A stretch of 64,000 nucleotides of DNA from assembly GCF_013155125.1 (NCBI RefSeq), contig NZ_CP053564.1, forward strand, positions 2,053,501-2,117,500, in the 5' to 3' direction. This DNA comes from Pseudonocardia broussonetiae. GTDB lineage: Bacteria > Actinomycetota > Actinomycetes > Mycobacteriales > Pseudonocardiaceae. Positions 1 to 64,000 of the stretch are shown piece after piece. The notes under the pieces were generated by a model. The model was given only the letters and a program-made list of their open reading frames with translations. It made no database searches and was not told the DNA's origin. Each line of letters opens with the position of its first letter. The first letter of the stretch is position 1. Position numbers and translations under genes: made by a program.

Positions 1-218
1 CCCTCGAGCTCGACCTTCCGCTTCGCGGCGGTCCAGGCCACCGCGATCGTGAAGCAGGAGGCGATCGAGGCCAGCAGCAGCTCGGTCGGCTGGGGCCCGG
101 AACCGGCGCCCCCGACCGACTCCGGCTCGTCGGAGACGACCTCGAAGCCGCCCGCGTCGACCTCGGCCCGCAGCCCGCCCGCCCAGCGCGCCGAGACGCT
201 CCGCTCGGTCGCGCTCAC
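1..218 (-). CDS. OsmC/Ohr-family protein, C-terminally truncated by the window edge
   Basis: About 72 N-terminal residues are present, starting with GTG at 218 and running off the left edge. The segment GPQPTELLLASIASCFTIAV matches the helix of OsmC-like proteins that carries the first catalytic cysteine (SC). This family reduces organic hydroperoxides or acts on other thiol-reactive compounds in the cytoplasm. The second catalytic cysteine lies outside the window, so the Ohr, OsmC or YhfA subgroup cannot be decided. It is divergent from the small ORF at 296. Confidence 0.75.
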   Translation of the reverse strand, partial: MSATERSVSARWAGGLRAEVDAGGFEVVSDEPESVGGAGSGPQPTELLLASIASCFTIAVAWTAAKRKVELE

Positions 219-295
219 GCCCGCGCCCCCCGTGCAACACCGGTGCAACCGGGGCGGTCCAGAGTGCTGCGCATCACACGAGCCGGGAGTCGCTG

Positions 296-640
296 ATGAC
301 CGCAGTAGCCCACGCCCCGCTCCGGCTGGTCACCTGCCGGGACGCCTGTCCGGCCGGACCGCGCCGGGCCCACCACGACCGCCTGCTGACCGTCGACACC
401 GACACCGACGCGCTGCTGGAGCTCATGGAGCTCGCCGTGACCTGGCACGAGCTCGATCATCCCCGCGAGCGCCTGGTACCGCCCGTGGAGTGGTCGACGT
501 TCGCCGAGCGGCACCACTGGGTCTGCCCGGAGCGGGCCGGGCAGGCGTTCCTGCTGGCGGTGGACGTCGTCGACCGCGGCGCTCCGCGACGGCGCGCACC
601 GCGGGGCCGGACGACGATGCTGGACCTGGTCACGGGCTGA
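296..640 (+). CDS. Small hypothetical protein (114 aa)
   Basis: ATG at 296 is preceded by a GGGAG ribosome-binding sequence. Third codon positions are almost all G or C, which supports real coding. No domain is recognised. The protein is hydrophilic, with an HELDHPRER segment near residues 60-68 and an arginine-rich end. It lies just upstream of the operator pair at 647-682, which belongs to the next gene. Its function is unknown and nothing ties it to the downstream regulon. Confidence 0.5.
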   Translation: MTAVAHAPLRLVTCRDACPAGPRRAHHDRLLTVDTDTDALLELMELAVTWHELDHPRERLVPPVEWSTFAERHHWVCPERAGQAFLLAVDVVDRGAPRRRAPRGRTTMLDLVTG

Positions 641-646
641 CGTCAC

Positions 647-682
647 GTATCGGATAGTAGAAGTCCGTTCCTTATCGGATCT
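647..682. promoter_or_regulatory. Tandem operator pair upstream of the phosphosulfolactate synthase operon
   Basis: Two 16-bp imperfect palindromes are centred at 654/655 (reverse strand reads TTCTACTATCCGATAC) and 674/675 (GTTCCTTATCGGATCT), 20 bp apart. They match the element seen at 6845-6880, 13549-13584, 20450-20465 and 24081-24096. The GTG of the operon is 11 bp downstream, so occupancy would overlap the core promoter. The likely ligand is the XRE-cupin regulator encoded at 6229-6813 (inference). Confidence 0.7.
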
Positions 683-693
683 AGGGTGGGTTC

Positions 694-1479
694 GTGTCCG
701 ACACCGACTTCCTCGACCTCCCGACGCGGTCGGCCCGTCCGCGCGGCACCGGTCTCACGCACGTGCTCGACGGGGGCGCCGGCCCGTCCGCGGTGGACGA
801 CGTGCTCGCCGGGGCGGGCGCGCTGATCGACATCTGGAAGATCGGCTGGGGCACCGCGTACGTCGACGCGGCCCTTCCCCGCAAGGTCGCGGCGCTGACC
901 GCCGCCGGGGTCGACCTGTGCCTGGGCGGCACGCTGCTCGAGATCGCCTGGGCGCAGGGACGCGCCGCGGAGTGCCTGGCCTGGGCGCGCGACCGCGGCT
1001 TCGCCCGCGTCGAGGTCTCCCGCGGCACCGTGTCCATGTCGCTGCCGGAGAAGGCCGCGCTGATCGCGCGGGCGGCGCGCGACTTCTCGGTGCTCGCCGA
1101 GGTCGGGTCGAAGGCCCCGGGCGAGCTGCACGCCGCGCGGACGTGGCCGGCCGAGTGCCGCTCCGACCTCGACGCCGGCGCGACGCTCGTCGTCACCGAG
1201 GGCCGGCAGAGCGGCACCGTCGGCACGTTCGACGACCAGGGGCGCGTGCGCCCGGACGTCGTCGAGGCCGTGGCGTCCGCGGTGGGCGTCGAGCGGGTGG
1301 TGTTCGAGGCGCCGCGGGCGAGCCAGCAGGCGTGGTTCATCCGCCGGTTCGGGGCCGAGGTGAACCTCGGCAACATCACCCCGGGCGACGTCCTGTCGGT
1401 CGAGACGCTGCGGCTCGGGCTCCGGTCCGACACCGCGTCGCCGGCGGTGCGGGGCGCGGCGGGCGCGGAACCCGCGTGA
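694..1479 (+). CDS. comA: Phosphosulfolactate synthase, ComA/XcbB family
   Basis: This 261-residue TIM-barrel protein has the family signature GALIDIWKIGWGTAYV near residues 42-57 and LAEVGSK and VFEAPRASQQ further on. ComA enzymes add sulfite to phosphoenolpyruvate to give (R)-2-phospho-3-sulfolactate, the first step of coenzyme M synthesis in methanogens and of the bacterial CoM route. The GTG start at 694 follows the operator pair. The stop overlaps the next GTG (GTGA), so it heads a translationally coupled operon with two lyases and a PLP enzyme. That context favours a CoM-type product over a stand-alone sulfolactate route. Confidence 0.85.
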   Translation: MSDTDFLDLPTRSARPRGTGLTHVLDGGAGPSAVDDVLAGAGALIDIWKIGWGTAYVDAALPRKVAALTAAGVDLCLGGTLLEIAWAQGRAAECLAWARDRGFARVEVSRGTVSMSLPEKAALIARAARDFSVLAEVGSKAPGELHAARTWPAECRSDLDAGATLVVTEGRQSGTVGTFDDQGRVRPDVVEAVASAVGVERVVFEAPRASQQAWFIRRFGAEVNLGNITPGDVLSVETLRLGLRSDTASPAVRGAAGAEPA

Positions 1480-2402
1480 CGGCGGCCGCGCCGGCGGGCC
1501 CCAACTTCGTCCCGCTGCGCTACCGCGGGGTCGCCGTGTCGACGGTCCCGCGCGAGGTCGCGCTGGACGCGGAGTCCCTGCGCGCGCACTTCCTGGGCCG
1601 CGACGCCTACCGCCGTACGCGGTTCGTCGTCGCCCGCCACGACCCGGCCGTGCCCGGCCCGACCGCCGTGCTGCAGGTCGAGCGGGCGTCGCCGGAGCCG
1701 CTGTTCGCGCCGGTCGTGGACGTGCGGCTGCTCGCCGGGCCCGACGAGTGCGCCTACGTCGTCGATCCCGACGTCGACACCGGCATCCCCACCGCGCTGG
1801 CCGCCGCGGCCCGCGAGCACGCGCCCGGCGCGCGCGTCGTGGTGGTGGAGGGGCGCTACGCCCACGTCAACTTCATCCTGGAGCCCGCCGCGCTGCGGGT
1901 CGTGGTGCGCGACGTCGTGCCGCCGGAGCCGGGCAAGCTCGCCGACCAGGCCGCGCGCGTCGTCGCGGTGCTGGAGGACCTGGCGCCCGTGGAGCTCGTC
2001 GCGCGGTCGGTCCGGCTCGCCGACCTGGCCGCAGCCGCCCCGGCCCCGCACTACCTGCTCCCGTGCCGCGGCTCGGGCGGCGAGGTGCCCGGCGCGCGCG
2101 TGTCCTACCTCGACGAGCACCCCGAGCGCGCCGACTGGACCCTGCTGGGCTGCGCGCGCTCGCGCCAGATCCACCGGCACTTCTACGGCGAGGACCCGCC
2201 GACCGTCGACTTCTGCCCCAAGGCCGGGCTGCCCGGCACGCGCCCGCCCGAACCGGTGCTGACCAAGTGCTGCCTGCAGGAGGAGCACGTCGAGTCCGGC
2301 GACGGCTGGACGTCGGTGCCGTGGGGGGCGTCGCTGGAGATGGTGCGGACGGCGCTGCAGGGGCTCGTCGAGCGGGAGGCGCCGACGTGGCGACCCGGCT
2401 GA
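1476..2402 (+). CDS. Unknown cysteine-rich protein in the CoM-like operon (308 aa)
   Basis: I do not recognise this family. It starts with GTG at 1476, overlapping the comA stop, and its end overlaps the next gene by 16 bp, so it is a fixed member of the operon. The C-terminal half has cysteines at about 197 (LLPCRGSG), 226 (LLGCARSR), 247 (DFCPK) and 265/266 (TKCCLQ), plus IHRHFYGED between them. This arrangement could bind an Fe-S cluster or zinc, or supply redox thiols. The N-terminal half is an alpha/beta region without obvious motifs. No signal peptide or membrane segment is seen. A role in the sulfur-transfer or reductive step is a guess from position only. Confidence 0.8.
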   Translation: MTAAAPAGPNFVPLRYRGVAVSTVPREVALDAESLRAHFLGRDAYRRTRFVVARHDPAVPGPTAVLQVERASPEPLFAPVVDVRLLAGPDECAYVVDPDVDTGIPTALAAAAREHAPGARVVVVEGRYAHVNFILEPAALRVVVRDVVPPEPGKLADQAARVVAVLEDLAPVELVARSVRLADLAAAAPAPHYLLPCRGSGGEVPGARVSYLDEHPERADWTLLGCARSRQIHRHFYGEDPPTVDFCPKAGLPGTRPPEPVLTKCCLQEEHVESGDGWTSVPWGASLEMVRTALQGLVEREAPTWRPG

Positions 2403-3724
2403 CGACCTCGCGGCTGTACGCGCACCTGTGGGGCTCGCCGGAGACCGACGCCCTGTTCGACGAGGTCGCGATGCTGCAGCGCTGGCTCGACATCCTCGTC
2501 GCGCTGGCCCGCGCCCAGGAGCCCTCCGGCGTCGTGCCGCCCGGCACGGCCGACCGGCTGGCCGCGGCCGCCCGGGTCGAGGCGCTCGACCTCGGGTTCG
2601 TCGCCGAGCAGACGCGCGCCACCTCGCACTCGACGCTCGGCCTGATCCGCGGGCTGGCCCGGGTCCTGCCCGAGGACCTGCGCGAGCACGTCTACGTCGG
2701 CGCGACGGTGCAGGACCTCACCGACACCTGGTTCGGCACGGTGCTGCGCGACGTCGGCGACCTCGTCCGGCGCGACCTGCTCGCGTGCGAGGACCTGCTG
2801 CTCGCCCTGGCCGCCGAGCACCGCGACACCGTCATGGCCGGGCGGACCCACGGCCAGCCCGGCGCGCCGATCACGTTCGGGTTCAAGGTGGCGTCGTGGG
2901 CCGACGAGGTCCGCCGGCACCTCGACCGCCTCGACGAGGGCCGCGCCCGCTGGTGCGTCGGCCAGCTCGCGGGCGCCGTCGGCGCGCTGGCCTTCTTCGG
3001 CGCCGACGGCCCGGCGCTGCGCGGCCGCTTCTGCGCCGGGGTCGGGCTGGCCGACCCGGGGATGTCGTGGCTGACCGCGCGCGACCGCGTCGCGGAGTTC
3101 GGCACGGTCCTGGCGATGGTCTGCGGCACGCTGGCCCGGATCGGCGTGGAGGTCTACGAGCTGGCGCGCCCGGAGATCGGGGAGCTGGCCGAGCCGGCCG
3201 CGCCCGGGGCCGTCAGCAGCATCACGATGCCGCACAAGCGCAACCCCGAGACCGGCGAGCACCTCGACACGCTCGCGCGGCTGGCCCGCTCGTCGTCGGC
3301 GGTGCTGCTGGAGGGGATGGTCGGCGGGCACGAGCGCGACGGCCGGTCGTGGAAGGCGGAGTGGGTCGCGCTCCCCGAGGTGTGCCAGCTGACCGCGGCG
3401 GCGCTGCGGCTCGCGCGCGGCCTGCTCGGGGGCCTGGAGGTGCACCCGGAGGCGATGGCGGCGACCGTCGAGCGCTTCGGCGGGCTCGACAGCGAGCGGG
3501 TCCTCGCCGGGCTGTCGGTGCGGCTGGGCAAGCACCGCGCGCAGCAGGTGCTGCACGAGGTCCTGCGCGACGAGGGTGCCGAGCCCGCCGCCGCGCTGGC
3601 CGCGCGCGGCGTCGCGACGGCCGCGGAGGTGCGCGCCTGGGGCGCGGCCGGCGCCGTCGACGCCTGCGGCGCGATGGTCGACGCCGTGCTCGCGCGGGCC
3701 GCGCTCGCGCGGGGGCGGGCATGA
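2387..3724 (+). CDS. Aspartase/fumarase-superfamily lyase, adenylosuccinate lyase-like
   Basis: This 445-residue protein has the three conserved regions of the superfamily: TSHSTLGLIRG near residue 75, GRTHGQPGAPITFGFK near 152 and the signature SSITMPHKRNPETGEH near 275 with the catalytic serine loop. Relatives include adenylosuccinate lyase and 3-carboxymuconate cycloisomerase. In bacterial CoM synthesis two members of this superfamily eliminate phosphate from phosphosulfolactate to sulfoacrylate and then decarboxylate it, and the operon here has exactly two. Which enzyme does which step cannot be told by eye. The GTG start at 2387 is chosen for overlap with the upstream gene. Confidence 0.8.
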   Translation: MATRLTTSRLYAHLWGSPETDALFDEVAMLQRWLDILVALARAQEPSGVVPPGTADRLAAAARVEALDLGFVAEQTRATSHSTLGLIRGLARVLPEDLREHVYVGATVQDLTDTWFGTVLRDVGDLVRRDLLACEDLLLALAAEHRDTVMAGRTHGQPGAPITFGFKVASWADEVRRHLDRLDEGRARWCVGQLAGAVGALAFFGADGPALRGRFCAGVGLADPGMSWLTARDRVAEFGTVLAMVCGTLARIGVEVYELARPEIGELAEPAAPGAVSSITMPHKRNPETGEHLDTLARLARSSSAVLLEGMVGGHERDGRSWKAEWVALPEVCQLTAAALRLARGLLGGLEVHPEAMAATVERFGGLDSERVLAGLSVRLGKHRAQQVLHEVLRDEGAEPAAALAARGVATAAEVRAWGAAGAVDACGAMVDAVLARAALARGRA

Positions 3725-4683
3725 CGCCGCGGTTCCCCCTGGCCGTGCTGCCGACCCCGCTCGTGGAGGCGCCGCGGCTGAGCGCGGCGCTCGGCTGCGG
3801 GCCGCTGCTGGTCAAGCGCGACGACCTCGTCGGGTTCGGCGTCGCGGGCAACAAGGCGCGGCCGCTGGAGCACCTCGTCGGCGCGGCCCGCCTGGCCGGC
3901 GCGCAGGTGCTCGTCACCGGCGGCGGGCCCGGGTCCAACTTCTGCGCCGCCGCCGCGCTCGCCGCCCGCGTCGCCGGGATGCGCTGCGAGATCGTGCTGT
4001 GGGGCGACCCCGAGGGCGCCCCGAACGTCGCGCTCGCGCGGGCGGCGGGGGCGTGCGTCCGGCCGACCGGGCGGTCCGACCGCGAGGAGGTCGACGCGCT
4101 CGCCGCCGAGCGCGCCGCCGAGCTGACGGCGTCCGGGACGCCCGCGGTCGCGGTGCCGCGCGGCGGGTCCACCGCCGTGGGCGCCCTGGGCTTCGCCGAC
4201 GCCGCGGCCGAGCTCGCCGCGCAGCTGGCAGGCCGGCGGCCGTCGGCGGTCGTGCTGCCGGTCGGCTCCGGCGGCAGCGTCGCCGGGCTGCTGGCCGGGA
4301 TGGCGGAGTGCGGGCTCGACGTCCCGGTGGTCGGGGTGTCGGTGAGCAGGCCACCGGAGTCGGTGCGGGCCTCGGTGCTGGCGCTCGCGCGCGAGTGCGC
4401 GGCGCTGCGGGGGACCGTGCCGCCCGATCCCGCGCAGCTCCGCCTGGTCGACGCCCGCGGCCCCGGCTTCGGGCGCACCACCGCGCTCGAGGACGAGCGC
4501 GCCCGGCTCGCGCTGCACACCGAGGGCTGGCTGCTGGACACCACCTACGGCGCCGAGGCGTTCTCCGCCGCGGTCGACCTGCTGCTCGCCCACCCGCCGG
4601 ACCCGGTCCTGTGGTGGCACACCGGCGGCACCGTGCCCGCCGTGGCGCACATCGAGACGGCTCAGAGAGGAACGACCCCATGA
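3721..4683 (+). CDS. PLP-dependent D-cysteine desulfhydrase / ACC deaminase-family enzyme
   Basis: This 320-residue fold-type II PLP protein carries the Schiff-base lysine in VAGNKARPLEH (K45), the phosphate-binding PVGSGGSVAGLLAG loop and the terminal HTGGTVPAV of the D-cysteine desulfhydrase family. In the bacterial CoM pathway an enzyme of this type performs the thiolation step (named XcbE1 in Xanthobacter). The ATG at 3721 overlaps the previous stop (ATGA) and its own stop overlaps the next ATG. Without the neighbours it would be annotated as a cysteine desulfhydrase. The operon makes sulfur transfer to a sulfonate acceptor more likely. Confidence 0.85.
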   Translation: MTPRFPLAVLPTPLVEAPRLSAALGCGPLLVKRDDLVGFGVAGNKARPLEHLVGAARLAGAQVLVTGGGPGSNFCAAAALAARVAGMRCEIVLWGDPEGAPNVALARAAGACVRPTGRSDREEVDALAAERAAELTASGTPAVAVPRGGSTAVGALGFADAAAELAAQLAGRRPSAVVLPVGSGGSVAGLLAGMAECGLDVPVVGVSVSRPPESVRASVLALARECAALRGTVPPDPAQLRLVDARGPGFGRTTALEDERARLALHTEGWLLDTTYGAEAFSAAVDLLLAHPPDPVLWWHTGGTVPAVAHIETAQRGTTP

Positions 4684-6191
4684 CGATCCCGCAGGCCCGG
4701 GCCCGCCGGTCCCGGCCGGAGGGCTTCCCCCGCTCCGGCCCCGCGCCGGAGCTGATCGAGTCCGGCTTCGAGATCGAGAACGCCGACGCGGCGTTCCTGC
4801 ACCACGGCCTCAACCTGGCCGACCTCGCGCACGTCCTGGACCTGGCGCGGCGCGGGATCGTGCCGCCCGACGCCGAGCGCACGCTGCTGGCGCTGCTGCT
4901 CGACGTCTGCGACATCGCGCCCGAGGACTTCCCCTACGACCCCTCCTACGGCGAGCCCTACAACTCCCGCGAGCGCTACTTCGTCTCCCGCATCGGCGAC
5001 GTCGCCGGCTGGCTGCACGCCGGGCGCCCGCGGCGGGAGGCGGCCCGCGTCGCGCTGCGGCTGCACCTGCGCGCGGCGCTCGCCGAGCTCGTCGAGGAGG
5101 CCGTGCGGGCGTCGCTCGACCTCGTCGACCGCGCCGAGGAGCACGCCGCGACCCTGCTGCCCGACCAGACCTACCTGCAGCAGGCCCAGCCGTCGACGTT
5201 CGGGCACTACCTGCTCTCGTTCGTCTACCCCACCGTGCGCGACGCCCGCCGGCTGCTCGACGAGCTCGACGGCATCGACACGAGCCCGGGCGGGGCGGGG
5301 TGCGTCAACGGCACCCGGCTGCTGGAGGACCGCGCGCCGATCGCGGCCGCGCTGGGCTTCCGGTCGGTCATCCCGCACACCCGCGACGCCATGTGGCAGG
5401 TCGACGGGCTGGTGCACATCCTCGCCACCACCGCGAGCCTGCTGTCGAACTTCTCGAAGCTCGCCGAGGACCTGGAGATCTTCTCCTCCAGCGAGTTCGA
5501 CTTCGTCGACCTGGCCGACGCCTACAGCCGCTCCAGCATCCTCATGCCGCAGAAGCGCAACCCCTACGCGCTGGCGATCGTGCGCGGCGCGTCCGGGGTC
5601 GTGATCGGGCGCCTCACCGGCTTCCTCGCGGTGACCAAGAGCCCGTCGGCGCGCAGCGACAACCTGATCTTCGCCTACGGGGAGGTGCCGCGGGCGCTCG
5701 ACCTGGGCCTGCGGATCACCCGCCTGATGGGCGGGGTCGTGCGCACGCTGCGGGTCAACCCCGACCGGATGCGCGAGGAGCTCGACCGCGGCTACACCCA
5801 GGCCACCGACCTCGCCGAGCACCTCGTGGGGCTCGTCGGGGTCGACTACCGGACCGCGTACGTCGTCGTCGGCAACACGGTGCGCGCGGCGGCGCAGGCG
5901 GGCGTCCCGGGGGCGGCGATCACCGGCGGGATGCTCGACGACGCCGCGCGGGCCCACACCGGGCGCGACTGGGGCCTCGCCGACGTCGACCTCTCCGACG
6001 TGCTCGACCCGCGCTCGATCGTGGCGTCGCGGCGCGCGGAGGGCGGGGCGGCGCCCGACGCGGTGGCGGCGATGGTCGCCGACCTGCGCGTGACCCTCGA
6101 CGGGATCGGCGCCGCGGCCGCGGCGCGGACCGCGGGGTTCGCGGCGGCCGAGGACGAGCTGCTGGCCCGGGCGCGTGCGGGCGCCGGGTGA
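4680..6191 (+). CDS. Aspartase/fumarase-superfamily lyase, argininosuccinate lyase-like
   Basis: This 503-residue protein has GEPYNSRERYF near residue 90, QTYLQQAQPSTFGHYLL near 162 and the superfamily signature SSILMPQKRNPYALA near 284. These resemble argininosuccinate lyase, but the operon has no arginine genes. It is the second such lyase here and matches the two-lyase composition of the bacterial coenzyme M pathway. The ATG at 4680 overlaps the previous stop and has a GAGAGGAAC Shine-Dalgarno. It is the last gene of the operon and is convergent with the regulator at 6229. Confidence 0.85.
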   Translation: MTIPQARARRSRPEGFPRSGPAPELIESGFEIENADAAFLHHGLNLADLAHVLDLARRGIVPPDAERTLLALLLDVCDIAPEDFPYDPSYGEPYNSRERYFVSRIGDVAGWLHAGRPRREAARVALRLHLRAALAELVEEAVRASLDLVDRAEEHAATLLPDQTYLQQAQPSTFGHYLLSFVYPTVRDARRLLDELDGIDTSPGGAGCVNGTRLLEDRAPIAAALGFRSVIPHTRDAMWQVDGLVHILATTASLLSNFSKLAEDLEIFSSSEFDFVDLADAYSRSSILMPQKRNPYALAIVRGASGVVIGRLTGFLAVTKSPSARSDNLIFAYGEVPRALDLGLRITRLMGGVVRTLRVNPDRMREELDRGYTQATDLAEHLVGLVGVDYRTAYVVVGNTVRAAAQAGVPGAAITGGMLDDAARAHTGRDWGLADVDLSDVLDPRSIVASRRAEGGAAPDAVAAMVADLRVTLDGIGAAAAARTAGFAAAEDELLARARAGAG

Positions 6192-6228
6192 GCGGGTGCC
6201 GGCCGAGCGGGTGCCGGGTGAGCGGGTG

Positions 6229-6813
6229 TCAGCTCTCCGGCACGTCGACCGCGACGACCTCGACCGGCGCGTCGGAGGAGTTGCCGCAGCGGTGCTCCAG
6301 GCCGGACGGGAAGTGCAGGGCCTCGCCCGCGGCGACCTCGTAGCGGTCGGCGGCCACCTCGACGTCGAGCCGGCCCTCCAGCACGATCAGCAGCGTCTCG
6401 CCCGCGCGGCGCAGCCCGGGGCGCTGCTCGCCGGGCTCGAGCCGGGCGACGGTGCCGCGCGCCCGGAAGCGGTCGGGCGACCCGGTGATCGTGACGGGGC
6501 CGGCGGCGATCCCGTCGGCGAAGCGCGTGAGCACGGCGGTCGGGGCGGTGTCGTCGTCCTCGACGAAGTGCCGGATCGGCGCGCCCAGGGCTCCGGCGAT
6601 CTTGAGCAGCGTCGTGATCGTGGGGACCATGTCGCCGCGCTCGACCTTGTGCACCGACGCCGTGGAGACCTCCGCGGCGCGGGCCAGCTGCTGCAGCGTC
6701 ATGCCCCGCTCCAGGCGGAGCGCCCGGACCTTGGGCCCGATCGACCCCACCACGTCCTCCCACGCCGACGGCGCCTCCGGCACGGCGACGGCGGCGAGCG
6801 GATCGCTGGGCAT
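6229..6813 (-). CDS. XRE-type regulator with C-terminal cupin domain; candidate master regulator
   Basis: This 194-residue protein has a helix-turn-helix at about residues 25-80 (MTLQQLARAAEVSTASVHKVERG) and a cupin at about 120-190 (RRAGETLLIVLEGRLDVEV ... FPSGLEHRCGN). XRE-cupin proteins are one-component regulators whose cupin binds a small effector. The start at 6813 is chosen over a longer ORF because GGAGG sits just upstream. It is divergent from the flavoprotein gene with the operator pair 6845-6880 between them, so it probably binds that element and controls itself and the other operator-bearing promoters (inference). Confidence 0.85.
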   Translation of the reverse strand: MPSDPLAAVAVPEAPSAWEDVVGSIGPKVRALRLERGMTLQQLARAAEVSTASVHKVERGDMVPTITTLLKIAGALGAPIRHFVEDDDTAPTAVLTRFADGIAAGPVTITGSPDRFRARGTVARLEPGEQRPGLRRAGETLLIVLEGRLDVEVAADRYEVAAGEALHFPSGLEHRCGNSSDAPVEVVAVDVPES

Positions 6814-6844
6814 CGGTCCTCCACGTGGTTGACAGCACACCGCG

Positions 6845-6880
6845 TTCTAGTATCGTAGAAATCTGTTCCTGATAGGAAAA
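6845..6880. promoter_or_regulatory. Tandem operator pair between the XRE-cupin regulator and the flavoprotein operon
   Basis: TTCTAGTATCGTAGAA (6845-6860) is followed by GTTCCTGATAGGAAAA (6865-6880, core TTCCTGATAGGAA). Centres are 20 bp apart, or two helical turns. It lies in the divergent promoter region, 32 bp upstream of the regulator start and 56 bp from the GTG at 6936. The same pair with identical spacing is present at 647-682 and 13549-13584. Confidence 0.75.
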
Positions 6881-6935
6881 CTTCTGCGTCTCGGAACCTG
6901 CCCAGGGTAGGGCGCTGCAGCGAAAGGGTCCCGAC

Positions 6936-8291
6936 GTGTCAGCAGCACCGCGGCGAACTGTCGTGATCGGAGGGGGCGCCGCAGGACTGGGCGCCGCCGG
7001 TGGGGTGAAGGCCGCCGACCCCGGGGCCGAGGTGATCGTCTACACCGAGTTCGAGGACGTCGCCTACAGCCCCTGCGGCATCCCCTACGTCCACGGCGGC
7101 GAGATCCCCGACTTCGAGCGGCTGTTCCTGGCCGGCAAGCAGGCCTACGTCGACGCCGGCATCGACGTCCGCTACGAGACGGCCGTGACCGCGATCGACC
7201 CGGCCGCGCACACCGTCACGGTGGCGGGCGAGGGCGCGGTCCGCTACGACTCCCTCGTCATCGCCACCGGCTGGAACTACGCCGACCCCGGCGTCCCCGG
7301 CGGGGACCTCTCGGGCCTCTACTACGTCAAGAACATCCGCAAGGCCATGGAGTGGGACAAGGTCATCTCCGAGACCAAGGCGGCGGTGGTCGTCGAGGCC
7401 GGGCCGCTGGGCCTGGAGATGGTCACGGCGCTGGCCCACCGCGGCGTCGAGACCCACCTGATCGACCCCAACCCCTACGCCCTGTCGATGATGGCCGACC
7501 CCGACATCATGGCCCCGGTCGAGGAGTCCTGGCGCGAGCTCGGCGTGCACCTGCACTTCAACACCACGCTCGAGGAGTTCCTGGGCGACGCCGACGGCAA
7601 GGTCCGCGCCGTCCGCACGTCGGGCGGGGAGATCACCGCCGACCTCGTCGTCATCTCCACCCACAAGACGCCCGAGACCGCGCTGGCGAAGGCCGCGGGC
7701 CTCGACCTCGGCTCCACCGGCGCGATCATCGTCGACGAGCGGATGAAGACCTCCGCGCCCGACGTCTGGGCGGCGGGCGACGTCGTCGAGATCCCGCACG
7801 GCCTCACCCGCACGCCGCTGCAGGGGCTGACCGGCTCGCACGCCTACGCCCAGGGCAAGACGGCCGGCACCAACGCCGGCGGCGGCGACCGCGCCTACCG
7901 CGCGGTCTACGTCCCCTGGGGCACCCCGGCCGGGAAGTGGGTGATCGGTGGCGCGTCCTTCGGCGAGGCCACGGCCACCGCGCTCGGCATCCCCTACGTC
8001 AAGGGCGAGGCGCAGGGCATCTCGCGCGCCCGCTACTACCCGGGCGTGCAGCCGGTGAAGGTCAAGCTGCTCGCCGAGCCGGGCACGCTGCGGCTGATCG
8101 GCGCGCAGATGATCGGCGGCGGCGAGGGCATCAAGGAGCGCGCCGACTTCCTCGCCCAGGCGATCCGGTTCGGCATGACGCTGCACGACCTGTCGACGAT
8201 GGAGAACGTCTACTCGCCCGCCATCGGCGCGCTCAACGAGCCGATCGTGGTGGCGGCGACCAACGGCGTCGCCGCGGCGAAGGCGAAGTAG
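6936..8291 (+). CDS. FAD/NAD(P)-dependent CoA-disulfide-reductase-like oxidoreductase
   Basis: This 451-residue protein has the FAD motif VVIGGGAAGLGAAGG at residues 9-23, the single active-site cysteine in YSPCGIPY (C47) typical of CoA-disulfide and persulfide reductases, and VWAAGDVVE near 280. The second nucleotide-binding motif is degenerate: VVVEAGPLGLEM replaces the usual GGGxxG. The family reduces disulfides or persulfides of low-molecular-weight thiols using a flavin and one cysteine. The last step of bacterial CoM synthesis is a reduction, so this co-regulated enzyme is a good candidate for it or for recycling the thiol (inference). The GTG start is preceded by GAAAGGG. Confidence 0.85.
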   Translation: MSAAPRRTVVIGGGAAGLGAAGGVKAADPGAEVIVYTEFEDVAYSPCGIPYVHGGEIPDFERLFLAGKQAYVDAGIDVRYETAVTAIDPAAHTVTVAGEGAVRYDSLVIATGWNYADPGVPGGDLSGLYYVKNIRKAMEWDKVISETKAAVVVEAGPLGLEMVTALAHRGVETHLIDPNPYALSMMADPDIMAPVEESWRELGVHLHFNTTLEEFLGDADGKVRAVRTSGGEITADLVVISTHKTPETALAKAAGLDLGSTGAIIVDERMKTSAPDVWAAGDVVEIPHGLTRTPLQGLTGSHAYAQGKTAGTNAGGGDRAYRAVYVPWGTPAGKWVIGGASFGEATATALGIPYVKGEAQGISRARYYPGVQPVKVKLLAEPGTLRLIGAQMIGGGEGIKERADFLAQAIRFGMTLHDLSTMENVYSPAIGALNEPIVVAATNGVAAAKAK

Positions 8292-8296
8292 CGGCG

Positions 8297-8557
8297 ATGG
8301 CGTCCTTCTTCGGCTGGCTGCGCAGCAACTCCGAGCACTACCTGCTGGTGGCCGCGCACCAGAAGCTGGCCCGCACCCTCGGCTCGCCGCCGCCGCGGCC
8401 GCCGAAGGGGCTCAAGGAGCTCTTCTGGCTGCGCGTGTTCGCCCCCGTCTACGCCCTGCTCCCGTGGCCGGTCCGCAGCCGCATCATGCGCGCCATGCCC
8501 GGCAGCCACCGCCAGACCTGGGCGCCACCGCCCCGGTCGCGAGGACCTGCGGTCTGA
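8297..8557 (+). CDS. Small unknown protein (86 aa)
   Basis: ATG at 8297 lies 5 bp after the stop of the flavoprotein gene in the same operon. Codons show the strong G/C third-position bias. The sequence is basic and aromatic ([22 protein letters not shown] at the start, [22 protein letters not shown] in the middle), which suggests an amphipathic or membrane-associated peptide with a proline-rich break. I know of no family. A subunit or membrane anchor for the flavoprotein is possible but unsupported. Confidence 0.6.
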
Positions 8558-8600
8558 CCGCGACAGCTCCACCACCCACCCGCACAGAAGGAGAACCACC

Positions 8601-9086
8601 GTGGCTCAGATCATCGGCGAGCGCCCGAACACCGGCGACGTCATCGTCGACTACGACGAGAAGCTGTTCGACGACATCCAGGCCAACGAGGGCGAGAAGG
8701 CCTACATCTTCATGCACACCGTGCCCTACGAGGGCTCGGTCGGCTTCGTGAACATGCTGACCGCCACCCGGATCAACCGGAAGGGCTTCGACACCAGCAT
8801 GGTGCTCTACGGCCCCGGCGTGCTCATGGCGTCGGCGACGCGCGGCTTCCCGACCGTGGGCGCCGAGGCCTTCCCCGGCCACATGAACTTCAACAACCAG
8901 CTCGGCACGTTCATGAAGGAGGGCGGCAAGGTCTACGCCTGCCGCTTCGCGATGGCCGCGCTCTACGGCATGCGCGAGACCGACCTCATCGACGGCGTCA
9001 AGCCGATGCACCCGCTCGACGTGCTCGACGCGACCCTGACCGCCCGCCGCGAGGGCGCGCTCGTCCTGCAGACCTGGACCCTCTAG
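8601..9086 (+). CDS. MSMEG_0572/Sll0783-family nitrogen-starvation protein (Nit1C-associated)
   Basis: This 161-residue protein has [23 protein letters not shown], a METS-like YGPGV loop and [15 protein letters not shown], the pattern of the Sll0783 family, which has a DsrE-like fold. It is a standard member of Nit1C clusters, which are linked to cyanide or nitrile nitrogen assimilation, and of a nitrogen-starvation response in Synechocystis. The conserved cysteine in ACRFAMAA (near residue 114) may be functional. GTG at 8601 follows an AAGGAGAA Shine-Dalgarno. Its biochemical role is not established. Confidence 0.85.
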
Positions 9087-9153
9087 CCGTGACCGCCGGG
9101 CCAGGACCGACCCCGTCGCGGGTGGGTCCCGGCCCGGCGTCGGAGGTGCCGCC

Positions 9154-9783
9154 GTGAACCCGTTCGCGTCCCCCCTGGCCGCCCCCGGACCCGCCGACGT
9201 CGACGCGTGGCGCAGCCGGTGGAGAGCGGCCGGCGAGGCCCTGTTCCCCACCCTGATGACCGACCCGCCGTCCTACGCCGGGGCGGTGGAGACGATCGGC
9301 GCGCTGGCGGCGGAGCTCGGCCGCCGCCGCGCCGACCTGCCTGCGCTCGTCGCGGCCATGACCGACCCGGACGCGTTCCTGGCCGAGTGCGGGCGCCGTC
9401 CCAGCGCCGTGCCGGCGACCCTGCTCGTCGGGGTCGCGTGCGGGATGCGCGAGCGCGACCTGATCGCCGAGGAGGTCCGCGCCGGCCACCGCAGCGCCAT
9501 CGAGCGCTCGCGCGCGGCCGGGGAGGCGTGGGCCGTGCTGGGCGGCCCGGAGGCGATCGAGGACGTGACGGGCGGGGCCAGCGGCGTCGCCTGCTGCACC
9601 CACCTGCACATCCCCTCCGGCGTCGAGATCCGCGCGAGCGTCGACGCCTGGTCGCCGGAGCCCTACCGGATCGACGTCATCGAGCCCGGGGTGCTGCCGC
9701 CGCGCGGGGGGTCGTTCACCCGCCGCGAGCCCTGGATCGCGGAGTTCCACCGCGTCCGCGCCGAGATCGGGGGCAGCCCGTGA
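9154..9783 (+). CDS. Unknown protein between Nit1C genes (209 aa)
   Basis: The GTG at 9154 follows a GGAGGTG sequence. The stop overlaps the GTG of the acetyltransferase gene (GTGA), which shows it is a true operon member. The N-terminal 130 residues are helical. The last part has GGASGVACCTHLHIPSGVEIR around residues 137-157 with a vicinal cysteine pair and a histidine, then a beta-rich end. No family is recognised. It may be a lineage-specific component of this Nit1C-like system. Confidence 0.75.
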   Translation: MNPFASPLAAPGPADVDAWRSRWRAAGEALFPTLMTDPPSYAGAVETIGALAAELGRRRADLPALVAAMTDPDAFLAECGRRPSAVPATLLVGVACGMRERDLIAEEVRAGHRSAIERSRAAGEAWAVLGGPEAIEDVTGGASGVACCTHLHIPSGVEIRASVDAWSPEPYRIDVIEPGVLPPRGGSFTRREPWIAEFHRVRAEIGGSP

Positions 9784-10283
9784 CCACCGCCCGGCCGCTG
9801 GCCCCTCCTCCGGTCCCGTCCCCGCCGCCGGTCGACCCGGTGGCGCGGGAGTCCTGCCGCCTCGTCGCCGACGCCGCCGACCTCGACGCCCATCACGCGG
9901 TCCGCCGCACGGTGTTCGTCGAGGAGCAGAGCGTCTTCGCCGGGACCGACCGCGACGACCGCGACGACGACCCCCTCACGCTGCACGTCCTCGGCCTGGT
10001 TGACGGCCGCCCGGCGGGCAGCGTCCGGCTCTACCCGATCGGGCCGGGGCGGTGGAAGGGCGACCGGCTCGCGGTGCTGCCCGGCCGCCGCGCCGGGCGG
10101 CTGGGCATCGCGCTCGTCCGCTTCGCCGTGGCCACGGCCGCCGCGCGCGGGGGCGACCGGATGGTCGCGCTCGTCCAGCAGCCCAACGAGGTCTTCTTCC
10201 GCAGGCTGGGGTGGGAGCGGCTCGCCGAGCCGCAGCTCTACGTCGGGATCCCGCACGTGCGGATGGACATCGGGCTGCGCTGA
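9780..10283 (+). CDS. GNAT N-acetyltransferase, MSMEG_0567/Sll0786 family (Nit1C)
   Basis: This protein of about 167 residues begins at GTG 9780. The GNAT core is visible: HHAVRRTVFVEEQSVF, VLGLVDGRPAGSVRLYP, KGDRLAVLPGRRAGRLGIALVRF (acetyl-CoA loop) and NEVFFRRLGWERL. Proteins of this type recur in Nit1C clusters next to the Sll0783 and radical SAM proteins. The substrate is unknown and could be an amine or amino group generated in the pathway. It is the last gene of the 6936-10283 operon and is convergent with the large regulator. Confidence 0.85.
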   Translation: MTTARPLAPPPVPSPPPVDPVARESCRLVADAADLDAHHAVRRTVFVEEQSVFAGTDRDDRDDDPLTLHVLGLVDGRPAGSVRLYPIGPGRWKGDRLAVLPGRRAGRLGIALVRFAVATAAARGGDRMVALVQQPNEVFFRRLGWERLAEPQLYVGIPHVRMDIGLR

Positions 10284-10315
10284 GCCGCGCACCGGCCGTG
10301 CCCGTGGATCCGGGG

Positions 10316-13300
10316 TCAGCGCGTCCGCGGCGCCGGCAGCACCAGGCGCCCCCCGGCGGCGAACGACTCGCGCGCGGCGGCGGGCAGGGCCGCGGCGATC
10401 CGGTCGAGCGCCGCCGCGCGGTCGGCGGGCGCGCCGAGCTGCGCGGTCAGCAGGTCCGACCGCGTGCCGGTGGCGATCCGCGCGGCCTCCTCGGGCCGCC
10501 CGAGGTGGTGCAGGGCGAGCGCCTCGTACTTGGGTGAGGAGTGGCGCCGGGCCACGTCGAGCAGGCGCTCGGCCTCCGAGGCGTCCCAGCGCGCCCGCAT
10601 CTCGACCAGGCGCATCGTGGCCCGCGGCCGGAAGGGCAGCGAGCGCTCCAGCATCGGGCCGGCCTCCTCGACCGCGGCGGCGGCGTCGTCGGGGCGGCCC
10701 AGCATGAGGTCGCAGTCGGCCACGGCGAGCAGCGCGTGGAGCTCCTGCTCGAGCTCCAGCGCCCCGCCGCCGCGGTGCGCGAGCTCGACGGCCCGCACGG
10801 CGTGCTCGCGGGCGCGCTCGACCTGGCCCAGCTCCTGCCACATCCACGACGTCGTCGTCTCGATGCCGGCGCGGTAGAAGCCGAGGTTCTCCGCGTCGAT
10901 CAGGCGGCGCGCGTTGTCCAGCGAGCGCAGGGCGCCCGCGAAGTCGCCGGTGTCGCCGCGGGCGAGCGCGGTGAAGAACAGGGTCTGCAGCAGCGGCCGG
11001 AACTCCCCGGTGCGCCGGCACAGCACCGCGGCCCTGGCCAGGACGGAGCGGGCCTCGTCGAAGCGGTCCTGGTGCTGGAGCAGCGCGCCGCGGTAGGCCA
11101 GTGCGATGGCGGTGGTCGCGTCCTCGCCCGACGCCGAGAGGACCTCGTCGTAGGCCGCGGCGGCGCCGGCGTAGTCGCCGTCCCAGTGCCGGACCCGGCC
11201 CAGCAGCAGCGTGGCGGTCGGCAGCGCGCGCGGGGCGGCCGCCGCCGACTCGGCGAGGTGGGTGGCCTGCTCGGCGAAGTCGACGGCGACGGCGGCGTCG
11301 CGGGCGTAGAACGCGGTCCAGCCCAGCTGCTCCAGCGCCTGCGCCTCCAGCTCGAGGTCGCCCAGCTCGCGCGCCAGCGCCAGCGCGCGCTCGTGGTCCT
11401 CGTGGGCGTCGCCGGGGCGGCCCAGGTCGCGCCGGACCTGCCCGCGCCGCAGGTGCACCGCCACGAGCTGCGCGGTGTCGCCGCCGGCCGTCGCGGCCTC
11501 GACGGCGCGGTCGAGCAGCCGCTCGGCGTCGGTGTGGGCGAACGAGACGTCGGCGGCGTCGGCGGCGGCGAGCCAGGCCCGGGCCGCGCCCCGCGGGTCG
11601 TGCGCGGCCGCCAGGTGCAGGGCCGCGGCCTCGGGCCGGTCGGCGAGCAGGCGGGCCGCGCGGCGGTGGCGGTTGACCCGGACGGGCTCGGGCACCGACT
11701 CGTAGGCCACGCGCCGGACGATGTCGTTGGCGAAGCGGAACGTGTCGCCCTGCACGGTGAGCAGGCCCGCGCGCATCGCGCGGTCCGCGCGCGACGCGCA
11801 GTCCTCGACGTCGAGCCCGGACAGCGCGGCCACGTCGTCGAGCACGACGGTGGTGCCGAGCGTGGCGCACTGGGCGAGCAGGTGCGCGACGGCGTCGCCC
11901 GCGTGGTCGAGCCGGGCGGCGACGGCGTCGTGCAGCGTCGGGGGGACGGCGGGCGGGTCGTCGGGGGCGGCCGGGTCGACGGGCAGGCGCAGCAGCTCGG
12001 AGAGGAACAGCGGCGAGCCGCCCGTCCACGACCACACCCGCCCGGGGTCGTGCCCGCGCCCGCAGCGCTCGACGAGCACGGCGACGTCGGCGCGGGTCAG
12101 CGGCCCCAGCGGGATCCACGACGCGAGGTCGCGCAGCTGCGCGGTGACGACCGGGGACTCGTCGGTGCGCTCGGTGAGCAGCAGCAGCACGCGGCTGCCC
12201 TGCCAGTGCGCGGCCAGCACGTGCAGCGCCTCCACCGTGGACTGGCTCGCGTGCTGGACGTCCTCGACGACGAGCAGCACCGGCGCCCGGGCGCCGAGCC
12301 GGGTGAGGAACCCGCTCACCGCGTCGACGCTGCGGCGGTGCTCGACCTCCGGCGCGGCCCGCTCGTAGGGCACCGGTCCGACCAGGTCCGACAGCTCGGG
12401 GACGAGCTCCACCAGCGTCCCCAGCCGCGCCCCGGCCAGCTCGCGGACCTCGGCGGGAGGCGTCCGGTGCACGACCGCCCGGACGAGGTCGACGAGCGGC
12501 TGCAGGTACAGCGACCGCTCGGCCTCGAAGCAGGTGGCCTCGACGACCTGCGCGCCGGCGTGGCGGACCTCCGCGGTGAGCGCGGCGGCCAGCGCGGTCT
12601 TGCCGATCCCCGCCTCGCCGGTGAGCACCGTCAGCACCGGGGTGCCGGCCGCGGCGGACGCCCAGAGGTCGCGCAGCCGCCCGAGCTCGGCGTCGCGACC
12701 GACGAGCCCGGGCGCGGCGGGGGCGGCCGGCGCAGGCGGGGCCGCCGGCCGGTTCTCCGCCCGCAGGACGGCGAGGTGCAGGGCCTGCGTCGCCGGGGAG
12801 GGGTCGATGCCGAGGTGCTCGGCCAGCGACTCGCGCAGCGACCGGTAGGCCAGCAGGGCGTTGCCGGGCCGGCCCGCGCGCTGGTGGGCGAGCATGACGG
12901 TGCGGCACGCGCCCTCGTCGAAGGGGTCGAGGTGCAGCACGGCCGCGGCGACCTGGGCGGCCGTGTCGACGGCGCCGAGCTCCAGCGACGCGGCCGCCCA
13001 CGCGGTACGGGCGCGGTGCAGCAGCTCGCCGACCGAGCGGCGCAGCTCGCGCACCCAGCGGTCCTCGTGCTCCCCGGCCAGTGCGACGTCGGCGTCGAGG
13101 AGCTTGGCGGCCTGCTCCCCGCTGGTCGACGCCAGGGCGAAGCGGCCCCGGCCGAGCTCCAGCTCCGCGGTGGCGACGAGGTCGGCGGCCTCCAGCAGGT
13201 CGACCGCGGCGAGGTCGGCGGGCATCCGGTACCCGGCGGCGGAGCCCTCGATGAGCGCGCGGCCCAGCGCCCGGCGCAGACGGCTGATCAGCGCGGCGAC

Positions 13301-13546
13301 GTTGCGGTCCGCCCGGTCGGGCGGGTGGTCCTCCCACAGCGCGTCGACCAGGTGCTCGATCGGCACGAACTCGCCCCGGCGCGCGGCGAGCACGGCGAGG
13401 ACCCGACGGGCCTTCCCGACGGGCACGTGTCCGGAGAGCTCACCCTCGACGGTGAAGGGGCCGAGCAGGCAGAGCCGCAGGGGCTGACCCACCTGGCGGA
13501 CTCTACCCGGGCCGATCGGCGCTGACGGGGGAGGTTGTCCGCGCAT
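10316..13546 (-). CDS. Large AfsR/SARP-type regulator: winged HTH, BTAD, AAA ATPase, TPR-like C-terminus
   Basis: The protein has up to 1076 residues. Residues 22-110 form an OmpR-like winged helix and 115-265 a BTAD domain. A Walker A GEAGIGKT sits at 310-317 and VLLVVEDVQHAS is a Walker B. The C-terminal 450 residues are helical repeats. Such SARP-STAND proteins activate nearby clusters. The nominal start at 13546 directly abuts the operator at 13549-13564, so the gene is either leaderless or starts at a downstream GTG such as 13492. It lies within the regulon and is divergent from the carbamate kinase operon, which suggests it is under the same operator. Confidence 0.85.
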   Translation of the reverse strand: MRGQPPPSAPIGPGRVRQVGQPLRLCLLGPFTVEGELSGHVPVGKARRVLAVLAARRGEFVPIEHLVDALWEDHPPDRADRNVAALISRLRRALGRALIEGSAAGYRMPADLAAVDLLEAADLVATAELELGRGRFALASTSGEQAAKLLDADVALAGEHEDRWVRELRRSVGELLHRARTAWAAASLELGAVDTAAQVAAAVLHLDPFDEGACRTVMLAHQRAGRPGNALLAYRSLRESLAEHLGIDPSPATQALHLAVLRAENRPAAPPAPAAPAAPGLVGRDAELGRLRDLWASAAAGTPVLTVLTGEAGIGKTALAAALTAEVRHAGAQVVEATCFEAERSLYLQPLVDLVRAVVHRTPPAEVRELAGARLGTLVELVPELSDLVGPVPYERAAPEVEHRRSVDAVSGFLTRLGARAPVLLVVEDVQHASQSTVEALHVLAAHWQGSRVLLLLTERTDESPVVTAQLRDLASWIPLGPLTRADVAVLVERCGRGHDPGRVWSWTGGSPLFLSELLRLPVDPAAPDDPPAVPPTLHDAVAARLDHAGDAVAHLLAQCATLGTTVVLDDVAALSGLDVEDCASRADRAMRAGLLTVQGDTFRFANDIVRRVAYESVPEPVRVNRHRRAARLLADRPEAAALHLAAAHDPRGAARAWLAAADAADVSFAHTDAERLLDRAVEAATAGGDTAQLVAVHLRRGQVRRDLGRPGDAHEDHERALALARELGDLELEAQALEQLGWTAFYARDAAVAVDFAEQATHLAESAAAAPRALPTATLLLGRVRHWDGDYAGAAAAYDEVLSASGEDATTAIALAYRGALLQHQDRFDEARSVLARAAVLCRRTGEFRPLLQTLFFTALARGDTGDFAGALRSLDNARRLIDAENLGFYRAGIETTTSWMWQELGQVERAREHAVRAVELAHRGGGALELEQELHALLAVADCDLMLGRPDDAAAAVEEAGPMLERSLPFRPRATMRLVEMRARWDASEAERLLDVARRHSSPKYEALALHHLGRPEEAARIATGTRSDLLTAQLGAPADRAAALDRIAAALPAAARESFAAGGRLVLPAPRTR

Positions 13547-13548
13547 CC

Positions 13549-13584
13549 GTCTACTATGATGGAAAGTGATCTCTTATCGTGAAG
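13549..13584. promoter_or_regulatory. Tandem operator pair between the AfsR-like regulator and the carbamate kinase operon
   Basis: GTCTACTATGATGGAA (13549-13564) and ATCTCTTATCGTGAAG (13569-13584) are centred at 13556/13557 and 13576/13577, again 20 bp apart. Both match the 16-bp element found at the other promoters of this block. The pair lies between divergent genes and could control both. Confidence 0.7.
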
Positions 13585-13613
13585 AACCACGCCATCGAAG
13601 GGCTCCGCGCACC

Positions 13614-14594
13614 ATGCCCAGAACCGTCGTCGTCGCTCTCGGGGGCAACGCCATCACCCGCAGCGGCGAGAGCGGCACCCACGCCGAGCAGACGGCCAAC
13701 GCCCGCGCCATGGCCGAGGCCGTCTGCCGCATGCGCGACGCCGGCTGGAACGTCGTCGTCGTGCACGGCAACGGCCCCCAGGTCGGCAACCTCGCCATCC
13801 AGCAGGAGGAGGCCGCGCACCGGGTGCCGGAGATGCCCCTGTACTGGCTCGGCGCGATGAGCGAGGGCCAGCTGGGCTGCCTCATCACCCTCGCGCTGCA
13901 CGAGGCGGGCGGCGGGGACCTGCCCGGCGTCGTCGCCGTCGTCACGCACATGGTGGTCGACGCCGACGACCCCGCGTTCGCGCGGCCGACCAAGCCGATC
14001 GGCCCCTTCCTCGACGAGGACACCGCGCGCCGCCACGCCGCCGAGCGCGGCTGGACCGTCGGGGAGGACGCGGGGCGCGGCTGGCGCCGGCTCGTCGCCT
14101 CGCCCGAGCCGCGCCGGATCGTCGAGATCGACGACGTCCGCGCCCTGGTCGACCGCGGGTCGGTCGTCGTCGCGGCGGGCGGCGGCGGCATCCCCGTGGT
14201 GCAGGCCGGGCACGTGCTGCGGGGTGTCGACGCCGTCGTCGACAAGGACCTCGCGGCCGAGAAGCTGGCCAGCACGCTCGGTGCCGACGTCCTCATGCTG
14301 GTCACGGGCGTGCCGCGGGTGATGCTGGACTTCGGCACGCCGCGGGCCCGTGACGTCGGCGAGATGACCACCGACGAGGCGCTGGGGCACGCCGCGGCCG
14401 GGCAGTTCCCGGAGGGCAGCATGGGCCCCAAGATGCGGGCGGCCACCCGGTTCGTCCAGGCCACCGGCGGCACCGCGGTCGTCACCGACGTCGAGCACGC
14501 CTGCGCGTCGCTCGCCGGCGGTGCCGCGGCGGGCACCCGCATCGTCCCCACCCGCATCGTCCCCACCGCAGCGAGCGTCGGAGCGGCATCGTGA
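13614..14594 (+). CDS. arcC: Carbamate kinase
   Basis: This 326-residue protein has VVVALGGNAI at residues 4-13, HGNGPQVGNL near 44, GGGGIPVV near 190, DKDLAAEKLA near 210 and EGSMGPKMRAA near 268, all standard carbamate kinase motifs. It transfers phosphate from carbamoyl phosphate to ADP, releasing ammonia and CO2 through carbamate. ATG at 13614 is preferred over the upstream in-frame start inside the operator. It overlaps fdrA. Together with FdrA and DUF1116 it suggests a catabolic carbamoyl-phosphate source rather than arginine deiminase, which is absent from the window. Confidence 0.9.
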   Translation: MPRTVVVALGGNAITRSGESGTHAEQTANARAMAEAVCRMRDAGWNVVVVHGNGPQVGNLAIQQEEAAHRVPEMPLYWLGAMSEGQLGCLITLALHEAGGGDLPGVVAVVTHMVVDADDPAFARPTKPIGPFLDEDTARRHAAERGWTVGEDAGRGWRRLVASPEPRRIVEIDDVRALVDRGSVVVAAGGGGIPVVQAGHVLRGVDAVVDKDLAAEKLASTLGADVLMLVTGVPRVMLDFGTPRARDVGEMTTDEALGHAAAGQFPEGSMGPKMRAATRFVQATGGTAVVTDVEHACASLAGGAAAGTRIVPTRIVPTAASVGAAS

Positions 14595-16126
14595 TCCACT
14601 CACTCACCGTCCACCCCGAGACCTACGTCGACTCGATCATGCAGCTGTCCGGCACCCGGGCCCTGCGCGCGGTCGAGGGCGTCGACTGGGCCAGCGCGGC
14701 CATGGCGACCCCGACGAACGTGAAGACGCTGCAGGACGAGGGCTTCCCCGCCGACGACCTGTCCGGCGCCGGCGCCAACGACCTCGTCCTCGCCGTCCGC
14801 GCCGAGTCCCAGGACGCCGTCGACGCGGCGCTGGAGGCGGGCGACCAGGCGCTGTTCGCCGCCCGCGGCACCCCGTCGGAGACGGCGAAGGTCCCGGCGG
14901 CGACGCTCGACGAGGCCCTGCGGCGCCAGCCCGGGAGCAGCGTGGCGGTGGTGTCGGTGCCCGGCGACTACGCCGCGCTGGAGGCGCACAAGGCGCTCTC
15001 GGCCGGCCTGCACGTGCTGCTGTTCAGCGACAACGTCCCCGTCGAGGACGAGATCGCGCTCAAGGACCGCGCCGTCGGGCTCGGCCTGCTCGTCATGGGC
15101 CCCGGGGCGGGCACCGCGATGCTCGGCGGCACCTGCCTCGGCTTCGCCAACGTCGTCGCGCCCGGGCGGGTCGCGGTCGTCGCGGCGGCCGGCACCGGCG
15201 CGCAGGAGGCGGCCGCGCTGCTCGACCGGTGGGGCGTCGGGATCTCGCAGGTCGTCGGGCTGGGCGGGCGCGACCTCGGCGCCCGCGTCGGCGGCCGGAT
15301 GGCGCTGGCCGCCGTCCGCGGGCTCGCGGCCGACGAGGGCACCGACGCGATCCTGCTGGTGTCCAAGCCGCCGGACGTCGACGTGGCCCGGGCGGTCCTC
15401 GCGGCCGCGGGCGACACCCCGCTGGTCGCCGCGCTGATCGGCGTGCCGGAGGACTTCGAGGCCCCGCCGGGCGTCACGGTCACCCGGACGCTGGAGGCCG
15501 GGGCCGTCGCGATGGCCCGGATCGCCGGGGCGCCCGCGCCCGACGTCACCGCGGGCCTCGTCGACGCGGTGCGGGCGGAGGCGGACCGGCTGCCCGCGCG
15601 GCGCACCCTGGTGCGCGGCCTGTTCTCCGGCGGCACGCTCTGCTACGAGTCGCTCGTCGTGCTCGCCGACGTCCTGGGCGACGTGCACTCCAACACCCCG
15701 CTGCGCGCCGGGCTGGGCCTGCCCGCGCCGCAGGGCGCGCACACCTGCCTCGACCTGGGCGAGGAGGAGTACACGAAGGGCCGCCCGCACCCGATGATCG
15801 ACCCGCAGGCGCGCCTGGAGCTGCTGCGCGAGGTGGGTGACGACCCGGACGTCGCCGCGATCGTCCTCGACGTCGTGCTCGGGTACGGCGCCCACGACGA
15901 CCCGGCCGCCGAGCTGGCCCCCGAGTGCGCCCGGATCGTCGCCGGCGGCGGACCGGCCGTCGTCGTCTACGTCCTGGGCACCGAGCAGGACCCCCAGGGC
16001 CTCGAGCGCCAGCGCGCCGAGTTCACCGACGCCGGCTGCCTGGTCACGGCCACCGCGGCCCGCGCCTCGCTCGCCGCGGCCGCGCTGGCCCGCCGCGAGC
16101 CCGAGCTGGCCGGGACGGCGCTGTGA
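14591..16126 (+). CDS. fdrA: FdrA-family acyl-CoA-synthetase-like carbamoyltransferase subunit
   Basis: This 511-residue protein has the FdrA architecture: an N-terminal domain, a succinyl-CoA-synthetase-alpha-like CoA-binding fold (VMGPGAGTAMLGGTCLGFANV near residues 172-192) and a ligase-like domain (FSGGTLCYES, VLDVVLGYGAHDDPA). In E. coli, FdrA with the DUF1116 protein YlbE and the DUF2877 protein YlbF forms the oxamate carbamoyltransferase of allantoin catabolism, next to a carbamate kinase. Here the kinase is immediately upstream (overlapping GTGA) and the DUF1116 partner is at 19007-20413. The natural substrate here is unknown. Confidence 0.85.
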   Translation: MIHSLTVHPETYVDSIMQLSGTRALRAVEGVDWASAAMATPTNVKTLQDEGFPADDLSGAGANDLVLAVRAESQDAVDAALEAGDQALFAARGTPSETAKVPAATLDEALRRQPGSSVAVVSVPGDYAALEAHKALSAGLHVLLFSDNVPVEDEIALKDRAVGLGLLVMGPGAGTAMLGGTCLGFANVVAPGRVAVVAAAGTGAQEAAALLDRWGVGISQVVGLGGRDLGARVGGRMALAAVRGLAADEGTDAILLVSKPPDVDVARAVLAAAGDTPLVAALIGVPEDFEAPPGVTVTRTLEAGAVAMARIAGAPAPDVTAGLVDAVRAEADRLPARRTLVRGLFSGGTLCYESLVVLADVLGDVHSNTPLRAGLGLPAPQGAHTCLDLGEEEYTKGRPHPMIDPQARLELLREVGDDPDVAAIVLDVVLGYGAHDDPAAELAPECARIVAGGGPAVVVYVLGTEQDPQGLERQRAEFTDAGCLVTATAARASLAAAALARREPELAGTAL

Positions 16127-17286
16127 GCGGCCCGCGGGTGGCGCTCGTGACGCACTCGACGAAGCCGCGCGGCGGGTTCGTGCACACCCTGGGCATCGCC
16201 GAGGCGCTGCACGCCGACGGCGTCGACGTGCACCTCGTGGCGCTCGGCGACCCCGCGGCCGGGCTGCCGCGCGCGACGCCGGTGCCGCACACCGTCCTCG
16301 CCGGGCCCTCGCACGCCGGCACCACGCTCGACGAGCGCGTGTTCGCCGCGATCGACACCCTGGAGGCCGGTCTGGCCGGGCTCGCGGGCGCCTTCGACGT
16401 GCTGCACACCCAGGACTGCATCGCCGCCCGGGCCGCGGTCCGCGTGCGCGACGCCGGGGCGCCGGTCACGGTCGTGCGCACCGTGCACCACGTCGACGAC
16501 TTCACCACGCGCGCGCTCGTCGACTGCCAGCGCGCCGCGATCGCCGAGCCCGACCGGGTGCTCGTGGTGAGCGAGCAATGGCGCGCGATCCTGCGCGACG
16601 AGTACGGCCGCGAGGCCGCGGTCGTGCCCAACGGCGTCGACCCCGCCCGGTTCGCCTCGCCCGGCCCGGAGCGGGTCGCCGAGCTGCGGTCGCGGATCCC
16701 GGCGGGGCGCGCGCTGCTGCTGGGCGTCGGCGGGATCGAGCCCCGCAAGGGCACCCGGCACGCGTTCGAGGCGCTGGGCCGGCTCAAGCGCGAGCGGGGG
16801 CCGGTGGCGACGCTCGCGATCGTCGGCGGGCACTCCTTCCAGGACTACACCGCCTACCGCGAGGCCGCGCTCGCCGCGCTGCCCGGCCTCGGGCTGGTCC
16901 TCGGCGAGGACGTCGTGCTGCTCGGCACGGTCTCCGACGCCGACCTCGCCGGCTGGTACCACGCCGCCGACGCGCTCTGCTTCCCGTCGGTCAAGGAGGG
17001 CTGGGGGCTCGTCGTGCTGGAGGCGATGGCGGCGGGGCTGCCCGTCGTGGCGTCCGACCTGCCGGTGTTCACCGAGTACCTGGCCGACGGCCGCGACGCG
17101 CTGCTGCCCCCGGTCGGCGACCCCGCGGCCCTCGCGGCCGCCCTGGGGCGCCTGCTCGACGAGCCCGCGCTGCGGGAGCGGCTCGTCGCGGGCGGGCGGG
17201 CGGTGCTGCCCCGCTACACGTGGGCGGCGAGCGCCGCCCGGCACCGGGAGGTCTACGCGGAGCTGACCGCGCCGGTGCCGGGCTGA
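16123..17286 (+). CDS. GT4-type glycosyltransferase, MSMEG_0565 family (Nit1C)
   Basis: This 387-residue GT-B protein begins at GTG 16123, overlapping the fdrA stop. It shows TKPRGGFVHTLGIAEAL near residue 14, VVPNGVDPARF near 165, GVGGIEPRKGTRHAFEAL near 202 and the donor-site SVKEGWGLVVLEAMAAG near 285. A glycosyltransferase of this subfamily is a regular but unexplained member of Nit1C clusters in mycobacteria. The acceptor is unknown. It ends the carbamate kinase-fdrA-GT operon and is convergent with the nitrile hydratase genes. Confidence 0.85.
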   Translation: MSGPRVALVTHSTKPRGGFVHTLGIAEALHADGVDVHLVALGDPAAGLPRATPVPHTVLAGPSHAGTTLDERVFAAIDTLEAGLAGLAGAFDVLHTQDCIAARAAVRVRDAGAPVTVVRTVHHVDDFTTRALVDCQRAAIAEPDRVLVVSEQWRAILRDEYGREAAVVPNGVDPARFASPGPERVAELRSRIPAGRALLLGVGGIEPRKGTRHAFEALGRLKRERGPVATLAIVGGHSFQDYTAYREAALAALPGLGLVLGEDVVLLGTVSDADLAGWYHAADALCFPSVKEGWGLVVLEAMAAGLPVVASDLPVFTEYLADGRDALLPPVGDPAALAAALGRLLDEPALRERLVAGGRAVLPRYTWAASAARHREVYAELTAPVPG

Positions 17287-17293
17287 CGGTGGG

Positions 17294-17689
17294 TCAGTGG
17301 CCGTGCCCGTGGCCGTGGCCCTCGCCGGGGGCGTGCTCGTGGTCGTACCCGGCGGGCCGCCCCGCGAGCTCGCCCGCCCGGCTGCGGGCCTGCGCGAGCG
17401 GGACGGTGCCGTCGCCGTCGAGGACGTCCTCGAGCGCCGAGAGCCACTGCTCGTAGTAGCGGTAGCCGACCCCGTCGGGGTGCGCCGCCTCCCACTCGGC
17501 GACGCGCGCGATCAGCGCCTGCTGGAACACCGGCCACGCGAACGCGCCCGCGTCGTGCAGGCTCACGGCCATGCCGAACGCCCGCGACTCCCACGGCTCG
17601 GTGAACACGAGCTCGCCGTTGGAGCGCGGCGGGGCGGCCGCTCCCTCGTAGGCGAGCGGGGCCTCCCGGTGGGTGGTGCCCGCGGTCAC
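17294..17689 (-). CDS. Nitrile hydratase accessory/activator protein with His-rich tail
   Basis: This 131-residue protein resembles the N-terminal part of the nitrile hydratase beta subunit ([35 protein letters not shown]), as expected for the P14K/NhlE-type activators that deliver cobalt and help cysteine oxidation of the alpha subunit. Its end, [16 protein letters not shown], is a histidine-rich metal-binding tail. The GTG at 17689 overlaps the alpha-subunit stop (GTGA), giving the usual order beta, alpha, activator. Confidence 0.85.
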
Positions 17690-18288
17690 GGCGCCGCGAC
17701 CTTCGCGACCCCCACGAGCGCGTCGCGGGTGATCAGCGGGACCAGCTCCTCCTCGGAGAGGTCCTCGGTGCCGGCCGGCCGCTCGGGCAGCACCAGCCAG
17801 CGCACCTCGGAGCTGGAGTCGCGCACGACGATCTCGACGTCGTCGGCCAGCTCCAGGCCCATCTCGGCGAGGACCGCGCGCGGCTCGCGCACGACCCGCG
17901 CCCGGTAGGCCGGGTCCTTGTACCACGACGGCGGCAGGCCCAGGACCGGCCACGGGTAGCAGGAGCACAGGGTGCAGACGGTGACGTTGTGCCGCTGCGG
18001 GGTGTTCTCGACGACGACGATGTGCTCGCCCTGCGGCCCGCCGAAGCCGAGCTCCTTGACGGCGGCCGTGCCGTCGGCGAGCAGCCGCGCGCGGTACTCG
18101 GGGTCGGTCCACGCCTTCGCGACGACCTTCGCCCCGTTGAGCGGGCCGACCTTCGTCTCGTAGTTGGCGATGAACCCGTCCATCACCTTCGGGTCCACGA
18201 GCCCGCGCTCGGTGAGCAGCTGCTCGAGGGCCTCCGTGCGCAGCGCCGGGGACAGGCGCTCGGTTCCGGGGTCCGCGGACGTGGTCAT
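17686..18288 (-). CDS. nthA: Cobalt-type nitrile hydratase, alpha subunit
   Basis: This 200-residue protein has the metal-binding claw [10 protein letters not shown] with C105, C108 and C110. Threonine in CTLCSC marks cobalt-type enzymes, while iron types have [27 protein letters not shown] and [14 protein letters not shown] are also typical. The enzyme hydrates nitriles to amides. ATG at 18288 overlaps the beta-subunit stop. Placement downstream of the DUF1116 gene and divergent from a radical SAM gene ties it to the operator at 20450. Confidence 0.93.
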
Positions 18289-18953
18289 GCCGGCTCCAGG
18301 TAGCTGTCGAAGAGTTCGATGGTCAGGGAGAAGGACTCGGCGTCGGGCCCCCACAGGTCGTGGGAGTCGAACGCGACGGTGAAGACGTGCTGCGGGTTCT
18401 CGCCCTCGAAGTGGGCATGGGTGTCGGGCAGCAGGTGCCCCGGCTGCACGGCCTCGACGGTGCCGACGTGCCCGCGCACGTAGCGCGGCAGCCGGGTGTG
18501 GCCGGCGGGGCTCATGTCCTTCGCGCGCACGCGGTCGCCGGGTGCGAACCGCGGCGGCTCGGGCACCTCGCGCAGCGAGCCGGGCCCGGTGGGGGTGTAG
18601 TCGGGCTTGGCCGGCTCCGCCGGGGCCGGCGGCTCCTCGACGTGGCCGCCCTGCAGGTTGCGCGCCCGCGCGTCGACGGCGCCGGGCGCGAGGATCGCGC
18701 TCTCGGTGAGCATCAGCTCGGCGGCGTTGAGCCAGCGGCCGTAGTACCCGTCGTCGAGGTAGGCCACGCGGGGCAGGCGCTCCAGCGCGTGGCGGAAGGC
18801 GTCGAGGTTGCGCCCGGAGATGCGCCCCATCGACAGCACGGTCATCGCGAACGCCCGCCCCTCCCACGGCTCGGCGAACGGCGGCTCGTCGCGGCGCGGG
18901 GCCGTGGCGGTGCCCCATCCCTCGGTGCCGCCCATGTCGGCGATCCCGTCCAT
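18285..18953 (-). CDS. nthB: Nitrile hydratase, beta subunit
   Basis: This 222-residue protein has [14 protein letters not shown] at the N-terminus, [20 protein letters not shown] near residue 25, [10 protein letters not shown] near 70 and the SH3-like C-terminal domain ([32 protein letters not shown]). These are hallmark beta-subunit sequences. ATG at 18953 follows GGAGGACGA. It is 53 bp downstream of the DUF1116 gene, probably in the same transcript. Confidence 0.93.
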
Positions 18954-19006
18954 GGCTCGTCCTCCTTCGCTTCGGTTCTCAGCGGTCGGTGCTCAGCGGT
19001 CGGTGC

Positions 19007-20413
19007 TCAGCGGTCCAGGCGGGCCGCGAGGTCGAGCAGGGCGTCGGTGAAGCACGCGAGCGGCGCCGTCGCCACCCCCGCGCCCACCTGGCCGGTGCCC
19101 GCGCTCGCGTGCAGGATCCCGGTCGTGATCTTCGGTGTCACCCCGGTCTCGACGACGCGCCGGACGTCGACGCCCAGCGGGGTGCCGGCGAACTCCATCG
19201 GCGGCAGGGTGAAGCGGCTGCTGGTGCCCGCGCAGATCGTGCGGAACGCCGCGGTCGCGGCCGCGGCGTCGGCCATCGAGCCGCCGAGGAACGCCGCGAC
19301 GGCGGCCGACCCGCCCGCCGCCGGCCCGCCCATCCCCGTCAGCTCCAGGACCGCGCTGTCGCCGATGTCGCGCGCGCTCGTCTCGGGCCCGTTGCCGGAG
19401 TAGTAGAGCGCCTCGCCGACCGGCGGGGCGGGGCAGGTCCGCCACTCGTCGGTGCCGGAGAGCTTGATGCCGAACGTGGTGCCGTTGCGCGACATCGTCG
19501 TGACGATGCTGGAGCCCTCGACCTGCCCGGCGTGCAGCTGCAGCGACTTCGCCGCGGCCATCGCGAGGTTGAGGAAGAACAGGTGGTTGCCGCCGAGGTA
19601 GCCGGCGAACGGCACGCGCAGCGCGTCGGGCAGGGCGGCCACGTGCGGCAGCCAGGTGCGGGTGAGCAGGTTGGTGGCGGCCTGGGTGCGCATGTGCAGG
19701 TCGTCGCCCATGGTGATGCCCTGCGCGGCGATCGCGAGCACGTCCAGCGGGCCCGCGGCGTCGAGGATGGCGGTCAGCGCCGGTCCGGCCGTCGACGCCA
19801 GGAAGCGCAGCCGCTCGATCGCGGCGTCGGTGTCGCGGCCGAACCAGGCCACCTCGCCGGGACCCTGGTTGAGCGGCGAGAACGCGCGGGTGCCGCCCTC
19901 GGCGTCGTCGACCACGAGAACGGGCTGCGACGGTCCCACTGCGCTGGCCATCGGGACCACGGTGTCGTGGTGGTTCGCGGGGGAGAGCGCGACCGCGCCA
20001 CGGTGCAGCAGGTCGTCGGCCGCGGTGACGTCGTCGGCCCAGCCCTCGGCGACCGTCGCCGCGCGCATCGAGCGCTGCAGCGGGTCGCACGCCTGCGCGT
20101 AGGCGATCGGCGGGCCGCAGTGCAGCAGCGTGCGTCCCTCGAACCCGGGCACGTCGGCGACGGTCGCGGTGCCGACCAGCCGGGGCACGCCCTCGTCGAG
20201 CCGGCGCAGGACCTCGGCGTTGGCGGCGTCGACGGTGGCGGCGTGCACTCCGTAGAGGGAGGTCAGGGCGCGGACGGCGACCGGGTCGCCGTCGGCGGGG
20301 ATCCGCCAGTCGACCTGCTCCACCGGCCGCCCCTGCGCCCGGACGGCGTCGGCGAACATCGGCAGGCCGACGTTCACGACGGCGACGGAGTCGGGCAGGG
20401 ACGTGACCGTCAT
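19007..20413 (-). CDS. DUF1116 protein, YlbE/AllG-like carbamoyltransferase subunit
   Basis: This 468-residue DUF1116 protein shows GITMGDDLHMRTQAATNLL near residue 230, FAGYLGGNHLFFLNLAMAAAKS near 270 and NGTTFGIKLSGTDEWRT near 310. In E. coli the corresponding protein partners FdrA in oxamate carbamoyltransferase. Here the partner gene is 3 kb away in another operon with the same operator type. A DUF2877 (YlbF-like) third subunit was not found in the window. It leads the operon DUF1116-nthB-nthA-activator. ATG at 20413 is 37 bp from the operator at 20450. Confidence 0.85.
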   Translation of the reverse strand: MTVTSLPDSVAVVNVGLPMFADAVRAQGRPVEQVDWRIPADGDPVAVRALTSLYGVHAATVDAANAEVLRRLDEGVPRLVGTATVADVPGFEGRTLLHCGPPIAYAQACDPLQRSMRAATVAEGWADDVTAADDLLHRGAVALSPANHHDTVVPMASAVGPSQPVLVVDDAEGGTRAFSPLNQGPGEVAWFGRDTDAAIERLRFLASTAGPALTAILDAAGPLDVLAIAAQGITMGDDLHMRTQAATNLLTRTWLPHVAALPDALRVPFAGYLGGNHLFFLNLAMAAAKSLQLHAGQVEGSSIVTTMSRNGTTFGIKLSGTDEWRTCPAPPVGEALYYSGNGPETSARDIGDSAVLELTGMGGPAAGGSAAVAAFLGGSMADAAAATAAFRTICAGTSSRFTLPPMEFAGTPLGVDVRRVVETGVTPKITTGILHASAGTGQVGAGVATAPLACFTDALLDLAARLDR

Positions 20414-20449
20414 GGGTGGCCTCTCGTCGGGGTGGGTGCAGCGAGGCAT

Positions 20450-20465
20450 TTCTACTATAGTAGAT
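20450..20465. promoter_or_regulatory. Single operator palindrome overlapping the radical SAM promoter
   Basis: TTCTACTATAGTAGAT is the most symmetrical copy of the regulon element (14-bp perfect core TCTACTATAGTAGA). It sits between the divergent DUF1116-nitrile hydratase and radical SAM operons. TATAGT within it (20458-20463 by the + strand) could also be a -10 hexamer. If so, the radical SAM mRNA would be leaderless or nearly so, since the ATG is at 20468. Both roles can coexist in an operator that overlaps the -10. Confidence 0.75.
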
Positions 20466-20467
20466 GC

Positions 20468-21667
20468 ATGACCGACGTTCTCAACGGTGCTCCTCCCCGT
20501 CCCGAGGGGGCCGCCGACCCGGCGGCCGTCGCCGCTCTGATCATGGACCTGCAGGCGGTCGGGCTGCGGATCGACACCGAGCTGGCGACGTCGCGGACCG
20601 GGGGTGCCGGGCCGTCGGACTCGGGGATGCTCTGGGTCGAGGGCGTGCCCGTCACCGTGCCGCCGAGCACCACCTCGCCCTACCGGCTGCTCGCCGACGA
20701 CGAGGGGCAGAGCATCTACCGCGACGGCCGCAAGGTCGCCTCGGTCTCGGGCACCGACCGGCCCCGGTTCTACGACCTGCAGACCGCCGACGGCGTCCCG
20801 TACCACCAGATCGCGCTGCTGCACCTGGACTCGCTCGCCTCCACCGTCGTGCAGGCCTGCAACTACTGGGGCAACGCCGACCAGTGCGGCTTCTGCGGCA
20901 TCGGGCTCTCCCTGGCCGCCGGCCGGACCGTCGCGAAGAAGACGCCGGAGATGCTGGCCGAGGTCGCCGTGGCGGCGAAGGAGCTCGACGGCGCCGTCGA
21001 CGCCACGCTGACCACCGGCTCGTCGGTCGCCCCCGACCGCGGCGCGCTCTACGTCGCCCGCTGCGGGCAGGCGGTGAAGGAGGCGTCCGGGCTGCCGGTG
21101 GAGGTGCAGTTCGAGCCCCCGCGCGACCTGTCGGTGCTCGACCGCGTGCACGACATGGGCATCGACTCCGTCGGCGTGCACGTCGAGTCGTTCGACCCCG
21201 CCGTCCTCGCCCGGGTGGCCCCCGGCAAGTTCCGCACCGGCATCGACAGCTACTTCCGGACCTGGGAGCGCGCCGTCGCGCTGTTCGGCGAGGGCCGCGT
21301 GTCGACCTACGTCATCCTCGGCATGGGCGAGGACCCCGACCTCACCGTCGCCATGTGCAAGCGGGCCGTCGACATCGGCGTCTACCCCTTCGTCGTGCCC
21401 TTCCGCCCTGTCGCCGGGTCGCTGATGCAGGACGTCCCGGCCCCGTCGCGGGAGTACACGGAGCCGATCTACCGCAAGGTCGCGGCGTTCCTGGCCGAGC
21501 GGGGGCTCGGGGCCGACACGGCCGTGGCCGGCTGCGCCCGCTGCCAGGCCTGCTCCTCGCTCAACCTGGTGCAGCAGGCGGGCGCGGCCCCGCCCTGCGG
21601 GCCGTCCGGTGGGGTCGGTGGGGTCGGTGGGGGGCCGACGCTGCTGCAGATCGGGAGCCGTCCCTGA
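20468..21667 (+). CDS. Radical SAM protein, MSMEG_0568/Sll0785 family (Nit1C)
   Basis: This 399-residue protein has the subfamily's unusual cluster motif C131-x8-C140-x2-C143 (CNYWGNADQCGFC) in place of CxxxCxxC, preceded by RFYDLQTADGVPYHQIALLH. A second motif, GCARCQACSS (C-x2-C-x2-C), lies near residue 363 and may hold an auxiliary cluster. It is a defining Nit1C component of unknown reaction. The last 30 residues are a glycine-rich tail (GGVGGVGGG). ATG at 20468 directly follows the operator. Confidence 0.88.
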   Translation: MTDVLNGAPPRPEGAADPAAVAALIMDLQAVGLRIDTELATSRTGGAGPSDSGMLWVEGVPVTVPPSTTSPYRLLADDEGQSIYRDGRKVASVSGTDRPRFYDLQTADGVPYHQIALLHLDSLASTVVQACNYWGNADQCGFCGIGLSLAAGRTVAKKTPEMLAEVAVAAKELDGAVDATLTTGSSVAPDRGALYVARCGQAVKEASGLPVEVQFEPPRDLSVLDRVHDMGIDSVGVHVESFDPAVLARVAPGKFRTGIDSYFRTWERAVALFGEGRVSTYVILGMGEDPDLTVAMCKRAVDIGVYPFVVPFRPVAGSLMQDVPAPSREYTEPIYRKVAAFLAERGLGADTAVAGCARCQACSSLNLVQQAGAAPPCGPSGGVGGVGGGPTLLQIGSRP

Positions 21668-23086
21668 CGCTCGCCCGGTCGCCGGCGTTTCCTGAGATCG
21701 TCGGGACCGTGACATCAGGGTCGTCGGGAGGGCCGTGAGAGTGCGGTCTCGGCGATCTCCGCCGGGTGATCGTCGAGAGTGTGACCTGGTGGTCCTTGCG
21801 GCGACGGTGGTGGTGCGGTTCCGGCGATCTTGAGTTCGGCCGGGTCCGTCGCCCCGCGCGACGAGCGCCTGGCCCCGGCTCGCCCACCGGCGACCGGCTG
21901 ACGCCCCCGTCCCCGCCCGCGCCCCGCCCCCGCCGACTCGCCGCCGCCCCTGGCGGCTCGCCGCCGCCCCCGCCGCTGGCTCGGCCGCCCATGCCGACCC
22001 GCCGCTGCCCCCGCCGCCGACCCGCCGGCTCCCGCCGCTGCCTCGGCCGCCCCTGCCGACGCGCCGCCGCCCCCGCTCCTGCCGCCCCTGCCGCCCCTGC
22101 CGCCGCGCCGCCGCCCCCGCTCCTGCCGCCCCTGCCGCCGCGCCGCTCCTGCCAACCCCACCGCCCCCCACTACCCTCGGCCGCATCTGCCGCGTCGACC
22201 AAGATCGTCGAGACCGTGACGCCAAGGTCGCCCAGACGACCGTGAGGGTGCGGTTTCGGTGATCTCCGCCGGGTCATCGTCGGGAGTGTGACCTGGTGGT
22301 CCTTGTAGCGACCATGGCGGCGCGGTTCCGGCGATCATGAGTTCGGCCGGGTCGTCGGCCTCCGCGACGCGTGGCGCACCACGGCTCGCCACCGGCGGCC
22401 GGCTGACGCCCCCGCCCCGGCCTCCGCCCCCGGCCCCGGCCCTGGGCCCGGAACCAGCCCAACCCGGGCCCTGGCCCCGGACAGCGGCCCCATCGGCCAA
22501 GATTGTCGAGACCGTGACGCCAGGGTCGTCGGAGGGGCCGTGAGGGTGCGGTCTTGGTGATCTCCGCCGGGTGATCGTCGGGAGTGTGACCTGGTGGTCC
22601 TCGCAGCGACCGTGGTGGCGCGGTTCTGGCGATCATGAGTTCGCCCGGGTCGTCGGCCTCCGCGATGGGTGGCGCACCACGGCTCGCCACCAGCGGCCGG
22701 CTGACGCCCCCGCCCTCGCCCCCGGCCGCAAGATCGTCGGAACCGTCCCGGCCTCGACCACCGGCGGCGGGCTGCGACGCCCCGGCCCCGGCCCCAGCCC
22801 CGGTCCCGCTCCCAGCCCCAGCCGCATCGGCCAAGATCGCCGAGACCGTCACGTCAGGGTCGTGGGGACGACCGTGGGGGTGCGGTCTCGGTGATCTCCG
22901 CCGGATGATCCCCAAGAGTGTGACCTGGCGGCCCCCGCAGCGACCGTGGCGTCGCACTATCGACGATCACGCTGCCCGCACCGGCCGCACGACCCGCGGC
23001 GCGACAGAGATCGGCCGGTCGCCGCGGTGCAGCCGCAGACCACCGGACTGGAGATCACCCAGAGCGCACCGGCAGGGTTCCGGCGA
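21668..23086. repeat. 1.4-kb gene-free region with four diverged copies of a long direct repeat
   Basis: Four related segments of about 150-220 bp are seen at 21695-21860, 22212-22408, 22499-22708 and 22832-22975. Each begins near AAGATCGTCGAGACCGTGAC, continues through GTGATCTCCGCCGGGTGATC and GAGTGTGACCTGGTGGTCC, and ends near GGCGATCATGAGTTCG. Between copies lie C-rich, proline-like tracts (21900-22180, 22400-22490, 22700-22830). Long open frames cross the area on both strands, but none has codon bias or a domain. No terminal inverted repeats or transposase are seen. Confidence 0.75.
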
Positions 23087-24082
23087 TCACCCGAGGTGGG
23101 GCGGGCGGGGGATGCCGGTGATCCGGACCTCGTCCAGGTGCAGGACCGGCAGCGTCTCGCCCCCCGCCCTCACCGCCAGCAGGCCGGAGTCGTCGAAGGT
23201 GCCGGCGACGGCGGCGGGGATGCCGCGGGCGGCGAAGGCGTCGACGCAGCGGGCCTCGCGGCCCGGCGGCACGCTCAGCAGGAAGCCGAAGCTGGGGAAG
23301 CAGTTCAGCCACCAGGTCAGCGGCACGCCCGCGGGCGTGGGAACGGCGTCGAGGTCGACCGTGACGCCGAGCCCGGCGCACTCCAGCAGCATCGCCAGCG
23401 ACCCGACGAGCCCGGCCATGCTGATGTCCTTCGCCGCCACGCAGGTGCCGTCGGCGGCGAGCTCGGCGAGCAGGCGCACGTCGCCCGCGCAGCGCTCGCC
23501 GCGCTCGCGGAACGCGGGGAAGAACGGGAAGTCGGTGCGCGCGCGTCCGTCGAGCGCCGCGGCGACGACGAGCGAGTGGCCGGGCTCGGCGCGGGTCACC
23601 GACAGCGGCACCGGCGCGTGCCCGACCCCGAACGCGGAGACCGACGGCGGCCCGTCGTGCACGGTGAGGTGCCCGCCGACCAGGGGGACCCGGTACAGCG
23701 CGCACGCCTCGCGCATCCCGGCGAGCACGCCCCGGACGACGTCCTCCGGCCCGGTGACGGTGTCGACGATCCCGAGCGGGAGCGCCCCCATCGCGGCGAG
23801 GTCGTTGACGTTGGTGAGCACGGCGGCGATGCCCGCACCGTGCGGGTCGGCGACCACGAACGGCGGGAAGACCGCCTCCCCGCACGCGACGACGCTGCTG
23901 CCGCCGGCGTCGAGCACGGCCCCGTCGTCGCCCGGCCCGCCGACCCAGTCGGTGCTGAACCCGCCGCCCTCGGCGAGGAGGGTCCCGATGGCGGCCTTGG
24001 CGTGCAGGCCGGGGTTGGCCAGCACGGACGCGACGATGTCGGACAGCGGCTCGGTCACGGCCGGAGGAGCACCCATGTTCAT
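23087..24082 (-). CDS. AIR-synthase-related protein, Sll0787 family (Nit1C)
   Basis: This 331-residue protein of the PurM/ThiL/HypE superfamily has an ATP-binding N-domain with GPGDDGAVLDAG near residue 49, VLTNVNDLAAMGALPLGIVDT near 88 and VGGHLTVHDG near 134, and KDISMAGLVGSLAML near 217. Sll0787-like proteins are standard Nit1C members, so this completes most of the set. They probably phosphorylate an amide or carboxyl group with ATP, in line with the superfamily. The start is ATG 24082 or 24076, with the operator 24081-24096 overlapping it, which suggests a leaderless or very short leader. Confidence 0.85.
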   Translation of the reverse strand: MNMGAPPAVTEPLSDIVASVLANPGLHAKAAIGTLLAEGGGFSTDWVGGPGDDGAVLDAGGSSVVACGEAVFPPFVVADPHGAGIAAVLTNVNDLAAMGALPLGIVDTVTGPEDVVRGVLAGMREACALYRVPLVGGHLTVHDGPPSVSAFGVGHAPVPLSVTRAEPGHSLVVAAALDGRARTDFPFFPAFRERGERCAGDVRLLAELAADGTCVAAKDISMAGLVGSLAMLLECAGLGVTVDLDAVPTPAGVPLTWWLNCFPSFGFLLSVPPGREARCVDAFAARGIPAAVAGTFDDSGLLAVRAGGETLPVLHLDEVRITGIPRPPHLG

Positions 24083-24096
24083 ACACTATAAGAGAA
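24081..24096. promoter_or_regulatory. Operator copy at the AIR-synthase-like gene
   Basis: Read on the minus strand the element is TTCTCTTATAGTGTAT, matching 11 of 16 positions of the ideal TTCTACTATAGTAGAA and closely resembling the second site at 13569-13584. It overlaps a TATAGT -10-like hexamer and the start codon region. No partner 20 bp away is seen. Confidence 0.55.
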
Positions 24097-24223
24097 GGGC
24101 CGTCCGACGGGATCTGTCCGTGCGTAACCAGGCGTCACTGGATCGGGTGACAGCTCAGGGTTACGGAAACACGTCGGTGGGTAACGACGATGAAGAGTCG
24201 AGACCCGAGCGGAAGGAAGCCCG

Positions 24224-24436
24224 ATGAGCACCCACGTCACCGGCGTCGGACCCACGGACACGACCTCCCGCGAGCACGACATCGCCTCGGCGCTCGTGCG
24301 GCTGCGCTCGGCGTTCGACCCCGACCCCGACAGCCGCGAGCGCGCCAAGCAGCGCCTCATGATGGTCCTCACCGCGATGGACGCCGACCCCTCGGCGCAC
24401 CGCGGCTCCTCCGGCGGGGCGTCGTTCGCCTGCTGA
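24224..24436 (+). CDS. Small hypothetical protein (70 aa)
   Basis: ATG at 24224 follows GGAAGGAAG. Codons are strongly G/C-ended. The sequence is soluble, with a helical HDIASALVRLRSAFDPDPDSRERAKQ centre and MMVLTAMDADPSAHRGSSGG near the end. No family is identified. A GGAAAC element with GTAACG about 17 bp downstream (24156-24185) could be an alternative-sigma promoter, but this is weak. Confidence 0.6.
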   Translation: MSTHVTGVGPTDTTSREHDIASALVRLRSAFDPDPDSRERAKQRLMMVLTAMDADPSAHRGSSGGASFAC

Positions 24437-24455
24437 CCCCGTCGCACGTGGTGCG

Positions 24456-24923
24456 TCAGACGACGCGCCCGTCCTCCAGGTAGCGGGTGACGCCGGCGGC
24501 GCGGGCGTCCACCGCCGCGGTGACCCGGCGGACCAGCCGCGGCTCCATCATCACGAACAGCTCCTCGCACGGCAGGAACGCCCAGGACGCCAGCTCGTCG
24601 GGGGCCAGCTCGACGGCGTCGAGCTGCTCGTCGGTGAGGACGCCGCCGTCGAAGACGAACCGGACCCGCTCCTCGCGCACGAGCGGGGCCCAGTCGACGA
24701 CGAGCAGGCGCCCGACCGGCAGGTCGAGGCCGAGCTCCTCCTTCAGCTCCCGCGCGCACGCCTCGCTCGGGCTCTCGCCCTTCTCCACCTCACCGCCCGG
24801 GATCTCCCAGTGCCGCTTGTAGGTGGGCTCGACGATGAGCACGCGCCCCTCCTCGTCGACGAAGAGGGCCCCGGCCGCGGCGGCCGGCCGCGCGATGGTG
24901 TCGACCCGGTCCATCCGGTCCAT
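24456..24923 (-). CDS. Nudix hydrolase
   Basis: This 155-residue protein has a complete Nudix box at residues 43-65 (GGEVEKGESPSEACARELKEELGL; consensus Gx5Ex7REUxEExGU). It would hydrolyse a nucleoside-diphosphate-X substrate with Mg2+. The substrate cannot be assigned. ATG at 24923 is chosen, with an in-frame ATG three codons later also possible. It is downstream of the methyltransferase gene in the same direction with a 19-bp gap. Confidence 0.9.
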   Translation of the reverse strand: MDRMDRVDTIARPAAAAGALFVDEEGRVLIVEPTYKRHWEIPGGEVEKGESPSEACARELKEELGLDLPVGRLLVVDWAPLVREERVRFVFDGGVLTDEQLDAVELAPDELASWAFLPCEELFVMMEPRLVRRVTAAVDARAAGVTRYLEDGRVV

Positions 24924-24942
24924 GGTGCGTTCTCCCGAGCGG

Positions 24943-25725
24943 TCAGGCGGGTGCGGTGCCGATGATCCCGCGCAGCTGGAGTGTCGCGCGGATCGGCAGC
25001 CCCGGCCTGACGAACGGCTGCACCGCGCGCAGGCAGGCGTCCCGGAACTCCTCCGCGCCCGCCGCGACGACCGCCTCGTAGCCGGGGCCGGTGGAGGCCA
25101 GGCCGCGGGCGTAGTGCTCGGCGTCGGCGAACTCCAGCACGAACGGCACGTCGAACAGCTCGCCCGGTTCGAGGCCGGCCGAGGTCAGGAACGCGGCGGC
25201 CACCCCCGGCCGCTTCAGGGCGACCATGTCGGACTGGCGGTCGACCTGCGGCGGCGTCGCCAGCCGGAACGGGGCGAACAGCGGGCCGCCCTGCGACTGC
25301 GCCATCTCGCCCCAGAACGTGAGCGCGACCTTCCCGCCCGGCCTGAGGACCCGGGCGGCCTGGGTGATCGCGTCCGGGGTGGTGGCCCAGATGCCGCGGA
25401 AGCTGGTGACGGCGTCGAACGAGGCCGCGGCGAAGTGCGGCGCGGCCATGTCGCCGACGACGACCCGGCTGTCGGGGTTGCGCAGCTCGGCGACCGCGGC
25501 GAGCCGGGGCGAGGCGTCGACGCCCGCCACCTCGGCCCCCCGCAGCCGGGCGAGCTCCATCGCCAGCCCGGAGCCGCACGCCATGTCGAGCACGGCGCTG
25601 CCCGGGCCGATGCCGAGCAGGCCGTGGACGTGCTGGTACTCCCGGACGGCCGCGGGCTCCATCAGGGCCGCGAAGTCGGCGGCCCGCCGGCCCCAGCCCT
25701 CGTCGACGGTCCGCCACTGCTCCAC
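24943..25725 (-). CDS. Class I SAM-dependent methyltransferase
   Basis: This 260-residue protein has motif I VLDMACGSGLAMELA near residues 45-59, VAGVDASPR (motif II), VVVGDMAAPHFAAASFDAVTSFRGIW (motif III) and RVLRPGGKVALTFWGE (post-motif), a UbiE-like arrangement. The substrate is unknown. It lies between the Rieske and Nudix genes on the same strand and may share their transcript. Confidence 0.85.
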   Translation of the reverse strand: MEQWRTVDEGWGRRAADFAALMEPAAVREYQHVHGLLGIGPGSAVLDMACGSGLAMELARLRGAEVAGVDASPRLAAVAELRNPDSRVVVGDMAAPHFAAASFDAVTSFRGIWATTPDAITQAARVLRPGGKVALTFWGEMAQSQGGPLFAPFRLATPPQVDRQSDMVALKRPGVAAAFLTSAGLEPGELFDVPFVLEFADAEHYARGLASTGPGYEAVVAAGAEEFRDACLRAVQPFVRPGLPIRATLQLRGIIGTAPA

Positions 25726-25738
25726 GGCCGGACCGGCC

Positions 25739-26095
25739 TCAGTGGTAGGGCTTGTGCGGGATCGCGGCGTCGTTGAGCTGCTGGTCCATGTCGACCCAGA
25801 TGGCGTCGTCCTCGATCTTGCACGCGTAGACCGGGATCGGGGCGACGGCCGGCACGCCCTTCGGCTCGCCCGTGCGCAGGTCGAAGCACGAGTTGTGCGC
25901 CGGGCAGATCAGGGTGTCGTCCTCCTGCAGGTAGCCCTCGTTGAGGGGCTGCTGCTGGTGGGTGCACGTGTTGTGCACCGCGGCGACCTCGTCCTCGTAG
26001 AGCCGCACGAGGCACACCGGCTCGCCCGCGAGCTGGACGAGCATCATGTCGCCCTCCTCGAGCTGGTCCAGGTCCGCGACCGCTTCCCACGCCAT
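25739..26095 (-). CDS. Rieske-type [2Fe-2S] ferredoxin
   Basis: This 118-residue protein has both cluster-binding boxes: C44-T-H46 (HNTCTHQQQPL) and C64-PA-H67 (LICPAHNSCFDL). Its size fits a soluble electron carrier of the kind that serves ring-hydroxylating or other oxygenases. ATG at 26095 is preceded by AGGAGGAAC. It directly follows the membrane-bound Rieske gene, separated by 8 bp, so the two are probably co-transcribed. Confidence 0.9.
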   Translation of the reverse strand: MAWEAVADLDQLEEGDMMLVQLAGEPVCLVRLYEDEVAAVHNTCTHQQQPLNEGYLQEDDTLICPAHNSCFDLRTGEPKGVPAVAPIPVYACKIEDDAIWVDMDQQLNDAAIPHKPYH

Positions 26096-26103
26096 GGTTC
26101 CTC

Positions 26104-27036
26104 CTAGGGTTTCTTGCGCCGGGCCACGGGCAGGGAGCCGCGGACCTCGACCCAGCCGTTGCGGATTCGCGTGGGCAGGATCGGTTGGGGGTGGTGCGCC
26201 GGGCCGCGGACGATGCGGCCGTCGCGCAGGTCGAAGCGGGACTCGTGCAGCGGGCAGGTCACCACGCAGTCGACGACCGGGCCGCGGGAGAGCAGCGCGC
26301 CCGCGTGGCTGCACACGTCGTCGATGGCGTGCACGACGTCACCGGAGCGGTGCAGCATCACCTGGCGCCCGTCGACGGTGACGCCGGCGGTGGCGCCGTC
26401 GGGGAGGTCGGCCTCCTGGACGGCCTGCACCCAGCGGGTCGGCCCGGTCGTCGTCGCGACGCGATTGACCATCACCGCCTTCCCCTGCACGAGGTGACCG
26501 CCGACGTAGCCGGCCGCTCCCGTGACGGCCATGCTCGCGAGGCCCAGCACCTGCGCCGGACGCCGGTGGCCGTTCACGCGGGCGACCAGCGAGGCTCCCT
26601 GCAGCGCGGTGCCGGCGAGGTTGAGCAGGCCGTGGAACAGGCCGGTGCGGCGGTCGTCGCCGTCGCTCACGGTCCAGTCGGTGAAGCCGGTGGCGACGGT
26701 GCCGGCCGCGGCGAGGAGCCCGGCCGCGCTCAGCGTGCCGGCGGCGTCGAGGCCGCCGCCGTCGTCGGAGCCGTCCTTGCCCAGCGCGTCGAGCACCACC
26801 GTGCCCGCCCAGAAGCCGATCGGCAGGTCGCTCAGGGCGGCGTGCAGCGAGTGCCCGGCCCAGCGGCCGCCGTGCATCAGCTCGACGAGGAGGTTGTCGC
26901 GGTGGCGGTCGTACAGCGGCTGCGACACCGCCGACACCGACTCCTCCAACGACTTCAGCCACGGCCACCGCTCCACCCGGGCGAACAGGTGCCGGTGCCA
27001 CGTGGTGACCCCCAGGGGTCCTTCGGTGTCCGACAT
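26104..27036 (-). CDS. DUF2231 membrane domain fused to a C-terminal Rieske domain
   Basis: In this 310-residue protein, residues 55-190 form a DUF2231-like four-helix membrane region (HSLHAALSDLPIGFWAGTVVLDAL, AAGTVATGFTDW). Residues 205-300 form a Rieske domain with VCSHAGALL and CPLHESRFDLRDG boxes. The protein is probably a membrane-anchored electron-transfer unit. The ATG at 27036 is in a short intergenic space behind the PucR-like gene, on the same strand. Confidence 0.85.
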   Translation of the reverse strand: MSDTEGPLGVTTWHRHLFARVERWPWLKSLEESVSAVSQPLYDRHRDNLLVELMHGGRWAGHSLHAALSDLPIGFWAGTVVLDALGKDGSDDGGGLDAAGTLSAAGLLAAAGTVATGFTDWTVSDGDDRRTGLFHGLLNLAGTALQGASLVARVNGHRRPAQVLGLASMAVTGAAGYVGGHLVQGKAVMVNRVATTTGPTRWVQAVQEADLPDGATAGVTVDGRQVMLHRSGDVVHAIDDVCSHAGALLSRGPVVDCVVTCPLHESRFDLRDGRIVRGPAHHPQPILPTRIRNGWVEVRGSLPVARRKKP

Positions 27037-27081
27037 GGACTCTCCCGTCCTCCTGCGGTGGCGCGCAGTCAGGGGACGATC

Positions 27082-28299
27082 TCACCCGGATCCGGTGACG
27101 GCCGTCTCATCGTGCGACGGGGGGCGCACTCCGGGGAGCAGGCGCAGCGCGTGCAGCGCCGTCGACAGCTCGGCGAGCGCGGTCGGGTGCTCCAGGTCGC
27201 GCCCGGTGTGCTCGGCGACGCGGCGCAGGCGGTGCCGCACGGTGTTGGGGTGCACGAACAGCCGCTTGCCCGCCGCGGTGGCCGAACCGCCCACGGCGAG
27301 CCAGGTCTCGAGCGTGTCGAGCAGCAGGTCCTGCTCGTCGCGGCGCAGGGCGAGGATCTCGCCGAGCACCCGCCGGGCGATCTGCGTGGCCGCCTCCGGG
27401 GCGGCCGCGACGAGCGTGGCGAGCGGCGTGTCGTCGAAGTGCCGGACCGAGGGCCGCCCGACCGGCGCGCTCTGCAGGGCGATGCGGGCGAGGTAGAGCG
27501 CGCGCGGCGTCTCGTCGAGCGCGGGGTAGACCGGGCTGACGCCGACGCGCCCCGGCGCGGCGCCCGCGACGACCCGCAGGGCCGCCGTGGCGTCCGGGCC
27601 CGGCAGCGACACCACCCCCACCTCGACGTCGGGCAGCAGCCGCCACGCCGACGAGACGTTGACCGCGCGCAGCTTCGAGGTGATCTCCGGCAGCGCGACG
27701 ACGCCCACGGACGCCACCTCCGCCGCGACCGTCACGAACGCGCCGGTCGAGGGCAGGCCGAGCCCGCTGGCGATCTCCCACACCGCGCCGACGGCGCCGG
27801 TCGTCAGCGCCTCCACCAGCGCCGACCGCTCCTGCTCGTGGCGGCGCAGCGCGTGCGCGGCGGCGTCGCGGTAGGAGGTGGTGAGCGCGGCGGAGTACTC
27901 GTCGGCCTTGCGGAACACGTGCGTGGCGAGCGCGGCGAGCTCGCGGGCGTCGACCCTCCCGGTGGCGATGGCGGCGTCGGCGAGCACCTCCCAGAACTCG
28001 GAGAAGCCGACCCGGAACCCGGTCAGCAGCTCGGGGAGCGGCGCCCCGGCCCGTCCGCGGAGCTCGCCCGTGCGGTGGGCGGCGGCGAGGTCGGCGCCGT
28101 CGGGGAGGTCGTCGGTGCGCAGCAGGTAGCGGACGTTGTCGACGGCCGCGGTCCGCAGCGCCGCAGCGCTGACGTAGGTCTCGTCGCGGTAGAGGGGGAG
28201 CGCGGCGCGCACGCGCTCGACGATGCGGTCGACGACCTCGTCGAACCGGTCGAGCAGGGCGGGCGCGACCAGGACCAGCGCGCGCGGGGCGTCGGGCAC
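27082..28299 (-). CDS. PucR/CdaR-family transcriptional regulator
   Basis: This 405-residue protein has a C-terminal PucR-type helix-turn-helix (LAVGGSATAAGKRLFVHPNTVRHRLRRVAEHTGRDL near residues 335-370) and a GGDEF-like middle domain. It is divergent from the alpha/beta hydrolase gene. The palindrome TGTCCGTGCGGACA at 28327-28340 lies between them and is the likely operator, so the hydrolase is the probable target. Confidence 0.85.
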   Translation of the reverse strand: MPDAPRALVLVAPALLDRFDEVVDRIVERVRAALPLYRDETYVSAAALRTAAVDNVRYLLRTDDLPDGADLAAAHRTGELRGRAGAPLPELLTGFRVGFSEFWEVLADAAIATGRVDARELAALATHVFRKADEYSAALTTSYRDAAAHALRRHEQERSALVEALTTGAVGAVWEIASGLGLPSTGAFVTVAAEVASVGVVALPEITSKLRAVNVSSAWRLLPDVEVGVVSLPGPDATAALRVVAGAAPGRVGVSPVYPALDETPRALYLARIALQSAPVGRPSVRHFDDTPLATLVAAAPEAATQIARRVLGEILALRRDEQDLLLDTLETWLAVGGSATAAGKRLFVHPNTVRHRLRRVAEHTGRDLEHPTALAELSTALHALRLLPGVRPPSHDETAVTGSG

Positions 28300-28326
28300 C
28301 CGGTGAGCCTAGGACCCGCGGGCCGC

Positions 28327-28340
28327 TGTCCGTGCGGACA
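28327..28340. promoter_or_regulatory. Palindrome between the PucR-like regulator and the hydrolase
   Basis: TGTCCGTGCGGACA has 6-bp perfect arms around TG, 27 bp upstream of the regulator start and 99 bp upstream of the hydrolase ATG. It is a candidate operator for the PucR-type protein, based on position and symmetry only. Confidence 0.45.
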
Positions 28341-28438
28341 ATCCGGGCGCCCCCGCGGTGTCCGCCGGAACCTCGCCGGCGGGGGCCGGCCGCCGCCACG
28401 CTGAGCGGGTCCCCACCGCCCGTTCCGGAAGGTCCCCC

Positions 28439-29248
28439 ATGAGCAGCCCCGTACCCGACACGATCGTCCTCGTCCACGGCTTCTGGGTCACCCCCCGCAG
28501 CTGGGAGGACTGGATCGCGCACTACGAGGGCAAGGGCTACCGCGTCCTCGCCCCCGCCTACCCCGGCTTCGAGGTGGAGGTCGAGGCGCTCAACACCGAC
28601 CCGTCACCCGTCGAGGCCGTCACGGTGCCCGCGATCGTCGAGCACCTGGAGTCGGTGATCAAGGAGCTCGACACGCCGCCGATCATCATGGGCCACTCGG
28701 CGGGCGGCGCGTTCACGCAGATCCTGCTCGACCACGGCTTCGGGGCCGCCGGCGTCGCGCTGAACTCGGCGCCCACCGAGGGCGTGCCGGTCGTGCCGAT
28801 CAGCCAGATCAAGTCGACGTTCCCCGTGCTGAAGAACCCGGCCAACCGGCACAAGGCGATCGCCTACGACTTCGAGCACTGGAACTACGCCTTCACCAAC
28901 ACCTTCCCCGAGGACCGGGCGCGGGCGCTCTACGAGCGCTACGCCGTGCCGGTGTCGGGACGGATCCTGTTCGAGAGCGCGCTCGCCAACCTCACCCCCG
29001 GCCACGGCGGCACCTACGTCGACTACGCCAACGAGGGCCGCGCGCCGCTGCTGCTCGTCGGGGCGAGCGAGGACCACATCATGCCGCCCGCCGTGCAGCG
29101 CTCGAACGCCAGGCACTACACGCAGGAGGCCTCCCTGACCGAGTACGTCGAGTTCGGCGGGAAGCCCCACCTGATGCCGGCGGCACCCGGGTGGGAGGAG
29201 ATCGCCGACTACGTCCTGGCGTGGGCGGTCCGGAACGCGCGACGATGA
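28439..29248 (+). CDS. Alpha/beta hydrolase
   Basis: This 269-residue protein has the oxyanion segment VLVHGFWVTPRSW at residues 9-21, the nucleophile elbow MGHSAGGAF near residue 85 and a late histidine in GKPHLMPAAPGW near 240, so the serine triad is complete. The substrate is unknown. ATG at 28439 follows GGAAGGTCCCCC. It is regulated probably by the divergent PucR-type protein. Confidence 0.87.
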   Translation: MSSPVPDTIVLVHGFWVTPRSWEDWIAHYEGKGYRVLAPAYPGFEVEVEALNTDPSPVEAVTVPAIVEHLESVIKELDTPPIIMGHSAGGAFTQILLDHGFGAAGVALNSAPTEGVPVVPISQIKSTFPVLKNPANRHKAIAYDFEHWNYAFTNTFPEDRARALYERYAVPVSGRILFESALANLTPGHGGTYVDYANEGRAPLLLVGASEDHIMPPAVQRSNARHYTQEASLTEYVEFGGKPHLMPAAPGWEEIADYVLAWAVRNARR

Positions 29249-29252
29249 GGGG

Positions 29253-29483
29253 GTGACGGACGAGGAGCTGGTGGTCGAGTTCGCGCTGGCGCGGCTCGAC
29301 CACCCCGGCCTCGACCTCGACGAGATCGCCGCCGTCGTCGTGCGCCGGGCCGGGCCGGAGCGGCAGCTGGACTTCGCGTCCCGCAACCTCGCCCAGCGCG
29401 GGGAGCTGCGGGGCGGGAGCTACGAGACGGCCGTGGAGTACGTGCTGCGGACGGTGCTGCGACTGCGGGACGACGCCGACTGA
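29253..29483 (+). CDS. Small hypothetical protein (76 aa)
   Basis: GTG at 29253 lies 4 bp after the hydrolase stop, with GATGAGGG upstream as Shine-Dalgarno. Codon use is typical of the genome. It is a soluble, acidic, mainly helical peptide (EELVVEFALARLDHPGLDLDEIAAVVV). No family is recognised. Coupling to the hydrolase suggests co-expression. Confidence 0.55.
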   Translation: MTDEELVVEFALARLDHPGLDLDEIAAVVVRRAGPERQLDFASRNLAQRGELRGGSYETAVEYVLRTVLRLRDDAD

Positions 29484-29489
29484 GCCGCC

Positions 29490-30506
29490 TCAGCGCAACA
29501 GCCGGTTCAGGGCGGGCGCGACGTCCCGGTGCCCGGCCACGGGCGCGCACCGGCCGCGGCCCAGCCGGGCGAGGTCCGCCCCCAGCGGTGCGTCGTGCTC
29601 GCCGTCGGTCTGCAGGAGCACGTGCAGCTCCGGGAACCGGCGGGCGAGGAGCCGCGGGTCGGGCCCGGCGTTGTGCACGGCGTCGGTGAGCAGCACCGCG
29701 GTGCGCCGCCGGGCCGACGAGCGGGCCAGCTCGGCGTGCGCGACGGTCAGCGCGAAGTGCACGTTGGTGAGCCCGCGGGCGGGGATCCGCAGCAGCTGGT
29801 CGAGCAGCCGGGACGCCGGGACGTACCGGTCGAGCGGCGTGAGCAGCGCGGCGTCGGACCAGAACGCGACCAGCGCCAGCCGGTCGTCGCGCAGGTCGGC
29901 GGAGAGCGCGGCCACGGTCGCCGCCGCCATCCGCACCTTCTCCCCGCGCATCGACCCGGACACGTCGACGACCAGCACGACGTCGCGGCGCGAGCGCATC
30001 CGCTCCCGCACGACGATGTCGGTGTCCTCGGGCACCGGGCGCTCGGTGAGGACCTCGATGGTGCGGTCGAGGTCGATGTCGTCGGACCGGTAGCGGTAGG
30101 GCACCGACGCGAGCCGCCCGGAACCGCGCTCGGCCTGCGGGTCGCGAGGACGCCGGCGGATCGTCAGGCGCCGCGCGATGCGCTGGGCCAGCGCCGCCAC
30201 CTCCGGGTCCGGCGCGCGGTCCTCCAACAGCTCGGCGACCTCGCGCTGCCGTGCCGCCTGCTGCGTCACCAGCACGCCCTGCCCGCCGGTGGCGCCGGTG
30301 GGGTCACCGGTGCCACGGTCGCCGGTGAGGTCGACGACCAGGGGCGGGCCGGTGCCGGAGCGGAACAGCTCCGGGGCCTGCGCCAGCTGCTTGGGGCGCC
30401 GCCGCAGCGGCTGCAGGCCGCGGGGCGCACCGCCGGCGGCGGGCAGCTCTACGGCGTTGTCGACGTCGAGGCGGTGGGGTCCCGGCGCGGCCCGCCGGGG
30501 CGCGAG
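29490..30506 (-). CDS. VWA-domain half of a magnesium-chelatase-like protein, apparently reached by -1 frameshift
   Basis: The frame encodes about 338 residues with the MIDAS motif VVLVVDVSGSM and a typical VWA order (VAFWSDAALLTPLD, TNVHFALTVAHAEL, AVLLTDAVHNAG). The linker resembles BchD-type proteins. There is no ATG, GTG or TTG start near its beginning, yet G/C third-position bias in this frame runs right up to the T6 run at 30507-30512, where the AAA frame sits one base ahead. An internal GTG (30269 or 30275) could give a shorter separate protein. The simplest reading is one AAA-VWA polypeptide joined by -1 frameshift or broken by a single-base change. Confidence 0.75.
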   Translation of the reverse strand, partial: LAPRRAAPGPHRLDVDNAVELPAAGGAPRGLQPLRRRPKQLAQAPELFRSGTGPPLVVDLTGDRGTGDPTGATGGQGVLVTQQAARQREVAELLEDRAPDPEVAALAQRIARRLTIRRRPRDPQAERGSGRLASVPYRYRSDDIDLDRTIEVLTERPVPEDTDIVVRERMRSRRDVVLVVDVSGSMRGEKVRMAAATVAALSADLRDDRLALVAFWSDAALLTPLDRYVPASRLLDQLLRIPARGLTNVHFALTVAHAELARSSARRRTAVLLTDAVHNAGPDPRLLARRFPELHVLLQTDGEHDAPLGADLARLGRGRCAPVAGHRDVAPALNRLLR

Positions 30507-31390
30507 AAAAAATGGTCCTCCCAGATCTGGGTGATCACCGCCTCCGGGGTGGTGTCGGCCGCCTCGTCGACGCCGATCCGCGCCGACAGCGCGAGCAGCG
30601 CGGCGTCGAGGATCCGCCGGGGCCGGTCGCCGTCGTAGCTGCCCAGGCCCTCCAGCTCGACGGCGATCGCGGCCAGGTCGATCGCGCCGCGCACCGACGA
30701 GCCGCGGCGCAGGTCGGGGTGCGAGCGGGTGGCCCGCGTGAGCGCCACGGCGTCGGCCACCAGCGCGGCGTCGACGCTGCCGGTGCGCACGGCGACGATG
30801 TCGGCCTCCTCGGCCCCGTCCTGGTAGCCGATCGCGAGGCGGCACCAGCGGTCGTAGACCGAGTCGGAGATGCGGGCGGTGCCCACGTCGTCGAACGGGT
30901 TCATCGACGCCAGCACCCGGAACGTGGGCAGGGCCGTGATCAGCCCGACCCGCGGGACCGCGACCTCGCGCTCGGCCATCGCGGCGAGCAGCACGTTGAG
31001 GGTGTCCTCGGGGGCGCGGTTGAGCTCCTCGATGTAGAGGAACCCGCCGGACTGCATGGACTCGACCAGCGGGCCGGGGACGAAGTTGTCGGGCGAGTAG
31101 TCCTCGCGCAGCACGCGGGCAGGGTTGTGGTGGCCGACCAGCCGGGCGGGCGTCAGCTCGGCGTTGCCCTCGACCAGCACGAACGGCACGCCCCAGTTGG
31201 CGGTGATGGCCCGCAGCATCGTCGACTTCGACGTGCCCGGCGGGCCCTCCAGCATGATGTCGCGGCCCGCCGACACGGCCGCGAGCACGAGGTCGAGCTC
31301 CCGACGGCGGCCGACGACGGAGCGGGCGATGTCGTCGCGCCGGGCCCCGGTGGAGCGGGGGCCCGGCGCGGACGGGCGGGTCGTGGTCAC
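30449..31390 (-). CDS. MoxR/ChlI-type AAA ATPase (magnesium-chelatase-like)
   Basis: The protein has 313 residues in frame 0, with Walker A GPPGTSKS near residue 52, FLYIEELNRAPEDTLNVLLAAMAEREV (Walker B and pre-sensor) and FRVLASMNPFDDVG (sensor). It starts with GTG 31390, overlapping the SDR stop. In frame 0 it ends 57 bp after the slippery T TTT TTC at 30512-30506 with a low-complexity tail. A -1 slip would instead continue into the VWA frame to give about 633 residues. MoxR-VWA pairs act as metal-insertase or chaperone ATPases. The target here is unknown. Confidence 0.85.
   Translation of the reverse strand: MTTTRPSAPGPRSTGARRDDIARSVVGRRRELDLVLAAVSAGRDIMLEGPPGTSKSTMLRAITANWGVPFVLVEGNAELTPARLVGHHNPARVLREDYSPDNFVPGPLVESMQSGGFLYIEELNRAPEDTLNVLLAAMAEREVAVPRVGLITALPTFRVLASMNPFDDVGTARISDSVYDRWCRLAIGYQDGAEEADIVAVRTGSVDAALVADAVALTRATRSHPDLRRGSSVRGAIDLAAIAVELEGLGSYDGDRPRRILDAALLALSARIGVDEAADTTPEAVITQIWEDHFFSRPGGPRRDPTASTSTTP
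30506..30512 (-). other. Candidate -1 ribosomal frameshift slippery heptamer
   Basis: On the coding strand the heptamer T TTT TTC is in the X XXY YYZ register relative to the AAA frame (codons CAT TTT TTC). Six consecutive T residues are exceptional in this very GC-rich coding context. Coding bias switches from the AAA frame to the -1 frame exactly here. A sequencing or indel error in the homopolymer is the alternative. Confidence 0.5.
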
Positions 31391-32199
31391 TTCTGCAGGA
31401 ACCCCGCGTCGACGGGCAGCGACACGCCGGTGACGTAGCGCGCCTCGTCGGAGCACAGCCAGACGATCGCGTTCGAGATGTCCACGGGCTCGACCATCTC
31501 CACCGGCAGCGCGTTCTGCAGGTTCGCGCCGAACTCCGGGTCCGCCGCGATCATGCCGCCGATGTAGTCATTGGTGATCATCGGCGTGTTCACCCCCGTG
31601 GGGTGCACGGTGTTGACGCGGATCGAGTACGGGGCCAGCTCGTTGCCCAGCGCCCGCATCAGCCCGACGACGCCGTGCTTGGCGGCGACGTAGTGCGCGG
31701 TGCGCGCCATGCCCTTGATCCCGGCCGTGGAGCTGGTGAGGACGATCGAACCGCCGTTGCCCGCCTCGATCATCGCGGGGACCGCCGCCCGGACGGTCTT
31801 GAAGACCCCGGTCAGGTTGACCCCGATCATCTCCTCCCACTCCTCGTCGGTGAGCGACCACGTGTTCGTGGTGAACCCGGCGATGCCGGCGTTGCCGCAC
31901 ACGATGTCGAGGCGGCCGAACTGGCTGACGCCCTCGTCGACGAGGGCCTGCAGCGCCGCCGTGTCCCGCACGTCGGCCTCGCGGGCCACGATGCGCCGGT
32001 CGAGCTCCTCGACCTGGCGCACGGTCTCCGCGAGGTCCTCCGGGCTCGCCAGCGGGTAGTGCACCGATCCGAGCTGCCGGCAGACGTCGAACGCGATGAC
32101 GTCCGCGCCCTCCTGCGCCAGCCGCACCGCGTGCGACCGGCCCTGCCCCCGCGCCGCCCCCGAGACGAGCGCGACCTTGCCCTCCAGTCGTCCAGCCAT
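31387..32199 (-). CDS. Mycofactocin-coupled SDR oxidoreductase
   Basis: This 270-residue protein has SGAARGQGRSHAVRLAQEGADVI at residues 13-35, AFDVCRQL, NAGIAG near 95, and the catalytic Y-x3-K in HYVAAKHGVVGL near 170. The GARGQGRSHA and CRQL signatures are those of mycofactocin-coupled SDRs, which hold NAD(H) tightly and pass electrons to mycofactocin. It is the first of three paralogs in a row. The substrate is unknown. Confidence 0.88.
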   Translation of the reverse strand: MAGRLEGKVALVSGAARGQGRSHAVRLAQEGADVIAFDVCRQLGSVHYPLASPEDLAETVRQVEELDRRIVAREADVRDTAALQALVDEGVSQFGRLDIVCGNAGIAGFTTNTWSLTDEEWEEMIGVNLTGVFKTVRAAVPAMIEAGNGGSIVLTSSTAGIKGMARTAHYVAAKHGVVGLMRALGNELAPYSIRVNTVHPTGVNTPMITNDYIGGMIAADPEFGANLQNALPVEMVEPVDISNAIVWLCSDEARYVTGVSLPVDAGFLQK

Positions 32200-32211
32200 G
32201 ATCCGCTCCCG

Positions 32212-33048
32212 TCAGCCCGCGTTGGTCGCGGTGGCGCCCGCCGCCACCGCGAGGGTCTCGCCGGTGATGTACCGGGCCTCGTCGGAGGCCAGGAACAGCA
32301 TCGCGTTGGAGATGTCGACCGGTTCGATCCACGGCACCGGGATCGCGTTCAGCGTCTGGAAGGCCGGGGCGGCGTCGTCGCGGGTCGGGTTCTCCAGGTC
32401 GGGCAGGAAGAGCCGGTACGCCGCCTCGTTCTGGATCATGGTGGTGTCGACGCCGGTCGGGCAGACCGCGTTCACGGTGATGCCGTTGCCGCCCACCTCC
32501 TGCGCGAGCGACTTCACGAGCCCGATCACGCCCCACTTCGTCGCGGCGTAGTGGCCGACGTTCGGGAACCCCATCTTCCCGGCCGTCGAGGACGTCGCGA
32601 TGATGCGGCCCGAGCCCTGCTCGATCATCGCCGGCAGCACCGCGCGCATCGCGTGGAAGACGCCGGTGAGGTTGACGTCGATCATCTCCCGCCAGACGTC
32701 GTCGCTCATCTCCGCGATGGTCGAGAACGTGAAGACGCCCGCGTTGGCCAGCAGGACGTCGACGCGCCCGAGCTCCGTGAGCGCCCGGTCGACGAACCCC
32801 TGCACCTGGCCGGGGTCGCGCACGTCGGCGGTGACGGCGACGCAGCGCCGGTCCAGCTCCTCCACCAGCTTGACGGTCTCGTCGAGGTCCTCGGGCCGCG
32901 CCATCGGGTACGGGACCGAGTCGAGCTGCGCCGCGATGTCGCAGAACGCGATGTCGGCCCCCTCGCGGGCGAACGCCACTGCGTGCGAGCGGCCCTGACC
33001 GCGGGCCCCTCCGGTGATCAGGACGACCTTGCCGTCGAACTTCCCCAT
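32212..33048 (-). CDS. Mycofactocin-coupled SDR oxidoreductase
   Basis: This 278-residue protein has TGGARGQGRSHAVAFAREGADIAFCDI near the N-terminus, NAGVFTFSTI near residue 105 and HYAATKWGVIGLVKSL with the catalytic Tyr and Lys. The same subfamily marks are present as in its neighbour, which follows 12 bp downstream. ATG at 33048 is preceded by GGAGGAGCG. No mycofactocin biosynthesis genes lie in the window. Confidence 0.88.
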   Translation of the reverse strand: MGKFDGKVVLITGGARGQGRSHAVAFAREGADIAFCDIAAQLDSVPYPMARPEDLDETVKLVEELDRRCVAVTADVRDPGQVQGFVDRALTELGRVDVLLANAGVFTFSTIAEMSDDVWREMIDVNLTGVFHAMRAVLPAMIEQGSGRIIATSSTAGKMGFPNVGHYAATKWGVIGLVKSLAQEVGGNGITVNAVCPTGVDTTMIQNEAAYRLFLPDLENPTRDDAAPAFQTLNAIPVPWIEPVDISNAMLFLASDEARYITGETLAVAAGATATNAG

Positions 33049-33100
33049 CGCTCCTCCTCGAACGTCGGTGGTCGGACTCGAACGCCAGGTGGTTCGGCCG

Positions 33101-33919
33101 TCAGCGGGCGAGCGCGCCCCCGTCCACGGCCAGGCAGTGGCCCGTGACGTGCCGGGCCGAGTCGCTGAGCAGCCACATCAGCGCGCCGGTGACCTCGTCG
33201 GGCGTGATGACCTGCATGAGCAGCTGGTCGTGCAGCCAGCGCTTGTGGACGTCGTCGGGGGTGAGGCCCAGCTCGTCGGCGAGGCCGGCGAGCATCGGCG
33301 AGTCGACGGCGCCGGGCAGGATCGCGTTGACCGTCACGCCGTCGGCGGCCAGCTCGATCGCCATCGCCCGCGTCAGCCCGACGACGCCGTGCTTGGCCGC
33401 GACGTAGTGCGCGAACTCGGGGACGGCGCGCACCCCGCCGGTGGAGCCGATGTGCACGACGCGGCCGCGGGGGGAGCGGCGCAGCAGGGCCGACGCGGCC
33501 TTCGTGGTGCGCCAGACGCCGGACAGGTTGGTGTCGACGACCGCGCCCCACTGCTGCTCCGACAGCTCCCAGAACGGTGCGCTGGTGACGACGGCGGCGT
33601 TGTTGACCAGCACGTCGAGCCGCCCGAGCGTGGACTCCACCGCGGCGACGGCGGCCTCGACGGAGGCGGGGTCGCGCACGTCGGCCACGAGCGGGAGCGC
33701 GCGCCGCCCGCAGGCGCGGACCTCGGCGGCCACCGCGTCGAGGTCGGCGCGGGTGGCCAGCGGGTAGGCGGGCACGTCGAGGTCGCGGCAGACGTCGAGG
33801 ACGGCGACGTCGGCCCCGGCCCCGGCGAGGGCGAGCGCGTGCGAGCGGCCCTGGCCGCGGCCCGCGCCGGTGACCAGCGCGACCTGCCCGGAGAGGTCGA
33901 CGAGCCCCGTCCCCGCCAC
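33101..33919 (-). CDS. Mycofactocin-coupled-type SDR oxidoreductase
   Basis: This protein of about 272 residues has TGAGRGQGRSHALALAGAGADVAVLDVCRDL, NNAAVVTSAPFWEL and HYVAAKHGVVGLTRAM (Y-x3-K). The reading frame stays open far upstream, but similarity and GGGGTG spacing favour a GTG start at 33919, with 33925 and 33928 as alternatives. It heads the three-SDR run that continues into the AAA gene. The MerR-like gene is divergent at 34062. Confidence 0.85.
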   Translation of the reverse strand: MAGTGLVDLSGQVALVTGAGRGQGRSHALALAGAGADVAVLDVCRDLDVPAYPLATRADLDAVAAEVRACGRRALPLVADVRDPASVEAAVAAVESTLGRLDVLVNNAAVVTSAPFWELSEQQWGAVVDTNLSGVWRTTKAASALLRRSPRGRVVHIGSTGGVRAVPEFAHYVAAKHGVVGLTRAMAIELAADGVTVNAILPGAVDSPMLAGLADELGLTPDDVHKRWLHDQLLMQVITPDEVTGALMWLLSDSARHVTGHCLAVDGGALAR

Positions 33920-34061
33920 GATCACCACCCCGATCCGTCCGGAATCGTTTCTCCGCGTGCGGTTCTTCGCCGCCCTTGTCCGATCCCCGGGTGAGGTGTA
34001 ACACGATGGGGGGACGGCCCCAAGTCGTTGCCGAACGGATCCGTGCGAATCGAGGCGGTCG

Positions 34062-34748
34062 ATGACGGTGCCCCGGCCCCGCCTGCTGACGGTGGGGGAG
34101 GCCGCCCGCGCGCTCAGGATGTGCCGCACGACGCTGCTCGCCGCGGAGGAGTCCGGGCTGCTCGTGCCGGTCCGCACGCCGGGCGGGCACCGCCGCTACG
34201 ACCCCGCCGACCTCGACCGCTTCCTGGGGCGCACCCACACCCCCGCCCCGCCCCCGCTCGCTGCGGCGGCGCCGGACGCCGTGCACCTCGGGCCCGCCGT
34301 CCGGGCCGCGATGCGGCCGCTCGTGCAGGCGCTGGAGGCCGACGCCGCCGGGGTCTACCTGGCCGGCGACGAGGGCCTGCTGCGGTTCGGCGGTGCGTTC
34401 GGCGTGCCGCGGTGGCTGGCCGAGCGGCTCGCCGACGCGCCCGCGCCCGAGGAGCTGGTCCGGGCGCACGCCAACCGCCGGTACCGCCTGTTCGACCCGG
34501 CGGACGCCGCGTTCCCCGAGCCCCGCTCCACCGGGCACGCCGTGGCGGTGCCGCTGTGCGCCGACGACGAGCGGTCCGTCGGCGCCCTGTTCGTCGTCAC
34601 CCGGTCCGAGCGCGGCCTGCCGCCGGCCGAGCTGCGGATCGTCGAGGCGTTCGGCCGGATCGTCGCCTCCCTGGTGGCGGCGCAGCTCCGCGTCGCCGAC
34701 CTGGAGCGGCGGCTCGCGCGGATCGCCGCGGTGGCGGCGGGGAGCTGA
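34062..34748 (+). CDS. MerR/BldC-type HTH regulator with GAF-like sensor domain
   Basis: In this 228-residue protein, residues 8-55 form a MerR-family DNA-binding fold (LLTVGEAARALRMCRTTLLAAEESGLLVPVRTPGGHRRY). Residues 75-215 look like a GAF domain (HAVAVPLCADDERSVGALFVVTR). It is divergent from the SDR operon, 142 bp away, and is probably its regulator (inference). ATG at 34062. Confidence 0.8.
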   Translation: MTVPRPRLLTVGEAARALRMCRTTLLAAEESGLLVPVRTPGGHRRYDPADLDRFLGRTHTPAPPPLAAAAPDAVHLGPAVRAAMRPLVQALEADAAGVYLAGDEGLLRFGGAFGVPRWLAERLADAPAPEELVRAHANRRYRLFDPADAAFPEPRSTGHAVAVPLCADDERSVGALFVVTRSERGLPPAELRIVEAFGRIVASLVAAQLRVADLERRLARIAAVAAGS

Positions 34749-34770
34749 CCGGCGGCGCACGGACCGTCCC

Positions 34771-35364
34771 TCAGGCCAGCGCCGCCCGCACGATGGCCCG
34801 GCCGTTGTCGTGCATCAGCCCCACCGCGTCCTCGCGCTCCAGTCCCGCGACGTCGACCAGCCACACGAACGCCTCGATCCCGGTGGCGGACCGGACGGCG
34901 ACGGCGGTGCGCGTGAGGTCGACGTCGGGACGGGACTCCGCGAGCGGGGCCAGCGCGTCGAGGATCCAGCCGATCACCCGGCCGCGCCGCAGGACCGGGC
35001 CCGTGGGGTCGGCTCCCGGCTCGAGCGACAGGCGCAGGCCGGCACGCAGCTGCGGCTCCCAGTCCAGGACGATCCGGCCGGTGGCCTCGAGGACGAGGTC
35101 GAGGCGCTTCTCCGGGTCGTCCGGGGCGTCGTCGGGCAGCAGGGACGCGCGGTCGATCTCCGGGTGCGCGGCGGCGACGAGCGCGCGCTGGTTGGGGAAG
35201 TAGCGGTAGGCCGTGGTGCGCGAGACGTCCGCCGCCTGCGCGGCCTCCTCGACGGTCGGCGTCGTGCCGTCGGCGAGCAGCGCCCGGGCGGCGTCGACCA
35301 GCGCGGAGCGGGTGCGGGCCTTCTGGCTGCGGCGTCCGGACTGCTCGTAGGGGATTGCCATCAC
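34771..35364 (-). CDS. TetR/AcrR-family regulator
   Basis: This 197-residue protein has an N-terminal TetR helix-turn-helix (ARALLADGTTPTVEEAAQAADVSRTTAYRYFPNQRALVAAAH, residues 24-66). The C-terminal ligand domain is not assignable. It is divergent from the cupin-like gene across a 70-bp gap that holds a 28-bp palindrome, so it probably represses both genes. Confidence 0.88.
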   Translation of the reverse strand: MMAIPYEQSGRRSQKARTRSALVDAARALLADGTTPTVEEAAQAADVSRTTAYRYFPNQRALVAAAHPEIDRASLLPDDAPDDPEKRLDLVLEATGRIVLDWEPQLRAGLRLSLEPGADPTGPVLRRGRVIGWILDALAPLAESRPDVDLTRTAVAVRSATGIEAFVWLVDVAGLEREDAVGLMHDNGRAIVRAALA

Positions 35365-35384
35365 CGTTCACGGTACCCTACTGT

Positions 35385-35412
35385 CCTTCGTGGTACTCAA
35401 GTACCACGAAGG
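35385..35412. promoter_or_regulatory. 28-bp palindromic TetR operator
   Basis: Two perfect 13-bp arms, CCTTCGTGGTACT and AGTACCACGAAGG, flank a CA spacer. It lies 20 bp upstream of the TetR start and 22 bp upstream of the cupin ATG at 35435. Length and symmetry are typical of TetR-family sites, and the position supports control of both divergent genes. Confidence 0.75.
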
Positions 35413-35434
35413 CGCGAGGCAGAGGAGCACCCCC

Positions 35435-35761
35435 ATGAGCACTGCCGTCAGCACCGACCCGGTGGTCACCGACCCGGAGCTCTACTCCGTGGTCTTCGAG
35501 AACGAGCGCGTGCGCGTGCTGGAGTACCGCGACGGCCCCGGGGACCGCACGTGCGAGCACTCCCACCCCGACATGGTGATCATCCCGCTGGCCACCTTCC
35601 GGCGACGGCTGAGCGTCGGCGGCCGGACGTTCGAGGTGGAGAAGACGGCGCACGAGGCCGGCTGGGTCGACGCCCACACCCACTCCGGGGAGAACATCGG
35701 CGACGGCCCGTCGCACGCGCTGTTCGTCGAGCTCAAAGAAGCGCGTCCGACGTCGCGCTGA
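35435..35761 (+). CDS. Small cupin-like protein
   Basis: This 108-residue single-domain cupin has CEHSHPDMVIIPLATFRRRL (near residue 38) and GWVDAHTHSGENIG with histidines that could bind metal. The start at 35435 is chosen over an in-frame ATG inside the operator, since AGAGGAG precedes it. Its last 29 bp overlap the convergent gene at 35733. It is the likely target of the TetR protein. Function unknown. Confidence 0.75.
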   Translation: MSTAVSTDPVVTDPELYSVVFENERVRVLEYRDGPGDRTCEHSHPDMVIIPLATFRRRLSVGGRTFEVEKTAHEAGWVDAHTHSGENIGDGPSHALFVELKEARPTSR

Positions 35762-36311
35762 CGTAGGGGAGCAGCACGGCGGCGAGCTCCGGGTCGGGCC
35801 GCCCCGCCAGCGCCTCGGACGCCGCCCGCCGCGCCACCCCGGCGAGGAAGTCGGCCACCTGCACCCGGGCGTCGGCCGAGGCCGCGACGAAGCGGACCGG
35901 GCACGGCACGCGGGCGAGCCTCCCGGGCGTCAGCGCGACCTGCCGGTCGTGGACGATCACGACGTCGGCGCCCCACACCGCGACGACGGCCCGCAGCGCC
36001 GGCACGAGCAGGTCCGGATCGGCCCCCGACCGCGCCAGGGCTGTCTTGTCGACCAGGTGCACGTGGGCGTGCCCGAGCACCGGCCCCGCCGGGCCGAACA
36101 GCCACAGCAGGGTGTCCCGGTGCTTGCCGCGCAGCAGGTGGTTGGCCTTGTACTCCTCGGCGGGCGAGCGGATGCGCCGCCGCAGCTCGGCGACGCACCC
36201 GGCCGCCGCGGCGGGCGCGAGGCCCACCCCGGCGTGCGCGAAGACGTCGGTCACGCCGCCGACGAGCCGGACCCCCTCGTACCCCGACTCGTCGCAGGCG
36301 ATCTCGCGCAC
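35733..36311 (-). CDS. Hypothetical protein, DUF3800-like
   Basis: This 192-residue protein starts MREIACDESGYEG, and EEYKANHLLRGKHRDTLLWLF and VHLVDK follow. These are reminiscent of DUF3800 proteins, which have an RNase H-like fold with an initial DES motif. The match is from memory and only moderate. Its 3' end overlaps the cupin gene on the other strand. It is divergent from the oxygenase at 36365. Confidence 0.6.
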   Translation of the reverse strand: MREIACDESGYEGVRLVGGVTDVFAHAGVGLAPAAAAGCVAELRRRIRSPAEEYKANHLLRGKHRDTLLWLFGPAGPVLGHAHVHLVDKTALARSGADPDLLVPALRAVVAVWGADVVIVHDRQVALTPGRLARVPCPVRFVAASADARVQVADFLAGVARRAASEALAGRPDPELAAVLLPYVSATSDALL

Positions 36312-36364
36312 CCGCGCTTCCTACCCCCTCGACCGGGCCGCCGTCGCCGGGTTTGGATGCGTGC

Positions 36365-37171
36365 ATGCTGCTGATCGACGACGCGGTCGACACCGCCACC
36401 CTGGTCGCGCGGGTGCGCCGCGACCTCGCGACCGACGGGTGCTCGGTGGTGCCCGACTTCGCGGGCCCGGAGCTCCGCGACGCGCTGCGCGCCGAGGGGG
36501 TGGCCGCCGCACCGCACGCGTACTACGACGTCGAGACCGTCAACGTCTACAACACCGCGCCCGACCCGTCGCTCCCGCCCGGCCACCCCGCGCACCGCAC
36601 GACCGAGCGCGGCAACGCCTTCGTGGCCCGCGACGCCCTGCCCGCCGGGTCGGTCCTGGAGCGGCTCTACACCGATCCGGCGTTCCTCCGGTTCGTCGCC
36701 GACTGCTTCGGCCTGGAGCGGGTGCACCCGCTCGCCGACCCGCTCTCGGGCCTGGTCCTCAACGTCGTGACGCCCGGGCGCGGCCACCCGTGGCACTTCG
36801 ACACCAACGAGTTCACCGTCAGCCTGCTGACGCAGGAGCCCGACGACGGCGGCGTGTTCGAGTACTGCCCGAACATCCGCACGGCCGGCGCGGAGAACGT
36901 CGACGACGTCCGCGCGGCGCTGGAGGGCCGCTTCCCGTCGCGGCGCCTCGCCCTGCGCCCGGGCGACCTCCAGCTGTTCGCCGGCCGGTACTCGCTGCAC
37001 CGCGTCACGCCCGTGACGGGCGCCACGGCGCGCCACTCCGCGATCTTCGCCTACAGCGAGCGGCCGGGCGTGGTCGGTACGGTCGCCCGGACCCGCCAGC
37101 TGTTCGGCCGGGTCACGCCCGCGCACCGCGCGGCGGAGGCCCGGGTGCGGGTCGACCGGCTCATGGACTGA
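36365..37171 (+). CDS. Fe(II)/2-oxoglutarate oxygenase of the HalD/BesD family with intact HxD facial triad
   Basis: This 268-residue protein resembles the HalD/BesD group (VETVNVYNTAPDPSLPPGHPAHRTTERGN, LYTDPAFLRFVADCFG, WHFDTNEFTVSLL). The iron ligands are H144, D146 and H212. BesD-type halogenases have glycine in place of the aspartate, so this member should hydroxylate, not halogenate. The family acts on free amino acids such as lysine. It is the first gene of a three-gene set with a carnitine acyltransferase-like and a methyltransferase-like protein. ATG at 36365. Confidence 0.8.
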   Translation: MLLIDDAVDTATLVARVRRDLATDGCSVVPDFAGPELRDALRAEGVAAAPHAYYDVETVNVYNTAPDPSLPPGHPAHRTTERGNAFVARDALPAGSVLERLYTDPAFLRFVADCFGLERVHPLADPLSGLVLNVVTPGRGHPWHFDTNEFTVSLLTQEPDDGGVFEYCPNIRTAGAENVDDVRAALEGRFPSRRLALRPGDLQLFAGRYSLHRVTPVTGATARHSAIFAYSERPGVVGTVARTRQLFGRVTPAHRAAEARVRVDRLMD

Positions 37172-37192
37172 GGAAAGACCGAGGACGACGAC

Positions 37193-38938
37193 GTGCCGAC
37201 CTTCGCCCACGAGGACCAGCTGCCCCGGGTCCCCCTGCCGCCGCTGGAGGAGACCGCCGAGCGGTTCCTCGCGTGGAGCGCCCCGCTGCTGAGCGAGCAG
37301 GAGCGCGCCGCCACCGCGGCCGCCGTCGCCGCGCTGCTGGCCCCGGACTCGCCCGCGCACGCCCTGCACGCCGACCTCGTCGCCCACGACGCGCGTCCCG
37401 ACGTCGCCAGCTGGCTCGACGACTTCTGGCGCGACCGCTACCTCGGCCGCCGCGACCGCATCGCGCTCAACGCCAACTTCTTCTTCCTGTTCCAGGACGC
37501 GGGCCCGTGGGGCGAACGGCTCGGGCAGATCGAGCGCGCCGCGCAGCTCACCGCCGCGGCGGTGGCGTTCAAGGCGCGGATCGACGACGAGTCGCTGCCG
37601 GTCGCGCAGCAGCGCGGGCGCCCGCTGTCGATGCACCAGTTCCGCTTCCTGTTCTCCGCCACCCGCATCCCCGGCGACCCCCGCGACACCTCCCGCAACC
37701 CCTACAGCGACGAGTGGCCCGGCCCGTCGCGCGAGCGGCACGTCGTGGTCCTGCACCGCGGCGCGGCGGTGCGCCTGGACGTCATCGACCCCGACGGCCG
37801 CCCGTACACCGCCGAGGAGATCGCGGCCGGGCTGCGCCTGGTGGCGCAGGAGGCGCCCGGTGACGGCGTCGGCGCGCTGACGTCGAAGGCCCGCGCGGAG
37901 TGGGCCGCGAGCCGGGCCGCGCTGCTCGACGCCGGCAACGCCGACGTCCTCGACGAGATCGAGCGGGCGCTGTTCTGCGTCGTGCTCGAGGACGACGCCC
38001 CCGACGACGCGCTCGCCGCGTCCGACCGGCTCCTGCACGGCGACGCCGCGAACCGCTGGTTCGACAAGGCCGTCTCGCTCGTCGTGTTCGCCGACGGGCG
38101 CGCCGGCATCAACGGCGAGCACTGCAACCTCGACGGCACCACGATCGTCGCCTTCCTCGACGAGATCCTCACCGCCGCGCCCACCACCGGCGGCGACGCC
38201 GTGCCCGCCGTGCGCCGGCTCGACTTCGCGCTCGACGACGCCCTGCGCGCCGACGTCGTCGACGCCCGCACCGCGTTCGCCGAGTACGCCGCCGCCACGG
38301 CCACCCGGACGCTCTCGCTCGACTTCGACGCCGAGCGCGCCAAGGCCCTCAAGTGCTCGCCCGACGCGTTCGCGCAGATGGCGTTCCAGCTCGCGCACCG
38401 GCGCGCGAAGGGGCACGTCGGCGCCACCTACGAGTCGATCGCCACCCGCGCGTTCCGGCACGGGCGCACCGAGGCGATGCGGGTCGTCACCCCGGAGGTG
38501 GTGGCGTTCGTCGAGGCGATGGACCAGCCCGACCTCGACGCCCGCCGCGCCGCCTTCCGCGCCGCCGCGGAGGCGCACGTGGCCCGGGCGAAGGAGTGCC
38601 AGGCGGGCCTCGCCCCCGAGCAGCACCTCTGGGAGCTGCAGCTGCGCCAGAAGCGCCAGGGCGGCGGCCAGCCGATGGCGCTGTTCGACTCCCCGGCCTG
38701 GCGGATCGTCCGCGACGACCACCTCAGCACCAGCGCCGTCCCGTCGCCGCTGATCCGGTACTTCGGCTTCGGGTCGACCAGCGAGAAGTGCATCGGCGTC
38801 GGCTACGCGATGATGCCCGACCGCTTCGACCTCTACCTCAGCACGCCGGCCAGCGTCGCCGAGCAGATGGAGGTGTTCGCGCGCGAGCTGCCCGCGGTGG
38901 TCCGGGAGCTGGAGGAGCTGCTGACCGATGGCCGATGA
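37193..38938 (+). CDS. Choline/carnitine O-acyltransferase-family protein
   Basis: This 581-residue protein has the family order: RVPLPPLEETAERFL at the start, GRRDRIALNANFFFLF, the catalytic histidine in GINGEHCNLDGT near residue 306 and the C-terminal YFGFGSTSEKCIGVGYAMMPDRFDLYLST. These enzymes move acyl groups between CoA and carnitine or choline. GTG at 37193 follows GAGGACGACGAC. Bacterial copies are uncommon, and the neighbours suggest action on a modified amino-acid-derived alcohol (inference). Confidence 0.85.
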   Translation: MPTFAHEDQLPRVPLPPLEETAERFLAWSAPLLSEQERAATAAAVAALLAPDSPAHALHADLVAHDARPDVASWLDDFWRDRYLGRRDRIALNANFFFLFQDAGPWGERLGQIERAAQLTAAAVAFKARIDDESLPVAQQRGRPLSMHQFRFLFSATRIPGDPRDTSRNPYSDEWPGPSRERHVVVLHRGAAVRLDVIDPDGRPYTAEEIAAGLRLVAQEAPGDGVGALTSKARAEWAASRAALLDAGNADVLDEIERALFCVVLEDDAPDDALAASDRLLHGDAANRWFDKAVSLVVFADGRAGINGEHCNLDGTTIVAFLDEILTAAPTTGGDAVPAVRRLDFALDDALRADVVDARTAFAEYAAATATRTLSLDFDAERAKALKCSPDAFAQMAFQLAHRRAKGHVGATYESIATRAFRHGRTEAMRVVTPEVVAFVEAMDQPDLDARRAAFRAAAEAHVARAKECQAGLAPEQHLWELQLRQKRQGGGQPMALFDSPAWRIVRDDHLSTSAVPSPLIRYFGFGSTSEKCIGVGYAMMPDRFDLYLSTPASVAEQMEVFARELPAVVRELEELLTDGR

Positions 38939-39719
38939 CGGCGCGCTCACCGGCGAGCGCAAGGCCGACTTCTCCTCGATCTACGACCGGCCCGACCCGC
39001 GCGCGTACTTCACGGCGCTGATCCCGCTGGAGTACCAGGTGCCCGGGCACGCGCTGCCGGTCGTCGAGTCGCTGCTGGAGCGGCACCCGGGCACGGTGCT
39101 CGACGTCTGCTGCTCCTACGGCATCAACGCCACCCTCCTGCGCCACGACGTCGACCACGACGCGCTCGGCGCGCACGCCGCCGACCCCGCGCGGGCCGGG
39201 CTCACGCCCGAGGAGGTGGTCGCGCAGGACCGCGAGTTCTTCGCCGCCCGGCGGCGCGCGCCGGAGCGGCGGGTCCTCGGGCTCGACGCCTCGCGGCCCG
39301 CGATCGACTACGCCCTCGCCACCGGCGTGCTGGCCGCCGGGTGGGCGGAGGACCTGGAGGCGGCCGACCCGTCGCCGTCGCTGGCCGCGGCGCTGGGGGA
39401 GGTCTCGCTCGTCCTGTGCACGGGCGGCGTGGGCTACGTCGGCCCGGCGACGTTCGACCGGATCCTCACCCACGCCCCCGACGCCTGGGTGCTCGCGTTC
39501 GTCCTGCGCGTCTTCCCCTACGACGACGTGGCCCGCGCGCTCGCGGGGCACGGGCTCGTCACCGAGAAGCTGCCCGGGACCCACCGCCAGCGCCGCTTCG
39601 CCGACGACGCGGAGGCCACGGCCGCGCTGCACGACCTGCGGCTGCTGGGGCTGGACCCGGCCGGCCGCGAGGGCGACGGCTGGTTCCACGCGGAGGCCTT
39701 CCTCAGCCGCCCCGCCTGA
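38928..39719 (+). CDS. SAM-dependent methyltransferase-like protein
   Basis: This 263-residue protein has VLDVCCSYGINATLLRHDV near residues 56-74 in the position of the SAM-binding motif and VLGLDASRPAIDYA near 115. DVCCSYG differs from the usual DxGxGxG, so SAM binding may be altered. ATG at 38928 overlaps the acyltransferase 3' end by 11 bp, which shows co-translation. It is the third member of the oxygenase-acyltransferase-methyltransferase set. Confidence 0.75.
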   Translation: MADDGALTGERKADFSSIYDRPDPRAYFTALIPLEYQVPGHALPVVESLLERHPGTVLDVCCSYGINATLLRHDVDHDALGAHAADPARAGLTPEEVVAQDREFFAARRRAPERRVLGLDASRPAIDYALATGVLAAGWAEDLEAADPSPSLAAALGEVSLVLCTGGVGYVGPATFDRILTHAPDAWVLAFVLRVFPYDDVARALAGHGLVTEKLPGTHRQRRFADDAEATAALHDLRLLGLDPAGREGDGWFHAEAFLSRPA

Positions 39720-39802
39720 CCCGTTCCCGGCCCCGCGGACGCCACCGCGAGCGCCTTCCGGCGGCTAGGGTCCTCGCCAGGAGCGGGAGCCGGGAGGTGG
39801 CC

Positions 39803-41098
39803 GTGGACGAAGGCGTCTGCGCGGTCGGATCGGGCGTCGACGTGGCCCGGCACGCCCGCATGCTCGCGCGCGTGCACGACGCGCTGCTCTCCGGCGACCG
39901 GCTGCCCGCCGACCCGCGGGGCATGGTGGCGCGCTCCTGGCGGCGCGTCCGCGCCCACGGCGTCAACCCCGACCTGGGCGACCCGCCCGACCTCATGGGC
40001 GCCGACCAGGTGGAGGCGCGCCGCGCCGCGAGCCCCCTGCAGCGGGTCCTGCCCGAGCTGCGCGCCGCGCTCACCTCGGTGGCCGAGGACGCCCGGCACA
40101 TCATGGTCATCACCGACGCCGACGGCGTGCTGCTCTGGCGCGAGGGCTCCACCGCCGTGCGCCACCGCGCCGACCGGCTGGGCTTCACCGAGGGCGCGAA
40201 CTGGTCGGAGGGCGTGGTCGGCAGCAACGGGATCGGCACCGCGATCGCGGAGGCCACGCCGGTGCAGATGTTCGCCGCCGAGCACTTCGTCCGCAGCCAC
40301 CACGCCTGGACCTGCACCGCCTGCCCGGTGCACGACCCCCGCACCGGCGAGCTGCTGGGCGTCGTCGACGTCAGCGGGCCGGCGGAGACCGTGCACCCGA
40401 CGACCGTCGCGCTCGTCGGCACCGCGGTGAAGCTGGCCGAGGCGAGCCTGTGGCGGGCGCACGAGAGCCGGCTGGAGATGCTGCGCACCGTCGCGGCGCC
40501 GCTGCTGGTCGACCTGCGCGGGCCCGGGCTGGTGGCCGACGAGCACGGCTGGGTCGCCGCCGTCGCCGGGATGCCCGCCGTCGACCGGATCGCCGTGCCC
40601 CGCTCCGGCCACCCGATCGCGATCCACGGCGTGGGCGTCTGCGTCCCGGAGCCCGTGCCGGGCGGCTGGCTGCTGCGCGTCGACCGGGCGGACGGGTCGG
40701 GGCGGGCCCCGATCCGACTGGAGCTCGACCTGTCCCGGCGCCCGCCGCGCGCGACCGTCGACGGCGCCAACCGCTGGGTGCACCCGCTGTCCACGCGGCA
40801 CGCCGAGGTCCTCGTGCTGCTCGCGGACGCGGGCGCGGCGGGGATGGACGCGGGCGCGCTGTCGGCCGCGCTCTACGGCGACCGCGAGCACCTCGTCACC
40901 GTCCGGGCGGAGATGTCGCGGCTGCGCCGCACGCTCGGCGGCCTGCTGCTGGGCCGGCCCTACCGGATCGCGCCCGAGGTCGATGTCGTGGTGGAGCCCG
41001 GCCTCGGCGTCCTGGCCGCGTCGACGGCGCCGGGGATCCGGCGGCTCGCGGCGTGCAACCCGGCTGCAACGGTTGCCCCCGTGCGTCCGACGGGATGA
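39803..41098 (+). CDS. GAF-domain regulator, AcoR-like without sigma-54 domain
   Basis: This 431-residue protein has the N-terminal signaling part of AcoR-type activators (GMVARSWRRVRAHGVNP, ITDADGVLLWREGS, WSEGVVGSNGIGTAI, WTCTACPVHDPRTGELLGVVDVSGP). The central AAA sigma-54 domain is missing. The C-terminus has a winged-helix-like region (ALSAALYGDREHLVTVRAEMSRLRRTLGG). GTG 39803 fits GGGAGG spacing, with 39797 an alternative. It precedes the dehydrogenase and monooxygenase genes and probably controls them. Confidence 0.82.
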   Translation: MDEGVCAVGSGVDVARHARMLARVHDALLSGDRLPADPRGMVARSWRRVRAHGVNPDLGDPPDLMGADQVEARRAASPLQRVLPELRAALTSVAEDARHIMVITDADGVLLWREGSTAVRHRADRLGFTEGANWSEGVVGSNGIGTAIAEATPVQMFAAEHFVRSHHAWTCTACPVHDPRTGELLGVVDVSGPAETVHPTTVALVGTAVKLAEASLWRAHESRLEMLRTVAAPLLVDLRGPGLVADEHGWVAAVAGMPAVDRIAVPRSGHPIAIHGVGVCVPEPVPGGWLLRVDRADGSGRAPIRLELDLSRRPPRATVDGANRWVHPLSTRHAEVLVLLADAGAAGMDAGALSAALYGDREHLVTVRAEMSRLRRTLGGLLLGRPYRIAPEVDVVVEPGLGVLAASTAPGIRRLAACNPAATVAPVRPTG

Positions 41099-41135
41099 GG
41101 TGGGTCACACCGCCGACGGAGGCAGAGGCCCACGC

Positions 41136-42218
41136 ATGAGAGCAGCACGGTTCCACGGTCCGGGGGACATCCGGATCGACGAGGTGCCGGACCCGCAGGT
41201 CGGCCCGGGGCAGGTCGAGGTGAGCGTCGACTGGTGCGGGATCTGCGGCACCGACCTGCACGAGTTCCTGGAAGGGCCGATCTTCATCCCGGCGAAGGGC
41301 TCGCCGCACCCGATCACCGGTGCCGAGGTGCCGGTCGTGATGGGGCACGAGTTCGCGGGCGTGGTCTCCGCGGTCGGCTCCGGCGTCACCGGGGTGCGGG
41401 AGGGCGACCGGGTCGCCGTCGAGCCGTACTACGTGTGCGGCGAGTGCTCGGCGTGCGCGTCCGGGCGCTACAACATCTGCCGCAAGCTCGGGTTCGTGGG
41501 GCTGGCCGGGAACGACGGCGGGTTCGCCGAGCGGTGCGTCGTCGACCAGCGCTGGGTCCACCCCCTGGGCGACCTGCCCACCGACGTCGGCGCGCTCGTC
41601 GAGCCCCTCGCCGTCGGCTACCACGCCGTCCGGCTCTCCGGGATCCGCGAGGGCGGCACCGCCGCGGTGTTCGGATCGGGCCCGATCGGGCTGGTCACGG
41701 CCGCGGTGCTGAAGGCCGCGGGCGCGGAGGTGATCGTGGTCGAGCCGGCCGCGGCGCGGAAGGCGAAGGCCCGCGGCGCGGGCGTCGACGTCGTGCTCGA
41801 CCCGACGGAGACCGACGTCCCCGACGCGATCCGCGACCTCACCGGCGGCGCGGGGGCCGACGTCGCCTTCGAGTGCGCCGGCATCGACCCGGTGCTGGCG
41901 GCCGCCATCGGTTCGGTCCGCCCCGGCGGCACCGTCGTCAACGTGGCGATCTGGGGCCACGTGCCGCGGGTGGCGATGAACGACCTGGTGCTGTCGGAGA
42001 TCACCGTCGTCGGCTCGCTGGCCTACTGCGGCGACCACGCCGACACGATCGCGCTGCTGCGCGACGGGAAGGTCGACGCCGGGCAGTTCATCACCGGCCG
42101 CATCGGCCTGGAGTCCCTCGTCGACGGGGGCTTCCGGGAGCTGATCGACAACAAGGAGGAGAACGTGAAGATCCTCGTCTCCCCGAAGGACATGACCGCA
42201 GGAGAAGGAGCAGCATGA
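41136..42218 (+). CDS. Zinc-dependent alcohol dehydrogenase, butanediol/sorbitol dehydrogenase type
   Basis: This 360-residue MDR protein has catalytic-zinc ligands in DWCGICGTDLHEF and GHEFAGVV, the structural-zinc loop CGECSACASGRYNIC, a VEPLAVGYHAV segment and the Rossmann motif VFGSGPIGLVTA near residue 180. This combination is common in 2,3-butanediol dehydrogenases. ATG at 41136. It overlaps the monooxygenase start (ATGA), so the pair is an operon. Confidence 0.9.
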   Translation: MRAARFHGPGDIRIDEVPDPQVGPGQVEVSVDWCGICGTDLHEFLEGPIFIPAKGSPHPITGAEVPVVMGHEFAGVVSAVGSGVTGVREGDRVAVEPYYVCGECSACASGRYNICRKLGFVGLAGNDGGFAERCVVDQRWVHPLGDLPTDVGALVEPLAVGYHAVRLSGIREGGTAAVFGSGPIGLVTAAVLKAAGAEVIVVEPAAARKAKARGAGVDVVLDPTETDVPDAIRDLTGGAGADVAFECAGIDPVLAAAIGSVRPGGTVVNVAIWGHVPRVAMNDLVLSEITVVGSLAYCGDHADTIALLRDGKVDAGQFITGRIGLESLVDGGFRELIDNKEENVKILVSPKDMTAGEGAA

Positions 42219-44011
42219 CGTCCACGATCGACCGCACCGACGCCGCCGTCCGCGTCGACGAGTGGCTCGGCGCGTTCTCGTCCGCCCTCGCCGCAGGGGA
42301 CGCCGACGCGGCGGCCGCCCTGTTCGGCGCCGAGAGCTACTGGCGCGACCTCGTCGCGTTCAGCTGGAACATCACGACCGTCGAGGGCCCCGACGGCGTC
42401 GCCGACATGCTCCGGAACACCGACGCCGGCGCCACCGACTTCCGCACGACGGAGGAGCCCGCGGAGGCCGACGGCGTCACCACCGCGTGGATCGCGTTCG
42501 AGACCGCCGTCGGGCGGGGCAGCGGGCTGCTGCGCCTGACCGCGGACGGGAAGGCGTTCACGTTCCTGACCACGCTCGACGAGCTCAAGGGCCACGAGGA
42601 GCCCGCGCGCGACCGCCGCCCGATGGGCGCGGAGCACGGCGCCAACCCCGACCGCGTCACCTGGCTGGAGAGCCGGGAGAAGGAGGCGGCCGAGCTGGGC
42701 TACACGACCCAGCCCGACGTCGTGATCATCGGCGGTGGCCAGGGCGGCATCGCGCTCGGTGCGCGGCTGCGCCAGCTCGGCGTCGCCACGATCATCGTCG
42801 AGCGCAACGAGCGGCCCGGCGACTCCTGGCGCAAGCGCTACAAGTCCCTCGCCCTGCACGACCCGGTCTGGTACGACCACCTGCCCTACATCGACTTCCC
42901 GCCGAACTGGCCGGTGTTCTCGCCGAAGGACAAGGTCGGAGACTGGCTGGAGATGTACGCCAAGGTCATGGAGCTCAACTACTGGGGCTCCACCACGGCG
43001 AAGTCGGCGACCCGCAGCGGCGACACCTGGGAGGTCGTCGTCGACCGCGCGGGCGAGGAGGTGACGCTGCGGCCGGAGCACGTCGTCATCGCGCTGGGGG
43101 TGTCGGGCAAGCCGAACGTCCCCGAGGTGCCGGGGCAGGACGTCTTCCAGGGCGACCAGCACCACAGCTCGCAGCACCCCGGCCCGGACGCCTACAAGGG
43201 CAAGAAGGCCGTCGTCGTCGGGTCCAACAACTCCGCGCACGACATCTGCGCGGCGCTGTGGGAGGCCGGTGCCGACGTCACGATGGTGCAGCGCTCCTCG
43301 ACCCACATCGTGCGGTCGGACTCGCTGATGGACCTGGGCCTGGGCGACCTGTACTCCGAGCGCGCACTGGCGGCGGGCGTCACCACGTTCAAGGCCGACA
43401 CGATCTTCGCGTCGCTGCCCTACCGGATCCTGCACCAGTTCCAGAAGCCGACCTACGACGCGATCCGCGAGCGCGACGCCGAGTACTACGCGGCGCTGGA
43501 GAGGGCCGGGTTCCGCCTCGACTTCGGCGACGACGACTCCGGCCTGTTCATGAAGTACCTGCGCCGCGGCTCGGGCTACTACATCGACGTCGGCGCGTCC
43601 GAGCTCGTCGCCAACGGCGACATCAAGCTGGCGCACGGGCAGGTCACGGAGCTGACGGAGAAGGAGGTCGTGCTCGCCGACGGCACCCGCCTGGAGGCCG
43701 ACCTCGTCGTCTGGGCCACCGGGTACGGCTCCATGAACGGCACGGCGGCCGGGATCTTCGGGCAGGAGACGGCCGACCGGCTCGGCAAGGTGTGGGGCCT
43801 GGGGTCGGACACGACGAAGGACCCGGGCCCGTGGGAGGGCGAGCAGCGCAACATGTGGAAGCCCACCAACGTGGAGAACCTGTGGGTGCACGGCGGCAAC
43901 CTGCACCAGAGCCGCTACTACTCGCTCTACCTCGCGCTGCAGCTCAAGGCCCGCGTCGAGGGCATCCCGACGCCGGTCTACCGGCTGCAGGAGGTGCACC
44001 ACACCTCGTAG
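42215..44011 (+). CDS. Flavin-containing monooxygenase with N-terminal NTF2-like domain
   Basis: This 598-residue protein has an N-terminal SnoaL/NTF2-like stretch (residues 10-125). Then come FAD motif VVIIGGGQGGIALGARL near 170, an FMO-like SWRKRYKSLALHDPVWYDHLPY, NADPH motif VVVGSNNSAHDICAAL near 332 and LVVWATGYGS near 510. Related proteins are FMO- or YUCCA-like oxygenases of small substrates. Coupling to a zinc alcohol dehydrogenase suggests oxidation of an alcohol followed by oxygenation of the ketone or aldehyde. Confidence 0.88.
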   Translation: MTSTIDRTDAAVRVDEWLGAFSSALAAGDADAAAALFGAESYWRDLVAFSWNITTVEGPDGVADMLRNTDAGATDFRTTEEPAEADGVTTAWIAFETAVGRGSGLLRLTADGKAFTFLTTLDELKGHEEPARDRRPMGAEHGANPDRVTWLESREKEAAELGYTTQPDVVIIGGGQGGIALGARLRQLGVATIIVERNERPGDSWRKRYKSLALHDPVWYDHLPYIDFPPNWPVFSPKDKVGDWLEMYAKVMELNYWGSTTAKSATRSGDTWEVVVDRAGEEVTLRPEHVVIALGVSGKPNVPEVPGQDVFQGDQHHSSQHPGPDAYKGKKAVVVGSNNSAHDICAALWEAGADVTMVQRSSTHIVRSDSLMDLGLGDLYSERALAAGVTTFKADTIFASLPYRILHQFQKPTYDAIRERDAEYYAALERAGFRLDFGDDDSGLFMKYLRRGSGYYIDVGASELVANGDIKLAHGQVTELTEKEVVLADGTRLEADLVVWATGYGSMNGTAAGIFGQETADRLGKVWGLGSDTTKDPGPWEGEQRNMWKPTNVENLWVHGGNLHQSRYYSLYLALQLKARVEGIPTPVYRLQEVHHTS

Positions 44012-44048
44012 GCCCGCATCGCGGAGTCCCTGCCTCCTGGTGCTTGGC

Positions 44049-44093
44049 CGAACGGCCCGCTCACCCGACCACGTCGGGTGAGCGGGCCGTTCG
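44049..44093. terminator. Strong bidirectional hairpin terminator
   Basis: A perfect 21-bp inverted repeat (arms start CGAACGGCCCGCTCACCCGA and mirror after a CAC loop at 44070-44072) lies 38 bp after the monooxygenase stop and 31 bp before the convergent MoaD-like gene. No U-tract follows, as is usual for actinobacterial terminators. Confidence 0.75.
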
Positions 44094-44123
44094 CGCGGCC
44101 CCCCGGGCGCTCACGCACGGGCC

Positions 44124-44441
44124 TCAGCCCCCCGCCATCGCCCCCACCACGAGCAGCGGCTCGGTGCCGCGCAGGACGGCGTCGGGCAGCGGGTCGCCGG
44201 GCGGGGCGTGCGACAGGTCCTCCTCGCAGGCGAAGAACCGCACGAACGCCCGGCGACGCCCGGTGGTCCGGTCGCGCACCGCCCCGCACAGCACCGGGTA
44301 GTCGGACTCCAGGGCGTCGAGCACGCCGCCGAGGGTGGCCGGCTCGGCCACCTCGACCCGCACCTCGCCGTCGACCTGGGCCAGGCGGCGCAGGTGGGTC
44401 GGCAGCTTCACGCGGATCGCGGTCATGTCGGCGCCGGTCAC
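44124..44441 (-). CDS. MoaD/ThiS-family ubiquitin-like protein
   Basis: This 105-residue protein ends in AMAGG, with the terminal Gly-Gly needed for adenylation or thiocarboxylation. It has the beta-grasp pattern [37 protein letters not shown] at 44441 overlaps the upstream stop. ATG 44426 is an alternative that would trim five residues. The pairing with a sialidase-like repeat protein recurs in actinobacteria, but the sulfur acceptor is unknown. Confidence 0.8.
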
Positions 44442-45553
44442 GGCAGCGTCTGGACCGTCACCGACAGCACCGCCGGCAGGTCCCGCACGATCGGCGCCCA
44501 GTTCTCCCCGGCGTCGGGCGAGGCGTAGACCTGCCCGCCGGTCGTCCCGAAGTAGACGCCGCACGTGTCGAGGGAGTCGACGGCCATGGCGTCGCGCAGC
44601 ACGTCGACGTAGCAGTGCTCCTGCGGCAGGCCGCGCGTCAGCGGCTCCCACTCGTGCCCGCCGGTGCGGCTGCGGTAGACCCGCAGCTTCCCCTCGTACG
44701 GGAAGTGCTCGGCGTCGCTGGTGATCGGCACGACGAAGACGGTGTCGGGCTCGTGGGCGTGCACGTCGACGACGAACCCGAAGTCGGTGGGCAGGTTGCC
44801 GCCGATGTCGTGCCAGCTGCGACCGAAGTCGTCGCTGCGCATGACGTCCCAGTGCTTCTGCATGTACACCGTGTCGGGCCGGTCGGGGTGCAGCGCGAGC
44901 TTGTGCACGCAGTGCCCCACCTCGGCGTCGGGATCGGGGATGCCCTCGCTCACCAGGCCGCGGTTGGCCGCCTGCCAGGTCTTCGCGCCGTCCTCGGTGC
45001 GAAAGACGCCGGCCGCGGAGATGGCGACCAGCATCCGCTCCGCGTCGCGCGGGTCGGGCAGGATCGTGTGCAGGCACATACCGCCCGCGCCCGGCTGCCA
45101 GTGCGGCCCCGAGCCGTGCTCGCGCAGGCCGGGCAGCTCGTCCCAGGTGCGGCCGCCGTCGACCGAGCGGAACAGCGCCGCGTCCTCGACGCCGGCGAGC
45201 ACGACGTCGGGGTCGGTGGCCGAGGGCGAGAGGTGCCAGACCCGCGCGAACTCCCACGGGTGCGCCGTGCCGTCGTACCACTGGTGGGTACCGGGCACGC
45301 CGGCGTAGGTGAAGTCGTTGCCGACGGCGTCCCAGGTGCGCCCGCCGTCGTCGGAGCGCTGGATCTGCTGGCCGAACCACCCGCCCGACTGCGACGCCCA
45401 GATGCGGTCGGGGTCCGCCGGCGACCCCGCCACGTGGTAGATCTCCCAGCCCGGGAAGAACGGCCCGTCCACCGTCCAGTCCCGGCGCGCCCCGTCCGCG
45501 GTGAGGACGAACGCGCCCTTGCGCGTGCCGACGAGAACCCGTACCCCGCTCAT
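44438..45553 (-). CDS. Sialidase-like beta-propeller (BNR/Asp-box) protein
   Basis: This 371-residue protein has repeated Asp-box-like motifs S-x-D-x-G-x-x-W ([60 protein letters not shown]). No signal peptide is visible, so it is probably cytoplasmic. ATG at 45553 follows GGAGGTCGC. Its stop overlaps the MoaD-like start. Catalytic activity cannot be inferred. Confidence 0.85.
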
Positions 45554-45609
45554 GCGACCTCCTCGGTTGGATAGGAGGTAGGACGGCCGCCGGGGCCGGG
45601 ACTCATCGG

Positions 45610-46362
45610 TCAGCGGGCCTCCAGCGCCGCCAGGTCGCGCTCGGCGAAGCGGCGGTGCTCGCACTCCTCGTTGAGGATCACGCGCAGGCACTCCCGGACC
45701 GGGCGGGGGTGGTCGGGATCGCCCGGCCAGGGGGACCCCTCGCAGACCCGGTCGAGCCCGGCGTCGGTGAGGCGGTCGAGCAGGTCGGTGACCAGCGCCG
45801 TCCGCCCGGCCCGCACCGCCAGCACCTCCTCGAACGAGGGCCGCGCCGCCGGATCGAGGCCGGCGGTCGCGGCGTCCGCGAGCTCGAAGTCGGTGGGGGG
45901 CAGTCCGAGCGGGTGGTAGGGCTCGGGCCGCTCCAGGACCATCCGGCCGGCCCAGCAGTCGGTGGCGAACACGAGGTGGCGCAGCGTCTCGGTCACCGAC
46001 CACTCGTCGTCGACGCGCTCGTGGCGGGCGGCCTCGTCGAGCCGACGGGCCCGGGCGACGGTGCCCGCCCACAGCCCGGTCAGCTCGTCCCACGCGGCGC
46101 GGTGCTCCTCGACCGTCCGCACCTCCCGCACCCGCACCCGCTCCGGGTGGCGGCGGTCGAGCTCGGCCGTCACGAACGCGGTGACGTCGACGTCGTCGAC
46201 GAGCAGGCGCCCGTACACGCCCGACACCGACAGGCCGTCGACCCAGCACCCGCTGATGCGGACGCCGCGCAGGTCGGAGTCGCGGAAGGCCGCGCCGCCG
46301 AGGTCGGAACGGGTGAACCGCGCCCCGCGGAAGGCGTCGGTGCGGTCCTGGTCGGCGGCCAC
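45610..46362 (-). CDS. Pentapeptide-like N-terminus fused to a DinB-type helical domain
   Basis: In this 250-residue protein, residues 10-45 read as short pentapeptide-like repeats ([28 protein letters not shown]). Residues 70-245 resemble a DinB/mycothiol-dependent four-helix bundle ([43 protein letters not shown]) with histidines that may bind metal. GTG at 46362 is 2 bp from the nadE stop, so it is transcribed with nadE. Function unknown. Confidence 0.78.
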
Positions 46363-46364
46363 CG

Positions 46365-48401
46365 TCAGGACTCCGGGATCTCGCGGCGGATCTCGTCGAG
46401 CCAGATGCGGGCCGACATGTCCGACGGGGCGCGCCAGTCGCCGCGCGGCGACAGCGACCCGCCCGCCGAGACCTTCGGCCCGTTCGGCAGCGCGGAGCGC
46501 TTGAACTGGCTGAAGGAGAAGTAGCGCTGGGCGAAGACCTCCAGCCAGTGCCGGATGTCGCCCAGGCCGTACTCGACCCGGCGGTCCTCGGGCAGGCCGG
46601 GCGGCCAGTCGCCGACCGACGCGTCGTGCCAGGCGTGCCAGGCCAGGAACGCGATCTTCGACGGGCGGAACCCGAAGCGCAGCACGTGCCACAGCGAGAA
46701 GTCCTGCAGCGCGTACGGGCCGACCTTGGCCTCGCTGCTCTGCACGTCGTCGCCGGGGACGAGCTCGGGCGTGATCTCGGTGTCCAGGACGTCGAGCAGG
46801 ATCGCCGACACCTCGTCGTCGAACAGGTCGGTGGCCGCCACCCAGCGGATCAGGTGCTGGATCTGCGTCTTGGGGACGCCGCCGTTGACGTTGTAGTGCG
46901 ACATCTGGTCGCCGACGCCGTAGGTCGACCACCCCAGCGCCAGCTCCGAGAGGTCGCCGGTGCCCAGCACGATGCCGCCGCGCTGGTTGGCCGCGCGGAA
47001 CAGGTAGTCGGTGCGCAGACCGGCCTGCACGTTCTCGAAGGTGACGTCGTAGACGGGCTCGCCGCCGCCGAAGGGGTGGCCGAGGTTGCGCAGCATCAGC
47101 TCCGCGGTCGGCCGGATGTCGATCTCCTCGAACGTGACGCCGAGCGCGTCGCACAGCCGGGTCGCGTTGTTCTTCGTGCGGTCGCCGGTGGCGAAGCCGG
47201 GCAGGGTGAACGCGAGGATGTCGCTGCGCGGGCGCTGCTCGCGGTCCATCGCACGGGCGGCGACGATGAGGGCGTGGGTGGAGTCCAGCCCACCGGAGAC
47301 CCCGATGACGACCTTCGGCTGCCCGATCGCCCGCAGCCGCTGCTCCAGCCCGGAGACCTGGATGTTGTAGGACTCGAAGCAGTCCTGCTCCAGGCGCGCC
47401 GGGTCCGAGGGCACGAACGGGAAGCGCTCGACCTCGCGCAGCAGCCCGATGTCGCCGGGCGGCGGGTCGAGGTGGAAGGCGACCGTGCGGAACGCCCCCG
47501 TGCGCGCCGCGTGGTGGCGCCGGTTGTCGTCGAAGGTGCCCATGCGCAGGCGCTCGGCGCGCAGCAGGTCGAGGTCGACGTCGGCCACCGAGCGGCGCGG
47601 CCCCTTCGGGAAGCGCTCGGTCTCGGCGAGCAGCACGCCGTTCTCGTAGACCATCGTCTGGCCGTCCCAGGCCAGGTCGGTGGTCGACTCGCCCTCGCCC
47701 GCCGCCGCGTAGGCGTAGGCCGCGAGGCAGCGCGACGACGCCGACTGCGCCAGCAGCTTGCGGTCGTCGGCCCGCCCCACGGTGATCGGGCTGCCGGAGA
47801 GGTTGACGACGACGGTCGCCCCCGCGAGCGTCGCCTCCGCGCTCGGCGGCACCGGGACCCACATGTCCTCGCACACCTCGGCGTGCAGCACGAGCCCGGG
47901 CACGTCGTCGGCGGCGAACAGCAGGTCGGGGCCGATCGGCACGTCGGCGTCGCCCAGGCGGACGGTGCCGCGCACGTCGTCGCCGGGGGCGTACTGGCGG
48001 CGCTCGTAGAACTCGCGGTAGGTCGGCAGGTACGACTTGGGCGCGATGCCGAGGACCGCGCCCCGGTGGATCACCACGGCGCAGTTGAGGATGCGGTGCA
48101 GCACCCGCAGCGGCGCGCCGACGACGAGCACCGGCCGCAGCCCCGCCGACGCCGCGGCGATGTCGAGCAGCGCGCGGCGCACGTCGTCGAGCAGGACGTC
48201 CTGCATGACGACGTCCTCGAGCGAGTAGCCCGAGAGCGTGAGCTCGGGGAACACGGCGACGGCGACGCCCTGGTCGTGGCACTCCCGCGCCGTCTCCAGC
48301 ACGGCCCGCGCGTTGGCGGCCGGGTCGGCGAGGGTGGTGCGCAGGGTGCAGGCGGCCACGCGCGCGAAGCCGTGGCGGTACGCGGAGCGGAAGTCCGACA
48401 C
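46365..48401 (-). CDS. nadE: Glutamine-dependent NAD+ synthetase
   Basis: This 678-residue two-domain enzyme has an N-terminal C-N hydrolase domain with the Glu-Lys-Cys triad ([29 protein letters not shown]) and a C-terminal synthetase with the ATP loop [15 protein letters not shown] near residue 362. The size and the start ([22 protein letters not shown]) match mycobacterial NadE. For that reason GTG 48401 is preferred over GTG 48419. It converts deamido-NAD to NAD with glutamine nitrogen. Confidence 0.95.
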
Positions 48402-48494
48402 GGGCCCAGTCTGCCGCACGGGTCGACGGCTGTCCGGGTCGGCGGCGCGACCGGGGCTGGCTTGTTACCCGTCGGTAGGGCACCATCTGCGTCC

Positions 48495-49310
48495 ATGAGC
48501 GAGTTCGCGGGACGCGTCGCCGTGGTGACGGGAGCCGGATCGGGTATCGGACGGGCGCTGGCCCGGGACCTCGCGGGCCGCGGTGCGCGGCTCGCGCTGT
48601 CCGACGTCGACAAGGACGGGCTGGCGGAGACGGTCGCGTCGATCACCGGCGCGGAGGTCCGCAGCGACGCCCTCGACGTGACCGACCGCGCCGCCGTGCT
48701 GGCCTACGCCGACGAGGTGGTGGGGCAGTTCGGGCGCGTCAACCAGGTCTACAACAACGCCGGCATCGCCTTCGCCGGCAACGTCCTCACCTCGGAGTTC
48801 GAGGAGATCGAGCGCGTCGTCGACATCGACTTCTGGGGCGTGGTCAACGGCACCAAGGCGTTCCTGCCGCACCTGATCGCGTCCGGCGACGGGCACGTCG
48901 TCAACGTCTCCAGCCTGTTCGGCCTGCTGTCGGTGCCGAGCCAGAGCGCCTACAACGCGGCGAAGTTCGCGGTGCGCGGGTTCACCGAGTCGCTGCGCCA
49001 GGAGATGCTCGTCGCGCGCCACCCGGTGCAGGTCACCTGCGTGCACCCCGGCGGCATCAGGACCGGGATCGCCCGCAACGCCGCCCGCGGCAAGGGCTTC
49101 GAGGACGGCGCCGCGATGGAGCGCTTCGACCGCCAGATGCTGCGGATGAGCCCGGAGAAGGCGGCGTCGATCATCCTCGCGGGGGTGCGGCGCAACCGGG
49201 CCCGCGTGCTCGTGGGCAACGACGCCAAGGTCCTCGACGCCGTGGTGCGCCTGCTCGGCTCGGCCTACCAGCGCCCGTTCGCGGCGGTCGCGGGGCGCAC
49301 GCTGCGGTAG
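48495..49310 (+). CDS. Short-chain dehydrogenase/reductase
   Basis: This 271-residue classical SDR has TGAGSGIGRALARDLAGRGARL at residues 11-32, NNAGIAFAG near 88, and YNAAKFAVRGF with catalytic Tyr and Lys near 155. It resembles mycobacterial membrane-linked or acyl-chain SDRs (VHPGGIRTGIARNA), but the substrate is unknown. ATG at 48495, 11 bp after a GTCGGTAGGGCACC sequence also found before the gene at 54771. Confidence 0.88.
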   Translation: MSEFAGRVAVVTGAGSGIGRALARDLAGRGARLALSDVDKDGLAETVASITGAEVRSDALDVTDRAAVLAYADEVVGQFGRVNQVYNNAGIAFAGNVLTSEFEEIERVVDIDFWGVVNGTKAFLPHLIASGDGHVVNVSSLFGLLSVPSQSAYNAAKFAVRGFTESLRQEMLVARHPVQVTCVHPGGIRTGIARNAARGKGFEDGAAMERFDRQMLRMSPEKAASIILAGVRRNRARVLVGNDAKVLDAVVRLLGSAYQRPFAAVAGRTLR

Positions 49311-49327
49311 CGGCATACGCTCCGCCA

Positions 49328-50503
49328 GTGGATCAGGTGCGCACGAGGACCGCGCCGGGCCTGCTCGTCGCCCTCGCCTTCCTCGCCACGATGCTCGGCA
49401 CCACCCTGCCGACGCCGCTCTACCCGATCTACCAGCAGGAACTGGGCTTCGGCGGCCTGATGGTCACGGTCGTGTTCGCGACCTACGCCGTCGGGGTGCT
49501 GGCGGCGCTGCTGCTGTTCGGGCGGCTGTCCGACCGGATCGGCCGCCGCCCCGTGCTGCTGCCCGGCCTCGCGCTCGCCGCGGCCAGCTCGCTGGTGTTC
49601 CTCGTGCCCGACAGCCTGCCCGCGCTGTTCGTCGGCCGGCTGCTCTCCGGGCTGTCGGCCGGGGTGTTCACCGGCGTCGCGACGGCGGCGATCGTCGACC
49701 TGGCACCGCCCGAGGGCCGGGCGCGCGCCGGGCTGCTGGCCGCGGCCGTGAACATGCTCGGGCTCGGGCTCGGCCCGGTGCTCGCGGGCGCGCTCGCCGA
49801 CCTGGCGCCGCTCCCGCTGGTGCTGCCCTACCTCGTGCACCTGGGCCTGGTGGCCGTCGGTGCGGTGGCGGTGCTGTTCGTGCCGGAGCCGGTCGTGCGG
49901 CAGCCCGGGCCGGTGCGGCTGGAGGTGCAGCGGCTGTCGGTGCCCGCCGACGTCCGCCCGGTGTTCGTGCGCGCCGGCATCGCGGGGTTCGCCGGGTTCT
50001 CCGTGCTCGGCTTCTTCACCGCCGTCTCGCCGCTGTTCGTCTCGGGGGTGCTGCGCGAGCCGAGCCACCTGCTGTCCGGTCTCGTCGTGTTCTCCTTGCT
50101 CGGCAGCTCCACCGCGGGCCAGCTGCTCTCGGCGCGGCTGCCGCTGCGCACGTCGCTGCTGGGAGGCTGCCTGGCGCTGGCCGCCGGGATCGCCGTCGTC
50201 GGCGCCGGGCTGGCCACCTCCTCGCTCGCCGTCCTCGTCGCGGGGGCGGTGGTGGCCGGGCTCGGGCAGGGCGCGAGCTTCCGCGCCGGGCTGCAGTCGG
50301 TCACCGGGACGGCGCCCGCCGAGCGGCGCAGCGAGGTCTCGTCGAGCTTCTTCCTGCTGCTCTACGTCGCCATCTCGATCCCCGTCATCGGGGTCGGCGC
50401 GGGCGCGCAGGTGTTCGGGCTCGTGCCCACCGCCGTCGTGTTCGCCGGGCTGGTCGCGCTGCTGGCGCTCGGGGCGTTCACCAGCCTGCTCCGGCGGGTA
50501 TGA
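49328..50503 (+). CDS. Major facilitator superfamily transporter
   Basis: This 391-residue protein has about 12 hydrophobic segments. The cytoplasmic loop 2-3 motif GRLSDRIGRRPVLLPG (near residue 64) marks the MFS fold. The TPLYPIYQQELGF start after TM1 is common in proton-coupled exporters. The substrate is unknown. GTG start at 49328, 17 bp after the SDR gene. Confidence 0.85.
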   Translation: MDQVRTRTAPGLLVALAFLATMLGTTLPTPLYPIYQQELGFGGLMVTVVFATYAVGVLAALLLFGRLSDRIGRRPVLLPGLALAAASSLVFLVPDSLPALFVGRLLSGLSAGVFTGVATAAIVDLAPPEGRARAGLLAAAVNMLGLGLGPVLAGALADLAPLPLVLPYLVHLGLVAVGAVAVLFVPEPVVRQPGPVRLEVQRLSVPADVRPVFVRAGIAGFAGFSVLGFFTAVSPLFVSGVLREPSHLLSGLVVFSLLGSSTAGQLLSARLPLRTSLLGGCLALAAGIAVVGAGLATSSLAVLVAGAVVAGLGQGASFRAGLQSVTGTAPAERRSEVSSSFFLLLYVAISIPVIGVGAGAQVFGLVPTAVVFAGLVALLALGAFTSLLRRV

Positions 50504-50633
50504 CGGTTGTGATGGACCTCGCGGACCACGATCGAGGCCCGGACGCCGACCCGCGTACGCCCCGTCGGCGGAGCCGGTACGGCACTGCGGAGCAGCGGGA
50601 ACGCCGTGCTAGCCGTTTCCGGTAATCGATAAA

Positions 50634-50649
50634 CGCGATAGTGATCGCG
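50634..50649. promoter_or_regulatory. Palindrome in the AT-richer ectABCD promoter region
   Basis: CGCGATAGTGATCGCG has 6-bp perfect arms around AGTG. It lies in the relatively AT-rich stretch 50610-50720 upstream of ectA. It could be an operator for osmoregulated expression, but no regulator is nearby to support that. Confidence 0.4.
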
Positions 50650-50725
50650 CTCACAGGAAATGCGCGGAATGGGTTCCTGATCGATTCGGGAACGTCGCAT
50701 CAGGGTCCCTTCACCTGTAACTTTC

Positions 50726-51268
50726 ATGGCCATGTCCGCACTCGGCACGACCGCACCGGAGACCGGGAGCGACGCACCGACGACGACTTCGCCGCCCACC
50801 ACCGCCGACGGCGTCGCCCTGTGGGAGATCGCCGCGGCCTCGCGGGTGCTCGACGTGAACTCCCGCTACGCCTACGTGCTGTGGTGCCGCGACTTCGCCG
50901 CCACCTCGATCGTCGCGCGCATCGGGGAGCGGGTCGTCGGGTTCGTCACCGGCTACGTCCGGCCCGAGCGCCCCGACACGCTGTTCGTCTGGCAGGTCGC
51001 GGTGCACGAGGTCGCCCGGGGCAGGCGGGTCGCGGCGACGATGCTCGACGACCTCGTCGCGCGGGTCGGCACGCCCTTCCTGGAGACGACGGTGACCGAC
51101 GACAACGCCGCGTCGCTGGCGATGTTCGCCGGGCTCGCCGAGCGCACGGGCGCAGACATGGAACGCACGGAGCTGTTCGGCCCGGCCGAGCTCGGTGCGG
51201 AGCACGACCCCGAGTTCCTGTACCGGATCGGGCCGATGCAGCTGACGCCGACACCCACGCGAGGATGA
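50726..51268 (+). CDS. ectA: L-2,4-diaminobutyrate acetyltransferase
   Basis: This 180-residue GNAT protein is the first step of ectoine synthesis from diaminobutyrate. Features are [46 protein letters not shown] and [11 protein letters not shown] (acetyl-CoA loop). The 30-residue Ser/Thr-rich N-terminus is probably unstructured. The start may also be ATG 50732. Gene order ectA-B-C-D confirms the assignment. Confidence 0.95.
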
Positions 51269-51276
51269 TGACGACG

Positions 51277-52542
51277 ATGACCGTGTTCGAGGATCTGGAG
51301 TCCGAGGTCCGGAGCTACTGCCGCAACTGGCCCGTGGTGTTCGACACCGCGCGCGGGTCGCGCCTGACCGACGTGGACGGCCGGACCTACCTCGACTTCT
51401 TCGCCGGCGCCGGGGCCCTGAACTACGGCCACAACCCGCCCGCGCTGAAGAAGCCGCTGCTGGAGTACCTGTCCCGCGACGGCATCACGCACGGCCTCGA
51501 CATGTACACCACGGCCAAGGGCGAGTTCCTGCGCACGTTCGAGGACCGGATCCTGCGGCCGCGCGGGCTGGACTACAAGGTGCAGTTCCCCGGCCCGACC
51601 GGCGCGAACACCGTGGAGTCGGCGCTCAAGCTGGCGCGCAAGATCAGCGGCCGCGAGGCGATGATCAACTTCACGAACGCGTTCCACGGCATGACGCTGG
51701 GCGCGCTGTCGGTCACCGGCAACTCGATGAAGCGCGGCGGCGCGGGCATCCCGCTGGTGCACGCCACCCCGATGCCCTACGACAACTACTTCGACGGCAC
51801 CGTCCCCGACTTCCTGTGGATGGAGAAGCTCCTCCAGGACGCCGGGTCGGGCCTCAACGAGCCCGCCGCGGTGATCGTCGAGACGGTGCAGGGCGAGGGC
51901 GGCATCAACCCCGCGCGCGTCGAGTGGCTGCAGGGCCTCGACGCGCTGTGCAAGCGCAACGGCATCCTGCTCATCGTCGACGACGTGCAGATGGGCGTCG
52001 GGCGCACCGGGCCGTTCTTCTCCTTCGAGATCGCCGGGATCCAGCCCGACATCGTCTGCATCTCCAAGTCGATCAGCGGGTACGGCCTGCCCATGGCCCT
52101 CACGCTCATCAAGCCCGAGCACGACGTGTGGGGCCCCGGCGAGCACAACGGCACGTTCCGCGGCAACAACCCCGCATTCGTCACCGCCACCGCCGCGCTG
52201 AACGAGTTCTGGAGCGACGACGCCCTGGAGCGCTCGACGCTGGCCAAGGGCGAGCGCGTCGACCAGGCGTTCACCGAGATCGCGTCCCGCTCGCAGACCG
52301 TCGAGCTGACGCCGAAGGGGCGCGGCCTGGCCCGCGGCCTGCAGTTCTCCCAGCCCGAGCTCGCCGCGAAGGCGTGCGCCGCGGCGTTCGAGCGCGGCCT
52401 GCTGATGGAGACCTCCGGCCCGTCCGACGAGGTCATGAAGATCCTGCCGGCCCTGACCATCACCGACGACGAGCTCGAGGAGGGCCTCGCCATCGTCGGC
52501 GAGTCCGTCGCCGCCGTCACCGAAGGGGTGTCCGCACGATGA
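51277..52542 (+). CDS. ectB: Diaminobutyrate-2-oxoglutarate aminotransferase
   Basis: This 421-residue class III PLP aminotransferase has [14 protein letters not shown] near residue 37, [14 protein letters not shown] near 107, [27 protein letters not shown] and the Schiff-base lysine in [15 protein letters not shown] near 267. It makes diaminobutyrate from aspartate semialdehyde. ATG 51277 matches family N-termini ([16 protein letters not shown]). ATG 51265 and 51268 overlap the ectA stop. Confidence 0.96.
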
Positions 52543-52946
52543 TCGTCCGCACGCTCGACGAGATCACCGACACCGAGCGCGACGTCAAGACCGAGAACTG
52601 GCGGAGCAAGCGCATCGTCCTGGGCGGCGACGGCGTCGGGTTCTCGGTGCACGAGACGGTGCTGCAGGCCGGCACCGTCAACGACTTCTGGTACGCGAAC
52701 CACATCGAGGCCGTCTTCATCACCGAGGGTGAGGGCGAGCTGTACGACAAGGACAACGACACGACCTACGCGCTCGCGCCCGGGTCGATCTACGTGCTGA
52801 ACGGCAACGAGCGCCACCAGCTGCGCCCGCGCACGCAGATGCGCACGGTGTGCGTGTTCAACCCGCCGGTCACGGGCCGCGAGGTCCACGACGAGAACGG
52901 CGTGTACCCGCTGATCACGGCGGAGGAGGAGAAGGAGGCTTCGTAG
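52539..52946 (+). CDS. ectC: L-ectoine synthase
   Basis: This 135-residue cupin cyclase ends the ectoine pathway. It carries [35 protein letters not shown] and [12 protein letters not shown], with the metal and substrate residues expected for EctC. ATG at 52539 overlaps the ectB stop. Confidence 0.96.
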
Positions 52947-52948
52947 GC

Positions 52949-53857
52949 ATGGCAGTGACGACCCGACGACGGACGGCGCGCATCGGCGACCGCTACCCCA
53001 CCCGCGTGGCGGACCGCCCGGTCATCATCGACCGCGCGGAGCCCGCGGTCTGGAGCACGGACCCGGGGATGCTCACCCCGGACGAGCTCGCGGCCCACGA
53101 GCGCGACGGCTTCGTCACGGTGCCGCAGCTCCTGACCCCCGACGAGGTGGGCGAGTACGCGGCCGAGCTGGACCGGCTCGCCACCGACCCCGCGGTGCGG
53201 GCCGACGAGCGCACGATCGTCGAGAAGACCTCGCAGCAGGTGCGGTCGGTCTTCGAGGTGCACGTGCTGAGCGAGCGGATCGCGGCGCTGGTCGCCGACG
53301 AGCGCGTGGCCGGGCGGGCCCGCCAGATCCTCGGCTCCGAGGTCTACGTGCACCAGAGCCGGATCAACTACAAGCCCGGGTTCGGCGGTGCCGGCTTCTA
53401 CTGGCACTCCGACTTCGAGACCTGGCACGCCGAGGACGGGATGCCGTCGCCGCGGGCGGTGAGCATCTCGATCGCGCTCACCGAGAACTACCCGCACAAC
53501 GGCTGCCTCATGATCATGCCGGGCTCGCACAAGGAGTTCGTGGCGTGTGTCGGGGAGACCCCGGCCGACCACTACAAGGAGTCGCTGCGCGAGCAGGAGA
53601 TCGGCACGCCCGACCCGGAGAGCCTCACCGCGCTGGCCGACCGCCACGGCATCGCGATGCTCACCGGCGCCGCCGGCTCGGCCATGCTGTTCGACTCCAA
53701 CTGCATGCACGGCTCGGGCAGCAACATCACGCCCTACCCGCGCTCGAACATCTTCGTCGTGTTCAACAGCGTGGAGAACGGGCTCGAGGAGCCGTTCTCG
53801 GCGCCGGGGCCGCGGCCGTCGCACGTGGCGGCGCGGCAGATCGTGCCGGTGGGCTGA
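52949..53857 (+). CDS. ectD: Ectoine hydroxylase (Fe(II)/2-oxoglutarate dependent)
   Basis: This 302-residue PhyH-type dioxygenase converts ectoine to 5-hydroxyectoine. The facial triad is visible as WHSDFETWHAEDGMP (H and D) and CMHGSGSNITPYPRSN (distal H). FVTVPQLLTPDEV and SRINYKPGFGGAGFYW are EctD signatures. ATG at 52949 is 2 bp after ectC. Presence of ectD predicts hydroxyectoine accumulation under salt or heat stress. Confidence 0.95.
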   Translation: MAVTTRRRTARIGDRYPTRVADRPVIIDRAEPAVWSTDPGMLTPDELAAHERDGFVTVPQLLTPDEVGEYAAELDRLATDPAVRADERTIVEKTSQQVRSVFEVHVLSERIAALVADERVAGRARQILGSEVYVHQSRINYKPGFGGAGFYWHSDFETWHAEDGMPSPRAVSISIALTENYPHNGCLMIMPGSHKEFVACVGETPADHYKESLREQEIGTPDPESLTALADRHGIAMLTGAAGSAMLFDSNCMHGSGSNITPYPRSNIFVVFNSVENGLEEPFSAPGPRPSHVAARQIVPVG

Positions 53858-53873
53858 GACCCCGCCGGGCCGG

Positions 53874-54644
53874 CTAGACCCGGTCGAACGGGAGCAGGTC
53901 CGGCCGCTTGGGCAGGAACCCGTCGCCGGTGCGCCGGCCCTGCACCCGCTTGCGCACGAACGGCATGACGAACTCGCGCATCCAGCGCAGGTCGTCGGCC
54001 TGGCGGGCGCGCCACGGCATCGGGTCGCCGTCGGGCACCGGGGCGCGCCAGTCCTCGGTGACCGGCTCGCCGAGCGTCTCCAGCACCCGCAGCGCCACGC
54101 GGCGGTGGGCGTCGGGGCGCAGGTGCAGCCGGTCGGGGCCCCACGCGCGGGGGTCGGCGAGCGGGGCCATGCCCCAGAGGTCGACGACGTGGCTGCCGTG
54201 GCGCTCGGCCGCGGCCCGCATCGACTCGTTGAAGGTGGCCACGCGGCCGCGCAGCCGGCGGATGAGCGGGTGCATCCGGCCCAGGTCGAAGCCGGTGAAG
54301 ATGAAGACCTCGGCGCCGGTGGCGGCGATGCGGCCGAGCGCGTCGTCGAAGCGGCGGGCGAGGTCGTCGACGTCGCAGCCGAAGCGGATGAGGTCGTTGC
54401 CGCCCGCGCAGAACGACACGAGCTCGGGGCGCAGCCGCTCGGCCACCGGGATCTGGTCCTCGACGATCTGGTCGAGCAGCTTCCCGCGCACGGCGAGGTT
54501 GGCGTAGCGGAAGCCGGGGCGCCCGGCGGCGATCTCCTCGGCGACGCGGTCGGCCCAGCCGCGAGGGGAGCCGTCGGGGCGCCAGTCGTCGAGGCCCTCG
54601 GTGAAGCTGTCGCCGATCGCCACGAAGCTGTTCCAGGTGCGCAC
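53874..54644 (-). CDS. SGNH/GDSL-family hydrolase
   Basis: This 256-residue protein has block I FVAIGDSFTEGLDDWRPDG at residues 7-25, block III FCAGGNDLIRFG near 80 and block V DRLHLRPDAHRRVA near 170 (Asp-x-x-His). These are all the catalytic blocks of SGNH esterases. There is no signal peptide. The C-terminal basic tail (PFVRKRVQGRR) is typical of the actinobacterial subgroup. Convergent with ectD. Confidence 0.88.
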   Translation of the reverse strand: MRTWNSFVAIGDSFTEGLDDWRPDGSPRGWADRVAEEIAAGRPGFRYANLAVRGKLLDQIVEDQIPVAERLRPELVSFCAGGNDLIRFGCDVDDLARRFDDALGRIAATGAEVFIFTGFDLGRMHPLIRRLRGRVATFNESMRAAAERHGSHVVDLWGMAPLADPRAWGPDRLHLRPDAHRRVALRVLETLGEPVTEDWRAPVPDGDPMPWRARQADDLRWMREFVMPFVRKRVQGRRTGDGFLPKRPDLLPFDRV

Positions 54645-54770
54645 GACGACCGCCTCCGTTCACGTCCGCTCCATCCCCGCGACGGGTGGAGGTCATCCCA
54701 GGATCACCCATCGGCGCACCGTCGCGCCAGTCCCGGTGATCACTTCGTGTCGGTAGGGCACCCTCAGTAC

Positions 54771-55421
54771 GTGACCACACCCGAACCGTCGCTCGCCGAC
54801 GTCCTCGGCGGGCGCGGTGGCGCCGTCGACGCGACCGTGCCCGTCGCCGCGTTCGTGGCCGGCTGGGGTCTCGCCGGCGCACTGGGCTGGGCCGGGCCGG
54901 TCGCGTGGGGCGGGGGCGCGGCGGTGCTCGCGGCCGCGGTGATCGGGGCCGTCCGGCTGCGGGCGGGGACGCCGCCGCGGGCGGTGCTGTTCGGGCTGCT
55001 CGGCGTCGCGCTGGCGGCGGTGGTGGCGCTGTCCACCGGCCGCGCGGCCGACTTCTTCCTGGTCCGGATCGTCAGCAACGCGGTGAGCGCGCTGGCGTGG
55101 GCGGTGTCGATCGTCGTGCGGTGGCCCCTGCTCGGGCTCGTCGTCGGCACGGCGCTGGGGCAGCGCACCCGCTGGCGCCGCGACCCCGACCTGCTGCGCG
55201 GCTACCAGCGCGCGAGCTGGGTGTGGGTGGCGCAGTACGTCGTGCGGCTGGCGGTGTTCCTGCCGCTCTACCACGCCGACGCCGTCGTGGCGCTGGGCAT
55301 CGCCCAGACCGTGCTGACCTGGCCGCTCGTGGCCGTCTGCATCGCGCTGTCGTGGCCACTGGTGCGCTCGGCGCTGCCGGAGGGCCACGGCGGGATCCGG
55401 CACCCCGCCGGGCCGGAGTGA
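54771..55421 (+). CDS. DUF3159 membrane protein
   Basis: This 216-residue protein has about six hydrophobic segments, and a middle DFFLVRIVSNAVSALAWAVSIVVRWPLLGLVVG and RDPDLLRGYQRASWVW that are characteristic of actinobacterial DUF3159. Function is not established. GTG at 54771, 9 bp after the GTCGGTAGGGCACC sequence shared with the SDR promoter at 48471. Confidence 0.82.
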   Translation: MTTPEPSLADVLGGRGGAVDATVPVAAFVAGWGLAGALGWAGPVAWGGGAAVLAAAVIGAVRLRAGTPPRAVLFGLLGVALAAVVALSTGRAADFFLVRIVSNAVSALAWAVSIVVRWPLLGLVVGTALGQRTRWRRDPDLLRGYQRASWVWVAQYVVRLAVFLPLYHADAVVALGIAQTVLTWPLVAVCIALSWPLVRSALPEGHGGIRHPAGPE

Positions 55422-55517
55422 ACGTCGCCACTCGGCCGTGATCGTCGGAAACGATCCAGCGGCGTCGTTCGCTGAAAAGGGTGACACCCCTTCCCGATCT
55501 GGAGCGCCTGCCGAGCC

Positions 55518-56234
55518 ATGCCCCGTCCCGCCACCCCGTCCGACACCTCCACCGTCGAGATCACGGCCGAGAAGAAGGCCCCCGATCTGACGGTCAACAA
55601 GGTCCTCGCCGGAGCGGGGGCCGCGGCCACGGCCGCGGTGCTCGGCTCCTACCTCGGGGCGGCGGGGACCGTGCTGGGCGCGGCGCTCGGATCGGTCGCG
55701 AGCACGATCGCCTCGGTGCTCTACCAGCGCTCGCTCGACCGCACCCGCGACACGGTCGTCGCCCGCATCCGGCCCGGGCGGATCCCCGCGCAGCGCGGCG
55801 CCCCGGACGCCGAGACGGTGATCATCGCGCCGGTGCCGCCGCCGCCGGTGGGGCGCCGCCCGTGGCGCCGCGCCGTCGTGGCCGCGATCGTGGTGTTCGT
55901 CCTGGGCCTGGCCGCCGTCACCGGTCTGGAGTGGGCCAACGGCTCGTCGCTGACGAGGGACGAGTCGGGCACCTCGGTCGGCCGCGTGATCGCCCCGCCG
56001 CCGTCGACGGACACGGACACCACGGGCGACACGACGACGACCGACGAGCCGACCGAGGACCCCACCGACGAGCCGACGCCGACCGGCGACGCGACCGAGG
56101 AGGAGGGCGACGACGAGGGGACCGGCGACGGCCCGCCGGTCGTCGAGGACTCCGGTGAGGCCGAGCCGACGACCGCCGCCCCGACGCCCACGCCGACGCC
56201 GACGGGCTCCGTGCGGCCGTCGGGCGGCCGGTAG
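55518..56234 (+). CDS. Hypothetical protein with two hydrophobic segments and an acidic Thr/Pro-rich tail
   Basis: In this 238-residue protein, residues 29-68 are an Ala/Gly-rich hydrophobic hairpin ([26 protein letters not shown]), residues 118-137 form a transmembrane helix ([20 protein letters not shown]) and the rest is a low-complexity Asp/Glu/Thr/Pro tail. It looks like an actinobacterial cell-envelope or stalk-like protein with the tail outside. No family or RBS evidence beyond codon bias. Confidence 0.65.
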
Positions 56235-56247
56235 CCACCCGACCTGG

Positions 56248-56892
56248 TCAGCGCAGGCGGGCGGCCAGCGCCGCCGCCGCGGCGCGCGGGTCCTCCGCCT
56301 CGGTGATCGCGCGCACCACGACGATCCGCCGCGCGCCCGCGTCGAGCACCTCGGTGAGCCGCTCCTGGTCGATGCCGCCGATGGCGAACCAGGGGCGCGC
56401 CGGCGCCCGGTCGGCCACCGTGCGCACCAGGCCGAGGCCGGGGGCGGGCCGGCCGGGCTTGGTCGGCGTCGGCCAGCAGGGGCCGACGCAGAAGTAGTCG
56501 ACGCCCGGCTCGTCGGCGGCCGCCAGCGTCTCGTCGGCGCTGTGCGACGAGCGCCCGACCACCACCTCGTCGCCGACGACCCGGCGCGCCCAGTCCACCG
56601 GCAGGTCGTCCTGCCCGAGGTGCAGGACGTCGGCGCCCGCGGCCAGCGCGACGTCGGCGCGGTCGTTCACCGCGAGCAGCGCGCCGTGCCGCGCGCACAC
56701 CTCCGCGAGCACCTCCAGCGCGGCCAGCTCGTCGCGGGCCTCGATGCCCTTGTCGCGCAGCTGCACGACGTCGACGCCGCCGGCCAGTGCGGCGTCGACG
56801 AACTCCGCGAGGTCCGGGCGGGCGGGCGTGCAGAGGTAGAGGCGGGCGTCGTCGAGCCGCGCGCGCAGGGCGTCACCATCGAGTCCGGGCAC
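56248..56892 (-). CDS. thiE: Thiamine-phosphate synthase
   Basis: This 214-residue TIM-barrel protein has [21 protein letters not shown] near residue 38, [26 protein letters not shown] near 70, [16 protein letters not shown] and [12 protein letters not shown] with the pyrophosphate loop. It couples the pyrimidine and thiazole halves of thiamine. GTG 56892 gives a normal length, and the open frame continues upstream without similarity. It is divergent from thiOSG, with the riboswitch on the other strand. Confidence 0.93.
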
Positions 56893-56923
56893 GGACGTGA
56901 GCGTAGGCTGGCCCCCAGGTGAC

Positions 56924-57003
56924 GCACGGGAGCCCCGGTGGGGCTGAGAGGGGACCACGGAGTCCCGACCGTCGAACCTGATCCGGGTCATGCCGGCGCA
57001 GGG
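56924..57003 (+). promoter_or_regulatory. TPP riboswitch (THI element) upstream of thiOSG
   Basis: Conserved blocks are in order: ACGGGAGCCCC and GGGGCTGAGAGGGG (P2/J3-2 pyrimidine sensor), then GACCGTCGAACCTGATCCGG and GTCATGCCGGCGCAGGGA (pyrophosphate sensor and P1 closing). The ATG of thiO is 10 bp downstream, so control is probably of translation initiation or early termination. The ATG at 56993 lies within the aptamer and is not a start. Confidence 0.93.
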
Positions 57004-57013
57004 AGCGGGGAGC

Positions 57014-59078
<2,065 letters not shown>

Positions 59079-59160
59079 GGCCCGCCCACCCGCGCCACCC
59101 CCGCCCCGCCCCCCGGCCCCGCCCCGCCACCGCGCGCCGCCCCGCCCCCGCCCCGCCCCA

Positions 59161-59217
59161 GTGGCAGTAAAGCCACTCCACTGTCACTGGGTGGCAGTAA
59201 AGCCACTCCACTGTCAC
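59161..59217. repeat. First pair of 27-bp palindromic repeats
   Basis: Two identical 27-bp units (59161-59187, 59191-59217) start with the hairpin GTGGCagtaaaGCCAC and continue TCCACTGTCAC. The period is 30 bp. An almost identical pair lies at 59330-59386, with one substitution (TGTTAC) in the last unit. These look like REP-type extragenic palindromes. Confidence 0.7.
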
Positions 59218-59329
59218 GAGGGCGGGGGCGCGGGCGAGCACGAGGGCGAGGGCGAGGAGGAGGGAGGGCCGCCGCCAGCGCCTCCGCGCCCCGCCCCCCG
59301 CGGCCCCGCCCCGCCACCGCCTCGCCCGA

Positions 59330-59386
59330 GTGGCAGTAAAGCCACTCCACTGTCACTCGGTGGCAGTAAAGCCACTCCACTGTTAC
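59330..59386. repeat. Second pair of 27-bp palindromic repeats
   Basis: Copies at 59330-59356 and 59360-59386 repeat the unit seen at 59161 with the same 30-bp spacing. The surrounding GAGGGCG tract is also repeated after each pair, which suggests a duplication of the whole block. Confidence 0.7.
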
Positions 59387-59538
59387 GAGGGCGAGGGGCG
59401 CGGGCGAGCTCGAGGGCGAGGGGCGCGGGGCGGGGGCGCGCTGTGCGGGGGTGCGGGAGGCGCGGGGGCGCGCTGTGCGGCGGGGGGCGCGGGGCGCGCG
59501 ACGCGGCGGGGGCGCGCGGCGGGGGTGCGGGGCCCTGG

Positions 59539-59593
59539 TTGCAGGAAAGCCACTTTCCCGCAACCAGATGGCGGGAACGTGGCTTTCCTGCAA
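59539..59593. terminator. Large inverted repeat, probable terminator between convergent genes
   Basis: Arms 59539-59561 (starting TTGCAGGAAAGCCACT) and 59571-59593 are complementary over 23 bp with one mismatch and a 9-nt loop. It lies 17 bp beyond the exporter stop at 59610, so it probably terminates the exporter transcript. It shares the AAGCCAC core with the upstream repeats. Confidence 0.65.
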
Positions 59594-59609
59594 TTCCGAA
59601 GTGGGCGGG

Positions 59610-61397
59610 CTACCGCCGCACCCTCGCCAGCTGGCGCTCGTCCAGGCCGATCTCCCGCAACGTCGCCAGGGAGGCGTCCAGGCGCTCTCGCGTGACCGTC
59701 AGGTCGTGGCTCGCCCGCTCCACGTCGTGCAGGGCCCGCAGGGCCTCCTGCGGCTCGGGCACCAGCACCGCGAGGAGCCGGTCGCGGGCGGCGTCGGCCG
59801 GGCCGGCGGCGGCGTGCCGGCCCACCGTGGCGGGCTCCGGGGCGGGCACCGGGGCGGCCCCCACCGAGGGCGTCGACGCGGGCGAGGGCGCCGCGCCCAC
59901 CGTCGTCCGCAGCGGCACCTCGCGGATCAGCAGGACGGCCACCAGCGTCACCAGCGAGGCGACGGCGGCGATCCCGAACACCAGCGCCAGCCCGTCGCCG
60001 TAGGCGGCGCGCACCGCCTCGGCCTCGGCGGCGCTGTCGGTGCCCAGCCCCCCGAGCCCCGACGACGAGCCGCTGAGCGCGGTGACCCGGGCGTCGAGGA
60101 CGACGCCGAGGATCGTGACGCCGATCGTGCCGCCGAGCGAGCGCAGGAACGCGACGAGCGCGCTCGCCGCGCCGACGTCGCGGACGTCGACGGTGTTCTG
60201 CACGGCCAGCACCAGGTTCTGCATGCTCATGCCGATCCCCAGGCCCAGGACGGCGAGGAACACACCGATCCGGACGACGGGCGTGGTGTGGTCGATCGTC
60301 GCGAGCAGGCCCAGGCCAGTGGTCATCAGCACGGCGCCCGCCACGAGGTAGCCCTTCCAGCGGCCGAACCGGCTGATCAGCTGGCCCGACCCGGTCGAGG
60401 CCACCAGCAGCCCGCCGACCAGGGGCAGCGTGAGCAGGCCGGCCGTGGTCGGGTCGTAGGAGCGGGCGACCTGGAAGTACTGGCCGAGGTAGACCGTGCT
60501 GCCGAACATCACCACGCCGACGACGAGGCTCGCGACCACCGAGAGCACGACGGTCCGCTCGCGGAACAGCGACATCGGGACGACCGGCTCCGGCGCCCGG
60601 AGCTCCACGAAGACCGCGGCGACGAGCGCGGCGGCGCCCAGCGCGGCGAGCCCCAGGGACGTCGGCGAGCTCCACGCGAACTGCGAGCCGGCCAGCGAGA
60701 TCCAGACCAGCAGCACCGAGACGCCACCGGAGATCAGCGCGGCGCCGAGGTAGTCCAGGCGCACCTCGCGCTTGATCGTCGGCACGCGCAGCGTGCGCTG
60801 CAGCACGACGAGCGCGACGAGGCCGATCGGCACGCCGATGAAGAAGGTCCAGCGCCAGCCGAGCGCCGGGGTGCTCACCAGCAGGCCGCCGACCAGCGGG
60901 CCGGAGACGGTCGCGGCGGCCAGCACGGCGCCGAGGTAGCCGGAGTAGCGGCCGCGCTCGCGCGGCGGGATCAGCGCGGCGATGACGACCTGCGCCAGCG
61001 CCTGCAGCCCGCCCGCGCCGATGCCCTGCGCGGCGCGCCAGGCGATCAGCTCGCCCATCGAGCCGGCGAACCCGGCGCCGATCGAGGCGAGGACGAACAC
61101 GACGATCGCGACCTGGACCAGCAGCTTCTTGCTGAACAGGTCGGCGAGCTTGCCCCAGATCGGCGTGGAGGCCGTGGTCGTGAGCAGGGTCGCGGTGACG
61201 ATCCACGTGTAGCCGGTCTGGTCGCCGTGCAGGTCGGCGACGATCGTCGGCAGCGCGTTGGACACGATCGTGCTGGACAGGATCGCGATGAACATCGCGA
61301 GCAGCAGCCCGCTCAGTGCGGTGAGCACCTCGCGCCGGCTGCGCACGGGTTCGGGCGGCGCGGCCGGGACAGCCCGCGCGGGGGCGGTCGTGGTCAT
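59610..61397 (-). CDS. DHA2-family MFS drug exporter (14 TM) with C-terminal cytoplasmic extension
   Basis: The protein has 595 residues. The first 510 form 14 hydrophobic segments with GKLADLFSKKLLVQVAI (loop 2-3 motif), WRAAQGIGAGGLQALAQVV (motif C region) and WRWTFFIGVPIGLVALVV. The last 85 residues form a Pro-rich linker and a helical, probably coiled-coil segment (DRLLAVLVPEPQEALRALHDVERASHDLTVTRERLDASLATLREIG), which is not typical of EmrB/QacA. It is co-directional with two MarR genes, the probable regulators. Confidence 0.88.
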   Translation of the reverse strand: MTTTAPARAVPAAPPEPVRSRREVLTALSGLLLAMFIAILSSTIVSNALPTIVADLHGDQTGYTWIVTATLLTTTASTPIWGKLADLFSKKLLVQVAIVVFVLASIGAGFAGSMGELIAWRAAQGIGAGGLQALAQVVIAALIPPRERGRYSGYLGAVLAAATVSGPLVGGLLVSTPALGWRWTFFIGVPIGLVALVVLQRTLRVPTIKREVRLDYLGAALISGGVSVLLVWISLAGSQFAWSSPTSLGLAALGAAALVAAVFVELRAPEPVVPMSLFRERTVVLSVVASLVVGVVMFGSTVYLGQYFQVARSYDPTTAGLLTLPLVGGLLVASTGSGQLISRFGRWKGYLVAGAVLMTTGLGLLATIDHTTPVVRIGVFLAVLGLGIGMSMQNLVLAVQNTVDVRDVGAASALVAFLRSLGGTIGVTILGVVLDARVTALSGSSSGLGGLGTDSAAEAEAVRAAYGDGLALVFGIAAVASLVTLVAVLLIREVPLRTTVGAAPSPASTPSVGAAPVPAPEPATVGRHAAAGPADAARDRLLAVLVPEPQEALRALHDVERASHDLTVTRERLDASLATLREIGLDERQLARVRR

Positions 61398-61419
61398 GAC
61401 GGTTCCTTCTTCGTTCGGG

Positions 61420-61899
61420 TCAGCTGATGCCGGTGAGCTCGTCCGCGCGCGCCTCGATCTCCTCGGCGAGCGCGGCGACGAGCCGGGCCACGGTGTGCAC
61501 GTCGCCCGCGTCGCTGCGCTCGAGGGCGCTGCGGACCAGGTCGCGCCCCCGCGTGCGCGTGCGCACGACGAGCGCGTGCCCGTCGGGGGTGAGCGAGACG
61601 AGCCCGGCGCGGCGGTCGGACGGGTCGGGGCGGCGGCAGGCCAGCCCGCGCGCCTGGAGCTCGCCGACCTGGCGGCTCACCACCGACTGGTCGACGCCCC
61701 GGAGCTCGGCGATCTCGCCGATCCGGTGCTCGCCCTCGTCGAGGAGCCCGGCGAGCTGGAGCAGGGCGAGCGTGCTGTGCGCCGCGTTCGGGACGCGGCG
61801 ACCCGCGCTCCGCCACGACCGCACCAGGTGCGTGACGGCGTCGGCCAGCTCGTCCACGGCGTCGTCGCCGGTGACGGGGGCGGACGAGATCGTGTGCAT
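61420..61899 (-). CDS. MarR-family regulator
   Basis: This 159-residue protein has a winged helix (HRIGEIAELRGVDQSVVSRQVGELQARGLACRRPDPSDRRAGLVSLTPDG). It is 22 bp upstream of the exporter on the same strand and probably controls it. ATG at 61899 is near a TACGACAACTATACGG promoter-like stretch and the palindrome at 61920. Confidence 0.88.
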   Translation of the reverse strand: MHTISSAPVTGDDAVDELADAVTHLVRSWRSAGRRVPNAAHSTLALLQLAGLLDEGEHRIGEIAELRGVDQSVVSRQVGELQARGLACRRPDPSDRRAGLVSLTPDGHALVVRTRTRGRDLVRSALERSDAGDVHTVARLVAALAEEIEARADELTGIS

Positions 61900-61919
61900 A
61901 CGACAACTATACGGAAGAT

Positions 61920-61936
61920 GGTTGCGGCATGCAACC
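61920..61936. promoter_or_regulatory. Palindrome between the two MarR genes
   Basis: GGTTGCGGCATGCAACC has 6-bp arms around a 5-bp spacer and sits 21 bp upstream of the first MarR start. It overlaps the stop of the second MarR gene by 1 bp. It is a likely MarR operator for the MarR-exporter transcript. Confidence 0.55.
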
Positions 61937-62415
61937 TAAAGCTCGGACTCCGGGGGAGTGAGGGTCGTCGCGAGGCGCGTGAGCCCGTCGGCGAGCGTCG
62001 CGACCTCGTCCGCCGACCAGGACGCCAGCCGCGAGCGGAACTCCTCGTGCCGCGCCCGCGAGACCTCCTCGAGCCGCGCGCGCCCCTCCTCGCCGAGCTC
62101 CAGGAGGAACGCGCGCCCGTCCTCGGGGTCGGGCCGGCGCACCACGAGACCGAGCGCGAGGAGCGAGGAGACCTGGCGGCTCATCGTCGACTTGTCGAGG
62201 CCGAACTCCTCGGCGAGGTCGACCAGGCGCAGCGGCGCCGACCGCGCGATCGCCAGCAGCACCGCGTAGCTCGCGGCGTCGACGTCGGGGTGCAGCCGCG
62301 TGGCCAGCGTGCGCAGGACGCTGCGGGAGCGGCGCAGCAGCAGGCTGATCTCGCGCTCCAGCCGCTCGACGGCGGCGTCGTGGGCGGGGTCGTGGTCGGG
62401 CTCGGGCCCGCCCAC
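61936..62415 (-). CDS. MarR-family regulator
   Basis: This 159-residue MarR protein has LVDLAEEFGLDKSTMSRQVSSLLALGLVVRRPDPEDGRAFLLELGEEG as winged helix. GTG 62415 overlaps the stop of the gamma-carbonic-anhydrase gene (TAGTG), so the two are one operon. It is a second, only distantly similar MarR before the exporter. Confidence 0.87.
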   Translation of the reverse strand: MGGPEPDHDPAHDAAVERLEREISLLLRRSRSVLRTLATRLHPDVDAASYAVLLAIARSAPLRLVDLAEEFGLDKSTMSRQVSSLLALGLVVRRPDPEDGRAFLLELGEEGRARLEEVSRARHEEFRSRLASWSADEVATLADGLTRLATTLTPPESEL

Positions 62416-62948
62416 TACGCCCCCTCGTCCACCGGCCGGACGCCGGCGCGGTGGCGCTGCGCCAGGTCGCGGTAGATCTGCGGGTTGCCCTCGACCCACC
62501 ACCGGGCCGACTGCGTCAGCGGCCCCTTCTCCCGCGCGATCTGGCCGAGCACGAGCTGCCCGTCCGGGACGACGGTGTTCGGCGGCACCGTCGCGCCCGC
62601 GCCGACCAGGCAGCGCGCCCCGATCCGGGCGCCGTCCTGGATGGTGGCGCCGTTGCCGATCAGGGCCTCCTCGCCGATCACGCAGCCGTGGACGACGCAC
62701 AGGTGCCCGATCGTCGCGCCCGCGCCGACCTCGGTGACCGGGTCGTCGCCGCCGTGCAGCACGCAGCCGTCCTGCACGTTCGCGCCCGCGCGGATGATGA
62801 TCGGTCCGAAGTCGGCGCGCAGCACCGCGCCATACCAGATCGACGCCCCGGCCTCGACGCGGACGTCACCGACGAGCGTGGCGGTCGGCGCGACGAACGC
62901 CTCGGGGTGCACGGTGGGGGCGAGGCCCTCGAACGAGAACAGCGGCAT
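62415..62948 (-). CDS. Gamma-class carbonic anhydrase-like protein
   Basis: This 177-residue left-handed beta-helix protein has hexapeptide repeats and the three zinc-ligand histidines H65, H82 and H87 (CVLHGGDD, GHLCVVHGC). Those are the gamma-CA/PaaY positions, so hydration of CO2 or a CoA-thioesterase-like role is plausible. ATG at 62948. Confidence 0.9.
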   Translation of the reverse strand: MPLFSFEGLAPTVHPEAFVAPTATLVGDVRVEAGASIWYGAVLRADFGPIIIRAGANVQDGCVLHGGDDPVTEVGAGATIGHLCVVHGCVIGEEALIGNGATIQDGARIGARCLVGAGATVPPNTVVPDGQLVLGQIAREKGPLTQSARWWVEGNPQIYRDLAQRHRAGVRPVDEGA

Positions 62949-63063
62949 GCCCGCAGCGTGCCGTACCCGGTCGGGTGGTCCGGATGGGGGATCCCGGCCG
63001 CGGCGGGCAACCTGGGGCCCGTCCGGTGCGTCCTCCTCCATCGGACCTCGACGGGGAGGTGGC

Positions 63064-63906
63064 GCGATGCGCCGGATCATGCTGGTGCTGCAGGTGCTGG
63101 GAGTGCTCGTGGTGGCGGGGTGCGCCGGTCCGGCGGTGGTGGCGCCGGCCGCGCCGGACGCCCCGACCACGGCCCCGACGACGACGGCCGCGGCCCCGCC
63201 CGAGCGGGCCCTGCCGGTCTACTTCGTGGCCGAGACCGACTCCGGCCCGCGCCTCTACCGCGAGTTCCACCGCGTCGCGACCGACGACCCGGCGAGCGAC
63301 GCGGTGCGCGAGATGCTCGCCGGCGCCCTCGACCCCGACTACCGCACGCCCTGGCCCGGGGGCACCGCGCTGCGCGCCCCCGTCGAGGTCGCGGGCGGCG
63401 TGATCACCGTCGACCTCACCGGCGTGACGCCCGGCGCGCAGGTGGGCACGGCGGGCGCGGAGCTGACCGTGCAGCAGCTCGTGTACACCGTCCAGGCCGC
63501 GCTGCAGTCGACCGACCCCGTGCGGATCCTCCTCGACGGCGAGCCGGTCGAGGAGCTGTTCGGCGCGGTGTCCACGGCCGGTCCGGTACCTCGCGGCGAC
63601 CTCTACGCGACCCGCTCGCTGGTGCAGATCGACGCTCCCGCCCACGGCGCGACGGTCGCGGGCCCGCTCGTGGTCACCGGCGAGGCCGCGGTGTTCGAGG
63701 CGACGCTGCCGTGGGAGGTGCTGCGCGACGGTGCGGTGGTCGCGTCGGGCGTCACGGGCACCGCGGAGGGCCAGGTGTTCGCCGCGTTCTCGTTCCCGGT
63801 CGAGCTGCCGCCCGGTGACTACGTCGTGCGGATCACCGAGGACGACCCGTCCGGCGGCGAGGGCCGCCCGGCGCTGACCGACGACAAGGCGGTCACGGTC
63901 ACCTGA
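63064..63906 (+). CDS. GerMN-domain lipoprotein with C-terminal Gmad2/immunoglobulin-like domain
   Basis: This 280-residue protein has a signal peptide with lipobox VVAGC (C19). A Thr/Ala/Pro linker follows to residue 48. A GerMN domain comes next (FVAETDSGPRLYREFHRV ... VQQLVYTVQAAL) and then a Gmad2-like domain (VQIDAPAHGATVAGPLVVTGEAAVFEATLPWEV). It is exported and membrane-anchored. ATG 63064 follows GGGGAGG. Confidence 0.88.
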   Translation, partial: AMRRIMLVLQVLGVLVVAGCAGPAVVAPAAPDAPTTAPTTTAAAPPERALPVYFVAETDSGPRLYREFHRVATDDPASDAVREMLAGALDPDYRTPWPGGTALRAPVEVAGGVITVDLTGVTPGAQVGTAGAELTVQQLVYTVQAALQSTDPVRILLDGEPVEELFGAVSTAGPVPRGDLYATRSLVQIDAPAHGATVAGPLVVTGEAAVFEATLPWEVLRDGAVVASGVTGTAEGQVFAAFSFPVELPPGDYVVRITEDDPSGGEGRPALTDDKAVTVT

Positions 63907-64000
63907 GCGGCGCCCGGCCCGCGGGGTGCAGGCCGAGCGCGGCGAGCTCCAGCGCGGCGAGGTCGCGCACGACCGCCGGGTCCTCGCGCCGCCACGCCGC
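63899..64000 (-). CDS. C-terminus of an unidentified protein, cut by the window edge
   Basis: Thirty-three residues precede a TGA at 63899-63901, ending ALELAALGLHPAGRAPLR. Third codon positions are all G or C, which supports coding. The gene overlaps the end of the lipoprotein gene on the opposite strand by 8 bp. No family can be named from this piece. Confidence 0.5.
   Translation of the reverse strand, partial: AAWRREDPAVVRDLAALELAALGLHPAGRAPLR

Follow-up and report, generated by a model that had tools for sequence, protein, structure and literature searches.

Coenzyme M-type genes linked to nitrile and carbamoyl metabolism genes in Pseudonocardia broussonetiae

Bacterial coenzyme M (CoM) genes have so far been taken as a marker of alkene or epoxide metabolism, and in the parts of PMC11507031 drawn on here CoM genes are known solely from methanogens and alkene users. 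The window analyzed here, a stretch of 64,000 nucleotides from Pseudonocardia broussonetiae, carries relatives of all five bacterial CoM proteins (ComA, the XcbA family, and XcbD-, XcbE-, and XcbC-like proteins), encoded at positions 694 to 6191 in one overlapping operon with overlaps of 4 to 16 bases between neighboring genes. Nitrile hydratase and Nit1C-type genes lie beside it. Pseudonocardia, the host, is a soil-type bacterium. The features considered are as follows.

1 to 218, minus strand: OsmC-like protein (PF02566, 76.8 bits), gene start only, the rest preceding the window (L099:8820-9218)
296 to 640, plus strand: 114-aa protein between OsmC and comA, with no Pfam or NCBIfam match; relatives in 35 of 85 clustered stretches, its own included
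694 to 1479, plus strand: ComA/XcbB, (2R)-phospho-3-sulfolactate synthase (PF02679, 258.8 bits, cut-off 25.2)
1476 to 2402, plus strand: XcbA-family protein, DUF7714 (NF052538, 327.4 bits, cut-off 150; PF24830)
2387 to 3724, plus strand: XcbD-like protein, aspartase/fumarase superfamily (NF052536, 552.7 bits, under the cut-off of 600)
3721 to 4683, plus strand: XcbE-like PLP enzyme, D-cysteine desulfhydrase family (NF052537, 207.3 bits, well under the cut-off of 450)
4680 to 6191, plus strand: XcbC-like protein, aspartase/fumarase superfamily (NF052535, 426.4 bits, under the cut-off of 575)
6229 to 6813, minus strand: HTH-cupin regulator (PF01381 and PF07883); relatives in 36 of 85 clustered stretches
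6936 to 8291, plus strand: CoA-disulfide-reductase-like flavoprotein with one cysteine, in YSPCGIPY (TIGR03385, 247.7 bits, under the cut-off of 578.8)
8297 to 8557, plus strand: 86-aa protein, conserved and without a family match, flanked by the reductase and MSMEG_0572
8601 to 9086, plus strand: MSMEG_0572/Sll0783 (DsrE-like) Nit1C-type protein (TIGR04044, 236.8 bits, cut-off 109.85)
9154 to 9783, plus strand: conserved protein of class B loci (defined below), with no family match; five invariant columns in an alignment with 20 relatives; predicted model (pLDDT 93.7) without an informative fold match
9780 to 10283, plus strand: MSMEG_0567-family GNAT, NitE type (TIGR04045, 108.9 bits, cut-off 68.45)
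13614 to 14594, plus strand: carbamate kinase, ArcC/AllK type (NF009007, 274.9 bits, cut-off 266; TIGR00746, 351.7 bits, just under 358.25)
14591 to 16126, plus strand: FdrA/AllF (NF004760, 411.7 bits, just under 433; structure 3dmy, "Protein fdrA," 244 bits)
16123 to 17286, plus strand: MSMEG_0565-family glycosyltransferase (TIGR04047, 356.6 bits, cut-off 259.85)
17294 to 17689, minus strand: nitrile hydratase accessory protein (TIGR03889, 71.9 bits, cut-off 46)
17686 to 18288, minus strand: nitrile hydratase alpha subunit, motif VCTLCSC (TIGR01323, 301.2 bits, cut-off 249.85)
18285 to 18953, minus strand: nitrile hydratase beta subunit (TIGR03888, 188 bits, cut-off 152.2)
19007 to 20413, minus strand: AllG, DUF1116 (PF06545, 222.8 bits)
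20543 to 21667, plus strand: MSMEG_0568-family radical SAM protein, NitD type (TIGR04043, 383 bits, cut-off 303.7)
23087 to 24058, minus strand: AIR-synthase-like (AIRS) protein, sll0787 type, NitF type (TIGR04049, 238.7 bits, under the cut-off of 321.3)

The first-pass annotation had described ComA, two aspartase/fumarase lyases, and a PLP desulfhydrase-type enzyme in overlapping order, followed by a single-cysteine disulfide reductase, and these coordinates, families, and the lone cysteine of the called reductase were all confirmed. The product of the second gene had been called an unknown Cys-rich protein; its position and cysteines stand, with five cysteines invariant across an alignment of 25 rows, but its match to NF052538 (DUF7714) places it in a named family. 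That annotation had not counted FdrA, AllG, and carbamate kinase as members of the set, and it named neither the XcbA family nor another Nit1C-like set that the genome carries at a different site. It had also considered that the lyases and PLP enzyme might cluster with unrelated pathways, whereas their best NCBIfam matches were the CoM-pathway families XcbC, XcbD, and XcbE, all under the curated cut-offs. The proteins of Xanthobacter autotrophicus Py2 exceed all three cut-offs (XcbE, 523.1 bits). These cut-offs are narrow, as the epoxide-type clusters of Nocardioides JS614 and Mycolicibacterium chubuense NBB4 also miss those for XcbC (331.9 and 395.9 bits, respectively, both lower than the window protein) and XcbE (313.2 and 328.4 bits, both higher). 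For XcbD, JS614 passes (687.6 bits) and the annotated, shortened protein of NBB4 does not (531.9 bits). ComA missed the archaeal equivalog TIGR03849 (223.8 bits against a cut-off of 280), as did ComA of JS614 (204.9 bits). The most divergent member of the operon was the XcbE-like protein.

In agreement with the first-pass annotation, epoxyalkane:CoM transferase (EaCoMT) and alkene monooxygenase references gave no match in the window at an E value of ≤1e-3, and the sole match of the 2-KPCC reference at this threshold was the reductase at 6936 to 8291 (24%). Genome-wide, no EaCoMT was found at an E value of ≤1e-60; the best match reached 71 bits and 30% identity, and the best matches were methionine-synthase-like proteins, one of which adjoins a gene that we take, by eye, to be metK-like. 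The best 2-KPCC match in the genome had 91.6 bits and 30% identity, against 51 to 53% in class A loci. Thus, no epoxide consumer stands out elsewhere in the genome.

Of 184 related loci, the best 80 were compared, ranked by how similar they were to an alignment headed by the window's protein; class B is over-represented by this choice. Context classes were assigned using tblastn (E value of ≤1e-8, coverage of ≥35%), class B having at least two nitrile hydratase/Nit1, Nit1C-type, or FdrA/AllG/carbamate kinase neighbors and class A having epoxide-type neighbors. These 80 loci comprised 50 of class B, 16 of class A, none of both, and 14 of neither; in this last group, 6 loci carried a single class B marker and 8 had no such marker. 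Eleven of the 16 class A loci carry EaCoMT at 71 to 86% or 2-KPCC at 51 to 53% identity; L056, L077, and L078 owe their label solely to the flavoprotein, to which L052 and L065 add a 30 to 34% EaCoMT-like match. Three loci in neither class (L009, L010, and L017) are longer than 15 kb and possess OsmC-type genes, and two of them (L010 and L017) have the reductase and 86-aa genes as well; none of these genes is on the strict marker list.

Within class B of the best 80 of 184 loci, ComA and XcbD were present in 50/50 and XcbC in 47/50, and nitrile hydratase or Nit1 lay within the examined stretch in 23/50. In the same 80 loci, OsmC-type genes were found in 41 of the 50 class B loci and the 86-aa protein in 32, with neither in any of the 16 class A loci; a CoA-disulfide-reductase-like protein accompanied the CoM genes in 31 class B loci, and a different subtype occurred in 12 class A loci. 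The reductase cysteine is absent in the P. dioxanivorans group (L017, L018, and L027). XcbE had no match in 7 of the 50 class B loci among the best 80 of 184, in five of which the locus runs on at that place: four Acidimicrobiia metagenome-assembled genomes (L066, L068, L069, and L080) and one from Bacillota (L038), which also had no match to XcbC. The stretches of L070 and L083 end after XcbD. Alignment of the two classes identified class-specific changes in XcbE (F74/W and W299/L) and at most one weakly class-specific position in ComA and XcbC, which share 44 (conserved at ≥90% in both classes) and 99 positions, respectively.

The linkage of CoM genes to Nit1C-type, nitrile, and FdrA/AllG genes recurs in the genomic context of Actinomycetota, Pseudomonadota, and Acidobacteriota, with named strains in Pseudonocardia, Actinomycetospora, Nocardioides, Kribbella, Nonomuraea, Sphingobium, and Methylocystis. 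Much of the window's gene set is also present on a Methylocystis iwaonis plasmid, and the relative of the 86-aa protein in Methylocystis lies in the same gene order. In the XcbA tree the two classes were split by one branch (SH-aLRT, 98); the context label changed once each in the XcbA, XcbD, and XcbE trees and twice each in those of ComA and XcbC. A survey of 390 genomes of the family, with XcbA types divided at 370 bits after the score table had been viewed, found AllG in 37 of 41 genomes with the lower-scoring (window-type) XcbA and in 18 of 349 others, counts on which Fisher tests ignore shared ancestry. In 28 of the 41, AllG lay within 25 kb of the lower-scoring copy. None of the 40 genomes with only lower-scoring XcbA had EaCoMT at an E value of ≤1e-60; three of the 390 (G283, G303, and G317) paired AllG with only higher-scoring XcbA. 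Class B CoM genes were tied to two radical SAM lineages: four proteobacterial proteins, which belong to the Nit1C type with a Nit6803 nitrilase, lay away from the remaining 21. This tree had a single outside row, taken from the second Nit1C-like set of the window's genome and placed on a long branch. Among 513 plasmid records with a close Nit1C radical SAM relative, at least 507 do not carry XcbA (only six plasmid records have it); Nit1C as such therefore needs no CoM. Taken together, sequence comparison gives good support to a further lineage of CoM genes, one associated with nitrile/carbamoyl metabolism and distinct from the alkene/epoxide lineage.

The product of the operon probably serves the adjacent nitrile hydratase, Nit1C-like, and FdrA-AllG-carbamate kinase genes, and it would presumably be CoM itself. 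A link from nitrile hydratase to AllFGH would call for an amide that bears its carbamoyl group on S or N rather than on C, with the sulfur coming from a thiol cofactor. As the likeliest mechanism, though with low confidence, we put forward CoM as a carrier thiol for the assimilation of cyanide or nitrile nitrogen, holding a one-carbon nitrogen unit. Cyanide or a cyanide-releasing nitrile would react with CoM that had been oxidized, with the OsmC-type protein, to a disulfide or sulfenate, and nitrile hydratase (in Proteobacteria, Nit1) would hydrate the resulting CoM-S-CN to S-carbamoyl-CoM. Phosphorolysis of this compound by FdrA/AllG (with AllH where present) would release CoM and yield carbamoyl phosphate, from which carbamate kinase would produce ATP, ammonia, and CO2; the flavoprotein would reduce CoM disulfide. 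The substrates and the order of steps are our suggestion. Several observations count against this overall explanation. The window's genome has no AllH, a component that E. coli needs: neither PF11392 (positive in the E. coli control) nor the AllH of L033 found a match in it. AllH-type genes formed a cluster with members in 27 related loci (one representative scanned). In Proteobacteria the partner is Nit1, and a nitrilase would be expected to produce the acid and ammonia rather than an amide. The P. dioxanivorans group without the reductase cysteine, the low XcbE score, the seven class B loci without an XcbE match, the many plasmid records with Nit1C but no XcbA, and the second Nit1C-like set without neighboring CoM genes also speak against it.

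Other readings of the locus were weighed. Since XcbE lies far under its cut-off and under JS614 and NBB4 and carries class-specific changes, the thiol could be another sulfonate. Production of such a compound, or of a thiol-less sulfonate, for use by the adjacent pathway is rather unlikely, though the class B loci without an XcbE match, five of them uncut there, point the same way. Set against it are the near-absence of class-specific positions in ComA and XcbC and the retention of ComA, XcbD, and XcbC across class B. A biosynthetic rather than catabolic role is unlikely. Here, carbamate kinase and FdrA/AllG would carbamoylate the sulfonate thiol, the AIRS protein would dehydrate the product to a nitrile or thiocyanate, the GNAT, radical SAM protein, and glycosyltransferase would elaborate a small metabolite or cofactor, and nitrile hydratase would be a turnover enzyme. 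GNAT, radical SAM, AIRS, and glycosyltransferase proteins are odd company for a simple catabolic route, and dehydration to a nitrile or thiocyanate is HypE-like chemistry; the AIRS protein is weakly similar to HypE (2z1e, 28.8 bits) but closer to SelD (32.5) and PurL (44.9). Passages of PMC11326118 describe AllFGH assays in which the substrates were carbamoyl phosphate and oxamate, in keeping with synthesis, yet also AllFGH with AllK as catabolic in E. coli, and Nit1C is linked experimentally to cyanide assimilation in the portion of PMC11049912 used.

CoM might instead be a protective or redox thiol, buffering cyanide or electrophiles, and not a pathway carrier. The OsmC-type and disulfide-reductase-like genes that accompany class B CoM genes suit such a role, but it leaves the link to FdrA, AllG, and carbamate kinase unexplained, and actinobacteria have mycothiol; we regard it as distinctly unlikely. 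Very improbable, and largely refuted, is an epoxide or alkene pathway elsewhere in the genome as the real consumer, with the nitrile genes as bystanders. Bacterial CoM genes are described only for alkene/epoxide users in the parts of PMC11507031 consulted, the three genomes with AllG and only higher-scoring XcbA would fit, and the alkene monooxygenase search covered the 64,000-nucleotide window; against this stand the EaCoMT results here and in the 40 surveyed genomes, the 30% identity of the best 2-KPCC match, and a linkage that spans phyla.

The linkage points to an undescribed use of a CoM-type cofactor with nitrile/carbamoyl genes. A second lineage would break the rule that CoM genes mark alkene/epoxide metabolism. 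It would also provide a cofactor for some Nit1C-type genes and suggest a specific substrate to consider for FdrA/AllG proteins that act outside the breakdown of allantoin. Were the carrier-thiol proposal true, it would be a third biological role of CoM, beside methanogenesis/anaerobic alkane use and epoxide metabolism.

Compared with the xcb operons of Py2, JS614, and NBB4, the window encodes ComA, the XcbA family, and probable members of the XcbC, XcbD, and XcbE families, with many shared positions, and the order comA-xcbA-xcbD-xcbE-xcbC is that of JS614 and NBB4. It differs in its separate XcbA branch, its divergent XcbE, and its neighbors, which are nitrile, FdrA/AllG, and carbamate kinase genes in place of EaCoMT, 2-KPCC, and alkene monooxygenase. 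With the Nit1C cluster (nitBCDEFGH, cyanide assimilation), needed for Pseudomonas growth on cyanide according to the portion of PMC11049912 used, it has in common the MSMEG_0572, radical SAM, GNAT, and glycosyltransferase families, together with an AIRS protein that scores below its cut-off. In place of the Nit6803-type nitrilase, whose Nit1 reference had no match within the window, stand nitrile hydratase, CoM genes, FdrA/AllG, and carbamate kinase. Outside the window, 3.6 kb ahead of comA (L099:5285-6088), lies a nitrilase-superfamily gene with 24% identity to Nit1 that gave no TIGR04048 match at an E value of 1e-4. The second Nit1C-like set (a GNAT-AIRS fusion, radical SAM at 48%, and MSMEG_0572 at 52%), with no CoM genes within the 15 kb examined, has a nitrilase-superfamily gene that is likewise 24% identical to Nit6803-type Nit1 and is not of that type; it and the gene before comA are 73% identical copies. 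AllFGH is a carbamoyltransferase making carbamoyl phosphate, encoded with carbamate kinase in E. coli, in the passages of PMC11326118 used here; with this allantoin system the window shares AllG, carbamate kinase, and a probable FdrA that matches the E. coli FdrA structure 3dmy, whereas its genome has no AllH, and nitrile hydratase and CoM genes adjoin. The nitrile hydratase itself resembles the cobalt type, as its alpha, beta, and accessory proteins all exceed their cut-offs and the best solved-structure match of alpha, 4ob1, is named cobalt-containing; its genomic partners differ from those of that type.

The window opens with a genuine coenzyme M (CoM)-type operon, followed by nitrile- and Nit1C-type genes. 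A gene for OsmC lies upstream of comA, with larC, larB, larE and a nitrilase-superfamily gene beyond the window edge. The features are as follows.

694-6191, + strand: five genes with matches to ComA, XcbA family (DUF7714), XcbD, XcbE and XcbC, with overlaps of 4 to 16 bases between genes
Next: HTH-cupin regulator; one-cysteine CoA-disulfide-reductase-like flavoprotein; 86-aa protein; MSMEG_0572
9154-9783: 209-aa protein, then MSMEG_0567 GNAT
10316-13492, opposite strand: large regulator
Next: carbamate kinase; FdrA; MSMEG_0565 glycosyltransferase; nitrile hydratase and accessory protein
Last, reaching 24.1 kb: AllG; MSMEG_0568 radical SAM protein; sll0787-like AIRS protein

The first-pass annotation had described ComA, a Cys-rich protein, two lyases and a PLP enzyme in overlapping order, and this was borne out, the Cys-rich protein being the XcbA family member. 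In a profile scan of the window proteins, ComA exceeded its Pfam cut-off and XcbA its NCBIfam cut-off. The top NCBIfam match of XcbD, XcbE and XcbC was in each case the Xcb model, at 552.7, 207.3 and 426.4 bits, below the cut-offs of 600, 450 and 575, respectively. As a control, the same scan was performed on strains with epoxide-type genes at the locus. All three proteins of Xanthobacter Py2 exceeded the cut-offs. XcbE fell below in both Nocardioides JS614 (313.2) and Mycolicibacterium chubuense NBB4 (328.4), as did XcbC (331.9 and 395.9); XcbD was above in JS614 (687.6), and the annotated, shortened XcbD of NBB4 was below (531.9). As epoxide-type strains also miss them, these cut-offs are narrow and the window XcbC is no outlier; XcbE is the most divergent operon member. 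The window is Pseudonocardia DNA, and its closest named relative is Pseudonocardia oceani, with an XcbA 96% identical. The XcbA family also has a below-cut-off match in Methanosarcina acetivorans.

The genome (7.29 Mb, 98.5% complete) encodes one ComA and one XcbA. The earlier claim that neither epoxyalkane:CoM transferase (EaCoMT) nor alkene monooxygenase is present held for EaCoMT genome-wide at E 1e-60 and for alkene monooxygenase within the 64-kb window. The best EaCoMT match (71 bits, 30% identity) was to methionine-synthase-like proteins, one adjoining a metK-like gene recognised by eye, and the best match to the epoxide-pathway enzyme 2-KPCC had 91.6 bits and 30% identity.

To place the operon in context, the loci of the best 80 of 184 XcbA relatives in the genome collection were scanned with tblastn, the queries being reference proteins taken from the window and annotated plasmids. 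Loci were called class B with at least two strict markers (AIRS, radical SAM, GNAT, MSMEG_0572, AllG, two forms of FdrA, carbamate kinase, the alpha and beta subunits of nitrile hydratase, or Nit1) and no class A marker. Class A loci lacked every class B marker and carried EaCoMT, 2-KPCC or an associated flavoprotein; alkene monooxygenase was a further permitted marker. Among these best 80, 50 loci were class B and 16 class A, none carried markers of both, six had a single class B marker and eight had none. Class A calls were supported by a close EaCoMT or 2-KPCC in 11 of 16 and by the flavoprotein in five, two with an added weak EaCoMT-like match. In the DNA examined per locus, class B markers comprised AIRS (38/50), GNAT (34/50), AllG (33/50), MSMEG_0572 (31/50), nitrile hydratase or Nit1 (23/50) and carbamate kinase (15/50), each found at 0 of 16 class A loci. 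Class B loci, many of them from MAGs, belong to Actinomycetota (44), Pseudomonadota (3), Acidobacteriota (2) and Bacillota (1).

XcbA was present in 56 of 390 genomes from the taxonomic family of the window, with 16 genomes scoring at least 379 bits and 41 at most 348 bits, one being counted in both bands. EaCoMT (E <= 1e-60) was found in 14 genomes, all with high-band XcbA, and in 0 of the 40 with low-band XcbA only. AllG occurred in 37 of 41 low-band genomes versus 18 of 349 others (Fisher 1.3e-33, a value that ignores shared ancestry), and lay within 25 kb of XcbA on the same contig for 28 of 41 low-band copies. Exceptions were low-band genomes without AllG (G034, G036, G032 and G287), high-band genomes without EaCoMT (G093 and G283), AllG in genomes whose XcbA is high-band only (G283, G303 and G317), and AllG without XcbA in 15 genomes.

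An XcbA tree of 85 rows, built by a quick method, included 19 class A rows (among them plasmid loci L003, L004 and L006) and 52 class B rows (among them plasmid locus L005 and the window). Class labels require one change, and a branch with SH-aLRT 98 divides the classes. One change was also needed for XcbD and XcbE, and two for ComA and XcbC. Positions at least 90% conserved in both classes numbered 44 in ComA, 92 in XcbD, 45 in XcbE and 99 in XcbC. Class-specific positions, mostly weak, numbered eight each in XcbD and XcbE, F74/W and W299/L of XcbE being the most notable; ComA and XcbC had one weak position each.

In Methylocystis, Nitrobacter and Sphingobium, a Nit6803-type Nit1 adjoins the class B CoM operon; the two Nit1 proteins scanned (loci L005 and L071) gave 572.5 and 557.2 bits with TIGR04048 against a cut-off of 502.6. 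The radical SAM gene of this set branches separately from the remaining 21 class B rows (support 98). Among the matches listed, the Methylocystis copy shares 70 to 75% identity with most other plasmid copies, mainly from Rhizobium, Agrobacterium and Methylorubrum, many adjoining annotated Nit6803 nitrilases. The M. iwaonis plasmid also has the order reductase, 86-aa protein, MSMEG_0572 and AllG (60, 45, 67 and 54% identity). This gene content, shared by both settings, indicates that the partners of the class B CoM genes are the FdrA/AllG and Nit1C-type genes, with nitrile hydratase and Nit1 alternating. No more than six of the 513 plasmid records carrying the Nit1C radical SAM gene could also encode XcbA; thus, Nit1C as such needs no CoM. 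On the M. iwaonis plasmid (L101:10054-12489), cydAB and a DUF2474 gene adjoin the reductase, MSMEG_0572 and AllG genes, with no match near the other loci compared; bd oxidases of this type can be cyanide-insensitive.

A second set in the window genome includes MSMEG_0572 and radical SAM genes (52 and 48% identical, respectively), together with the glycosyltransferase, a fused GNAT-AIRS gene and a nitrilase-superfamily gene (L100:9661-10473). This last gene shares 24% identity with Nit6803-type Nit1, and its scores are far below the NCBIfam cut-offs. A 73% identical copy of it lies 3.6 kb before comA (upstream flank, L099:5285-6088), with a partial match in only one (L023) of 80 related loci. 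Adjoining the cluster on this flank are larE, larB and larC for nickel pincer cofactor synthesis (L099:6139-8827); LarE-type genes occur in 22 of 85 clustered stretches, and despite these genes no LarA/Lar_N match was found in the window genome.

Within the window, the AIRS protein (23087-24058) also matches methanogenesis marker 2 (TIGR03267, 152.6 bits, cut-off 365). The 209-aa protein belongs to a conserved family with neither a Pfam nor an NCBIfam name; its predicted model (pLDDT 93.7) has a helical N-terminal and a beta C-terminal part, and a fold search gave no strong match. Farther along are three SDR-type proteins in a row (31387-33928; one profile-scanned), presumably resembling mycofactocin-type dehydrogenases, and an apparent ectABCD ectoine/hydroxyectoine operon (50726-53857), judged from protein starts.

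Nitrile hydratase yields an amide, and conversion of an amide to carbamoyl phosphate requires the carbamoyl carbon to be on a heteroatom. A thiol cofactor could provide this by hydration of S-CN to S-C(O)NH2, leading us to propose CoM-S-CN as substrate. CoM-S-CN would be converted to S-carbamoyl-CoM, then to carbamoyl phosphate, which would yield ATP and ammonia. Cyanide reacts with oxidised thiols, and HypE is a precedent for S-carbamoyl/S-cyano chemistry. As described in PMC11326118, Escherichia coli AllFGH, encoded with carbamate kinase, interconverts oxalurate plus phosphate and oxamate plus carbamoyl phosphate.

Several observations count against this mechanism. AllH is absent from the window genome, although an AllH-type gene occurs in 27 related loci. 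In the P. dioxanivorans group (L017:14931-16262, L018:14917-16251 and L027:9386-10720), the disulfide-reductase-like flavoprotein has lost its cysteine and contains none. XcbE had no match in seven of 50 class B loci, five of which are not cut there (L066, L068, L069, L080 and L038, the last also without XcbC). The product of Nit1 should be an acid, not an amide. Given the divergence of XcbE, the thiol may be other than CoM.

PMC11507031 names methanogens and alkene users as the only known holders of CoM genes, and the term coenzyme M was not found in PMC11049912, on Nit1C. Literature searches among open-licence papers listed none that links CoM to nitrile metabolism, although a subscription paper could exist. 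The enzyme families are known; their combination appears new and conserved, with a putative function. The xcb clusters of JS614 and NBB4 have a gene order identical to that of the window.
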